The position numbers were made by a program, and so were the translations under genes. From positions 4,380,707 to 4,444,706 of the forward strand of contig WARS01000034.1 in NCBI GenBank assembly GCA_008933995.1: a DNA stretch of 64,000 bases. Reading direction: 5' to 3'. The notes below the pieces were generated by a model. The model was not told the origin of the DNA and did no database searches. It was given only the letters and a program-made list of their open reading frames with translations. Source of the stretch: Datnioides undecimradiatus. Lineage: Eukaryota; Chordata; Actinopteri; Lobotiformes; Datnioididae. Below are positions 1 through 64,000 of this stretch, piece by piece (position 1 is the stretch's first letter; each line of letters begins with the position of its first letter).

Positions 1-79
1 CTGTTTTTCTGTTTTACGCACCTGCTGGTTTTGGCTTTGTCCTGTGGGAGGCTGCCCATTAGACCAGATTAGATTACGC

Positions 80-88
<9 letters not shown>

Positions 89-119
<31 letters not shown>

Positions 120-130
120 CACACACACAC
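89..130. repeat. (CA)n microsatellite
   Basis: A nearly perfect CA array, interrupted once by a CG unit. It explains the His/Thr-rich open frame across it. Confidence 0.95.
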
Positions 131-3100
131 GCTCACACTTGCGAACTTCAGTCATTAGTCACTGTAGTATCATTTTCAGTTCTCGGAGTGGTTCTGGACA
201 CCTCCCAGGGACTAAACAGGACCACAAGGGCTAACAAGTAGTGAAATGCATTTACGTTTTGTGCTGCAGCTACTTAGCGCCTGATTCTAATTTGATGGTA
301 AAATTACATAAAGTTCAGTTTCATGGGTGATTGAGTGGGTTTTGCCCAATGAAGGAACAGGAGGAAGGTACACAAACATACACAAACTAACACATTTGAC
401 ACAAAACTAGTGCTTTACTGGTGAAAATATGACATGGCAGCATCTAAAACAACCACGGAGAGGTGGCTTATGCCTCAGGAGCGCCTTCCATTGAATTCCA
501 TTGCAACCACCATGAATCTAGCTGGACCATCAAAAAGAGAACCAGCGCTGTGAGAGGACTGTGAATGTTTGCCAAGGCTGCAACCGAACAAACAATCAGA
601 CGTTGTTTGGGAGAATATAAGTCGCAGGAAAATTACAGGTGTGAGGACAGAGATGAATTTCACAACATTTCATGTCACTTTCAGATGACACATCTCAATC
701 TGATTGATACTTAGAGCAGCTACATGAAGTTGGCAACACCAGATGGACTTTGGCCAACGGTTGATGTAAATGGCACGGCACACATGGACATGCTTAATAC
801 ATGGTCGGACTGAATGTGAAGCTAATTGTGAACCCTGCGGAGCGGCTGCGTTTGATCACGAGATCACATGAGATCATGAGTCATGCGCTTGTGGCTGAAC
901 CACAGCGGTCTGGACCAATCAGTGTCCTGTGAGGGACCACTGGTAGTTATGGGGCGAGGTTCAGGTGTGACAGTGACATCAATGTAGCTTTTCTCAATGT
1001 AAAAGATGTTTTCAGTCATCTCTCTGGTTGGAGTTTAATCAATTTGACGGTTCAACCAATCACCAGCCACGTATTGAAAAAATTATTCATGCATTTCCTG
1101 CTCTGTAACAAATACGACAAAAACATGCAGTAAGGATGCACACGGGTGCATGCATTGAATCCAACACGCACGTTCCTTTGAGTAACACACAACACACACC
1201 TCACACACCCAGTGTGCAAATTGCCTCGTTTTCACCCCCCCACTTCCTTTTACTCTCTGTTAACAGGGAACAATCAATCAGGGTCATTTCCTGTGCAGAG
1301 TGGACGTCCTGTCTCGCAGGATGTGGCTTAAGAGGGTGATGGGCACAAGAGACTTGGTGGGCAGAAGCCGCTAACCCCCTCACACCACACCCAGCCCTTC
1401 ATGTCAGGAAATCTCTACATGCCTACTAAAGTACTTTAGTGTATGGAAGTGTGTAATGTATGACCAGGCACCTGAGTGCAATAAGGAAATATCTAGAGAT
1501 TAGTTCTAGTTCATATAAACAATATATGCATTGCTGTAATACATGTTTAATGGGATGGGAAATTTGCCCAGTTGAAGCTCGGTGCTCGTTACCTCAACTT
1601 ATAAAACACTCGTGCTCTTTCTTGCCACAGTGTGTAGTGCCTACCTTGCTAGTCTCGAGGTCCTGTTTCCCCCCGCAAACTCCCAGTAATACCAGGGTGA
1701 GAGAATGGAAACAGCATATTAGCGTGTGTGTGTGTGGGTGCAGGTGCTGCCTTGAGCATGTGTGTTTGCGAGACGCAGCAGTACGAGGTTGCGCAACGCC
1801 GGTGTGGACCACAGCTTCACACACGCGCGCGATGCAGCGGGAGGCGGCCGTCAAATGCAGCATCTCCTGGCTTTCGGAGCATCTTATAAACATTCCTCAG
1901 ACACCAGCGCGCCATTGACAAGCCAGAGGAATGCCAGATTCCACAGGAGCCTGGTTGTAAACTGACAATAAAATTAGCAGAAAAAGCTCAATTTAAACTT
2001 CGGTTAACTGCATTTAAGCGCTTTACGTTGGTGGTGTGCAGCAAATTCCCATGTAAACTTTGCCAAAGTGGTAATGATTCATGGATTCTGTCTTGCTAGT
2101 AAAGAAAAGCTTCTGTTGAGACCCCTTTCACACCTCAGGGGGATGTCTGCCTTGTGTGCAGGTGAAAGGAGAGAGGCTTTTCAAATAAAAGCACACATTG
2201 GCGCCTGTAAAAGCCCACCGAAGACCAGCTCCAAATGAAGATCAAAGACCTGGGATAACTTCCTTCATTTGGGCTTCATCTTTTTTTATGATCCAAGTTT
2301 TACCAAAGAAGCACATCTGCTCAAACAAACGGTTTAGGTCAGGCCGTGGAAAGTTATGTAATGACGAGCGAATTTACACCCGTTCGGAAATATTTCACAA
2401 CGTTTCGGGGAGGGTAAAGGACCGAGCCGCTTCTGGGAGGAAAAAGTGAAAACGGTTAACAGTGGAGCGATTCACGTGAAGCCAAACAGGCGGTTTTTAA
2501 TGTGGAGATTTGTGTAGTTTAGAATGGGGTTTAGGTGCACTTTGAAAATGCCGTCTGTGCCCCAGGTCGGGCTTATTACTGTCAATGGGACTGAAATGGA
2601 ATCATCCTGAGGAACGTCAACCATCCTTTTCCTGTAGACTTTCGTATTAAATCAGATCCCTGTAGTACAGCTCTCTAATGAACCTCACAGACATGACATT
2701 TCAGATTAGATAACCTGCAAATGAGTTGTAGGCCTCAGCAAAGACCCCATTACTCCCATTGTGTATTGTATGTAGTAACTGTAGCCTATTCTGTTGCTCT
2801 AGCTATGCTTCCCTTTAGCTCTGGCAGACCAGTCTTTGCTGGTTTACTGAAAATGCATCTGCACCAGTGCCAGGGTGCAGCCAAAGGGTGCCAGATTTAA
2901 AAATCACTGGTTTAATCAGCATTTTTGGCTAAAACATGAAAGTCGAAATGAACATTTTGATTCACTCAAGTATTTTGCTCCACAAGTACCGCTGCTGTAT
3001 CTGATACGTGACATTATTCTAAAGCTTAACCTGTTTTCCAGAACTTGCTCTCATCTGCCCCACAATTGCCCTCCATGTGCCCCTGCCCCAGTCACCACCT

Positions 3101-5389
3101 GACAATCATCTATCTGCCAGCACACCTGCCCCCTGATCAGTCGTCAGATCAGCTGCGTGCTGTGACATACGCATTCAGTTTCTCCTACCAGCTAATCAAC
3201 ACTCCTGCCAAGCTCCTGAACCTCACGGTTTCTCACTGACAGCTTTTGGTACACTGCGTTTTGAAATGACCCGTTTCAGTTGGTAACAAGGAAGCGATGA
3301 GGTGTGACAGCCAGCTGAAGACATATTGAAGGGATTAAAGCTAGAAACAAAGAGCATCTGAAGGACATGTCAGGTAGAAATTTTCCAATTTTACCTCCAT
3401 AGTGGTACCTCCTGATTGTCCTTTATTGGCAACATTCAGTGCACATGCATTGGGCACTGTTTATTTGTATTAGCCATGATTTTTACTGAATGTTAAGCCA
3501 TAGTAAACAGGTATTTTCAATGTGGACTGGATTATGTCCAGTAATCACTACAATGACTGCAGCCCCAAGGCCTCCAGAGCCACTGAGGGTCTGGAGCACC
3601 AATGCAATTCTCTAAGTTGATGATCTGGCCCTGTCTAAGACTAATAATGCACTGAAACACAGTCTCTTCAACTTTATTCAGACATTATTTCCGTTCTGCA
3701 CCACTGACATCGGCAGAAATAGAATCAGCAGCAACTGCAACTCTACCAGCATTGTTCTGCCAGAAAACTCAACATATTTGAGTCACTTATTCAAACGAGT
3801 TGATGTGCAGTTTGCATTTTTTTTTTTTCCCTGGCAGTGTGGGTGCAGCTAATGAAGACACTGACAGTCAGTCCTACGCAGGCGGGTGAGTCAGCCGCGT
3901 GCTGATTAAGGGATCCGCTAGCAGAGGAGCCATCAGTCAAACCCAGGATCACTCCTACTCTCACTCCGCAGACCACGGCTGTAATGTCATGTTTATCCAG
4001 CTGCTGGCGCAGTGCCTCAGACAGAGACCCCTGCTCCTGTCCTGGCTATCTATGGAGGTTCACAAAGAAAGAGAGAGAAGGCTGGAAACTCAATCCACGC
4101 ACTGTTACATTGGCAATTTGAGGTCAGTTTACAGTCATGTGTTTAAAAAATTACAGCTAAGAACTATGTCACAACCTTGTCTCCGTTCCAGACATACAAA
4201 ATAAACAATGTGCATACAGTGTGTATGAAACAATAAGCTTTGGAGATGTTTTTCTATGCACCGCTGCCAGCGTGGAAAAAACATAGGGGTTTTTTGTGCT
4301 CTGGGAAAGTTGGAAAGAGGAAGGTTGGAATCTCAACTCACCCACGTCGATGGGGATTTGCAGCTCAACGCCCAGCAGAACAGACATATGGCCTGGCGGT
4401 TAGGAGCTGAGATACGTCGGAAGCAATGGTGACTGAAATAGAGAAGGAACAGGGGGGAGAAGCAGCATTAGAGATGACAGAAATTCATTTTTATTTACTT
4501 GGCTTTTATTTGACAGAGTAAAAATGCTGCTAAATGGGACGTATCCAAGAAAGTTTGTGAAATCCAGAAAATGCGAAAATACTACACAATCAGATGAGAT
4601 TAAGTGAGCCAAAGACCTGGGACAGACCAGAACTTCTTAGTTTGCATGCCCATTGGGAGGCCAGACAGAGTTAAGTAAGACAGCAGCTGCAGTAGGAAGG
4701 ATACAAAGCCAGCTACTCCCATGGAATCCCCCAAACTCCACCAGCTAACGCTGCACTCTCAGTTCACTCCTGGCCTCCAGAGAGTCCATCACACTGGGCG
4801 AGGAATGTAAAAAAGTTGAAATGAAGTCACTTAAAACTCTAAAATAATATCCTTCTGCTGATTAATGCTGTGGCTGTCAATCAAAAAATCAAGGTTTGTG
4901 GACTTGCGAGGCGCCAGAGGAAGCTGGAACAGTAATCACGCCCCAGATTTTGGAAGAAAATACAAGATATGGCAGGCGTGAGTGCCCCGGTCTCATTAAA
5001 ACGTGATTCATGTGTTGCTTAAGTGTATTAGCAAATACGTCTCGTATGAAACACAATGTGGCCGATTATGTTTTCAATCAACATAACATTTAAATTGAAT
5101 CAATCTACAAACCATTCGCTGACGTCATGCGTGTTTCTTTCCTTCAATATCCACCACTGCCAGTTAAAGCATGAGCAAGATCTTACTCCCTTAAGTCGGG
5201 GGGGGGGGATTGAAAACGCGTGTTGTCTCATGCTGCGGCTCAGCATCTATTAGTTCACATTATACTAAGCTAGAAGCTAATAAGGCAATAGATGCAGGTG
5301 GTGAACCCTGCGCCCTGTTGCAGTAGCTAAGTTCAACTGTAACTTCTTTTACTTATTGCACCATGCAAGTTAGTCACTGTGCACTGTAA

Positions 5390-5480
5390 AGCTAAAGCTA
5401 GGTCATGTCCGTCTGGTAAATGTGATGCTGCAGCCAGCACCTCCTAAGCTCATATATTAACATGTGTGCAGCATTATACT
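5390..5480 (-). repeat. Fragment of a teleost MITE-like dispersed repeat (candidate)
   Basis: The words for 'agctaaagctag' followed by 'cagcacctcctaagctcata' and 'ttaacatgtg' resemble the interior of the same family seen more completely at 44,371-44,700. The copy is short and diverged. The assignment is from memory of fish repeats and the strand is approximate. Confidence 0.4.
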
Positions 5481-5740
5481 CAAACACCGAAGTGCTGAGC
5501 TAACAGGCTGATATGAAAGTGCCACCAAGCTGCACGTCAGTTTCTAAGTCTTGGTGCAAAACCAGGAGCCAACGTCATCTCTTTGCAATCATACAGGCAC
5601 TTCACTGCAAACTCAGCTTTGCATTGTACATTTGGACATCACCAAGTGTGAAACTTTCACTTAAACTGGAGCATATGCAGTGATAGAAGTGATGCAAGCT
5701 TAATGTGAGACTAACCAGATGCGGCTTAGATGTTAGCCCT

Positions 5741-5743
<3 letters not shown>

Positions 5744-5801
<58 letters not shown>
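5744..5801. repeat. (CA)n microsatellite
   Basis: About 29 uninterrupted CA units, likely polymorphic. Confidence 0.97.
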
Positions 5802-5803
<2 letters not shown>

Positions 5804-7467
5804 TCATCCAACTTATTTGTAGCTGGCGCATGAGACTGTTGGCTGTAAGCTATAAACATTATTTGTCAGAAGCATGTTTTGTTTGGGAGGTCTTTATATA
5901 AGTCAGTTCATTAATAAACACTCACACACACACGCACGTTTTATAGAGTGTAGCTCCTGTACCTACACACACTGGAGCAAACAGGTTGCAGAGTCAGCAA
6001 GTTCTTGGCCCGAACCTCTGCTGTGTCTTCAGCCTCCCCCGACTGTGAAAAGCCGTTTCCCTGCAGCCAGCAGACAGACTGATGGGAGGTATTCTCAAAC
6101 CCCAACACCGCCCTGAACACACACAGAGACAAGAAAACACACTTTTTTTTTCTTGTCCTCAAACACACACTTTTCCCAGCCTTTACTGGGAATAAAACGG
6201 TAGTCTGACATCACTCATGTTACACATCGAGAGAGACAGCTCGTCCCGCAGGATTAGTCTGGTGTTTCCCACACACACATACGCACTGACATCATCTGGT
6301 GCCAGCCATGGCCACCGTATATAAACTGTATGACTGTGGGCAGATGTGTGTGTGTGGACCTACTTACATGCGTGGTGCATTTTTGTGCATGCTCGCGTTG
6401 GTTTTCTCATCAGGCACAAGGTCAGGGAGGCCATCTGTAAGAGGAAAGGTTGCTCGCTCTGTGAGTCACGGCACCTAAAATACCTGGTTGTTGACAAATG
6501 GAAAAGTACTTAAACCTAGCCAGGACTGCGGCTTTTTAGGATGCCCGAAACACGGCAAGAACCAAGAAAAAGAAAAACTATCCAGCTGTTGTTTTTTTCT
6601 TTGTGTTTGTCTGCAGCCGTTTCATCTTTTACTCGTCAGAGAATGTAATACCTGTAATACCGCTGTAGGCCACAGTGGACGCTGTTCGTTTAAAGCAGCA
6701 TGGTTTTGCTTCACCAAAATGATAAAAAAGCATATTTACTCATTTGAATCTGATAGCATTTAGCTGTGGAAATATACATTTACCTCCACTTCGATATAAT
6801 GGGTGCTGTCGCCAAAACACACCCTCAGTAGATGGAGATGATTCAGTTGACCTAGGTATGATGAGAGGATGACAACCGAACTATCTCCATGACAACTAAG
6901 CTCATCCGTACCAAGGATGAAGGTGGGGTGTGTTTTAAAGCTCCAGAAGAAGCCTTTAAATCGACCTTTAATTTAAAAAAAGTATGTCAAGAAGGAACTT
7001 TCACACTTTTAACACTGTCAACAGTTTTCATAGGAACTGTTTCTTTGATGGAAAACAGTACCAAAACCAAATGTTACAGTGGGAGACATGCGGCCAGAAA
7101 ATGTTTCATTTCAGATTTCTGCATTACCACACAGTCACTGTGTCACCATGTTTGCTGTGTGCCTTTGGATTGTACTTCTCTCACTGACACGAGCCTCTGA
7201 TCGCGCTTCCATGACGCCACCAGTATGTGCACACATGTTTTCAGAAATGTAATCAGCTGAGCTTCGTTCATTTCACTCCATCCTGTCTCACGTTCTCCCT
7301 GTCTCCAGCTCGCTGTTTTTGTCCTCTCCTTTGTCTGTCTGTCTGTCACGTCTGGAGAACAGATCAGAGGGGGAGAGCAGAGCCAATGGAAAGAGGTCAC
7401 ACATGTGTGCGTCTCTTTCTTTTCCTGTCTTCCTCTCTTATTACTCTCCCCCTAGTTTCCATCACTC

Positions 7468-7805
7468 AAAGCATGTTTTTACTCAAGTACTTCCTTAGAG
7501 TATTTTCATTTTATGCTGCTTTATACAGCTTCTAGAATACACTTTGTAGGCAAATATTGTACTTTTTACATTCATTTGCTAACTTGAGTTACTAGTCACT
7601 TTACAGAGTTAGAATAAAAATACATAAATTAGAAATAAACTGAATTATGATGCAGGATTATAAGTTAATGTACAATTAAATGTATAAAGTAAATAAAATT
7701 AGCCCCACCTCTTCCACTTGCAGCATTAATGTACATATTGATGCATCAATAATGATAATTCAGTATTTTAGTATATGACTCTGAGCTGAGCATAATGCAT
7801 ACCTT
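7468..7805 (+). mobile_element. Teleost MITE-like repeat, non-autonomous
   Basis: The left part reads 'tttactcaagtacttcctta', then 'attttcattttatgctgctt', 'aatattgtactttttac' and 'gttactagtcacttta'. The right part carries 'taaaattagccccacct' and 'gatgcatcaataatgataat'. These words in this order match a high-copy short DNA-transposon-like element I know from perch-like fish genomes, whose ends are rich in ACTTNAAGTA-type words. No coding capacity is visible. Several substitutions and small gaps suggest an old copy. Confidence 0.7.
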
Positions 7806-8393
7806 TCCTTCCTGGTTATTTAAGCTGCTGTAAACTATACAAATGTTTCTCCCTCTACTGAATGTAGTGAGATATCCCGGTCCTGGCTGCATCCATCCTT
7901 TCACACTGTGTGAAGTGACCTCACTCACTGTCTGTCTGGCTCAGCACTTTATTTTGGTCCGGACCGGCGGGACAGATCAGATTCAACATAGAACCGAGAG
8001 ACGTAGACTAAACATAATCATCAACTTAGCACTGCAATGTGCTAAGCGTTCAGACAGTTGAACCTTGCGATGCATGCCCCGGTGAAAAAGCATTTAACTT
8101 CAACACGACTGCAAACGTTTCTCAGCTTGGTTCAGAGTTTGCAAAAGAAAAAAGTACACAAGTCATTGTGTCACCGGTGATATACACCCAGCCAACCGAA
8201 ATCGTTAACGCGGCCTCATATTAACCAGGAAATAACAAGGACAACCATTCACTTTCATTCACTTTGCAGCTCTATGAGTAGAGATCCATTGAAGTTTCAT
8301 GTTTGAGTTGGATGCACTTCTAGGAATGTAAAATCTATGTCTGCCCCCAAAAACATGTAAGCCTTAATCAAGGGTGCTGACAGAGGAGGTTTT

Positions 8394-8395
<2 letters not shown>

Positions 8396-8452
<57 letters not shown>
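8396..8452. repeat. (TG)n microsatellite
   Basis: A long, nearly perfect TG array of about 28 units. Confidence 0.97.
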
Positions 8453-8454
<2 letters not shown>

Positions 8455-10753
8455 TGAGTCATCAGTTGTACATTAATGGGGCTTTGCTGACAGACAGGAA
8501 GGAATCTCTGTCAGGGCCTGAATGGTGAAGAGGGGGAATGAGACTAAAAACACCCACACAAACATTTGAAAAACGTAGTTTTCCACACTTTCAGGTGATC
8601 ACACAGATTGCAAATAAGCCTGAGGTTTAGCAAGGCTAGACTGAAAAGTCTAGTGGTCCCTCAAACTGAAGGTTTTCAGAGAGACAGATTTAAAAACAAC
8701 TGGTCAAACCCAAAGCTGCAGAGGCTGAGGCATCCTAACATTTAGACTGTGCTGGTGCCATCATTGGGAACCACACTTCAGAATCTGCGGCGCTGTGGTG
8801 TCAAGGTCCCACCCACACACCAGTCTATGAGCAAGATCAAAAATTAAAATGTCCCATGATGCAACCTGATCCCTTGACTTTATCTCAGGTCCCTGCAAGT
8901 GTGTGCAACCCCTTAGCATGGCAGCAACCCACTAGTTTGAGCTGCATGAGTGCATGGCACAAATGCATCTTCACTTTTGCAGGTTAAATTGTGCATAAGT
9001 GTAAACCCTTTTTTGGGCAATGCAAACATCGCATGCATTTAAAAGTCAAACCAGGAAGTTGTCCTGCAGAATGGGCAAGAATTCTAAGCCTGGCCTTCCT
9101 CTTCTCCACAAAATAATTATTTAACTGCAGGGAATGATGGCCAAAAAGAAGGAAATCATGACCCGAACTGTGAAAAGGAGGTAGGACAAAAACACCAGAA
9201 TGCTCCTTTAACCGTGAACGCTTGACTTGAAGCAGGATGTTGCTGGGAAATATCCACTGTGCTCATCTGACTTTCCTTCACTTGGATAGATTAAACATGC
9301 TGTCCAGTGTACACACATCCACACCTCTTCCATTCTAAACACAGTCAGCCTTGTGAAGTTTTACCAGTGCCAGTCACAACTAACCTCTCACCCTCAGCAA
9401 TCTGTTAGGACACTCCCTGCTTGATTAGATTTCCTGCTGCCGACGGAGAGAGAGAAAGGGAAGGGAAGGCAGGAGAGGGAGGCTCGGAGCTTTGGAAAGA
9501 GCACAAGGAGCAGACAAGTCAGCAGCTTTGCCCCCTTTTGCTCGCCTTACACACACTTTCTTCTGAAGAATATGGGTCACAAAAACACATTCCAGCCTCG
9601 GAACATTCATATGATCTCTGCGAAGGGCAGACGAGAGGCAGCTGAGAGCCAAGTAAGCGCACTTTCCTCAAGGAGCGTGAAAAAGAGTGTGGCGGTAAAT
9701 CACGAACAAGGTCACTGGAAAGATCGTTTTAAGCAGTGGTTTTCACTCGAACAGGTCCAGTAATCCTCAGATAAACTTTACCTGACTCCCATGGAGAGTG
9801 GGAATCCTGAGCAGAAGAGATCTTGGCTCCTGCTGGTTTAAAGCAGCTCACTCCGGTTCACAGGGTATCACTTCAGAGCACCCTCGGATGATGGATTTGC
9901 CTCCATGATGGGTGACCCCCCCCTTGGCATTTAAATAGTTAGGATTCAACAGCATGTGGTGAATTCACAGTGTTTCCTCATAAAGGCTGTGTGCGCACAT
10001 GTGTGCTGATGTAATGTATGGGTTTAACCTCTCCGACCAAGCGCCCTGGAGCTTTTCAGCTACTTCTGGCGCAAGTATCTCATGTCTGTGTCCTCAGATT
10101 CACCTGTTAGACCTCCAAACAAAACCTGCATTTGAATGTGCATATAAAATTCCATGACTCCATTCATAAATCCTGTAAAATAATATCAATAAAAGGTGTT
10201 CCGTCTCTTTATTTTTGCAGGATTTTACATGAGGTTCCTCTTGGCGACTGTTGCAAAGCTGCTGCCGCGCAGAAAACATTGCAACGTGACGGGACTTTGT
10301 CTTGGCTCCATCCCTAAATGCATCCTGACATGTTGAAAGGGGTAAGAGACAGTCAGCTGCCGCCGGAATGCCGCTGCATGTCACAGAGCTGATAGAGACG
10401 TGCAGTGCAGAGCACGCCGCGTGCACACTGTTGATGTAAAACGTCTTGCTGACATGAACCACGCTGCTGTTCTGATGTTTGCTTTGCGCTGCAGGTAATG
10501 AGATAGTGAAAACATGTCTGTCACTGCGTGTGCTTTCTTACTCCTGAATGGTGCGTGTGTGTTGTGTGTGTGTGCGCTCCATGCAGCTCATGTGACTCTT
10601 TGACACAAAGCAGTGTTGTGCTTTCAGTCAAACCGCCGCTTAGAGATCTGTGACTCGGTACAACAAGGTCAAAGGATGACACTGAGCAAAGCCGAAAGTC
10701 GTAACAGCTGACACCAGATATTCAATAAACCCATTTCACTAGAGACAGGATGC

Positions 10754-10754
<1 letters not shown>

Positions 10755-10799
<45 letters not shown>
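10755..10799. repeat. (TG)n microsatellite
   Basis: An uninterrupted TG array of about 22 units. A CA array follows roughly 170 bases downstream, so the two strands of this pair could form a long imperfect hairpin. Confidence 0.97.
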
Positions 10800-10802
<3 letters not shown>

Positions 10803-10963
10803 GTCTCATGCCATTCTGATTAGAAGTGAAACGCAGGCGCGGCCGCTGACCTAGAATCATCAGAAAGGACACTTGTTTGACTTAGTGTTAATGTATGGTT
10901 TACCTAACCTTGACCTGTGATCTTGACAATGTTATAGAGTGTTTTAGGTTGGAATGTTCCTTT

Positions 10964-10965
<2 letters not shown>

Positions 10966-11023
<58 letters not shown>
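10966..11023. repeat. (CA)n microsatellite
   Basis: About 29 uninterrupted CA units, inverted relative to the TG array ending at 10,799. Confidence 0.97.
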
Positions 11024-11025
<2 letters not shown>

Positions 11026-11335
11026 GGTTTTTGATGGTGTGTGGTGCTGTGTTGGCAGGCTGACCACTGCTTATGGGCACTGACCTACTTCTCCCTAAAA
11101 GCTCGCTGTTCTTTTGGGCTTACTTTCACAGTGATTCACCTAGAAGAAATTGTGTGTTTGTGTGTGTGTTGTCTCTGCCTGTGTCAAGTCTGTCAGTGTG
11201 TCAGTGTGTCAGAAGTGCACCAGGCAGGGGGTGACTGTGGTTGCAAAGCAGGTCGGCGACACCTGTATCCAATCTTTGACGGGGCGCGGTAGCGATGCAC
11301 TCAGGGGTGTGTTGGCAGTGGCAACAAGACCCCCG

Positions 11336-11359
11336 TCACACACACACACACACACACAC
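11336..11359. repeat. (CA)n microsatellite
   Basis: A short perfect CA array of about 12 units. Confidence 0.9.
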
Positions 11360-14300
11360 CCTCCTGTTAAAGCACTTGCTGTAAGTGTCCACAGTCTACT
11401 GTACTGTAACTCAGCCAGACGGGACTCTCACAGGAAGTTGACCTTTGACCTCGAGGTTACTGACCGTGAGACCCAGACACACAACAACAGGAAGTGGTCT
11501 TTTTTTCGCCGCTGAATCAGGCCAACAGACGTTGACCCTGCACGCTCTAGCAGAGCCTGCAAGTGACCACGGCACGACATCACAACACAGTCACACAACC
11601 GGCCGGCCACAGGAAGACACAAACAAACATGTGCAGGTTTTTTTTTTGGGGGGGGGTTTGCATCATGGTTTTGACCTTTGAAAATGCAAAGAATGCCTGA
11701 ATAAATACAACCAGACCCTCACTGAGCTCGGCCCCAGATCACAAACGTCTGAAGCCGAATTGACTTTTGACCTGCAAGTCCAATAACATTCTTTCATGTG
11801 GAGAAGCCAAGTCCATAAGAGGAATTCCCACTTCACGCAAAATAAACAGTCAGAGTCAAGGGTTGGTCCACTGATGGACAGGAGGCCGCTGAGCCTGATG
11901 CATGCGAGGGAAAGCACCCAAAGACACGGACTTGCGTTTTTATGTTTCTTTGTCCAGAATGAAAATCAAATTCCGAGGCCAATGTGGTGACACAGGGAAA
12001 AAAAAAAGAAAAAAGATCTGCCATGTGTAATTGAAGTAGGATGTTTAAGCATTACAACTTGGTGCGGTTGTCCAAGAAGGAATCCAAATGGGTGTGTTTA
12101 GCCGTTCGTCCAGGGGGTATTAGCGGGGCGGGAACCTGATCCTGGGAGCTGGGGATCATCAGAAGCCATTAAAGGGAGGTGAGGAAAAACAGATCACAGC
12201 CTCTGGACAGTATCACAGTCCGGCGAGATTTGTGTGAAGGAATTGAAGGGAGGAGAGGAGCGGAGGAGGTAAAAAAAGGTTGTGTTGTCAACGCTATGCT
12301 GCACCGGAGAGGACGTATCTAACATTCAAGATGGAATTGTTTGAGGTATTTAGACCAGAGTGCAGTTTGGCTACTGGCGGAGAAAGAATTCAGCAATATT
12401 TTGAAGTCAGTGACATGTGCGGAGGAATGGAACCGCCCATCTGGCAGAACAAGCTAGCCCAAGTGCTCCAAGTCATTGACACAACTTAAATTACTCAACA
12501 CGCTATTATGAGCATGTCCAAGCCGTGCCAAGCCAGAGAAACAGATCCAAGAAGCGCCAAAGAGGAGAACCAACACACTGAACAGGCTAACATGAGACAA
12601 CATCTCTGAGGGCCGCTGAGCGCTAAACTGCGAAGTGCAAAGTTCACCCCTGAAGCGAGGCGGAACCGGCGCTCGCGGTGAAGTCATGGTTGCATCCAGG
12701 ATGAGGACATGCGAACAGCTGCGGGCCGCTGACCTCGTCCTCTGGCCCTCACCACTGCAGCAGTGCTTACTCCATCCCCATGTAACGCCGTGAGAATGCT
12801 GGCTTGGCACGGGCGGCTGACATTGCCACACGCTAACGCAGTGAGGAGAAGAATTCATGTGTGTGCAATTAAACAAATGTACAGTCAACTAGAAACTGCA
12901 CACACACGCATACCTCAAAAAGAGGAGGCTATTATGGGAAAAGGCGGCATAAATCACCTTCAGTTGGCCACAAACTATCAAAGCCGTTTAACCACCTTTC
13001 ATCGTTCTCTTCAAACGCGACCAAAGCAACCAACCTGACTCATCGTAGAACCACTGAAGATAGAAAACACACTCTCTCTCTCTGGTTCTCTCTCTCTCTC
13101 TGTGTTACCAGCATCCCGGTTTTTCGGGCCCCGGCTGCCGTCGCTGGAAAGCGCCACTGTCAGCGTTTCGATAGGCGCACACTCACAAAGACACACAAAC
13201 ACGCGGAGCGCAGATCGTCTCCAGATGTCTAATTGGAGAGAGACATAAATAGGGTAACAATGGCGGAGGGGAGAGTCACGAAGTCAAGCTGAATCAGATG
13301 AGAGGCTCGTGGCTGCCTGTCTGTATGGATTAACAATTACAGAAACACGCACACACACTCGCACACACGTTCATACAAATGCACAGGCACGCTCAGTGTG
13401 TGGTTTGAGCTGCTTGAAAATTCCTTTATTTCTACAGTGAGTGGTGCTGGAGGTAAACGATTCCCTCTTTGTTAGCTGCTCAAATTTGCCTGAGAACTTT
13501 CTTTCTAATGGATTTCTTACATCTATAAATCTTCAAAATATGCATCAGTCGCAGCAAAATAATGTTCCATAACCTGCAGTTCATCATCATCAACATTTAG
13601 CAGGTAAATGTGTTTCTTTATCTGAGTTTAACACTCACGAAACTTTATCTGCGTGGGCATGGTTTCATCAGATATGACTGACAGCGAGCAAACATCCACC
13701 ACCCGACCGCTATAGTTAGATCCTGATTCAATTGTTGCCAAATTCTGATTGGCGGAGCCGTTTTGTTTTGGTTTTTTTAAGACCTTTACAAACTGTGAGA
13801 AGTTACGTTCACATGCAGCAATTTCGCATGAGCAAATCAGTTCGTTTTAGTCACGCGCTGTGAGCCTGGCCCGCTCCTGTCGTAGAAAGTGCGCACACGC
13901 ATGCAAAGACGCGCGCGCGGTCCGTGGGAGAGGTAGATCGTGCAGTGGTCAGTGCTGAGGTTTATCTCTGCGACCAGCCGGCTCAGCGCAGTAGGGAGGT
14001 TCTCACAGATTGTATCTTGATGGGAGTCGGTGAGCTCTCCCAGCGCCCTCCATTAAACACCAGCAAGGCTGGATTGCCTCTGCCCGTGTCAGACCCCCCC
14101 TCCTCCCCCTCCTATTAAACCTGATTGCAAATAGTTGTTGCTTTTAAAAAGGCCTCCTCCCAGAGACCTCATGACCCCATTCAGATTTCTATGAAAACAA
14201 TCTGCCAGACAAAACCTTGGCTGATGTACGACCGAGCTGCAAGTCTACCGATGTACAGCTGCCCCAGAGATAGAAGATGATGGAATTTAAATGGACCTTG

Positions 14301-17300
14301 GTAACATGCTGGCTGTTCAAAGTCTATAATTGTACATAATTTTGGCTGAAAACAAAGAAACACACAGTAAAATCATAAAAAGAGAAGAATTAGAAATGAC
14401 AAACTTCCTTTTTAGAACAGGCAGAGTTATGGAAATATCAAAATGAGGACTTGAGGGGTTAGATAAGTCTTTGTGGATTGGTTAAGGGAAGTAACAGCAC
14501 TAGTGTCATTTAGAGGTGAACGATGCAACCTGACACCATGCGCTCATTTTGTTTGTTGTCATTGGGGATCACTTCAAGCTTAAAAGTGACTCATAGCAGC
14601 TCTTAAGTCAAGTCCAATCAGGTTAGATGTAAGAACACACTGAAATCTAAGGGCAAATCATCTCATATCCTCATCTGAGGCTGGCTCACACCGCGATTTT
14701 AATATTGTGTGTGGTTTATGGAGCCGAATGAGCGGCTGCAAACGCGCCCCAGCTGCGTTTCGCCGCTTTGCTCACTTCTCGACCGGTGTGTGTGTTTTCA
14801 CGTTCAACGCTCAACAACGCGCCTCTGGAAAACACACAGGAGGAGAACTGACAGCCGCACGGGAAGGTGGGGAGAGATGATGGATGGATGAAGTAAAGAA
14901 GAGGCACGAAGCAATGAGAGCGGGATGTTTTCTGACAGGCAGGCGGAGAGAAAGGAGGACAGAAGTTGCGGCCTGATAAAGACAGACCTCTTCTTTTGTC
15001 CCTGACGTGGCGAGACTAATAGAAAGAGTGAGAGAGACGAGAGGATGGACAACCTGCCAGCTGAAAGACATCTGGAAAACATTTTGTCTCCACTCGACAG
15101 ATGTGGGGTAGCGTCTGACTCTGGCAGGGGAGGGGGACCAAAGAGGAGAGGAGAGGAGAAGATGAGGGGACACGATATGAGAAAAGGAGATAAAAGGAGG
15201 AAGAACAGACCACTATCACATATCACTATGGGTCTTACAATTATCTTCCCTGGTTAAGAATGAAAAGCATTCCCGTGACCACCATGGCCTCTTTAAATGG
15301 GAGTAGCTTTGGTGGCACTCCAAAACAGGGACCCCCTGTTAATCCGTCGCTTATTGACACCAGGTGCTGGGGTGGGAGAGGATCAGGCCTGCTGCGGATT
15401 TGTGAATCCTGTTTGTATATGAACTTGGGAACGCTTACGCAGCACACGACGTGAACTGTAAATATGATGGGATTGGTAGAACGGCAACTGGTAGCTACTG
15501 ACGTTACATTCATTTTATGGAAAATGCTCATCACGGCTGCTTAGAGCCCAGTTTTCCAGCTGCTTCGTGTTCAGACCAACCTCCAAAATCCAAAGATTCT
15601 CTTCAGCTCGGTTTCCATCAACTGAATTCCGGGAAAATCGGTTTTAGAAAACGTAAAACAATGTGCGTTTCCAGCCACTACCCTGCAAATATCAGGAGTT
15701 TCATTCCGAGGTAAACAGCAAGTGGTGCTAATTTTCCCTCGCTCCTCGCAGATCAGATGTTTTCAACGCGCTTCGCATATGTCACGAGTTATTTGACGAG
15801 TTTCCATCACATTTTGCTTTTATCAACAAACCAGCTTTTCCGTCTCAGCCAAGTGTAAAGCCTTTTTTTTAAAAAGTATTTGGTCTTCCCATTTATTTCT
15901 TTGTGAGCAAATTGAAAACATGCATCGAGAAAGAAGGGTGGACACCCACTTAAAGATAAGAACCAGAGAAGAGCAGCAAATCCTTTGAGAGGGTTGAACT
16001 GTGGGCAGATGATAATGTCCATTTTTCATGTTTGTAAGGATCAAGTCTACCTGTTTCTCCTGTTTCCAGACTATACTAAACTAATTTTGAAATCGGGCAA
16101 TATACTTTAATATAACCTCTCCATATATGTTTCTATTCATTTTTAATATTTACCAATTGTTTTGCCCTTGGTTTATATGAAAGGTCTTTTTCCTGTTGCC
16201 TCCATGTCTGTCTCTGTTCTGTAATCAGTACCGTGTGTCGGGTGCCTGTGAGTATTGACAACCAGTCTACCTTCCACCTGTTCCTAATCACGTTGGTTAC
16301 ACCATCTGACATCTCCGCTCCGATGACCAAACTCCGTGACCAATCAGCAACCGCGAAACAGGACCCGTGAGTGACGTCTCCGTGGCCATCATCGTCAACA
16401 TCGTGGCCATCACCACTGAAGGCATGGAGACGGGTCTTTTGGCATCCCGGACGGTCCAGCAGTCAGGGCCAGCGAGCACCACGCATGCCACATTTTTCAG
16501 CAACTTCCCAGAAGACCAAACCAGAACCACATGGCGGGATTTTTCAGAGGAACTCCCCTCCGCGGAAGCACCTACATTTTTCACTGTCATCTGCGCCGCG
16601 AGTCCAGGGCAAAACAAGCCTGTAAATGTCATAAAAGGTCCAATGCAGCATTTATTGCATCGGATTTAATAAGTTAGACGTCAGCCTGAGCCTTCCATAG
16701 CAGTGACTGTGGGTGGTTTCAGATGTTATAACGTCCTCATGTCATACTAATCATCAATGGCATGTTTTGCTGAATGAAGGTTGACTTTTCTGATTTATTT
16801 AAAACATCATATGTATTTCTTTCAGTTTAAAAGCTGAAATGAAACATGGCGGATTAGCTTTGTAGCTCTGGAGCTAAGGGAGATGTTCATCATGAGGCGT
16901 CCCGCAGTGTCTCCGTGAACAAATTGCAGTTTCTTACCGGAAAGGTGGAAGAAGTGAACTTCCACAGCCGTCCTTGTGGACCCAGCGGAGATCAAACACA
17001 ATGTGGGCGTATTGATATTGGCCCGGTGTGCGTGTGAAAGAGGAAGCTGCTCCTGTCACCAGGGGAGGAGAGGCAATGTGTACAGTATGTGTATTTCCAT
17101 ATGTGTGAGTGTGTGTGTGTGTGTGTGTATGTGACCGCAGAAGGATCTCCCTGGCTGCATCTAAAAGGATCCTTCAGCAGGGGGGACCCTCCCTTCCAAG
17201 CTTTCCACTTCCTCGCCCCACACCCTCCAGAACTCCACCCAGGCCTCACTGGCTCTGTCGCCCAGGGATGGGCAGTGGTTCCAGGGCAGAGTCCACTGAT

Positions 17301-19419
17301 TGTTCCCTCGTGTTATTCCGTCACAGTTCTTCCTTGAGCGTAGAGCGTATCTACCGGTGAACCGGTGTGCTCCTGCGTATTTATGTGCGTGTGTGTGAGG
17401 CGGCGTTAACTCCCTTAAGTGCCCTCTGACAGGGAGAAGACCAGGAAATGACCGTCATCTTCGTCACAGTGCGAGCACATTCATTAACCCTTGGCCCTTT
17501 CCTATTGTTCGGCTTCAAACGCTGATCTAAAGTGATTTGTTTTCTTTACAGAAATCAGATATGGTGATGACTTCATGCTGTTTGTGCGTGTGCGTGCATG
17601 ATTGCTGACTCATTAAATAAATGTCTTAGCTCGAACATCTTTCAGTCTCGTGACAAATCTTATTATCCTGCAAACGAAGGCTCAGAATTTAACTTTGCAC
17701 TCGTGTGATTTCACTTTTTATGCAAACACAGGAAGGGTTTTGCAGCATACGTTTTGCTTTTCTTTAAAGATGCATGCCTCTGAGGCAGCTGGAGCGGCGA
17801 TGTAGGTGGCTGCAGACTGATGGACTGTGTGTATTTTCAAAAAAAAAAAACCAAAGGGGGAAAGAGGCGCTGCGAGAGACCTTCACCTCCGCCTCAGGGA
17901 TTTGTGTATACGTGTGCATGTGTGCGTGTGTGCTAGCGTGCAGGCTGTAGGAACTGCAGCCGCTTAACATTCCACCTCTCACACCCATGGCAACCAAGGA
18001 CAAACTTCATTCTGTCTCTGTTTTACCAACACCACAATCGAAGGGCGCTTAATGTAAAGTCAAGCACGGTTAAGTGAGTTTAAAGCCTTATTAAATCGAG
18101 GGTTTTAATTACACTTTAATTCCATTTTCTGTTTTCATATCCAGAGGCAGCTCTTAGTCGGCGTGACTTAGCTGCTAACGCTACATTTTATCAATTATTT
18201 TTAATGTCTGTGTGCATCTGGGCCGCATTAAACTAGCAAAACAGGAAAACAGCTTCCCTCCCTCCTTCACTACATCTTTCTATCAGCCCTCCAACCCAAC
18301 AGCCTGCTGAGTTCTCCACAGAAAGACGGGCAGGCGGAGGGGTCAGGGGTCGAGCGCACACACATCATCACACACATGCACTTTTCATGCGTAATAAGAG
18401 CACCCCCCACCCTGCAGACTTAAAACAAAACTTCCCCACTGGCCATCTTGTCTTTTGATGACATGACTGATGAGCGATCTCTGCGTGAGTTTGTGTGGGA
18501 GTGTGTTTGGGTGAGCGCGTGCGTCTCTGCAGTGTTTACCGAGGGGGCTGACTGTTCACATGGCTCGTCAGGTGATGTATGTTGCTGGCTACCTGCGGCG
18601 CGGCAGCAGACGGTTGCCGGAGTGCACGTCTGGCTCCGGACTCCGACTCATACTGCTGGGAGTAAAACCCAGACACATCGCAAGAAACACACACACACAT
18701 ACACAAGAAGCATATATGGAATCTGGAACTATAGATAAACACACTACATGTGTTATGGCAGTAGAAACTTCCTGGATTGCAAAAACACTGCCTGTAAACA
18801 TCCCGACAGAGATAAGACACAGTATATTTCCTGCAATCAGTGGCACATGAGCATACTTTGTAGGAGACGGGGCTGCAAACACACTCATATTCCCACCACT
18901 TCCCTCTCCAAAGCCATAAAACCAGAACATGAAGCTTTAAACTTCCCTTTTTTTGCCGTTTTAAGATGCCGAGTGAGCACATTTTGAGTTTTATTTGTTT
19001 ATTTCATTGCGATGAAAGATATATGGTGGAAGTAAAGTTTCCACGTCACTGTCAATGCATCCAGACATTTATCACAGCATGGATGAAAAGGGCGCGTGAA
19101 GAGATATTTGTGGGCGTGTGCTCTGAGGGATGCCAGAGTTGTTTTTGCCGAGATTCAAATCTGCTTCCAGGACGGTTCCAACTGAATTCGACAGAGCTTT
19201 AAAACGCTGAGGGTGGTATTTTGGAAAAGAGATGGGAGGGCCGCACACCCGGCCAGCGAGATAATAGCAAGATGTTTCCTTTTGCAGCGTGATGCCAAGC
19301 TTAAGGTAGAGCACGGACGTACCTTCAAAATTGCACCTGAATCATTCGCTCGGTGTGACTTCAGTCCAAAAGAAGCCGAGCCCAGAGCCAAAGAACACAG
19401 CAGCAGACTGCAGAGAGTG

Positions 19420-19421
<2 letters not shown>

Positions 19422-19468
<47 letters not shown>
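19422..19468. repeat. (TG)n(AG)n microsatellite
   Basis: A compound array: TG units to about 19,460, then a short AG run. Confidence 0.95.
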
Positions 19469-19589
19469 GATCGTGTGTATACCTGATCGCAGGAGCATGA
19501 ATAAGCATAACGTGAATGTGTTCCACCGTGTGCGTGCCTTTGAATGAGAGATCACACACACGCTGGCGGTGCAGTGCAGGTCAAAAGTA

Positions 19590-19601
19590 AGTGTGTGTGT
19601 G

Positions 19602-19645
<44 letters not shown>
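19590..19645. repeat. (TG)n microsatellite
   Basis: A TG array with one CA interruption near 19,601. Confidence 0.95.
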
Positions 19646-19647
<2 letters not shown>

Positions 19648-22600
19648 CCTGGGCCCTGGACGGCTGAATAATAATGTCAACGGGTTGATGTGGTGAGGCC
19701 TGTCATGAGAGCGCTGTAGGTTCGCGCCGTCAGCTGTGCTTCATCAGGGAAACCCTCACCGCCAAACCTCCCTTCTTCCTCCCGGGCTCCGGCGCTCCTC
19801 CTCCATTTCGCTGTTTTCCAACTCCAGCTCCCCTGTGATCCTCCATCTGCCTCCCCATGCTTCCACACTAACACCTTTCTGCTTCCTCCTCCACCTTTTT
19901 ATCAGATCTCTGCCGTCCCACTGGTCAGATTTCACTTTTGTCTTTCAGCAAATGTTAATTAAAAGTCGCCAAACATCAAAACATCTTCTGTATTACTTCC
20001 TCGTTTCACCCTCAGACCTCCATACGTCGCAGCCAGCTGTTTGATCTGGCTTTTTTGACTCATCCACCCTTTGTACGTACAGTGCATGTGACTTTTTTGG
20101 GGCAGAGGAAGAGAAGGCCCGGTGCTTATTTCCCAGAGGATGTCGAAGATTGTTTTTCTCACGGTGGTCTGGGCTGAGCCGTAAGCTGGCACGGCTTGGC
20201 ATGGGTTGGCACAGGAAATGGCTGCCTGAACCCCGCGAGGGATTCCGGCCAGTTCCATTTCCTGTTAAACATCCTCCCAGAGGAAAGGAGTTCCAGGGCA
20301 TTAGAGACGAAACCCGCAGTGGGAGAAGCAGAGAGCGCAACCGGACTCACCAGACATTTCACTCAACTTCACACAAAGAGTAAAACACAAAAACACCTGA
20401 AAGGACTCGATCTCGTCAAACAGATCCTGATTCTGGTGCCAGAAATGTTCTGGTTCCCATCTGTAGTCCGTTTGCAGTCCGGGTCGTCCTGACCAATCAC
20501 GTTTGAGCGAGCTTTGGTTGCATGCAGGTAAACAGGTTATGTGCATTTCATTAGCTTTTCTTTCTGTTTAATGAACTTCATATGCAGCTATCCATGTCTG
20601 AAACACTAACGCTGAATGCACTTCCTGGAGGAGGAAGTCTGGGCCCGGATACGTGTTATCCGCTGAATGGCTACATCGGATATTGGCCGTCGTTCACAGA
20701 CGCTAAATCATTGCCACACAGACGGCTGATGGGACACATACCTGCCTCTCAGTCTCATTTACACAGCAGTGCACCAGGTGAGGTTACAGATATAGTTTTT
20801 GTGTTACTTTAGTTGTTTTCTGAAGCACTACGTTGGAGTTCTTCCCACAGGTACATCCATAGTACTGTATTTTCCAAGGGCTCACGTTCCGCCGGTCTAA
20901 ATTCTTCCCTATCAGATAACATTACACCACAAATCCTCATGACCGATAACCTGAGACATGTCTGGATGTTTTCTTGGGGGGAGGTGAGGGATGGAATCGT
21001 GTTTGTTTCTGCCAGGGTTAAGCCACATTTTTGTGGGGCATGCTCCACTATCTCCTACCGCTGTCTGGGTCTCTGTCTCCGAAGCTCATGTTTTTTGGGC
21101 GCGGGCCAGGCGAGGCACAGGGCAGAGTTTGCCTCTGCGGTTTTCGGTCATGCATTCTCTCACACGGCATTCCAGACAGATCTCCTTACATCCACCCCCC
21201 CCACCCTTCTTCTCCTTTTCTTTTTGTCCGAGGGCAGCATACCACAAAATCACTGCTTGTCACAAATAGACAACGTAGCTTATTTCAGCCGCTGCGGCCG
21301 TAGAACGCTGTTTTAAACATAGTAGCTAGGTACTCTTGACTCCGCTGTTCTTGTTTGTGCCGTAACACACACGCACATCCAAAATAAAACATCCACCATT
21401 TCGAAGATGATCACAGCACGACTGCTGTAATTAGAAGCTTCACTTGCAGTCCTCGTACACGTGCTGCAGCGCGAGCGCCGCGGAGCACAAGGGAGCCACA
21501 GATTCACGGGGAAAAGCCATTTTTGCTTTTATGACGTGCTAATGTCGAGGAATGCTATTCGGCTGGCTATTAAGAGCTTAGATAGGAGAGAGGCCCTTCG
21601 GTTCAGGAAAAGAAAAAAAACAGGATTCTCTAATAGAAAACGTGAGCAGCGGGAAGTCGTGCGAGGTCAAGTTTAAACCGACTGCGAGTCTTGAATGTAG
21701 CCTGATTACTAGCTAAGGGATTTGTGGCAAATCTCACCTCTGAAGGGTTCAAGTTCATTCTCCTGATGGATCGCTTTATTTTTAAGGGCATTCTTCACGT
21801 TAAGGGAAATCAACACTGGTCCTCATCAAGAAAAAGTCCGACAAAGCAGCCGAACGAGGACACTTCTCTGTTTTACGTGACAGATTTACGGTCCCGGCAT
21901 CAAGGGGAATCCAGCAGAAGAATCCGTGATACATTTGTTTGGTTGGGAAACTGCCAAGTATCACACTTGCGCGTTGAACTTTGCCTCCCCAAAAGTTCCA
22001 AATTTCCTGGCCTTGAAGAGTGCCATCACTTTGGCGAGAGTCAGAGGACAGCGGGTGCCTATTGTGTCTGGGGGCAATTCATCACGAGGGGAAGGTAATG
22101 AAAAGCCTGGAGGAGACACGAGGGGTGACTGTAAATCTAGCCAAGCCGCAACGAGCTGCAGGCCAGAGCACTAAGTCACCGTGGATGTGCCTGTCTGTCA
22201 AAGAGTGTGTGTTAGCGCCCTTGTGTGTGTGTGTGTGTCTGTGATTGTGTATTTGTCTTAATTCCATCTCGGCAACTTCAAAATCAAACAAAAGGATGTG
22301 TTGTCGCTGTAGTTTTTCCTGTTGGTCGCAACATTTATTAATGCAACACTGATCGGCATTTCATGTAAAGTTCTGGTGCTCATCAGCGCATTTCATTCTA
22401 CTTTATAGTGGCACAGTGCATCATATTCCTTTCCAGAGGTGACAACCTTGACTGATTCCTCCAAAAGTCCATCAGAGACCAACAGTGCATGGTTCGACTC
22501 TGACCTTTGATCTGTAGCCAAGTAGCCAAGATGGCGCCATGAGCAGCTGCCTTGGGGTGACGGCGTGCAGTGTTTCGTCCCGTTTGTCCCGCCTCTTTTG

Positions 22601-25600
22601 CCGTATTGCTACATTTCTACTCACGTTGCGACCACCAGCTGTTAGGTGTTGCTGTGTTGCGTCACCTGCAGCTCCCACTGCATGCATGCATGCGCTGCCA
22701 TCTGCACGATGCAAACAAAACAGAGAGCTGCTTTTCCTTGACGTCTGATGAGGATCTGGAGGTTTGTAATGCAGACAGTGTGCGGGAAGTTACTTTTTTT
22801 TTATTACGTAACTTCTTTTGAAATGAAACACTTGGGCTTTTAATGAATCACTACTCTGGCTTGGATTACGGCGAAAGGACAGAAACCACACAGAGGCTTT
22901 TATAAATGAGGTCCCAGCAGAGGACAGTGAGGTTATAAGCCTAGATCTGGACCAGAGAAGCAGGCCCTCCCTCCGGTCCTCAGAGATGACACACTATGGA
23001 CACACTGTGGGACACAAATTCCACATTTTCCTTGTCTGTTCAGCGAAATCTCGTCAGAACGTTTGCGCTGCAAAGTCACTAAAATATGCAGGGGATTAAA
23101 AACCTCCCACGCGTGGCCGAAAACAGGCCAAAATAACCATAAACACATGTCTCGTTCCAAAACACCACCACCCTCCCGTGTCTTCCCAGCCCTCCTTTCA
23201 ATCCGCAGATTTTTCCGAAAGAATGCTAACAGACTGGAGTCGTGTCATGACAGCGGGGCTGCAGCCGTTGATCACAGCCCTTTTTGTTTACGGCTCAAGA
23301 ATCCGAATGTGTCATTACGAGCCGGGGCTCCGCTCCTCACTCCGCCACCTACTCCATTAAATAAGTGGTTGTTGAAAGGTGAGGGGTGTAATAAAGAACC
23401 TCTGCGCTCGTTTCTTCGGATGAGAGCTTGTAAATATTTCACCGTGGCTTTACAGGTGTGCACTCAGTTGGGTTTTAGCAGACGCCTGGTGATGTACAGT
23501 ACGCTCTCCTCAGCGTCATGATGGCGAATTCTAATCGTATCATGCGTTGACTTCAGAGAAATCTCCATGTTTGTTCTGACCCCGCCCACTTGTTAAAGGT
23601 CCAATCAAATTCGTATGTACCAGCACAAGCAACGCGTACCTAGTGTGCTGCTGAGTGTGTCTACGATATGAATATAGCATCTAGGATGAATCAATATGCA
23701 GTGTGCTGCAAATTGATTGGCTGCTGGGATAATGACTTTCGCAGGTATTTTTACGCACACGTGTTTTGCGCGCTCGCAGCTGTGCATGCGTCGTTACGGA
23801 GCTGTAACTCAATAAAGCACCTGCAAGCCTCCGGGTCCTTGTTTGCCCCTCAGTCTGACTGACAGTATCAGACGAAGCCGTCAGATGAGGCGAGAGGCGA
23901 CGGCGTGTCAGGCCGCAGTAAACGCTCAGAACGAAGATGCCTGGAATGCGTTTCCCTGTCAGGAAGGGGAAAAGGTGCATGGATAATTACACCCAAAGTG
24001 AATCTAAATGACACTTTAATAACACAGTAATTAAGGCTGACAGTTTCAGCACGGACGAGTGTTTTATTTCAATTCTGTGTTATTTGTATAGTGGCAAACC
24101 ATGACAGAAGTTATCTCAGGGCTCTTTTCACATAGGTGGAGGTCTAGACTGTACGTTTTATAACATATACAGACACCCAAGGAGAGAGAGAGTGTTTCCT
24201 GAGGGGATTCACCTTAAATTAGATTTGATGTGTCTGTCTAATGTGGATCAGTCCTGTGTTCATCCATTATCAATGACATCAACTCCGCAAATGGGATTTT
24301 TGGAAAAATGTGGAGGAACGGTGTCCACGCTGGCTCCAGGGAGGACTTTGGTTGATAACTGGTTTCATATGTCGCGTATGACACGTGTCCAAGGAGTTAA
24401 CGGCGACCCTGCTTTTGGGCAAGTTATTTATTATATGAAGGCAGAGAGCGGTACGCAAACCAAAACAGGACGACACACGTCTCATGTGTCACCTATTCCC
24501 AAAATAATGAGTTCAGTGTACTCGGATGGCACTTGGGATGGTCGTGCTCCCAGACGCTTCTCTCTGAATAATCAGTAACGCACGTGTTTGCTATTGTCCG
24601 TCCGGCAGTCTTGGCATTAAATCTGACTTCTTTGATTCCATCTGAAAGGCAATGGGCAGCAAAATCAAGCTAAACGGGAACATTTATTCCTCATTTCAGG
24701 CCTCGAAACGGAGTTTGGCAGTCGCTCGATGAGGTGTGTCAAGCCTTCAAATTGCTTTTTTTTTTTTTTTCGGGACAGATGAGCGTTTAAGCGGGCTGTG
24801 GATTACATACTTGGCAGCAGTAAAGGCTTTTGTATGAAGCTATTTATTGATCAGCCCAGTTTCTGTTTATATTTCCTCCCCTTCGCTCTGCCCGACCTGT
24901 TTCTGCGTCACTGTCCGTCCATCCTCATTCCAGCTCCGTGACCTCAAACAACAAGACAGACAAGAGCAGGAGGCTGACGTAGTTTAACAAATCTTAAGCA
25001 TGAATACATTTTTTTTTTAAATTAAAGGCTCTTGGTAGTTCTATTTTCTCCTTACATTATCTTCTGTGTCTCCTGCAAACAGCTGAAATACATGACTCCA
25101 GCTTTGTAGCATGTGTGGTTGCGAGCTCGCCATGTTTTTAAGCAGAAATATGAGTTATTCTAATTGCTTTTGCAGGGCTTGAAAGCATAAAGGCTAAAAT
25201 AAATGCATAAATAAATTGTTTTAACCACAGTATCATGCATATATATGATTTATTCATTGTGATGTGCAATGAAAAACATCCTTGAAGTCACCCTGCTGTG
25301 TTGCATTATGTTATTTTAGTCATTTTTAAACAGATTTGATTGTTCTTTGCACAGTTCGATGCAGCTTTAACATACTTTTGTACCTTTTGCATCAGAACAG
25401 CAACGGATGTACCACTGAGGTGTAACCTGTCTCACTCTTGTGAACGTACATGTACTGAGCTCATGTGAATCCCCCCCAGACAGATTTGTGCGGATGCTCC
25501 TCCTAACCAGCTGTTTTCTTTTCTCCTTCGACCTCAGCGAAGTGTTCTTTAGAAGAAAACGACGGTTTCCACACTAGTAAGCATGACTGCGTTACCCTGG

Positions 25601-26129
25601 GCGCGCGGAACATGGTCACTTTGCTGGGAAAAGCAGGGAAATCCACATTACTTAAAGAGACAGTCAACCACAAATTACAGCCTCAAATATCACAGCATGG
25701 GCAAATTAGAGCAGTCATCTCTTGCGTAGCTAACAGGTTATTCCATCTGCAGTCATTTCACAAGAAACGTCGTCATGTGAAAACTTAGAGCTCGTCTAGA
25801 GAATGCCTTCATCAAGGACATGTGACTGTGTTGCACAGAAGTCTAACCTCTGCTTCAGTGACTTGGAAAGTCCCAAATAATTGAATGTTGAGACAACATA
25901 GCCAGACTATGCAAGATACTAACTCTGAGCAGAGGTGACATGGCGTTGACCTGCAGGACTGTGGCGAAGATATGAAGAGCAGACGGGGAAACAGGCGGTT
26001 CGCTGAGGTTCAGATGGAAACTCTCCAGGCCAGGGGCATCTTCAAGAACATTTTCAATGTTTTCATTGGTTTCTGCAGGATTTTTCAGGCACAGCAGTGT
26101 GGCTCTGGGGACGCCACTGTTGGTCAGAC

Positions 26130-26465
26130 ACTTTAATGATCCTTTGGAACCACGGTGACACTGGCATTTGTGGTTTTAACTGAAACATCTCAGCAATAAT
26201 TCAAATCTGGATGAATTTGAATAACTTGACTGATCCCCTTTCCAAAGCTAATGTTTCGTAACGTAACACACGCAACATTTTCCCATCATCCTCAGCTGTG
26301 CATTGAGTTTACAGATGTTAGCCAGCATGCTAAGCTAAGTTGGTGATCCTGGAAAAAATTATATGCCGTGCATTGACACTGCAAGCATGTTAGCCTGCTG
26401 ATGTTAGCATTTAGCTCACAGCTCTGTTGCACTTCTGTGTAGCTGCGAGCATGGCTGCATGCCTT
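26130..26465 (+). repeat. Teleost dispersed repeat with 'atgttagc' words
   Basis: Order of recognisable words: 'catttgtggttttaactgaa' with 'catctcagcaa', then 'tcatcctcagctgt', 'gttagccagcatgctaag', 'ttggtgatcctgg', 'gcatgttagcctgctgatgt' and 'tagcatttagctcaca'. This sequence of words matches a very common non-coding repeat in perch-like fish. The copy is diverged by substitutions and deletions. It has no coding capacity and I do not name the family. Confidence 0.7.
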
Positions 26466-29400
26466 ATGTGATCTGTGCCTTTTTGAAATTTGCAGTGAGT
26501 TTAGATTATGAAATTCATCTTAGACACAGATATTCTCATCACCTCCACTGACGTATATTTCAAGACAGATTTTCTTCATTTCAACGGCCTCTTCTGCTTG
26601 TTCTATTTGGCATGTAAATGAAATAAACCTGTGGACGAAATCTTCTAAACAGATTTTAAAATAGAGCTACAAAGGGAATGAGATGGAGGGAAATGAGCTA
26701 CATAACCGGAGGGAGAGGCAGTGCAGAGTGGAAAGCTGGTTCTTAGAGCATGTTGGTCTTGTTTTGACAGTGTGCAGCATGCATGCACAAGCACAGTGTT
26801 CCGCATGGCACAGCAGCCTGAGAAACCACAAGGGCCGGGCCGCTTTGGCCAACGACACACTTGTTTCATCAGTCAGGCCGATTTCTGAGTTTCAGGACCA
26901 CGTACGCTGCCAGCGGGATCAAAATGTAGCCCAGGTTCAGGAAACGTTCTCCACATTTGAATAATAACATCAGTGGTGAGTTGCGTTCCTGGAAATATCC
27001 CATTTCAACCTGGATTCCAACCTTCATGCTCCCTCTGTTATTCCACTCTAAGCTGACCTGACCTGCAATGGGCAGCCTGCAGCCTCCTGCAGGTCATGAG
27101 GCGGCTCAAAGTAGGAGAATGCAAAGAAAGGAGTGATGAAGTGGGAAAGTAACTAAAACATCTACATAAAATAAAACTAAAACTAAGGATAAAGCACAGA
27201 TAAATAGCTGGATTAAAGAATAAACCCTTGGCTTTACTGGACAAACAGCCACCATTTATGGATAAGGAAGATATAAAAATACATATAAGCCTTGTTGTGT
27301 TGCTAAAAATTCATGAAAAACCCATTTTTAAGGTTATAATGAGCATAACTGGTATCAAACAAGTGTATCAGTTTACTCCTCCCTCTTCTAATACACCTGT
27401 GATGTACTTTAGCTCAGTCTCTCTTCGGGGCAGAGCCTGCGAGCCCAAACCGGTGAGGGAGGTTTTATTTTTTTGCGCGATTGTAGCTTTGCGCTGGTTT
27501 TATTAATGGTCAAAGTTTGGCTGCGCACCATAAGTGAGTGAGGAAACATCCACCGCACCTGAATGAGTGAAGCTTATCTGGCCCCCCTCCCACCACCACC
27601 ACCACCACCTGACCTGACCCGTGTGTGCCTTCAGCGCTGCCACTACACTGGCTGTATTTATTTCTACGCTCGAACACCTGAGAGGACCGCCTCAAGCTTC
27701 CGCTGGTAGGTGCAGTGATACGTGCATGCAGGCGTGTGTGTGTGTGTGTGTGTGTATTAAGTGTAAAACCAAGCTTGTTATGAAATGTCATTAGCCATGT
27801 TTGCAGAGCTGACTTAACTACATATTATGCACAAGTTTATAATTATAGGCGCAAAGAACAATCTAGATGCAAGATTTAATGTAATGTTTAAACTGATACT
27901 GTACAGACACATAGGTGTAGTGATTTATAATGATCCTGAAGTGTTTGTCTTTGCATTGCACTATCCTCACCTCCTCACATTTATCAACAGCATGTGTCAT
28001 TTCTGATTAACGTTTTCATTCTATATTATATATGTTTAGCGGGTTTTCCTTCCTTCGCCTACCGGCTTTAGTGCATTCGCTTGCGTCTCACCACTGTGTT
28101 GTTTCCGCGTTCGTATCCCCAAACCTGGCATGACACAGCAAAATGTTATCAGGAGCTCCATTATCAGCAACAGGAAAATGCTATACAGTTATATACCAAC
28201 AATGAAAGCACGGAAGAAGAACAGTCAGGGTTAAAGTTTGACAAGGGTGCTTTTCACAGCTGCAGAGCTCAAGAGCTGTGCTGGAGCAACACACCATCAG
28301 CACAGGGTTCCTGCTGGATGCTCGATGCACCTAGACCAACAGCTCATATCCCAGAGGTCACACACTGCTTAATAAACCTTTCAGCGCCAGGTAAATCTGG
28401 TATCCAGGGAGACAAAAATGTAAAAAAGGCTCATTTTGCAGCCAGTATTAAGTCTAATTGACACACTTTTTAATCATTTAGCTAGTGTATTTTCATGATT
28501 TCTATACAGCTTGCAATGTTGAAATATTCAGTAGATCTGTTAAAAACTTTCTGAAAGTAGCTTATTTTGGTTGGTGGTTGGTGGGGATAAGCTGCCACCT
28601 GCCCCCAAACTTTGACTATCACCTGAAATCGGACTAGCTCTTGAAAGATGACCTAAGAATTAGAAAGTAATATGGTTTTAAATCAGATTTGCAGATCAGT
28701 TTTCTATCTACCTACACTTTGATCATCTGTGTGTCGCCGAGTTTACGCAAATTATGCTTGGTAATGTTAAAAATTAAATCCAGGAGAGAACAAAACAACA
28801 AAACAAGGCTGGTGTTTCACTAAATGTTCAACTTACTGGTGTGAATCCAGCAATCAATCAGTAAACACTACGGCAAGCATCCAGCTACGGGGCCTGTGAA
28901 GTCTTGCCAACATGTCCATATACATACACGTGTAATACATCACCTGCCTTTGCCACTGTAGCATGATATAATTCCTGTTACAGCACATGTGTTTTATTTG
29001 TGGTCTTTATTTAGCTGCGTGGACTTTGTGATGCCTGCCAAAGTTGGCCGCGCTAGTTTCGAACCCTTTCATGTGATCCAACCACAGTGCTGAGGCAGCT
29101 CCTTGGATTTCACAAAATGCAGTTTTCTGTCATCACCATGTGGCGGGACTTTGGCCTGTCTTGAGCAATCTGCCCCTTTTTTGATGGGTTGCTGGCAGGA
29201 GAATTGAACAGGATAACTGTAAGCAGGAATATGGGCCCAGTTTTTCCCCCAACAGCACTGAACGGTCGCCAAGGTCTACATGATTCTACTGTGTGTCAGT
29301 GGGACAACGGAGCCCTTGATGCTACTGTGTGTTCAGGAACCATAGCTGTGTACAAATAAGCAAATATAGCTGCAGGAGGCTGGGCGAAGAGCCGTGCATC

Positions 29401-30539
29401 AGAGAATATCTTGTTCTTTGACACCCAGGCGTTGTGGAGATGGTCACTTCATTGGAAACATGTGTCAAAGATGCTATCTAATGTAGCGAGTTGTCATCAA
29501 TGTGCTGTGATCCAGAATCCGGCCTGCACTCATTCATATCACAGGGAAAATCAGATGGACTATCTACATAATGATCATATTTTCACTAGTGTTTCTCAGA
29601 ATAACAGATGACAAAATGTTCTTTGGCTCCAATCGGCCGCACCTTGACGTAGCCAGGATGTTCTAGGAAACCAGAGCTGTCCGGTCCAACAGCATCCAAG
29701 ACAAAACCAAAACAAGAGGGAACAAGAGAATAACATGTGAGGCTTTAGTGGACAGGAAATAGAATGTACTCGGATTTCTGTCAATACGTTGTACCCACAG
29801 CCTGCAGTGGAAGTAACTAAAACTTAAGTTTAGGAAAAATTTATAAAGTTGATGTGATGGAACATCTTCAGCTGTTAGGATACGCCTCAAAAACTGCAGG
29901 AGTACCGTGAAATAGTGAAAGGAGGTCTTGGAGACCCCTCAAAACTCAGATGAAGGGTGCTGGAAAACATGAAATACCAGTGCTCCACACAGTCTTTATC
30001 CATTAAACTGTTAGTTCCACATGTGTTTGTCTGGGCACTTTTCATGCAATGCACTTCTTCGTCTCTGCTGCATTTTCTGCAGCTTTGCAAGTCAGAGTAT
30101 CAAGGGGCTCCTCGTACAAACCCCCAGTGGAGCAGCGTGGCCCTCAGAGCCCCCTGACCAAAGTGCTTAACCTCTATTAAGTCTCTCGGAATCCAAGTGT
30201 ATGGACTCGTCTTTGCTAGCGAGGGCTGCCAAGTTAGCAACGAGCACAGCAATGAAATAATCAAATAAGGTTAGAATGGAAGCGATGGCCTGTAATGATA
30301 TAATTACCTTGCAGGTACCCCACAACGTTTGTCATGTGCACAACAGTGGAGATATGCGGGGGTTACTAGTCACTGAAAATTAATCAAATTGTTATTTTTG
30401 TGGACTTTGCAGCTTCCGCCCCGTTAATTCATCAGCTCGCCTTCAAAGTCAGAGTCCCGCAGAGTTTCCTCCGTGTCTCTAATTCTCTGCAGGGATGAAA
30501 AACAGGAGTCTTTCTATTTGCTGTCAGTGGTGGTGGATT

Positions 30540-30541
<2 letters not shown>

Positions 30542-30584
<43 letters not shown>
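30542..30584. repeat. (TG)n microsatellite followed by a G-run
   Basis: TG units pass into a CG/TG stretch and then a run of G at 30,586-30,596. Confidence 0.95.
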
Positions 30585-33000
30585 AGGGGGGGGGGGCTTA
30601 TTATTTGATGTTTTGAGTTAATCCAGTGCTGCATTCCTCCCCGGGGCAACCTCAGCCCAGAGTGTGAAGGTCTGGGTGCCTCACCCACATTAGGTGGTTT
30701 AATCACGGTACAGCTGACTTTCTGGCTGCAGGCTTTCACTTTCAAACCTTCTTTTGCAAAATCAATCAACCCCGTGAGTGTGTACACTGTTAAATATCAT
30801 CCTGTATATTATATTTTAAGATCTAATGTACAATGCAACATCCTCATAGCAGCATTTAAGTTAGTCTCCTGGCTGTCACATGGACAAATCAGGACATTGA
30901 ACACTGTTAACATTGTGCGGTTTACACAGAAAAACACTGTTTGTGTCACTCAAGGGTAGATAGTACATGTAAAGCAGATTGAGAGCTCTGTTAGTCCAAC
31001 ATCCCCATTTAGAAAAATCCCATAATATGATCATTTAGCCCCTTGACTTCAGGCTCAGTGAGCACCAGGAATCCGGGTTTGTTTAGCTTCCCCCAGATTT
31101 GCCTGAGAGCCTGGTTCATCACAGGCAAAGGCTGGACGGGCGAGGGAGAGCCAAGGTTGTACTCACTTTTCTGTAAACTGATCCGGACCAACAGTCTTAA
31201 TTAATCCATCTCATTAAGAGGCTACATCGAAGGCTCAGTGAGAAGCCATATCCACATAAACAGGGGTAAGTTCAGCATCAGGACATGGGTAGTAATGGTT
31301 TATCATTCATTTTCCATACTTTTAAGCGAATGATATGTGTCTCAGTGATGTGTGGTCTTGACAACATTGCATCTTAGAAACAAATGAAGGCTGATTTCAA
31401 TGACATTCCAGGAAGTAAGGTCTTCAGATCCAACTCCATAGCGTCAGTTAAAGTAGAAACGTCAAAGTCAAACTTATTTAGTACTCAACACAAGCTCCGT
31501 TTGTAGATTTCCTGAAGAGAAATCAACTTATTGCATTGAAAAGTAAACTGAATTTGCTCTGTTTGCAGCCAGTTGGCTTCTGGAGTAAGATACTAATGAA
31601 ACTACTGTCTGGATCCTTTAGGGGGGTTGAAATGGCCGAACTGAGCAGGCAGACAGGAGCCGGATTGTCAGACTGTTTTCACAGAGCGGATTCTTGGTGC
31701 GCATATTTTGTTTGGTTTAGTCTCGGAAGTTGGCTCGAGCCTGACATGACGATCTGTCCCGTAGGTTTTGTTTGAGACGCGGCTTCTTAGCGAGTGAGCT
31801 TTAGTGTTGGCAGGGTGACTCCTTTGTCCTTCGACTTCCAGACTAAGCTGAGCTAACTGAGTAAAACGCGCGGTCCCACAGACACATTCTAACTGTATGC
31901 AATGGATAAAACTGTCCATCGAGCATTGTTCCAATTATCAAGGCTCAGATTGTTGACCAGCGTAAAGACGGCTAAGTTACACCACAACACTTCGACCTAT
32001 TTGTTGAAACAGAGGCTGAGGAAACCTGCAGCCCCCCCCCCAGGATAGCGCTCGTATATAAGGTGCATGGTTTGTTAATGTGATATTTTGTGGTGACCCT
32101 CGCTGAGGTCTAGCTTGGTATGCGTAGTTTGAACACGTCATTGGAAATCAACAGGAGAAGAATTTGAGATCAGATGTAAACAAATGAGCTGAGATTAGGC
32201 TAAATGACTTTACCAGGAAAGCTTCAGAAACCTCTGAAAGCACTGACACATCGCGGGTGGGTTTTAAAGACTCGTGTAGGGAATCGCCCCCGAAAACATT
32301 CCCATAAAAATCTCCAGGAAAGATTATCATCACCAAATATCTGGCCTACCACAGGCCTCGGGGGAGCCGTGTACAGTGTGGACATAAGGCCAGAGGTTGC
32401 GTTTCAATGACTCTTCTTTTACAGGGTATGTTTTTCACGCAGACTGAGGAGGGAAGGGATGAAGCCACAGGAATGTTTACCTATTTAGGACATAGGAAGT
32501 AGAGTATGGGAAGGAGTTAAGGAGTTAGAGGGCTGATGTTGACCACATCAGGAGTGGCAGGAGGACCGCTCTAATTTCATTTTCGCCCTGGAGCAGATTA
32601 AAGTGCCTGGTGTGACTGCACAAAAACATAGAATCTTCCAAATATTGAATCGCGTTCACCTTTTCTGGTCTGATAGTTGGCAGACTGTAATCAAATGAAT
32701 GGCCTTGTGTTGTCAAACATTCCCGCTGTTGAGGTGCTTTGGATCGAGAGTAGCCGTGCTGTTCTGACCCCGACCTCTGACCTCCCTCGGGGGAGGGGGT
32801 ACAAAAGAGATCTGTCAAGTGTCACATGATAATTACTTCACTCAATTCAAGTCATTAAATCCTTTGTTAAGCTGCCAAACTCTGTCTAAATCATTATTTT
32901 TTTTAATTTTGTGAATCCAAAATGAAAGATTCCAGCTTCTACTGACTTGGCATCAGCTAGCTTCTCAGTCCCACAGAAGGTGCAGGTGATGCCGATGTTG

Positions 33001-33185
33001 TTTTAAAGGAATATATTCATATTTCAGGAAATGTGCTTATTAAATTTCTTTCTGTGAGTGACACGAGGTTAAAACGAATCTCATGTCTGTGCTTTACACG
33101 AGCCAGCATGGCGTTTGCCTGTCTCAGCATTAAGGCAGGAAGCAGGGGAAGCTAGTCTGGCTTTAGAGTTCATGCAGCTAACATA
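33001..33185 (+). repeat. Teleost MITE-like dispersed repeat, partial
   Basis: It begins 'ttttaaaggaatatattc' and continues 'caggaaatgtgcttatta', 'ttctttctgtgagtgacacg', 'tctcatgtctgtgc' and 'gctagtctggcttta'. The order matches the left half of the same family found inverted at 44,371-44,700. The copy is degraded, and its right boundary is uncertain. Confidence 0.55.
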
Positions 33186-35539
33186 TCTAATGGCTCCAGC
33201 AGACTGTGAGCAATCTAACTTTAGGGTAAGCCACACTCTGTGGAGGATGTGGGTGGTCGCAGCTGAGGAAAAGAGGCCAAATCGGGATGGGAAACCTTTT
33301 GTTTTCATGTTTTACCTCCATCTAATTTGGTTTGGTGTACACACAGTCACGCGTGTTTACACCAAGACCTGTCCTCACCAATCTTATCTGGCGTCCCACG
33401 CCACTCGGTTGCCAGTTTGGCAAGGTATAGTTACAGTACATTACAAGGCAGAGAACCACAAATAAGCAGTTTTAACATTTCGGTTTAGCTAAACATATAC
33501 ATTGTTGAACTTCGGACCGAAAGAAGGGCTCAGAGCTGATATCGTAATCAAAGCTGAATTACTGCTCCCTTTAACATGCTGCGTTACTGCCTCTTATTAT
33601 ACCTTGCAGTTATACAGCAGGGTACATGCATCCTGGAGGAGTTTCACAATGCCTGCCACTGTATATCAGTGCCTAGACCCACTGCCCTTGTCCTGGATTG
33701 CCAGACACCAATAAAAGCAGCCATAAAGCATGCAGAAATTGTGTACGGCCACGGCTGGTCTGAGTTACACGCCGCGGCACCACATTTACAGGGGCTACAG
33801 GTTTGTCAGGACAGAACAATGGAGACTGTATTGAGGGACCTTTAATTCTGGGATTTTATTTGGCCCCTGGGAAGCAAAGCAGCGTCTGCATTTGAGGAGA
33901 GGATACGCAGCCTGTGTATGTGCATGCGCACGGTGCGTAGGCATGCAGTTTAGGAATTTGCACGTTCTATATGATTGCAAGACTTTTTACCACTTCCTGA
34001 CTCTTGACCTTTGACTCTTTCTTTCAGGGTTGTTGTACTAATGAGGGAGAAAGTGTGACTAAAACTGTGACTAAAACTAATACAGGAACATGATTGTAGA
34101 CTCAAGCTGTACATAGAAATAGTTGGTGATACTGAAAAGATGGTGACACTGGACATCCCTGTGAGTGCCCTCCTGTAGTGTGAAACGTGCATCATGTCCA
34201 CACATGCAGAATAAAAATAATCTGATAGCAGTGTAATCAGAATTTAGAGCATCCTGGGCTTTTAGAATGTATCATTTATTTAAGAATATAACCATTGCAT
34301 CGCATCCTCCTCACTGAAACACAGCTCCGCATGTGTGCATATATCCACGAGAGCCAGAGCGCAGTGGCCTCCTCTTTTGCGTGTGATTTATACGCTCAGT
34401 AATATAACCTAATATGCCCATACAGTGGAATGCAAATGACTGAATCAAGTCCCTGCAGCTGAGCGTTAGCTGGAGTCTGGACTTTTTACTGTGGCTATAA
34501 ATGCTCAGCTGAATGAGCCCAGGCAATGACACAGCCCATTAAAAGCTGCTGAGAGTTGCTCGAGGTGGCCTAAATGGTTAAGACGCCACAGTTCACGAAA
34601 GAGAGCTGAGGGCTGGGGGTATTTGTCTCAAGTTTCCGATATCAGTTGTGTTAAAAACGTATTTTTCAAAGTTCTGGATCAGGTCACAGGTCTCATATGA
34701 TTGGCAATAACGTTTAATCGACTCACCTATAACTACTGCAAATACAGCAGGAGGGGAATGCTTATGCACGTAAAGTTGATGCACCTAATGCACTCTCGGC
34801 TGCACATGTTTGAACATATTTAAATGTAATACTCCAGAAGTGCATTCAGGCCTGACCATCCCATGATGAATTATACGTGTGGTCGTATCAGAGTGGAATG
34901 AATTTGATGTCATCTGTGATAGACATAATATAAATCAACAAGCGTATCATCAGAAAAGAATAAATGAAATGGTTGGGTTTTTTTTTTTTCTTTAATGCAG
35001 ACAAATTTTAATCTGAGTCTCTATTCTGGTGTGCAGCATCAGTTGCCATGGTGATATAACCAAGTTTACAGAGGGGCCATCTTTGTGAAATTGGGTCTTT
35101 TACCTCACTAGCCCTATAATGTCACTTCATAGTTAACTCCTTTTGTCTGTTTAAATAGGAAAAAACCCTATTACCCAAGTTTGAATCTGTGTATACCCTG
35201 CAGGGGACTGAGTGGATGTGAAACTCAGTTGCCATGTGACCGGTGTTTGATGTAGCACACTGACAAACTCAGTGAATGGATTTGTTTGGTTTTATCCCCT
35301 TGCACGTGAATATTTAATATACAAAAGTCAAAAAAATAAAATAAAAAAACAAAATAATCCAAAACCCAGAATACAAAGTAAAGAGATTAATGCTATATTT
35401 AGAATAAAGAAAATAAAAACAGTCCTTGCAAAACAATATTTATTTTATTTTGTATACCTTTATATACTGTATACCAAATGCCCTTCAAACATCTGTAATA
35501 TTATAATATTAATATGAACTCATGGGTCGTTTTGTAACC

Positions 35540-35727
35540 TGTTCTTTGCAGGTGAACATCCACGCGCCAGCACAGACCCAAACATAGTGCCGCTGTAAAT
35601 TTAGACCGAGGCGCGCGCTGCACCAGCCAGCGGCTGTACACCGAACTGTCCCTGGGCGGAACAAACCATTTGACTACCCGGACACGGGGGTGGTCGCGGT
35701 GTAGAGATCCTTCAGGAAACGCAGAGG
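35540..35727 (+). promoter_or_regulatory. CpG-rich segment, possible distal promoter or 5' non-coding exon
   Basis: This segment is clearly richer in GC and CpG than its AT-rich left flank and contains words such as 'gaggcgcgcgctgc'. It ends at a donor-like 'cagag/gtaggc' near 35,727. It lies about 0.9 kb upstream of the SLC6 start. It could be a first non-coding exon or promoter of that gene. There is no transcript evidence, so this stays a weak call. Confidence 0.3.
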
Positions 35728-36090
35728 TAGGCAACGCAATGTCGATTTCTCTGCAATTTACCCTTTGGTAGCGCACACCGGGAGAGAATTAACCCACAGC
35801 TCCGCAGCTTTTAATGTGGACATGCATTATAGAGCATATTTAGACTTAACCATGCCTGCACTGTGCATTTGGCTCAGATAGCGTAACGCTCACGAGACTG
35901 TTACATGTGTAACCTCCAACGTAGGGGCTGCCGAGCCTGTAAATAAGCCCATGTGTTTCTCCAAACGCACCAAATGTGTGTGTTTCATTAACGTGTCAGC
36001 AGAGGAGTGCGAATTCTAAAAGGCTGCTTCTGCTTGTTATAGTAGTATTGTGTCACATGGCATGGCAGCGGACAGTATGGGGGGGGGGGC

Positions 36091-36102
36091 TGACGTCACG
36101 TG
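36091..36102 (+). promoter_or_regulatory. Overlapping CRE and E-box
   Basis: A perfect palindromic CRE (TGACGTCA, 36,091-36,098) overlaps a perfect E-box (CACGTG, 36,097-36,102), just after a run of ten G. CREB/ATF factors bind the first motif and USF/MITF/TFE-type bHLH-zip factors the second. The site is about 530 bases upstream of the predicted SLC6 start. Function is inferred from motif and position only. Confidence 0.45.
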
Positions 36103-36627
36103 CCGTTCATGGCACTAAAGTGAGCGGGTTCCTCGGAAATTCAGCCGCGAACCCCTGCAACATCTGCAGCAAGTGCAGCGCTCGAATTCAAAATGGTTTT
36201 TAATAAGCCATAATAATCACCCAGTGACACCACAGGAAGTATAAAACCACAAACTGCGCAATAAGTTGAACCACAGTACACAAGCATGCATACATCAATA
36301 AAAATATGTCTATGCATGGTCGATAAAATGCCTTAAACTGGTAAGGTGTTGTTGCTAAGTAAATATTGTTGCTAAGTAAATATCTCCATTTATGTTTGAG
36401 GGAGAGCGTTTTGTGGGAGAAGGCGCCCTCAGCCAGATGCACAAGCCCAAAGTGATACATTTCGTCCTTGAGTGTGCTGCGAAGTACAGATAAAGGACAC
36501 ACACACGCACACCCCCACGCAAGTCCGTGACACACACCCACACGCACACCGCAGATAAGTGAGGCAGCAACACCAACTGTCAGAAAATACAGCCGCTTCT
36601 CTTTGTCGCTCAATCCCGGTTACCAAG

Positions 36628-36629
36628 AT
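36628..36629 (+). CDS. SLC6 exon 1, last two bases: AT of a split start codon
   Basis: The sequence reads 'taccaagAT/gtgagt'. Splicing this strong donor to the acceptor at 36,776-36,777 gives AT+G in a good start context (A at -3, G at +4), in frame with the body of the protein. The rest of exon 1 (5' UTR) lies upstream, and its beginning is not visible. Without splicing, the same ATG is followed at once by TGA. Confidence 0.55.
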
Positions 36630-39600
36630 GTGAGTGAACCTCGTGCCGTGCTTTCCTCTTCTACATTTGCTCGTTTACGGCCTTCTGGTACCTGTTTTGA
36701 CCCCCAGGATGTACCGTGCTCTTCGTTTTCTCTCCTCCCAGCCTTTTTCTCAACTTCTTGTGTTTTCCCTTCACCAGGGGTGTGTTTGTGTCCCTGCCGG
36801 AGCCCGTGCCGGCCAACAAAATGCCTCCGCAGCAAGGAGACTTGCTGCTGAACAAGCACCGCAACGGGAGCCTCCCCAACGGGAAGGGAGCGGCCAGGGA
36901 CGAAGGCCTGAACGCCAGGGGCCAGTGGGCCAGCAAGGCCGAGTTCCTCCTGGCCGTGGCGGGGCAGATCATTGGCCTGGGCAACGTCTGGAGGTTCCCT
37001 TACCTCTGCTACAAGAACGGAGGAGGTAGAGCATGTGGGGTGGCGGAGGGGGAGGGAAAGAGAGAAGGTTTTGTGAAATATTATGTAAATTATCTCTTTC
37101 GCTCAGCTCTGTTCATCCTTTTTTCATTTTCTCAAAGTGACATTTGTGTCAATCAGAGCAGGGGATGTGTATGATATAAGGACGTGCAGATGAAGGAGTG
37201 TGTGCTTTACAGATGATAGTGTGGGATCATTACTTCCTTTTACAGTTCAGATTCCACTGAAATCATTTGAAAAGTTCATTTTTGCTTGAACTGAATCAGT
37301 TGAAGTCTGCACAGTTACAGCAGCTTGTGTGTGTGTGTGCCCAGGTGTGTTCTTCGTGCCTTACCTGTTGTTCCTGGTGCTGTGCGGCATCCCGCTCTTC
37401 CTCCTGGAGACCTCGCTGGGGCAGTACATGAGCCTGGGAGGGGTCAGTGCCTGGAGGACTATCTGCCCGTTATTTGGAGGTACTCTTATCCAACGGTGTC
37501 ATCAGTGGGCTATTTTAAGCCGCAGCCCATGCTGTTAGATTGCACACTGTTGCGTGTCTGCAGCCGAGCGATTGCTGTTACCGCTGATGAATCTGCAGAT
37601 CGCTCTCTTAAGTAATCAGTCGATTCTTTTTCCATAAAATGTCAGAAGCAACGCAGATGCATCAGCGGTGTAACGCTGGCTCGGCTTGCTGCTTTAAACC
37701 AGCCTGCAGCCACTGTTTTCTTTCCCTTCTCCCTCCTAATCCCTCCTTCCTGTGACCACATCAATAGAGCACCCATATTAACGGTCTGACTGCAATCAGA
37801 GGATTTGGCGTGCCCCCGCCAGCTGCACGCGTGTGCACATCACACCGAATGCACTGCAGAAGGCAGCACGCGCCCCGCCTGCCAATAAAAACACACTGTC
37901 GCACACAGACTGTCTCGTTTTCACGCTGTCCTGCTATCACTGTTAAGCATTAACCGGCACACAAAAACACCAGCGGACGAGAGCCCGTTTTGATCCGTTT
38001 CATGCTGCGAAGTTGTTCTAGTTGCGCACATGACCCTTCAGGAATGGACAGTAAAAATATGGATGTAGGCCTATCAAGAGAGGTCTGGAAAGTAGGCCTT
38101 GACTGCAGACTCCCATCTGTTTTCCTCTGGAACACCCGTACAGGGAAGGCACCATGGAGGACTTTGATCCACCAACCTGCCCGGCTGTATTTACTTATAG
38201 GTGCAGCACGGTGACTGATAGGTGAGTAAATGATATGGATTTAAACAGCAGCAGCCCTTACAGACAGATGTCGACAGATGTAAATATAACCCAGTTTGCA
38301 CTTGTGTTATCATAGGATGCCCACGCAGCATGCCGACGAGGAAATTGTGTTTTTGCTCTTGAGGTGTCAGACATGGCCGGACCTACCTGCAGAGGCCCCT
38401 GGGGCTAAAATTAGGTTTGGGCCCCACCGTTAACCCTCCCAGTGTACAGGGTGGACAGTTCTTCCTATACTGCAATATCACTTCGCCAGAATTGAGAACT
38501 TAAAGCGTAAAACCGAGTTAATAAAGTGAATAAAGTCCGTCTTGTGCCTGTTCTGGAGCTTTTGATCGAATGACATGACCTTCATCAGCTCAGCTGTTGC
38601 ACAATTGTGGGTGTTCAGATGTTTTTCTTAGGATTTGAAGGACTTTGTGTAAATGTTGTAGTGCAAAACAGCTCTGGTGTTCGCAGATCTTGTGTTGCAG
38701 CTTGGCAAAGTCGACGTGTTTATGGAAAACCGGTGATATGAGTTAGGGATGCAGTTACTAAATGGACCTTAAGATTGTTTTCTTAAGTTCTGACGTGCAG
38801 GCGCTCTTCAAGAAGAGCCCCGGAGCAGTTTTAGTTTTGCTTGCTTGAGCTTAGCAGGCCCCTTGGCCAAAGTTCAGCCATTGAGGAGGCTCACAGAGGT
38901 TACAGGAGACCAAATGTTCCAGGTGAACTCGAATTCAAAGCTCACGTAAAGCAGACCTCGACGTTTTCATGCACAGGTGCAGCTAAGGCCAGTAGCACGC
39001 TAGCCGGACCACCTGGGAAACACATTGTAAACAGAATGCGTGTGCGCCCCGTATTGTTTTTATCACCCCCACACACACACACGCTCGGTGACAAATGCGC
39101 GTGCCAACATGTGCCGCTCTGCCCCTCGCCCATATGGCCTGCAGACGTTCACGCAGGGGCTCCCAGCATTTTGTTGACAGCTCACCGCATGAAGGCCATG
39201 TGTTCAGCACAGGGACAAACTCTGCTGCGGCGGTGAATGCGCAGTGCCCCCCTCCGCACATGTGTTTGCGCGCAGAAACAGAAACAGGAATTCCTCGCCA
39301 GCCCGTGCATTTGATACGCCATCGTCGGCTAAAGGCCTGAATTTCATTAGAGGAAGCCACAAACGACTATTTGTCTGCAGCCTACACTTTCAAACCCACT
39401 GGAGGCATCATGAGACCATCATTCACTCTTAATGAAGATATAGTAGATGTGGGCTGCAAGTCAAGTGTCTCAGTAAATGGATCCTTTCATCTGAAACAGA
39501 AGTATTTTGGATGCGATAACAGAACACGGGCGGGCGTGAATGCTTTGAAGCTCGTTTATTTGTGTTGCTGCGGCTCCCCACATGTTAGCTCACGATAGCG

Positions 39601-42600
39601 TCTGCCTGTGTAAACCATCGCACCCCGCGTCTCCTTGTGCCCGCGCAGGTCTGGGCTACGCCAGCCAGGTGATGATCCTGCACGGCTGCGTGTACTACAT
39701 CGTCATCCTGGCCTGGGCTCTCTTCTACCTGTCCTACAGCTTCCAGGCGGAGTTGCCGTGGTCGCATTGCAACAACACATGGAACACGGGTCAGTAAACG
39801 CACACCGCCGGCGTGATTACAGGCACTTGTGTGGAACCTTAAAGGGTGACTATGCTGCGGTGTTCTCCCGCAGAGGCGTGCGTCCTGTTTGACCACCACA
39901 ACCAGACAGCCAATGGGAGCAGCCTGCCTGCCAACGCCACCTCCCCTGTCATGGAGTTTTGGGAGTGAGTGTAACTTTCTTTGCTCCTCATTAATATATA
40001 TATTTTTTTATTTTTTTTATTTTTGCAGTATTGATTGCGTATTTTTGTCTCCTAGGCGGGAGGTGCTCCATCTCTCCAGTAATTTAGACGAGCTGGGTCC
40101 AATCAGCTGGAAGCTGGCGCTGTGCCTGGCCGTCGTCTGGCTCGTGTGTTACTTCTGCGTCTGGAAGGGGGTCAAGTCCACGGGAAAGGTGAGCAGAAGC
40201 CCTGTACCTAAATGTTACTTAAGTAAAAGTAAAAAAAAAAAGTATTTTTAGCATCAGATCCTTTGATTTGCTGTGAACCAGACAGTATCCAGTAGCGTAA
40301 GCTTGCGTGGCACGGTCTAGTGCTGGCTGAGTAATAAACAAAGCATAATTCTCTTCTTTCATGCGGTGAGTAAATGAAATAAGGGACAGGGCCCTGCAGT
40401 GATCCAGCAGGGCTTGTTTGTTGTGCCACCATCCGTCATTAGCATTTAAGACTCCAACTTTCCAGGGTTCCCTCCGTGAGTATTCCTGCTGTGTTTGAGG
40501 ACATCCCAGACGCGTCCCTCCTGTTTTCCCTGTCTCTGCGCCGTCCTGACCACATCCCCGCGCGCTGTGTACATTCTAGGTGGTGTACCTGACGGCCACC
40601 TTCCCATATGTCATGCTGTTTGTGCTGCTGGTGCGCGGTGCCACCCTGCCCGGAGCGACCCAGGGCATCATCTACTACCTCAAACCCAACCACACCCGCC
40701 TGGCAGACCCACAGGTGCAAATAACACACACACACACGCACTCTGGATGGATTCAGTGCCACGCTTCATTAAAAACTATTTTAACTAAAGGCAGTTGAGA
40801 AACACATTATTTCCTTATTTTTGATGGTGGGTGTTTCAGGGGTTCCTGTAGAGCCAGCGGGTATCTGTTTAACGCTCACCCAGGCTGAGGCTTCCTCTTC
40901 CATGCACCAGTCACTGTATACAGATGTGCGTCTTAGGTCCACGTGACATTTCAGCTCCTAATAAACATATCTGCACACGGACGCAGGTACATATTTAAAA
41001 AAAGCTAATAAACAGCTAAATCTCCACCCACAGGCACTGCTAACAAAGCCCAAATGTGATTGGTCGATACAAATCGGGCAAAATCGGCTTCTGCAGATTC
41101 ATATCAGGTTAAGTGACAGAGAGACATTGACTAACATGCTCTCTCTCTCTCTCTCTGCCCCTCTCTCTCTCTCTCTAGGTATGGATGGATGCAGGCACCC
41201 AGATATTTTTCTCATATGGAATCGGTTTGGGAAGTCTGACAGCGCTGGGCAGCTACAACAAATACAACAACGACTGCTATAAGTGAGATCCTTTCGCCGT
41301 GCGCCAAACACACACACACACACACACGCGCGCAACATCAGCTCGGGGCCGCACATGCATCCACCAACGTACGCTCCGCTCCAGACGAACCGTAGCCGTT
41401 GAAATGTAAGATGTGAGCTCCCGCTGGTCAGATGGGCTTCCAGAAGGAATGGCTGGAATGGATAAAGAAAACACAGCGATGCAGCCACGCCTCAAAGAAA
41501 AGCCCCCGCTGCCATGTTTCCCACACTCCTAGGACGCGCACGCAGAGAGAGCCAGCTCTTAACTCGTAGCGTCTGTTTACAGCTACACACACACTTCCAA
41601 CCGTGTTTCCTCAAGTTGCTTCTTCCTGCGGTGATGAATGGATTGGTGTTCTTCCAGGGACTCTTTCCTCCTGTGCCTCCTGAACAGCAGCACCAGCTTC
41701 CTGGCCGGTTTCGCCATCTTCTCGGTGCTGGGCTTCATGGCTGAGGAGCAGGGCGTGGACATAGCCACCGTGGCCCAGTCAGGTGAGCCGGCGGTTGGAG
41801 GTGGAAACGAGGAGATCGAGCTAATGAGTGAGTCCTTCACTAAGGCACTATTTACTCTTCTCTGTTCATCGTACCTCTCCTGTGCTCCTCCAGGGCCCGG
41901 CCTGGCCTTCATTGCCTACCCCAGAGCTGTAGCCATGATGCCTCTGCCCCAGCTCTGGGCTGTCTGCTTCTTCCTCATGATCATTATGCTGGGGCTGGAC
42001 ACACAGGTACACACACACACGCACACACACACACACACACGCCTACACACACAGACTTTGATGAATGACTTTAAATGGCATTGATGCAGCATCGCGTAAG
42101 CTGACCCCGTCCCGCCTCTGTCCCCCAGTTTGTGAGTCTGGAGGCCCTGATGACGTCGGTGACCGACCTGTACCCTCATCTGATCAGACGGGGCCGCCGC
42201 CGAGAGCTGCTGCTGCTCTTTGTCTGCGTCGTCTGCTTCCTGATAGGCCTCGTCATGGTCACGCCGGTGAGCGAATGGCGAATGTGTGCGAGGTGTGGGC
42301 GACCCCGGTTGGGGTTTTTTTTTATGATATGCAATAATATAACGTGTTCTGTTTGTCTCCGCCCCGGTGCAGGGTGGTGTCTATGTGTTCCAGGTCTATG
42401 ACCATTTCTCCTGCAGTGGAGCCAGCCTGCTGCTTCTCTCCATCTTCCAGTCTGTGGCCATCGGCTGGATTTATGGTACAATGTCAGCTTCTCTCCTCCG
42501 CCTGTCTTTCCTTCTGCAGTCTTCCTTTGCTTCCTTTTTCCTTTCCTTTCCTTTCTTTTCCTCCTTGCCTCCTCTCCCTTTTTCCATGTAATCACCTTTT

Positions 42601-43459
42601 ATTTCCTTTCCTCCTCTCCTCTCCCCTTCCATTTCCTTTCCTTTCCTTTCCTTTCCTTTCCTTTCTTTCCTCCTCCTCTCTCCTTTCATTTTACTTCCTT
42701 TCCATCTTTCCTATCCTCTCATCTCCTCTCCTTTCTCTCATCTCCTCTCTCCTCTTTCCTTTGTACATTCTTTCATCTCCTCCCATCTCATGTCTCTTCT
42801 CTCCTCGCTTCTCCTCTCCTTTCCTCCTTTTTACACTAAATCCTCTTCCTTGTTTTATCTGAGGAAGAGATCATCCCATTCCACATTTGACTGAAATGTA
42901 GTTCTGTTTGAGTTCGTTAATCTGACAACAGGGACTCTAAATGAGACGTCAGCATAAATCTCAGAGTGTTGTTTTCAGCACATGTAGAAAATCTAAAGAA
43001 AGAACAGCACCAAGTGTTTTTTATCACTCCACTCATGGAAGTAGTTCCTATAATCTGATCGGAGCAAGCACGTAGAGACCGCTGGTCCACTTCCTCCCTC
43101 CTTCTGCATTCCAGTTGGAGTCAGTAGACAGTATATTAACATGGCTGCAGCTACCCACTGTTGTAAGGAGGCTGGCTCCTAGCCAGGCCCCTGTCTGTCT
43201 CCTCCGGGCCCTAAATCAGCCCCCGGGCCCCATCGCCTCTCAGTCTCAGCCCGGCGGCCCCAGGGAGCCCCTATCCCAGCCAGGCCTGCAGCTCTGGAGC
43301 GTTTACAAAAAAACGCTGTTTGTTTAAGTGTGAGATGGGAGGAATGCGCCATGTTGTGTGCGTCAGGACGACACAGTCACTGTCAGAGAGCTGTGTATCA
43401 AGAGCTGGGAATGTGAATACCAGGTGATAACAAATAACTTGAGTGGATTAGCGCAGAGT

Positions 43460-43501
<42 letters not shown>

Positions 43502-45213
43502 ATGAATACCAAAGAAGCCTGTTTTTATGGCCCTCCTAGCAGTAGGCGAGTGGAGCAGCAGGGCTGAGGAGAGCGGGGTTTGTAAGTGGACCGGGTAACG
43601 CAGCAGTCAGGACTCCGCCGCACCTTTCACCCTTTTTACGACTGCGACTTTACAGTTTTTTAAGGACTCCGGCACCCAGTGGCACTCCTCTGCTGCAGGT
43701 TATGAGGACCTGAAGGAATTTCACTCCGCAGGCCCTGCTTTGACTCCTGCCCTGACTAAATCAACCATCAGGCTCCGCATTGTGTTTAATATTATCAGTT
43801 CAAAAGGGACCGTGTGTTCTTTTTTGCAGCTTATCTCCTGTGTTTTGTGTTTTTGACCATATTTCTGAGCTGTCGTGTGTAGAGCGTCAGTAAAATAGAT
43901 AAGTCGAGCAGTCAGACAACCAGCCTGTAAATAAAGCCAAAATGACTGTTTTGTGTATTTCTATTTAAAACGGTGCGTTTTAGTTTAATGTGGTCGTGAG
44001 AGTATAAAACTTTACAAAGCGCTGGAGCATTCTTGGTTGTTTTTTTTTACATGTTTTCACCAACAAACAAAGGATTTGACCCGAGTTCACCACCAGAAAC
44101 AACAAGTCACAACCTAAACCGAAACCCACGATGCCAAAGCGGGGCCGTGACCGCTCATGCCTCAGCTGTTCTCGCCCACAGGAGCCGAGCGCTTCAGCGC
44201 CAACATCAGGGACATGATCGGCTACAGCCCCCTGCCCGTCTTCAAGCTGTGCTGGAAATACTTGACCCCGGCTGTGTGCACTGTGAGTGGACCCCCCCCT
44301 CCCACACACACACACACACACACACACAGTTTCTCTGACAAACAAAACATGCAATTCTAAGGTTGCTTGCTTTAAAGGAACAGTTTGACATTTTCAGAAG
44401 TGCAGTTACTACTTCTGCTCCGCTCAACAGCAGCTAGCCCGGCTGTGGCTAGCCTCCAAAACCAAAGCGTGCCAGACTATTTCTTGGACGGGACCGGTTG
44501 CCAGGCAACCAGGTTCCTACGCCGATCACACGCCGATCACACAAACAAGATGTAGCATATTAGTGAGCTTCAGAGGCGCCGGCAGACGGGTTTTTGTTAC
44601 CTTTAGACAGAGCGGCCGAGCTGTTTCTCCCTTTTTTCCAGCATCGGTGCTAAGCTAAGCTAACCAGCAGCTGAATGCAGCTCTCATATATGTCCTGTTG
44701 CTTCAGGTTCATCTTTGCAAAGACAAGCTGACCCTGTCCTCCATCTATCTGTCTCCTGCAGGCTACCTTTTTCTTCTCCCTGGTGAGCTGGTCTCCGCTC
44801 AGTCTGGGGAAAGGCCTGGTCGCTCCAGCCTGGGCTACCACGCTGGGCTGGCTCCTCACTCTCTCCTCCGTCTCCCTGCTTCCCATCTGGGCCATCTACG
44901 CCCTGGCCACCACCCCCGGAAGCCTGCCACAGGTTATACCAGCACTCTCTTTAATTCCTCGTGCTGCTGATTGTGATCATTAACCCACAGACGTTTGAGT
45001 AAAACTGTTTTATCTTCAAAAATGAGATAAAAATTAATTTTTTTTTTGCCCCACCAGCGCTTCCAACGCCTGTGCAAGCCCGCCAAAACCTCTACACCAA
45101 CCTCCCGCCACTTCCCCGCCAACAACCCAGCGCTCTCATACAGCCACGCGCTGCCCCTGACTGCGAAGCCAAAGGAGCCAATCACAGACATCATCCAGGA
45201 TCATATGACCTAA
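36628..45213 (+). CDS. SLC6 sodium/chloride-dependent transporter, GABA/taurine/creatine subfamily (15 exons)
   Basis: Complete gene. The spliced reading frame is 631 codons from a start split between exons 1 and 2, or 616 from the internal Met at 36,821. Residue numbers use 631. The product is a 12-helix plasma-membrane symporter that uses Na+ and Cl- gradients to import small amino-acid-like solutes. Visible landmarks: TM1 with [18 protein letters not shown] (Arg73), a TM2 LLETSLGQY block, and a large second extracellular loop with a Cys pair and several N-glycosylation sequons. Further on are the TM6 [11 protein letters not shown] block, chloride-site residues Gln303, Ser307, Asn339 and Ser343, TM8 GLDTQF and TM10 [10 protein letters not shown]. 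Overall it resembles GAT2/GAT3/BGT1 and TauT. TM6 has the GAT1-like Tyr-Gly, and the substrate pocket differs from all of these (Gln64, Gly141, Ser412). No symbol is given because the exact orthologue, perhaps a fish-specific one, needs phylogeny. It is intact, with no frameshift. Confidence 0.93.
36778..37025 (+). CDS. SLC6 exon 2: N-terminus and TM1 (residues 1-84)
   Basis: The acceptor follows a strong pyrimidine tract ('tgttttcccttcaccag'). The donor is 'gga g/gtagag', phase 1, at the usual family junction inside the KNGGG motif. It encodes the cytosolic tail and TM1. Gln64 (codon 36,965-36,967) occupies the position of Glu in GAT2/GAT3/BGT1. An internal Met at 36,821 is the alternative start. 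Confidence 0.9.
37325..37339 (+). repeat. (TG)n tract at the exon 3 acceptor
   Basis: 'cttgtgtgtgtgtgtgcccag' occupies the place of the pyrimidine tract. UG repeats in RNA bind TDP-43 and CELF proteins. Confidence 0.85.
37345..37479 (+). CDS. SLC6 exon 3: TM2 (residues 84-129)
   Basis: 135 bases, so skipping would keep frame. It carries [18 protein letters not shown] and the SLGQY block. The acceptor 'gcccag' directly follows a TG repeat (37,325-37,339) instead of a normal pyrimidine tract. The donor is 'gga g/gtactc'. Confidence 0.93.
37480..39648 (+). other. SLC6 intron 3
   Basis: A 2.2 kb intron. No second gene or clear mobile element is seen. It includes a short CA run near 39,069-39,082 and a moderately GC-rich section. 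Confidence 0.8.
39649..39789 (+). CDS. SLC6 exon 4: TM3 and start of extracellular loop 2 (residues 129-176)
   Basis: It encodes GYASQV, then [21 protein letters not shown]. The Tyr pair of TM3 (144, 145) is kept. The residues before it are Gly141-Cys142, where GAT and TauT proteins usually have Leu-Asn. It ends in the N-glycosylation sequon and Cys of loop 2. Donor 'acg g/gtcagt'. Confidence 0.93.
39874..39964 (+). CDS. SLC6 exon 5: extracellular loop 2 (residues 176-206)
   Basis: It carries the second loop Cys (EACVLF), then sequons NQT, NGS and NAT and the family motif SPVMEFWE. The intron upstream is only 84 bases. Donor 'tgg ga/gtgagt', phase 2. Confidence 0.92.
40056..40188 (+). CDS. 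SLC6 exon 6: loop 2 end, TM4 (residues 206-250)
   Basis: It encodes REVLHLS, then [19 protein letters not shown] and the KSTGK motif. Acceptor 'gtctcctag', donor 'gga aag/gtgagc', phase 0. Confidence 0.93.
40580..40714 (+). CDS. SLC6 exon 7: TM5 (residues 251-295)
   Basis: It encodes [20 protein letters not shown] followed by [15 protein letters not shown]. Acceptor 'acattctag', donor 'cca cag/gtgcaa'. Confidence 0.94.
41139..41176 (+). repeat. (CT)n microsatellite forming the exon 8 pyrimidine tract
   Basis: CT units, interrupted once by 'gccc', run directly into the acceptor AG at 41,177-41,178. Confidence 0.95.
41179..41282 (+). CDS. SLC6 exon 8: TM6 (residues 296-330)
   Basis: It encodes [20 protein letters not shown] and the [10 protein letters not shown] loop, including the Na+/Cl- site residues Gln303 and Ser307 and the unwound Gly of TM6. 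Tyr308-Gly309 resembles GAT1, not the Tyr-Ala of GAT2/GAT3. The pyrimidine tract is a CT microsatellite. Donor 'tat aa/gtgaga'. Confidence 0.94.
41658..41782 (+). CDS. SLC6 exon 9: TM7 (residues 330-372)
   Basis: It encodes [20 protein letters not shown] with the chloride-site Asn339 and Ser343, then [14 protein letters not shown]. The last part is close to the TauT/GAT consensus. Donor 'tca g/gtgagc'. Confidence 0.94.
41894..42006 (+). CDS. SLC6 exon 10: [10 protein letters not shown] loop and first half of TM8 (residues 372-409)
   Basis: It encodes [20 protein letters not shown] and LGLDTQ. Asp407-Thr408 is the Na2-site pair. Thr replaces the usual Ser and keeps the hydroxyl. The donor 'cacag/gtacac' runs straight into a CA repeat. 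Confidence 0.94.
42009..42040 (+). repeat. (CA)n microsatellite abutting the exon 10 donor
   Basis: The intron begins 'gtacacacacacacgcacac'. CA repeats in RNA are hnRNP L sites. Confidence 0.95.
42129..42266 (+). CDS. SLC6 exon 11: second half of TM8 and TM9 (residues 410-455)
   Basis: It starts FVSLE, where Ser412 is the position that is Thr in GAT1, Cys in GAT2/3, Glu in TauT and Gly in the creatine carrier. It continues with the basic loop RRGRRRELL and TM9. Donor 'acgccg/gtgagc'. Confidence 0.94.
42373..42475 (+). CDS. SLC6 exon 12: TM10 (residues 456-490)
   Basis: It encodes [16 protein letters not shown], where the usual form is GGMYVFQLFDYYAASG. The extracellular-gate Asp is kept. 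TM10 and the segment after it ([17 protein letters not shown]) are the most diverged part of the core. Donor 'tat g/gtacaa'. Confidence 0.92.
42480..42845 (+). repeat. Long polypyrimidine tract with (TTTCC)n in SLC6 intron 12
   Basis: About 360 bases are almost all C and T on this strand, with a regular TTTCC pentamer block around 42,632-42,670. The open frames across it are artefacts (Phe/Leu/Ser on one strand, Lys/Glu/Arg/Gly on the other). Confidence 0.95.
42846..44181 (+). other. Remainder of SLC6 intron 12
   Basis: Non-coding. It contains a TG array at 43,458-43,498 and no recognisable exon. Confidence 0.8.
43458..43498. repeat. (TG)n microsatellite
   Basis: A TG array with one early interruption, in SLC6 intron 12. 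Confidence 0.95.
44182..44282 (+). CDS. SLC6 exon 13: loop 5 and TM11 start (residues 490-523)
   Basis: It encodes [19 protein letters not shown], matching the family's G-x-x-R/N-F-x-x-x-I-x-DMIGY block, and LTPAVCT as in GAT2. Acceptor 'ctcgcccacag', donor 'tgc act/gtgagt'. Confidence 0.93.
44303..44328. repeat. (CA)n microsatellite
   Basis: About 13 CA units, starting some 20 bases after the exon 13 donor. Confidence 0.95.
44371..44700 (-). mobile_element. Teleost MITE-like element in SLC6 intron 13
   Basis: The left end reads 'tttaaaggaacagtttgaca'. The right part, read on this strand, has 'caaacaagatgtagcata', 'ttagtgagcttcagaggc', 'tttttgttacctttagacag' and 'gctaagctaagctaaccagc'. In reverse complement this is the interior of a short inverted-repeat element common in perch-like fish. 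The middle has 'gactatttcttggacggg' and 'ccaggcaaccaggttcc' from the same family. It is non-coding and moderately diverged. Confidence 0.75.
44762..44932 (+). CDS. SLC6 exon 14: TM11-TM12 (residues 524-580)
   Basis: It encodes [16 protein letters not shown] and the TM12 block [20 protein letters not shown]. Acceptor 'gtctcctgcag', donor 'cca cag/gttata'. Confidence 0.93.
45058..45213 (+). CDS. SLC6 exon 15: cytosolic C-terminal tail (residues 581-631)
   Basis: In phase 0 with exon 14. The tail begins RFQRLCKP, is rich in Pro/Ser/Thr and ends IIQDHMT before TAA. It lacks the ETHF/ETHL-like end found on GAT3 and BGT1. The acceptor 'tttttttttgccccaccag' is good. Confidence 0.88.
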   Translation, partial: RFQRLCKPAKTSTPTSRHFPANNPALSYSHALPLTAKPKEPITDIIQDHMT

Positions 45214-45422
45214 TAATGGTCAGTGGAGGCGTAACGCTGGATGCTGGTCAGCCAGTGAGGTGTGGTGCAGGGCGAGGGTCGAGGTTAGGGTTAAAACTGT
45301 GGTGAACGATCGTCCGATACATTCCAGCCCCTGTCACCGCCAGATAAACATTAAATACGGCGTGACATCATCCAGCAATGATTGGCTTTACCAGAGCTAT
45401 TTCGCCTCAAAAGTCAAATTTG

Positions 45423-45484
45423 AATAAAACATTCAGGCGATCATCGATCATTCATTCATGCCATTATCTTATTAGACCAATAAA
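45423..45484 (+). terminator. SLC6 polyadenylation signals (AATAAA x2)
   Basis: Canonical hexamers sit at 45,423-45,428 and 45,479-45,484, about 210 and 266 bases after the stop. They give a short 3' UTR. Which one is used cannot be seen. Confidence 0.6.
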
Positions 45485-47621
45485 AAAGACACCTCGGGTT
45501 GTTTTTGTTGATCTTTGCCATTAAAATGGTGCATTCACTTGTTCTATAAACTCAGATACGGTGTACGAGGTGTGGCCGATGAGGGTGGCTCCTCTGAACG
45601 GTCCAGCCCCGATTTGGGACACAGCTAGCTTAACTCGACCTGCCTCCCACCCACTCCCCTTGTTTCCAGCAACCAGAGATGGTTATTCCCGAAAGCAGCA
45701 CACGCTCCGAGATCTTAATTTAAAAATCCCAAACTTTTATTTGACGCGTCACTTGAATCGCTGTATTTGTGGACCATTTAAGCACAGCCGTGTAGCGAAA
45801 CAAATCCCGTTATAATGTCCTGTATAGGCTGGTTGCTCTCTGTGAGAGATCGCCGCCTGCGTTAGCACGTGTGTGACGCGGTTCATCCTGCAGTGTGTCT
45901 TTCGCCTGCGCTGCGCCGCCTGTGGCGAGCGGTTCATTGCAGGCCTTACACCCAGACCAAGCGCTGCTAGTGCGAGAGCTTAGCCAGACTCAAGTCCTTA
46001 CTCAAGTCCTTGAATCGAGCCCTTCCACTTGATGCCGCGCTCACACATTAGCACTGACGAAATGACTTAAATGTACCGGAACTGTTTTATAGTTTTACAT
46101 GTTTATTGTTTTTAAAAAAGAAGTTTGCAGTCTCACTTGCTTGCTCCACTAGACTGCCTTTGCACGGTGCCAAGCTGGGAAACATGCAGTCAAACTATCT
46201 GAATGATCATCTGTGAGCACAACATTACCGGATTCCTGCTGCCGTGTCGGCAAAATGGAAATATGCTGCTATTTTTTTTTTTTTTTTTTTAACCCTGTGT
46301 CTGAAATGTTGAACTTTAAATGCAAAACGACCTGTGTCGGTCCAGAGCGACTGTCTTCAGAGGCCATTACTGTGCACGGTGAGGTGTTTATGCAGTACGC
46401 GAGTGTATAGAATCGTATCAGTTTCAGAGAAATGTGTTTTATATTAATGTTCCTCTTCAGCCTTTTAATATTTTACTGTTTCACATCACCGCCTCTGTGT
46501 CTCAGTGGGGTTCTGGTTGTTAAATCACCCTCAACTTGCTGTACTTTAAAGTCGAGGACACGGCGTACTCCTCGCTGTGCAAACGTGTTCCCCGTGTGAC
46601 GTGTTTGAATGATGCAACCTGCAGTTTTTCACCCCGCCTATCAAACCTGGCTCTGGTTTCTGATTGAGATTCTTTCAAAAGCTCCTCTGAGATTAATTAA
46701 CGAGGAGCGCAGCGTTTGAACCCATCCTGGTGGCTTTTAGAAAGGCTTTTCGTTTACTTCAGATGGATCCAGGTGTGTTATCGGCTTGGTTTGCAGGTGT
46801 ACAGATGCGCTTCTTTATTTTGAAATGGGCTTCTTTTGTATGTGTGTCATTATTTTTAAATTTGAAATATATATACACGTATTTACAGACATTGTGTATG
46901 AAAGAGTTTGTCATTTCTTTAAAAAAAAGAAAGAAAAAAGAAGTTGTGTGTGTGTGTGTGTGTGTGTGCAGGTGTGTGTGTTTGCGTTCCCCAGAACAGG
47001 TCGATGCTAGCTGTCACCCAGGAGATGTTGCGCCTCTCCCCAGGCGCCATGGTAACAGATGCTGAGAACACACCTGCAAACAGAGAGGACAGGAGGAATT
47101 GAAGGGGAGAAAAGAGAGACAGGGGAGTTGGGAGGGTACACACACACATACACACACACCATCAGCCATTCAACCATCACAAGAACAAGCGCTGTGATTG
47201 CCTTCATCTGAAGCGGTTTCATCCTGATGGGAATTACTGGTTTAACATCCATGAAGGGATAGAAGAGAAGGACGGAGGGAGAGATGGAGCATCAGGAGGA
47301 TGGAGTGTGTGTATGTGCGCGCAAAGGAGGAGAGGGAGTCATGGAGACCGAAGCGGGAGGGAGAGTTGTGGCGGCGTGTGTGCGCAGAGCGGGGTGGGCG
47401 GGATTCTGACAACACCACTTAGAATGGAGCCTGGCGGTTATGTAAAAGGCTCGGCTCGTCAATTAACCGTATTGGATTCCCTCCCCTCCCGGCCGCCGTA
47501 GGAAGTGGGCCGGTCCCACACACACGTGGCTCAACACGCGGGTTCACACACACAACTTGTTTTGGTGACGCTCAATACTGTATGCAGCCTGCTTTGCACG
47601 TGTGATCCGGGTTACTGTGTA

Positions 47622-47623
<2 letters not shown>

Positions 47624-47653
<30 letters not shown>
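47624..47653. repeat. (TG)n microsatellite
   Basis: A perfect TG array of about 15 units. Confidence 0.95.
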
Positions 47654-47654
<1 letters not shown>

Positions 47655-49181
47655 ATAACGGGGGCGGTTTATGTCCATATGGTTGCTTTGGCATACATCT
47701 CTATTTCAGATGATAGGGATTAAAGATGATCCAATGGGCTGAGTGTGTGAGATTCAAAGGAGAGAGGAAGAGGGAGGGAGAGGAGGACATCATGAGCCAA
47801 TGCATGCATCTGTGTGTGTGTGTGTGTGTGTGTGCGTGTGCATTGAAAGACGCTGTGGAGAGTTGCCTAATTTCTGCTCAGGCTCGGTGCCACTCGTTTG
47901 CAGCTGCAATACATTGCACCACACAAACATACGCTCGACGCTCATGCACATTAACTTTCGAGGACGCGCACACACACACGCTGAAGGTTGGTATTGACAT
48001 CACACCGACCTGATCAAACATCCTGTCTCACACACACACACACACTTACACACAGGGTTTGCTCTGCCTTTATGGCCATCTCTCTTTACTGCAGGTAAGA
48101 CACTTGACAGTTTGGTGTAAGGGAGAAGCAGGCGGCAGCGGGGGGTGGTGGCTGGAGACGAGACATCGGGGACAGAGGGAGAAAGAGGTGGGGGGTGGGT
48201 GCGTTGCATAACAGCTGGGTGATTTGGACGCGGACGATGAAGTTGAGCTGGATACTGGATCCACTCGGCGGTGGCGGTGGTGGTCATGGTGAAGAGCAGC
48301 AGGGCCGCAGCAGGGATTTTAGAAAAACCAGGCCAAGGTCCATCAGGGCACCCCCACACACACACACACACTACACCCCCCCCTTCAAAGAACCAGCCTT
48401 AAGGTGCCCAAATCGAAATGCATCATCTCTGTTGAGGAACATGTCTCTGGAGGCTTACTTGAATGCAGAGTGCGTCCTCGGTGTGGGATGTTTCACGCGC
48501 AGATCGTACCACTGGTGGGATCTGACAGGGGGGCGGCGTGGCTTACGGTGGCAGCACACCGTGTTCCGTTTTTTTTTTTTTTTGGCCGCGCTTCCGCCGC
48601 CCGCCCACTTGCATCTCACGCCCACACCCTGGCTGCATCCCCGCGTGCACTGGGCCATACTACCCACACCGCTCAGTCACGTAGAAGGGGCTTTGGATTA
48701 GCGCGCCGCTTCGGGAGGGCCGCTGTGGGCTCTCACTCCCTTTTTTGACGCAAACAAAGTTGAAAGGTAATATCTGTTCTCAAGTTCTGCTTGTGTGTGT
48801 GTCCACAAAGAGAGGCCTCCCTCTTGGCATGCACACACACACACACACACCGAAACCCCCTCTGTGCAAAGGTAATAGCTGTTAGGTGACTCAGCAAATG
48901 AGCAGTGTCTTGGAACTTTTAAGACTTTTAAGAAAAGCCACTCTCTGGTTGGCTGCCCCTCTGAGAATGTGTTTGTGTGTGTGTGTGTGTACGAGCGAAA
49001 ACACACACACACACACACACACACAGACTGACTTCACCTCCAGTGAGGTATGCATGGCTAAATCCATCTCAGCACACAAGTATGACATCCCATTGGCACC
49101 GCCACACACACTTCCCTAAAGGTACAATAAATAATCAAGACAGCTCCCAGGGCAGTTCCAGGCCCAGACACACACCTGCAG

Positions 49182-49184
<3 letters not shown>

Positions 49185-49214
<30 letters not shown>
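49185..49214. repeat. (CA)n microsatellite
   Basis: A perfect CA array of about 15 units, one of several in the 1.5 kb upstream of adamts5. Confidence 0.95.
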
Positions 49215-49217
<3 letters not shown>

Positions 49218-49802
49218 CTTCGCTTTCTCATGCCAGAGTGCAGCAGCACAACACCAACTGCATGCATGCTCACAGATTTCCTCCATCTCCCTCACACACA
49301 CACACACACACACCATTAAACAGCTCACACAGGAACGGTGAACTCCCAGAACTCTTATTCGGGAATGGCCATAAATTATCTATCCCCCCCCCCACACACA
49401 CACCCTCCCCACCTTTCCAGTTTGCTGAAACTCTCCAGTCAATTCCTGTTGGACTTTCAGCCTTCAATTATTAAAGGAGTCAAAGTGGTAGGAAAAGTGT
49501 TAAAAATAACAGGCCGGTGTTTAACGGAGACATTTTCGCGCTGAGATAAACGCTGTTCTTGAAATAGAAGAAACCATGAAACCATGACACAGGAGAAAAC
49601 GTGAAAATGTCACCGGTGAGGTTGATTTTGTGATACATTCACATAAAAGAAGTGGCTCCGGGCTCCTGATCCGCAAGGATCCTTCACTGACTCCTGTTCC
49701 CTTTGCTAAGGCATTGGGGAATTCTCCTCTGACAGCATTGTTGAGGTTTCTCTGCTCTCCTCTCCTCCAGCACTTGACTTTACTCTGATTTGAGGAAGAG
49801 AG

Positions 49803-49848
49803 GGAGCGAGTGAGTGAGTGAGAGAGAGAGCGAGAGAGAGAAGGGGGG
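49803..49848 (+). promoter_or_regulatory. (GA)n tract in the adamts5 5' flank
   Basis: A GAGT/GA-rich run ('gagtgagtgagagagagagc' and on) lies about 330 bases upstream of the start codon. GA tracts near promoters can bind GAGA-type zinc-finger factors. No TATA box was found nearby, and the true transcription start is unknown. Confidence 0.3.
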
Positions 49849-50012
49849 TGGAGGAGTGGTGATTGAGCACAAAGGGGGCAGGACTTTTTCTCTCCGGGTC
49901 CTATTAAGAGCAAACTTTGTGTTTTTGTTCTCCAAGTTCAGCTCAGTTCTCTCCAGCCTGCGCACAATTTCTCTCTGCTGCACTTTTTCTTTTCCATTCC
50001 CCCCCCTCCTCA

Positions 50013-50144
50013 ATGGTTTTGTTTGCTCGCCTGTTGGTTACTCCTGTGTGTGTTTTCATGGGGGATTTGGACGCCGGGAGGATGCGCTTTTTGGAGGAAC
50101 AAATGCTCAAAGTTGTCTCTTCGGTCACTCCGGGGTTGTTTTAG
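50013..50144 (+). other. Upstream ORF in the adamts5 leader (43 codons)
   Basis: ATG at 50,013 and TAG at 50,142-50,144, ending 35 bases before the main ATG. It lies in the leader only if transcription starts upstream of it. A second ATG at 50,173 is out of frame and overlaps the main coding region. Such uORFs usually lower translation of the main frame. Confidence 0.4.
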
Positions 50145-50179
50145 TGGATACATACATGTTGTTCGGTTTGGAATGAACA

Positions 50180-51277
50180 ATGGTGCGGCTCCTTGGTGCT
50201 CTGGCCGAGAGCATGCTCTGCTTTCTTCCACTGTTGCTGTGCGTCGTGGAGTTGGAGATGGGAGCCGGGCTCTCTACTTTCCAGGGTTTCTATCTTCCAC
50301 CTGCGAACGGGTCGCTTCTCGCACCTGCCCGGAGGACAGATGGGGTAGTGCGGACCATTGACCGGATTTACCACGGAGGAGGGAAGGTGGGCTACCTGGT
50401 GTACCTGGATGGGAGCCGGTTTCAGCTGGACATGGAGCGGGACGAGTCGGTGCTGTCGCATCATTTCAGCCCCCAGTATGTGCTCGCTATGATGGGGGAC
50501 AGTTCCGCGCCTCTGCAGCGGGAGTGCGTGTACCGCGGGACAGTGGACTCCAACCCGGAGTCCCTGGCGGTCTTCAACCTCTGCGGAGGAGGTCTCGAGG
50601 GCTTCTTCGCCGTGAGCCATGCACGCTACACCATCACGCCTATCATCAGGGCGAAGGGACACGAGCACGACGTGCGCGCCCTGCAGGACAAGGACGCGGA
50701 GAGCGCGCTCCACGTGTTCACGCGCGAGGGTTTTCGCTTCGAGGCTATGCGCGAAGGGCGCGAGAGCTGCGGGACGCGCGATGGGCGCAGAGGACGCAGG
50801 GATGCGGCAGGGAAACGCCGGCACAGAGGTCGCGGAAGGGGGAGACGGGGCAAAGAGGGTCTCGCACCGGAGGACACAGATGACCATGGCGCGCACGGAC
50901 GGAGATGGTGGAGCCAGCTCGCCAAAGCTCCCGAGCCGAGCGCACGGCGCAAGAGGTCGGTGTCTCGCGCCAGGCACGTGGAGCTGCTCCTGGTCGCTGA
51001 CGACACCATGACCAAGAAATATGGCAAGGACTTGAACCACTACCTGCTCACACTGGCCTCCATCGCCTCCAAGCTGTACGGGCACGCCAGCATCGAGAAC
51101 CCCATCCGGCTGTCGGTGGTGAAAGTGACCACGGTCACGGAGAAGGAGAAGGGGCTCGAGGTGTCCAAGAACGCGGCGGCGACACTGAAGAGCTTCTGCA
51201 AGTGGCAGAACCAACAGAACCCGCTGGACGACGACCACCAGCACCACCACGACGCCGCCATCCTCTTCACCAGGCAG
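50180..51277 (+). CDS. adamts5: adamts5 exon 1: signal, propeptide, start of catalytic domain (residues 1-366)
   Basis: Start context 'aacaATGg'. A second in-frame Met at residue 12 directly precedes the hydrophobic core [13 protein letters not shown] and could also serve. [19 protein letters not shown] and the [10 protein letters not shown] block match the ADAMTS5 propeptide. The donor is 'agg cag/gtaaac'. It is strongly GC-rich, as first exons of this family are, which yields long spurious frames on both strands. Confidence 0.96.
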
Positions 51278-54200
51278 GTAAACAAACGTCCCTCGCTTTC
51301 CGCACCTCCACCTGTCCGCTCTCTTCACCTGCCACCGAGGCGCCGGGTCCGCCTTGTCTTGCGTCCCACACGGCGGAGGCGAGTCGGCTTTGCGCCTCGG
51401 TGCGGTGCCAAGGCAGCGGAGTGACGCCACACTTTGTTTATATTTTGATGGTGCACGCGGTGGCAGCTGGTTGAGCGCAGCTAAGCTCAGCGCTTAGGAG
51501 ATTAATCCTTGGTTGGCTTCATGCAAATAGCCTATAACACACACAAGATACACTCTGTATAGAAAATAACCGACACATCACCTTTGCTGCACATTTTCTA
51601 AAACGCATCTGATGGCACGTTATTCCCCTCCATGCGTGGGGAGGAAAGTGCCGCAAAACGTTGCGACCTGTTTCCCTATTTGCATCACTGTCAATCAGAA
51701 ATGGAGACTGCACGACTTGCTTCCCACATCCCCCTGCTTACATCAACACTCCCACCCCTTCAATACGTGTTTTCCTTCTCCTTGTTTCCCTTTCGCTTCC
51801 TTTTTGGTGACTCTCGCGTGCGTAACGCAGCCCGGCGTCTGTGTAACTTTTTTTTTTTTTTTTTTTTTAATAAAACAAAAAAACTGTATTTCCTGCGCCT
51901 GGAGTTTTTCTAGGCGGGCTCTTCTGTCTCCAGTCCTCACCACCTCCCTCCCAGTCCCCTGACAGCCCAAAAGCCTCGTAAGTGTGTGTGATCTGAGGCG
52001 CGTGCCCGAGGACCTGCGTGCAAATTCTTCCCAGGGTAGGAGGTTTGAAATCAGCTGCTGGGTGCACTGCAGAAATATCCCTGAATCTCCCTTGAAACTG
52101 CAGTTAATTAGGTAGTCATCCCAGCCTTGCAATTCCTCCCTCCCTCCCTCCCTCTCTCTCTCTCTCTCCCTCTCTCTCTCTCTCTCTCATCACTCCAGTC
52201 TGCACATTTTTTCCCAGTTACTTTTCCAGCGTCTGTCAGCTGGGGCTGGGAGCTGTCAGAAAAACAAACACATCCACCCTGTGAGAAGCCCTGCGTTTAC
52301 CGAGACCACACTCATTTATCCCTCCTTTCACCATCCCTCCTCCTTCCCTCCTCGCCGGGCCGAAAGCCGCAGGGCAGCGAGCAGATCTCCGTGCATTCTT
52401 CACCTCTACGGGTGTGGCTTTTGTGGCGGTTAGCTCCAGTTGACGTGTCAGATAGCTCGCCTTGGACTGCGGTGTGTTGGGCTTATGCAGGGTCTTGTCT
52501 TGGTTTGGGCGGAAAAAGCGAGCACCGGGGGTATTACTTCGGATCTCCTGGCATCGGCGGCAGCTTGGCGTCGTCATGCGTTGGCAAGGCGGCCGGTAGT
52601 GCATACCTGAGGTCAGCGGGCTGGCAAAGTGGCACAGTTCCTTTGTGCCAACCACCTCGTGGCTCCTTACTAACCCTGTTGCTGCTGCACCTGCAAGACA
52701 GGAAGAGTCCGGGCAGAAGACGGTGCCATCCTCCGGTTGGTTGGGTTTTGGCAGGGTTTGCAGGGTCAGGCGGGCATGGAAACAGTTATCCAGATACCTC
52801 TAAAGCAGCCTGTGGATATGTGGGCGGAGAGTGGGAATGGACAGATAACTAATGAAACATGACAGGTGGCATACTGTTGATTTGTCTCTAATCTGCTTGG
52901 GCTTTGATCCTGTTAAAAACCCATGCACATCATTAAATTAGACCCTTTTCATACCAAGAGGTTAAAGTCTGATTTCGCAATTTTGCTTATTTTCAAAGCC
53001 TCTCAAACTCTCTGCAGACACACAAAATACAAATTTACCCTCTGAATTCATTAATATGAGCTCTGAAGATGAATCGCGGTTAAAAAACACAAACACAATC
53101 AGTGGCATAAATAAAAAACACAAAGAAAGCACCAAACCATGTCCTGCTGCTGCACTCAGGGGTTAAAAAGGCCAATATTAGCCTTAAACTGGCCTTAACC
53201 AGTCCATCAGTCAGCAGTTCATTTCTGTCTCACCTGCTGCGGCGCTTGCATTATTCATAAACCTGCCTCCTGACTGTCATTCGCACACATCTCACCTTCA
53301 CCTGCCTGTCAGCGGCAGGAGCAGGTCATCACACAGAGCACATAATCCTCCACTGTGGGCCCTGGAACACAGCTCAGACCTCTGAGAAAACAACCTTATC
53401 TGTTGCATTTCTGCAGGACAAATAGGTCCAAGTCCGGTCAGTGTGCAGACTAAGCACACAGCTAATGCCTGACTTTACTCTGGGGCTGTGACCCTTATAA
53501 GCCAGGGAAAGACGCCGCGGCCTCACTTTAACTTTGACCTTTGACCTCCACGGCTATTAAAGGCCATTTTCAGGACTCCGTGTTTAGGCTGAGTGCTTAA
53601 ATTGCGGTGGCTTCACCTCAGCTGATCATTAGAACAGACAGGACTGAGGCTGGTTTGCCTCTAAACACCCCAGGGACAACACACAGACCCTGTGTGATGC
53701 AGTGAAAGTGAAGTAAACAACACATTCTTGGGTCCTCTTCTTAAGGAACGCGCGTGTGTTTGCTCTTGTTGTTACAAAAGAACTAAAAGCGGAATGTGTT
53801 GACTTATTCAGTTTGCAGAGAGTGGCTGTCAGAAAACATCCCCCGTGCATTGTCCAATAGCTGCACAGAATTTTACAAACAGGAAAGAGAAAAGAAAAAA
53901 AAAAAGAGTTTCCACTGACAGAACGCCACTCAGGAAATAACTTGATTTGGCACAGGTGCCTCATACCTTGCTGCACTTGGGGTTGAAAAAAAAGGAAAGT
54001 TGGATGCACGGGGCTGCTTTCTCAGGAAAATAACTTTGGATGCAACCTCAATGGAAAGTTAGCAGGCGAGGACAAACGGTGGTGTGCAGCAGACCTGGCT
54101 CAGATGTGTCACTGAAAGTCGAAGGTGTTGGTTATACGTGCTTTTTCATCTGCGTATGTGGAGTGACTCTTATAAGTAGACCCTGATTATTGTAGCCTGC

Positions 54201-56729
54201 TGGACCAGAACTGAAGCTGTGAAGTCAGACCAGGCCATTGTTGTCAGATTGGAGGGGGGGTGTGGGGCCTGGGAGAGGGGGGGGGGTGGCGAAGGAGGAG
54301 TACACAGGGTTGTAGGGAACTCGTCTCTTTGTGGTCAGGTCCAATTACTCCAACACCCCGTACCCGCAGTGAGCTGACCCGTGCTGCGGTGTCACCCTGT
54401 CCCACACATACCAGCACCAGAACAAAAACAACGGGCACATTGAGGGGACTCGGGACTGTCCTGAGGGTGCATTGGCGTATATGGGAACGTTGAGCGTCAT
54501 GCATGGCTGTGTTCGCTTGTTGTGAGCTCGGCCAAGCAGACAAAGCCCCACTGTGCTGCGGAGCTGTGGAGATATCGACATACGTGTGTGCTCGCGCTGC
54601 TATTTGCTGGGTTTTCTCTTATGCTTCTTGCAGCAATAGCTCAAATATTTGGCTAGACATTGCTAGCAGGCCCTCGCGATGCCGGCGAAGTGCTCACCTT
54701 TTCAACCTGGGTTGAGGTTAGGCCAGGGAGAGATCTGTAATAACACATAAAAAATAAAATATATCACTTTCAATCTTTATTTTGTTCTTTTCCTCACAAT
54801 CTGCATGCGTGAATAGGTTAAAAGGAAACTCAAAGCTGATTTATGAAACACTTCATCAGCCCAAATCCCAGAAAAGTTCTTTATTTTACAAGAATTTGCT
54901 AATAAAGATTATGAATGGACCTAAAGCCGAGATTTAAATAATAACAGAATGATAAAATAAGATGAATAAGAATAATAAGATGTAATATTCAGCAGAAATG
55001 CAGAGGGGGCCCTTATGTAATGATGATTGATGCTGGATACATACCGATGTAGGCATAGCATGTATGTATACACAATCCATTTCCTCCACACGTGTTAAAG
55101 ACGCAGTTATGTCATTTCTCCTTTTACAGTGGATGTGGGAATGTGCACATGTGGGTAGCTCGGACTCCTCCTTTTCCTGTGCACTTGCCCCCCCCCCCCC
55201 TCCTCCACCTCCCCCCGTGTGTTTGTGCGCGTCTGTACATTAACGTGTACATTTCCCAGCCCTCGCCCCCGTCGCAGCCAGCCCCTCTATTTATTTTAAC
55301 TGTTCTTGATATTTCACACGTGCTGCCCCTTCGACTGGCATATGTTGACAACCTGCGGACAGCCCCTCGGATCCTGAAAACCTGTCCACACACACACACA
55401 CACACACACACACTGGACTGGCCGGAGAGTTGAGTGTGGACGGCAGCAGCAACACAAGAGCCTCACCCTCTTCGCACCGTGATGCATCGTTGACTTTAAA
55501 CCGCGCTCCTGTTTGCAATCACAGCGTTTCCTTCGAGAACTGACCTCAGGTCTGTTTCTAAATGACACTACTTAGTCACACTTTTCGACTGAAGTATTAA
55601 AAATAAAAGTACAAGTGAAAGCCTTTCATACTAGAGGAAGTACTCAGAGTTTTTAGAAGTTTCAAGCATGTACTTAACTTAAAAACAGAGCCCTGCATTG
55701 CACGTAATTAGAATTTAGTGCTTCACATCACAGGAATTCAAAGAACTTCCCTCCCATTCCTTCATTTATCCCTCCCTCCGCCCTTCCTCCCTTCCATCCG
55801 GACAAGAACGATCAAGCCGTGACTGGAATCGGCAACATTCGCCGCTCACCTTCGGATGAAGATTGTTTTCAAAATTGTGAGATGATGATTCCGCCTCGCT
55901 CTTCTCGGGGGCTGAAAACAGGTTCTGCGAAGCTCCCACAGCCTTACGCAGGCCGCCGAGGCAGGTAGAGGCGCGTTCAGCTTCGCAGACAGCTTGCAGG
56001 AGGGATTTCGGCAAGTGCACCTGAGCTGCTGAACGGGCCGAGTATCAGTCCGGGTGAAGAAGTCCTCCTCAGAAGATGACCCGAGCATGGTGGCATTACC
56101 CTAGCTGCAGGGAGGGAGTGGACCATTCTGCCCTCGAGGAGTTCCACTCGTTGGATGCAGCTTTCATCACATCCACATGGTGCTTGGGGATCACTCCGAA
56201 GCATCTTAGACATCTCCATCCTCTCCTGTTGAGATGCATCATACTGAATCAAAACCCAAAGTGAAAGAAAAACATTTTGGAAAGTCTCTTAATCACTAAA
56301 GTTATTAAAAATCATCCTGGGGGGGGTGTTTGTTGAGCTATTTCATGGATTAAACTGCACATACAGAGCTCTGCAGCTAGCTTGGCTAAAAAGTCCCTTC
56401 TCCCACTGAAATATGACACAAGTGCGGGTATAAAGTAACATGAAAATGAAATTATTTCAGAAGCTGTCAATCACCGGCGACCAATCATCAGTAACCCATC
56501 CAGTCAGTGACGGAGCGCTGCTTTCTGTTGCTTTTGATTAGCAGGTTTGTTGAATCAGCCCGAAGTGTGTTTTCATCACACAGAGGGAGTTAAACTCACT
56601 CCGCAAGAGAGGTTTTAGTCTCTGTGTGTGTGTGAGTGTGTGTGTGTGTCTGTCTGTCTGTCTGGGTCTGCCTGGCTGTTTGTTTAACACAGGCCTTGGC
56701 TTAGATTGCAAGTGGTCTTGTAACACATA

Positions 56730-56760
<31 letters not shown>

Positions 56761-58802
56761 TCATACACAGCTCTGATCGTCTCCTGACCTTCACAACCAG
56801 CCTGCCACCTGTTCTCCTGTTATTTCTGCCAATATTTCTGTAACTCATGGTTCTCCCAGTTCTTCTCTTTAATTTCCTGCAGCCCACCCCCACCCCACAC
56901 CCCAGCCCCCTCAGCATCTGATTCCTGAATGCATTTACCTTTCCCTCCCTCTTTTTAAGTGTGTGAGGGGCTGCTGGGTGAGAGCAAGGTGGGGAAGATA
57001 ACATGCGGATAGGGGCGTGAATTTCAGTTATGGTATTGATTCTCATTTTTATCTACCGCTCACCCACATGTTTCCTGTTACGCTGCGCTGCAAGAACGAA
57101 AGTCGCGTGCACAACCGAGATCGAAACGAAAACAGCTCTCGTGCTGGAGCATGGGAGGGGGGTGAATGAATAAATAAATGAAATGGAGGGAGGTGTAAAG
57201 AGCGTCGGGGTGAAAGAGTGTGGGAAACACGGGAAAGAGAAAGAGACAAAGCAAGGACAAACGTCTCTATGCGTTCTCGCTGCCCGCTTCAAAACAAACA
57301 TGCAAAGTTGAGAGAAACTCAGTTCGGCTCTCAGCAGCAGCCATGATCCACGCAGTGTGTTTGACTTGTCCTTTGTTTGCTTCTTGTGTATCCAGCAGTC
57401 AACTGGCAAAGGCAGCCACTCTCTTCCTGTTCTGTGTGTGTGTGTATGTTTGTGAGTGTACCATTGGGTACGTATAGTATATACTTGGATCTGTATGTGC
57501 TCTGCATGTGCAAGTATGTACCCATTTGTTTACACGTAAGCTCTTATAGTTATGTACATCTGAGTGTATGTGCACACTTGCATGTGTGTGTGTTTGTGTG
57601 TGTGTGCGTGTGTGTGAGGTAGTCCCACCCAGTCAGTCATGTGTGTAAGCACAGAACACAAGGCAGTTTGTTCCAAACTGATCTGCCCGGAACGGGTAAA
57701 CACCCTCCCCAGAGAGCCTCTCACACACGACCCAGCAGGCCTGTCAGCACCACTTAACATGACGATTCATCCTCACCATGGGACATGTGTGTGTGTGTGT
57801 GCGTGCGTGTGTTTCAGTCTCCCACGTGCACATGCATAGAGCGTCTGCACGCGCATGCAATTTCTAAGCAAGTTCTGCTCTATCGTAAGTGTTTGCACAC
57901 GCGCACGCAAGGCCCGTGTGCAGGCGCGTGTGCTCTGATGTGACGCACCGACGGTATGATTAACTGATTGATCTCTGCACTCAGCCGGGCCAAGCAGTTG
58001 CACCCCGGGGCCCCATCTGCATGGACATGTGTGGGAATCAAAACAAAGATCGATACTATGTACTCTGGCACCCCGTGAGGCAGACAGAGGGAGACGGTGG
58101 AGGCAGAGGAAGGAAGCGGGTGTTAAAGGCGGTGGAAGGGAAAAAAATTAATGGGACATTTGTCTGCCGTCGCTGTGGAGGAGCTTTGTCCGAGAAAATG
58201 ACTCCGTTGACATCGCTTGAATATCTCAGCATCTGTGTTATAAGCTGGGGTTGTGGCGTTTGAAAGGCAGAGAGGCTCTAGAGCTGTGCATTATGGGAGG
58301 TGTACCCTTGTTTTTTAGAGCATGGTGCCCTGGGACTGCAGGGGTACTTTGCGTATTTATGTGTGTTGTTACCACTATGTCACGTATTATTAATGGTTCA
58401 ACGTCCACTGCATCACGGCGCAATACCGCTGATTTAAAAGGTGTAGAAGAAGAAGTCCGGCTCTCTTGAGCACTATTTGCACTCTATTGGATAACAGCAG
58501 CAGCCGAAAACCCCCAGTATCTTCCCTACTGTTGATTAGAATAGGATCTGTGTGTAGTGAAGCTCCTAGAGGACAGTTAAAGGATGTAGCCAGCTGAAGA
58601 GGATAAGTGAAGGGTTTATCAGCACGCCTATTTAAACTCACAGTCCTGTCTTTGTCCAGGACCTCTGTGGCCACCACTCATGCGACACCCTGGGTATGGC
58701 GGACGTAGGTACCATCTGCTCTCCGGAGAGAAGCTGCGCCGTCATCGAGGACGACGGCCTTCACGCTGCGTTTACCGTGGCTCATGAGATTGGTAGGCAT
58801 GG

Positions 58803-58836
<34 letters not shown>

Positions 58837-61800
58837 CAGAACCCAAACAAAGATATAAACACGCCAGGGCATGCATATGCACATGTTGATTAATATCGCA
58901 GGAGTATAGTCTGATGTCATACACCTGATAGCTCGGTGTGTTTTCTGTTCTCGTTCTCGCCGCGTGTGCAAACTCATCACTTCCTCCCCATCCGTCCACT
59001 CAAACTCTGCGCACGGTTGTCCGCAGGCCACCTGCTCGGTTTGTCCCACGACGACTCCAAGTTCTGCGAGGAGCGCTTCGGGGTGAACAGCGACAAGCGG
59101 CTCATGTCCTCCATCCTCACCTCCATCGACGCGTCCAAACCCTGGAGCCGCTGCACGTCGGCCACCATCACCGACTTCTTTGACGACGGGAACGGTGAGT
59201 GGCGGGAGAGAGTGCGGGCCAATAGGGGCGCAGAGGGGTGGGAAGGGGTGGGTGTAGTTCTTTTAACGCTGAGAACTTTTCCCAGCCAGGAGAACTTTTA
59301 TTTTCTACAAATTGCATCCATGTGAACTGGACTCTTGATTGCTTCTCTCCCACAGTACCTATCACTGAGAGCTGTTTACTAAGAAACCAGGCTGTAATCT
59401 CTGCTAATGGAGAGTTATTTACAATCCTATTAACTTCTTAAAAAGTGCCGTTACAGTGCAGCCAAAGACAGATCGCTTGCAGCAAATCAAGATGAGTCAC
59501 ACTGTGTGCGATCGTTTACGGCGGCCATAAAGCATTGCCTGTTGACACTTTGCTAAAAAAGAATGCTTTCAGCATAATTCATGTAGCAACAGCATCGTTT
59601 CAAGCTTGATGGTATCTGCTGCTGCTCAAGCTCTTAATGACTGGCGTTTGTAGGCGACAGAGCCTTTTTTTTTTAAAATTCCCTCTTCCTTCTTTTCTGC
59701 TACAGCCGAATGTCTCCTTGACTCTCCTCGCCAGCCCCTATTGGGTCCCGAGGAGCTCCCAGGCCAGAGCTACGACGCCGTCCGCCAGTGTCGCCTGGCC
59801 TTCGGCCCCGAGTACACAGTCTGCCCGGGTATGGATGTGTGCTCCCGGCTGTGGTGCGCCGTGATTCGCCAGGGACAGATGGTGTGTCTGACCAAGAAGC
59901 TGCCGGCCGTGGAGGGAACACCCTGCGGGAAGGGACGCATCTGCCTGCAGGGGAAGTGTGTGGACAAGACCCGCAAGAGACACTACTCGGTAAGACAGAT
60001 GGTGTCGGAACATGAGGGGTGGAGAGGAGGAGGACATGGAGATAGAAGGTGTTTGTCAAGAGAGACAAAAAGGAGTAAAATCTAAAATAGATTCCTTTTT
60101 ATAGTTCAAAACTTGATATTTTAAGCACTCGTCTCCACGTTGGAGAGATTTGACGAAGCACACAGGGCAGCTGGGGAAAAAGAAAAAGATGAAATGTTAA
60201 AAAAAGAGCGAATAGAAAAAATGTCATATTCTTTATGTGACCTCATTGTGTGGTCTGCGTTATTTATGCTGCTGCTGATCTGTGCTATTTGTTCTCTTGG
60301 CCTCGCTTGATCTAAATTGAATTCGGTCATAATGAGTTAAAGGACCAAATCTGTTTTTGGCAGGCTTTCGACACCGTGTGTGTGTGTGAGAGAGAGAGAG
60401 CTCGTGCGCGTGTGTGTGTAAGGGAGGGAAAAAGAGAGCGAAAGTCAAAAGAGAATGGAAAAGAGAGAAAGAGTGTTTTCTTTGTATTTTTTTGTCACAT
60501 GACGTTTGACGGGTCTGACTCCATCCTTGGCAGACGCCTGCGTGTGTGGACGCGGCCCAGCTTCTGACACGCTTCACATTCACTGCCTTGTATGACGACC
60601 AGTTTACTGCGCAGAGCAGCATCCAACCCCTCCATTTTGGACTTCAGGATCCTTTAAAGTCTATATCTTTCTTGTAACATGATTGCAGATTAAGTGGCCT
60701 TTACCCGTGGAAAGAAGCGGCTCGAGCGGCGTAGCGGAAGACTCCGCAGTGGAACTGAGCAGAAAAGTTTCCAGAGACGCTTTGCAGAACTTCAGGGTTA
60801 TAAAATCAACTTGTAAAATGTTAAACGCTACTTATCCAGTCGTTTTTATCACTGATGACTCATGTGGCACTGGTTGGAAAAACACAAAAATAAGCGAATT
60901 ACCTTAAGAATTTCATTCAGGCTGCTCCTCGGGAAGCATGTGAGCTGTTACGCCACAGACCCAGTCATGCTGTCTAAATGAGCAGCTTCGCCACACGAGG
61001 GTTGCCTCGTTCCTTTGCTGTCTGTCTCTTTTCCACATCACAACGCACGCCACACTTTCCTCTATCGCAAATCTCTCTCCGAAGGGCTTTCCCTGTGACA
61101 CGTGGCTTGGCCAGCACCACTCTGACTTCCACCAGTCTGATAAGCGCTAATTGTCCTCTCTCATCTCCTCTTCTTCTCTCTTTCTCTTCATCCCTCTCTA
61201 CTCTCTGATCTCTTCCCCGCTGTCATTTCCCCCCCTGCAACTTATCCCCCCTTTCATCTTCCCTTTTCTCCTCCCTCTCCCAGGCGTCCAACCACGGCAG
61301 CTGGAGCTCTTGGGGTCCTTGGGGTGCGTGCTCCAGAACTTGCGGAGGCGGTTTGCAGTTCGCCCATCGTCTGTGCAACAACCCGCCGCCACGGAACAAC
61401 GGCCGCTACTGCACGGGGAAGAGAGCCATCTATCGGTCCTGCAACGTCACACCATGTCCACCATCAAGTGAGTGTGACAGCCTGAGAACAACACAAACTA
61501 ATGTTTATTTATCACAGAAAGCATATGGAACTTCATTTTTAATGTCTTTTAATGGAACTTTTCTCTAGATAAGACTTTCCGGCAGGAGCAATGTGAGGTG
61601 CGCAACGGTCCCCAGACAGATCCTAAAGGGGTGAAGACCTTTGTTGAGTGGGTGCCTAAGTACGCAGGAATTCTCCCCAAAGATGTGTGCAAGTTGACCT
61701 GCAGAGCAAAAGGAACAGGATACTATGTGGTGTTCTCCCAGAGGGTGAGTTAGTCAAAAGAAAACAGGCTGGGGTGCAGGGTGCGACGTATTTAATGGGA

Positions 61801-63368
61801 CAAAAATGTCATTTTCGTGACTGCTTGTCTTCAGGTGGTAGACGGGACAGAGTGTCGACCTTACAGCAGCTCGGTATGCGTGAAAGGGAAATGCGTGCGA
61901 ACAGGCTGCGACAGCATCATCGGCTCCAAGCTCCAGTTTGACAAGTGTGGCATATGTGGAGGCGACAGCACAGGATGCATACGAGTGGTGGGCAACTTCA
62001 CCAAGAAGAGGTAAGAAAAGAAGAGAGCGCCTTCTATGTCTTTATATCACGGGAGCCATCGCGCGCAGACAGGCGTTTGCACGCACACATCGGTGGGGAG
62101 TCTCGGTTTGGGTGACGGCATGTTTGCACACGCAGGGTTTTTCAGCAGCGGTATCTCACGGCTTTTACAGTGCGATGAAATGATAGCGCTGCATTCATCT
62201 CATGGTAAATCTGAAGAACATAAGAAGCTCCCACATGTTCACACAATTTGCAGCCCTCGTAGTCACACTGACTAAACAGAGATGTAGACTCGGACATTTC
62301 CGAGGCCACTCGCTTGGACGTTTGAGCGAGTACTAATCAGTCAGATTTGTAGTGGTGATGCTACTGTAAGATTGTTGCATTTCCAAAAGGCAGCCGTGTC
62401 ACTAAGCATGGGATGTTTCACTTTGCTTACAAGTGACAGCATAGCCAAACCAAGATGCAACCCCTGTGGTTTAAGAAATCAAGCCAGTGCAGAAATGCCA
62501 AAAACTGCATTTCCACTTGTGGCCACTCCAAAAGCAAGTCAGTCCCCGAGTCAGGCATTGCCAGTAAGGTGCCAATGTGGGTTTCTGTTTTGATCTAAAG
62601 CCAGCAATCACCATTCACTTTATTATCTACTGGTCTGACCTGCTTCTGCTTCCTCTGTTGCCAAACAGTAAAGGTTACACTGATGTGGTGAAGATCCCTG
62701 CAGGCTCCACACACATCAAGGTTCGTCAGCACAAGGCCAAGGACCAGACCCGCTACACAGCCTACCTTGCCCTCCGACGCCCCAACAACGAGTACCTCCT
62801 AAATGGTAAATTCATGATCTCCACCTCAGAGACAATCATCCCACTCAATGGTTCCGTGCTCAACTACAGTGGCTGGAGCCAAAGAGATGAGTGGCTTCAC
62901 AGCATGGGTCCTGGGGCCATTCAAGAGCCCTTAGTGGTCCAGATTCTAGCGACAGATGCTAAAAAGCCCCTGGATGTTCGTTACAGCTTCTTCATGCCCC
63001 GCCGGACAGCCCCGCAGCAGCCCTCAGCTCCACTCATCCTCAACCCAAAGCCAACCCCTGTGCAGAGCACTACAACAGTCTCAACCACAACCAGAACCAC
63101 AACCTCCACCACCACCAGTAGCACCACTACATCTTCCTCTGCTCCCCCTGTCCTGGTCCCAGGGCCCCCTACAGCTCCTGGTCCCTCCACCCCATCACCA
63201 GGTCCCCAGTGGGTAACGGGGTCCTGGATGACCTGCTCCAGGACTTGTGACACTGGCTGGCAGAGCCGAACAGTGCAGTGTAAAGACCGAGATGGGAAAC
63301 TGTCCAAAGGCTGCACTCTAAGTTCCCGCCCCTCTGCCTTCAAACACTGTCTGGTGAAGACATGTTGA
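50180..63368 (+). CDS. adamts5: ADAMTS5, secreted zinc metalloprotease (aggrecanase-2), 8 exons
   Basis: Complete gene, 972 codons over 8 exons. Human ADAMTS5 has 930 residues and also 8 exons. Order: signal peptide (about 1-28); propeptide with Cys197 as likely cysteine switch and a furin site RRKR (256-259) before [15 protein letters not shown]. The catalytic domain carries the zinc site [12 protein letters not shown] (His408, Glu409, His412, His418) and the Met-turn LMSSILTS. Then come the disintegrin-like domain (about 467-561), first thrombospondin repeat (562 on), Cys-rich region (623-739), spacer (740-850), Thr/Ser/Pro linker (851-920) and a last thrombospondin repeat (921-972). Near-identity to the human protein in stretches such as [20 protein letters not shown] and the single C-terminal repeat separate it from ADAMTS1, 4, 8 and 15. 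The family's known role is cleavage of aggrecan, versican and related proteoglycans in matrix. All catalytic residues are present. Confidence 0.97.
52135..52190 (+). repeat. (CCCT)n(CT)n microsatellite
   Basis: A compound pyrimidine array in adamts5 intron 1. Confidence 0.95.
54253..54288 (+). other. G-rich tract, potential G-quadruplex
   Basis: At least four runs of three or more G occur within about 36 bases, separated by short loops (TGT, CCT, AGA). Confidence 0.5.
55387..55412. repeat. (CA)n microsatellite
   Basis: About 13 CA units in adamts5 intron 1. Confidence 0.95.
56286..56390 (-). repeat. Fragment of a teleost dispersed repeat (candidate)
   Basis: 'atcactaaagttattaaaaa', 'tcatcctgggg' and 'atttcatgg' followed by 'gctctgcagctagc' resemble, in altered order, the family at 26,130-26,465. 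It is short and diverged. Confidence 0.35.
56733..56760. repeat. (CA)n microsatellite
   Basis: About 14 CA units in adamts5 intron 1. Confidence 0.95.
58660..58792 (+). CDS. adamts5: adamts5 exon 2: catalytic domain, first half of the zinc site (367-411)
   Basis: It encodes [17 protein letters not shown] to AFTVAHEIG. The zinc motif is split by the intron after the first base of Gly411. Acceptor 'tttgtccag', donor 'att g/gtaggc'. Confidence 0.97.
58805..58834. repeat. (CA)n microsatellite near the exon 2 donor
   Basis: About 15 CA units, starting 12 bases into adamts5 intron 2. Confidence 0.95.
59027..59194 (+). CDS. adamts5: adamts5 exon 3: end of zinc site, Met-turn (411-467)
   Basis: It begins with the rest of Gly411, then [15 protein letters not shown], and contains [17 protein letters not shown]. 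Acceptor 'ttgtccgcag', donor 'aac g/gtgagt'. Confidence 0.97.
59195..59705 (+). other. adamts5 intron 3
   Basis: Non-coding. No repeat or other feature is recognised in it. Confidence 0.85.
59706..59994 (+). CDS. adamts5: adamts5 exon 4: disintegrin-like domain (467-561)
   Basis: Coding to 59,989, where the donor 'tactcg/gtaaga' begins. The end given here includes the donor consensus. It encodes [25 protein letters not shown] and [17 protein letters not shown]. Acceptor 'tctgctacag'. Confidence 0.95.
59995..61283 (+). other. adamts5 intron 4
   Basis: The intron begins at 59,990. It is non-coding and contains a short TG/AG stretch near 60,375-60,420 and a long pyrimidine-rich section before exon 5. 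Confidence 0.85.
61284..61467 (+). CDS. adamts5: adamts5 exon 5: first thrombospondin type 1 repeat (562-623)
   Basis: It encodes [20 protein letters not shown] with the WxxW C-mannosylation pattern, then [20 protein letters not shown]. The upstream tract at 61,147-61,283 is a long pyrimidine-rich stretch. Donor 'tca a/gtgagt'. Confidence 0.97.
61569..61744 (+). CDS. adamts5: adamts5 exon 6: Cys-rich region, first part (623-681)
   Basis: It encodes QEQCEVRNG, then [20 protein letters not shown] and [13 protein letters not shown], close to human. Acceptor 'ttctctag', donor 'cag agg/gtgagt'. Confidence 0.97.
61835..62010 (+). CDS. adamts5: adamts5 exon 7: Cys-rich region, second part (682-740)
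   Basis: It encodes [39 protein letters not shown] and ICGGDSTGC. Acceptor 'tgtcttcag', donor 'aag ag/gtaaga', phase 2. Confidence 0.97.
62011..62668 (+). other. adamts5 intron 7
   Basis: Non-coding, with no repeat recognised. Confidence 0.85.
62669..63368 (+). CDS. adamts5: adamts5 exon 8: spacer, mucin-like linker, last thrombospondin repeat (740-972)
   Basis: The spacer runs [19 protein letters not shown] to [10 protein letters not shown] Thr/Ser/Pro-rich linker (851-920, core 63,066-63,140) follows, then [17 protein letters not shown] to the final Cys and TGA. Acceptor 'tgttgccaaacag'. The linker is about 40 residues longer than in the human protein, as I recall it. Confidence 0.97.
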
Positions 63369-64000
63369 AGAACAGAAATATGTTCGGAGAAGTTTAATCT
63401 GTACATCTGATAAATGTCTCAAGTGCTGGATGTAGGACTGTGGACCAATTTAAGACATAGAACCTTAAACAGGAAGGTGAAAGTTGGCTGAAAGCACCTG
63501 AACCAGAAACAAAGAGACTCAGAGACAGATGGCATGGAAGTACCTGATTATATGCCAGAGGGATGTCCTGGAATCATAGTAGCTATGCAGAGCACAAGTA
63601 GGACGGAGGACAGTGTCGAATGATAATGAGTATGGCCCTGGCATAGCTAAGGACTTAAATTGCATGTCATTTCCACATGGACAGTAACTGATTGTCTTTA
63701 CTTCCGTCTCCAAACCGCGGAGACTAAGTGTGTGTTGCCCTGTACTGGCATGCGTGTCATGTTTTGTTTTGTTTTTTTTATGTTATTCTATGTGTTCTAA
63801 TCACTGTGGGGATTTGGAAGTCTCACCTCTTTGTATTTTGTCATGAGTGTGTCTGAGACAAGATCCCAAAAATGGGAAGCACTCACCTCGTCGTAATTTC
63901 TGCCTGTACCGTAGCCCTGTCCCACGACCGTCATGGTACGTTCCATAACCCTGGCTTCCCAGTCCTCAGAACTTGGACGTTTCACTGATTGAATGGCTCA
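63369..64000 (+). other. adamts5 3' UTR, continuing past the window
   Basis: No AATAAA is seen between the stop and the window end, so the transcript probably continues. Human ADAMTS5 also has a long 3' UTR. Nothing else is recognised here. Confidence 0.6.

Follow-up and report, generated by a model that had tools for sequence, protein, structure and literature searches.

The window, a 64,000-nucleotide stretch of a Datnioides undecimradiatus contig, carries an apparently intact SLC6 gene on the + strand, whose product is placed by its sequence within the GABA-transporter (GAT) group, as a divergent relative of GAT2, GAT3 and BGT1. The preferred reading, with about even chances of being right, is a fast-evolving, functional carrier of this branch whose specificity has broadened towards omega-amino and guanidino acids, with GABA probably still included. 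Broadened specificity is favoured on the basis of the open frame, the GT-AG introns, the conserved ion-site and gate residues, the low side-chain volume of the pocket, and data on BGT1 and creatine transporter (CreaT) mutants.

Gene structure and neighbourhood

The spliced translation comprises 14 coding exons (36821-45213) and yields 616 amino acids. A possible split start codon upstream (AT at 36628..36629, followed by donor GTGAGT, with the G at 36778; the alternative is the ATG at 36821) would add 15 residues, giving 631 in total and matching the numbering of the first-pass annotation. In this longer model the whole coding region, including introns, extends from the split start to the stop codon at 36628..45213, and every intron is GT-AG. 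Exon ends were first set by eye, and nearby splice sites were then tried in combination; four joins were open, encoding 615-618 residues and differing only where exon 3 meets exon 4 and in the acceptor of exon 12, and the 616-residue join was chosen because the residues at these two places align with the family. The Pfam SNF profile (PF00209) matches with 741.5 bits (E 6.9e-223) over positions 1-523 of 524, the whole core, so the match is not due to chance.

The exon at 36778..37025 contains TM1, that at 37345..37479 TM2 with chloride-site Y90, and that at 39649..39789 TM3, with C142 (39687-39689) and Y145 (39696-39698). An exon at 39874..39964 belongs to the large extracellular loop and bears N-glycosylation sequons; it is followed by exons at 40056..40188 and 40580..40714. 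The exon at 41179..41282 holds TM6 (Q303, F306, S307, G309 and L312) and that at 41658..41782 TM7 (N339 of Na1 and S343 of the chloride site), while TM8 is divided between 41894..42006 (L404, D407 and Na2-site T408) and 42129..42266 (S412, L413 and A415). TM10, with the gate residue D465, C469, S470/G471 and A472, falls in the exon at 42373..42475. Exon 12 (44182..44282) has a possible alternative acceptor 3 bases downstream; the exon at 44762..44932 holds the last membrane helix region, and the last exon (45058..45213) encodes the C-terminal tail and the stop codon. Three pocket residues named in the first-pass annotation were located in the spliced frame where it had placed them, Q64 being CAG at 36965-36967, G141 GGC at 39684-39686 and S412 AGT at 42135-42137; a 15-letter motif string and DTQFVSLE are present in the translation. 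The span it gave, 36965..42137, bounds the Q64 and S412 codons, but the gene continues to 45213.

An ADAMTS5-like gene is the neighbour of the SLC6 gene in the window. Reading frames of the window were ranked with a codon-usage model for which only two of its genes served as training set; of ten sequences scanned with Pfam, five belonged to these two genes and the five frames from 1-36000 had no match. A degenerate pattern opening with G(Q/E) and continuing over 14 protein letters had 0 matches in viral and prokaryotic contig collections, a result uninformative for fish, and one pattern match to the window protein in the viral collection is unconfirmed.

Placement within the GABA-transporter group

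Among the best 60 of 104 matches to PDB chains, which include no GAT2 chain, the nearest are GAT3 (773.7 bits) and BGT1 (772.2 bits). GAT-group chains score 632-774 bits and the top other chain 539, and in the matches listed the protein is closer to GAT1, GAT3, BGT1, TauT and CreaT than to monoamine, proline and glycine carriers. In an alignment with six human GAT-group members (GAT1, GAT2, GAT3, BGT1, TauT and CreaT), identity is 58-59% to GAT2, GAT3 and BGT1, which share 71-75% among themselves, and 48-52% to the other three. On a weakly supported tree, in which a single sequence represents each human gene, support around the window protein is just 53-67, and its branch (0.79) is three to four times those of GAT2, GAT3 and BGT1 (0.18-0.26). 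Only 16 of the 200 columns invariant in the six human members are changed, while at 91 of 334 variable columns the state is seen in none of them, a pattern that fits a constrained core. In a leave-one-out control, GAT1 departed at 34/218 columns, CreaT at 14/198, TauT at 10/194, GAT3 at 3/187, BGT1 at 2/186 and GAT2 at 1/185, the window protein thus lying below GAT1 and above the other five.

Twelve stickleback primers from six genes were compared with the gene, and the GAT2_3 forward primer (ENSGACT00000001890/1897/1899) alone exceeded 30 shuffles (15/20; best shuffle 14); the GAT2_3 reverse primer did not (13/20, best shuffle 14). The primer-derived GLEALV and CSGMTL align with SLEALM and CSGASL of the window protein, which agrees at 8 of the 12 residues (GAT2 and GAT3 7, CreaT and BGT1 6, GAT1 5, TauT 4). 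Stickleback GAT2_3 is probably an orthologue, since both proteins share L413, A415 and C469, three states that none of the six human members has, in a comparison that covers 40 bases alone; it has TM8 Gly instead of Ser, and 2 of the 12 residues agree with GAT2/GAT3 and not with the window protein.

The substrate pocket

At the four S1 positions the window protein has Gln (TM1), Gly (TM3), Gly (TM6) and Ser (TM8). None of the six human relatives has this mix, so the substrate needs to be measured, not guessed. The comparator residues given in the first-pass annotation for TM1/TM3/TM8 agree with our alignment and with Table 3 of PMC11242302: Y/L/T in GAT1, E/L/C in GAT2, GAT3 and BGT1, G/L/E in TauT, and F/C/G in CreaT. 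TM8 Ser is a small step away from Cys or Thr. The summed side-chain volume at these three positions (a sum over residues rather than a cavity volume) is 292.9 cubic angstrom, the smallest among seven proteins compared (others 358.5-476.4), which bears out at these positions the earlier description of the pocket as wider. A small TM3 residue is otherwise restricted, among the six human relatives, to CreaT. As a set, the S1 sites are weakly singled out (4/7 versus 71/341, Fisher p 0.041, uncorrected), and with the gate sites added the figures are 4/11 versus 71/337 (p 0.26).

The Na1, chloride and gate residues are the same in the window protein and all six human members; R48/D422, E105 and the loop cysteines C169/C178 are retained, and the A61 position is Ile, as in GAT2, GAT3 and BGT1. 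The earlier statement that the ion sites are intact stands for chloride and Na1; the Na2 side chains carry a single change, Ser396 to Thr408, with the hydroxyl retained. Together with the open frame, the conserved ion and gate residues support the view that the carrier works. G309 and L312 are both in the GAT1 state, and C142 occupies a column that is Asn in 6/6 human carriers; G309, C142 and T408 had been overlooked before. The absence of acids at TM1 and TM8 had been taken to distinguish the protein from known GABA carriers, a distinction that is not supported, as GAT1 (Tyr/Thr) and CreaT (Phe/Gly) are also acid-free. This absence is no argument against GABA, because GAT1 shares it and BGT1 lacking the TM1 Glu imports GABA.

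Judging by the conserved residues, Na+ and Cl- would bind as in related carriers, the substrate carboxylate would contact Na1, the glycines of TM1 and Y145, and the lid (Y145/F306) and gate (R73/D465) would shut over the substrate. The S1 floor is remodelled: Gln replaces the TM1 acid, Gly replaces both TM3 Leu and TM6 Ala (the latter being the GAT1 state), and Ser replaces TM8 Cys. The amino-end half of the site may be roomier and neutral. GABA would probably be accepted, and there could be space for bulkier omega-amino or guanidino acids such as guanidinoacetate or creatine.

Substrate specificity and comparison with known carriers

It is unlikely, with a real minority chance, that the gene encodes an ordinary GABA carrier, a fish GAT2-like duplicate with near-neutral pocket changes that transports mainly GABA, like GAT1-3. 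The GAT1 states in TM6 and the acid-free TM1 and TM8 of GAT1 accord with it, and extra GAT2 genes are reported in teleosts (PMC3849432, PMC5196030). According to PMC7400577, TM1-neutral BGT1 mutants import GABA, some more potently: E52A keeps uptake (IC50 25 vs 18 uM, not significant), and E52A+Q299L has an IC50 of 1.0 uM, with total uptake and surface expression reduced. That double mutant carries the same Leu as the window protein at position 300; the mutants of that paper do not include Glu-to-Gln itself, the TM1 state here. Against an ordinary GABA carrier stand the long branch, the Gly at a TM3 position where PMC10137170 describes a Leu conserved across GATs, and the Cys following it. A complete shift, in which GABA has become a poor substrate and the carrier serves a single kind of larger cargo, a guanidino or omega-amino acid (creatine or guanidinoacetate, for example), seems quite improbable. 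In CreaT, alone in the GAT group in having a small TM3 residue, the size of this residue sets affinity, which long hydrophobic residues reduce (PMC7148354), and the probable stickleback orthologue has the CreaT state, Gly, at TM8. Yet G309 is the GABA-type state within the set F68Y, C144L, A318G that confers GABA transport on CreaT, Gly cannot supply the C144 thiol contact to guanidine seen in CreaT models (PMC7148354), and identity to CreaT is just 49%.

Loss of transport, whether in a duplicate that is decaying while its frame is still intact or in a protein that does not transport, is very improbable: the long branch, two consecutive altered TM3 residues, and N137C and S396T at sites invariant across the six human members point that way, against which stand the open frame, GT-AG introns, retained ion, gate and loop-cysteine residues, and the few departures at invariant columns. 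A decayed gene was rejected as the main reading, the gene being intact and its core constrained. The preferred reading, a working carrier of broadened specificity, is weakened by the 16/200 departures, the weak S1 signal, and harmful pocket mutants, such as BGT1 E52Y+Q299L with zero uptake (PMC7400577) and TauT G57E with 99.8% loss (PMC11242302). A rather unlikely proposal is that a fish GAT-group lineage without the TM1 acid of its subgroup, and with TM3 opened to Gly, makes up a specificity class of its own, whose substrate is a bulkier omega-amino or guanidino acid (e.g. guanidinoacetate, creatine).

Studies of the GAT-group pocket have relied largely on mutated mammalian carriers. A natural Gln/Gly/Gly/Ser member would test the effects of TM1 charge and TM3 size in one assay, the choice being between GABA, betaine, taurine and creatine, and would caution against annotating such genes as GABA transporters from similarity alone.

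Teleosts have GAT-like gene names beyond the mammalian set, including slc6a22.1/.2 and an RH2-flanking SLC6A13-like gene (PMC8294118, PMC3116502), which were compared with the window gene by name and neighbourhood; the window gene may be one of them. An RH2 opsin and SYNPR would be expected beside the RH2-flanking gene. A tblastn search of the 64 kb with bovine rhodopsin as query gave one chance-level match (E 0.46), and the neighbour here is the ADAMTS5-like gene; an opsin outside the window would escape this search. GAT2 (SLC6A13), GAT3 (SLC6A11) and BGT1 (SLC6A12) share their ion and gate residues with the window protein and differ at all four S1 positions, where they have Glu, Leu, Ala297 and Cys. 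GAT1 (SLC6A1) resembles it in the acid-free TM1 and TM8 and in TM6 (Gly297, Gly299, Leu300, Ser302), but is 48% identical and has TM1 Tyr, TM3 Leu and TM8 Thr. A CreaT paralogue was rejected, as residues and identity do not fit, and slc6a8a/b of fish have been described as a pair in their own right (PMC13264567). CreaT (SLC6A8) is like the window protein in its small TM3 and TM8 residues and acid-free TM1 and TM8, and unlike it in having TM1 Phe, TM3 Cys, TM6 Ala and TM8 Gly; a separate class, if real, would be a natural counterpart to the laboratory CreaT/GABA switch mutants.

Gene model and neighbourhood

The SLC6 gene was modelled on the forward strand as 14 coding exons, from an ATG at 36821 to a stop codon at 45213, giving a spliced open frame of 616 aa. 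Exon ends were first placed by eye; a script then tried GT/AG sites within 3 bases of each end. This yielded four joins with an open frame (615 to 618 aa), of which the 616-aa one was preferred because its exon 3/4 junction and exon 12 agree with the SLC6 family. A split start codon is possible on the same strand, with AT at 36628-36629, a GTGAGT donor and the G at 36778; it would add 15 residues ahead of the next in-frame Met at 36821. All introns of this split-start model are GT-AG, and it reproduces the residue numbering of the first-pass annotation, used below. The Pfam SNF domain is matched almost in full (profile positions 1-523 of 524; 741.5 bits). A long pyrimidine run rich in CCTTT/CTCCT lies at 42500-42840, inside the intron 3' of the TM10 exon.

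The SLC6 gene is followed, after about 5 kb, by an ADAMTS metalloprotease gene (50177-63365, forward strand) that contains ADAMTS spacer, cysteine-rich and thrombospondin domains (Pfam); among PDB sequences, where ADAMTS-8 and -15 were not among the matches, it is closest to ADAMTS-5 (154.9 bits, versus 106 for ADAMTS-1). No clear coding sequence was found in 1-36000, where the top codon-use segment scores 11.7 versus 78.2 for the ADAMTS first exon, and five frames tested from this region had no Pfam matches. It looks gene-poor, though small exons could escape detection. Long CA/TG runs occur there. Across the whole window Rfam (gathering threshold) and ARAGORN returned nothing, and tblastn with seven GAT proteins revealed no second SLC6 gene.

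Relationships within the GAT group and among fishes

Among the best 60 of 104 PDB matches, the protein scored highest against GAT3 (773.7 bits) and BGT1 (772.2), followed by TauT (724.2), CreaT (656.8) and GAT1 (631.7), while the highest-scoring carrier outside these five reached 539 bits. It was aligned with one sequence of each of six GAT-group members, which we take to be the human proteins: GAT1, TauT and CreaT were confirmed against PDB chains, GAT3 and BGT1 are partial PDB chains, and the presumed GAT2 sequence agrees with the published residue at each of 12 positions. The protein is 58-59% identical to GAT2, GAT3 and BGT1, 52% to TauT, 49% to CreaT and 48% to GAT1; pairwise identity among GAT2, GAT3 and BGT1 is 71-75%. 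On an unrooted LG+G4 tree of the seven proteins its branch length is 0.79, versus 0.18-0.26 for these three, around which supports are only 53 and 67. Because of these identities and the long branch with such supports, the protein is placed by its sequence as a divergent relative of the GAT2/GAT3/BGT1 trio, not tied to one member.

As signs of a working carrier, Na1 side chains and the chloride-site and gate residues are the same as in the six members, the Na2 site keeps its hydroxyl, and R48/D422, E105 and cysteines C169 and C178 are retained. The protein differs from the six members at 16 of the 200 columns on which they all agree, and at 91 of 334 variable columns its state is found in none of them. 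Leave-one-out departures are 34/218 for GAT1, 14/198 for CreaT, 10/194 for TauT, 3/187 for GAT3, 2/186 for BGT1 and 1/185 for GAT2. This pattern is consistent with purifying selection on the core.

Stickleback has GAT2_1, GAT2_2 and GAT2_3; its transporters are expressed in brain, the GAT1 paralogues being the more abundant (PMC5196030). The GAT2_3 primers encode GLEALV and CSGMTL where the present protein has SLEALM and CSGASL. L413, A415 and C469 occur in both proteins and not in any of the six human ones; two other primer residues have the GAT2/GAT3 state, differing from the present protein. It matches 8 of the 12 primer residues, against 7 each for GAT2 and GAT3, and the forward primer matches it better than its shuffles do, the reverse primer not. 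Stickleback GAT2_3, with Gly at TM8, is a probable, though not proven, orthologue. This match, together with the framing of the first-pass annotation, suggests a fish source for the gene. In medaka, LG6 carries an additional GAT-2 (PMC3849432), an SLC6A13-like gene adjoins RH2 opsins in several fishes (PMC3116502), and a flyingfish glossary places slc6a22 genes beside RH2 (PMC8294118); the latter two are presumably one gene. No opsin was found within the 64-kb window, and one may lie beyond its ends.

Substrate pocket and expected specificity

The first-pass annotation had proposed an unusual pocket formed by Gln64 (codon 36965-36967), Gly141 (39684-39686) and Ser412 (42135-42137). These residues and the comparator residues were confirmed by the alignment and the published S1 (substrate-site) table (PMC11242302). 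At GAT1 positions 60/136/297/300/400 the protein has Q, G, G, L, S, against Y, L, G, L, T in GAT1, E, L, A, L, C in GAT2 and GAT3, E, L, A, Q, C in BGT1, G, L, A, L, E in TauT and F, C, A, L, G in CreaT. Two further changes, absent from that annotation, are among the 16 at six-member-invariant columns: C142 (39687-39689), replacing GAT1 Asn137, and T408 (42001-42003), replacing GAT1 Ser396.

At columns invariant across GAT2, GAT3 and BGT1, substrate-site (S1) residues departed at 4 of 7 sites versus 71 of 341 elsewhere (Fisher p 0.041, uncorrected). With the gate sites added, the count is 4 of 11 versus 71 of 337 (p 0.26); for ion sites it is 1 of 12 versus 74 of 336 (p 0.47). The pocket is only weakly set apart, within a protein altered throughout. 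Residue volumes at positions 60, 136 and 400 sum to 292.9 cubic angstrom versus 358.5-476.4 in the comparators. No GAT-group member with this residue set was found described in the main text of the open-licence papers searched; PMC13264567 concerns slc6a8a/b, and passages of PMC12181344, PMC7730343 and PMC10298005 mention gene names.

From these residues it had been argued that, without an acid in TM1 or TM8, the substrate may not be GABA. This interpretation is supported in part, the acid argument failing since GAT1 and CreaT are also acid-free at both positions. BGT1 E52A works, with a GABA IC50 of 25 uM versus 18 in the wild type (not significant); E52Y and E52A+Q299L have IC50 values of 1.2 and 1.0 uM and total uptake of 600 and 450 versus 4,000 CPM, and E52Y+Q299L has none (PMC7400577). 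PMC8476755 gives identical GABA values for the mutants it covers, and E52Q is in neither paper. The structure of GABA-bound GAT1 shows the carboxylate close to Tyr140, Ser396, Thr400 and a Na+ ion, with the Ala455 carbonyl near the amine (PMC10352132). Since the equivalents here are Y145, T408, S412 and C469, the majority of these contacts could persist.

TM3 is the more telling change, because L136 belongs to a group termed fully conserved among GATs (PMC10137170). The small TM3 residue is a likeness to CreaT, which has Cys there and in which long hydrophobic residues at this position reduce substrate affinity (PMC7148354). Against a creatine carrier counts the TM3 Gly, which lacks a thiol, unlike C144, through which guanidine is bound in CreaT models (PMC7148354); so does TauT G57E, a TM1 change able to abolish transport (PMC11242302). 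CreaT acquires GABA transport through F68Y/C144L/A318G (PMC7148354), and at position 297 the present protein has the GABA-type Gly, whereas CreaT has Ala. A carrier of broadened specificity that keeps GABA would be expected.
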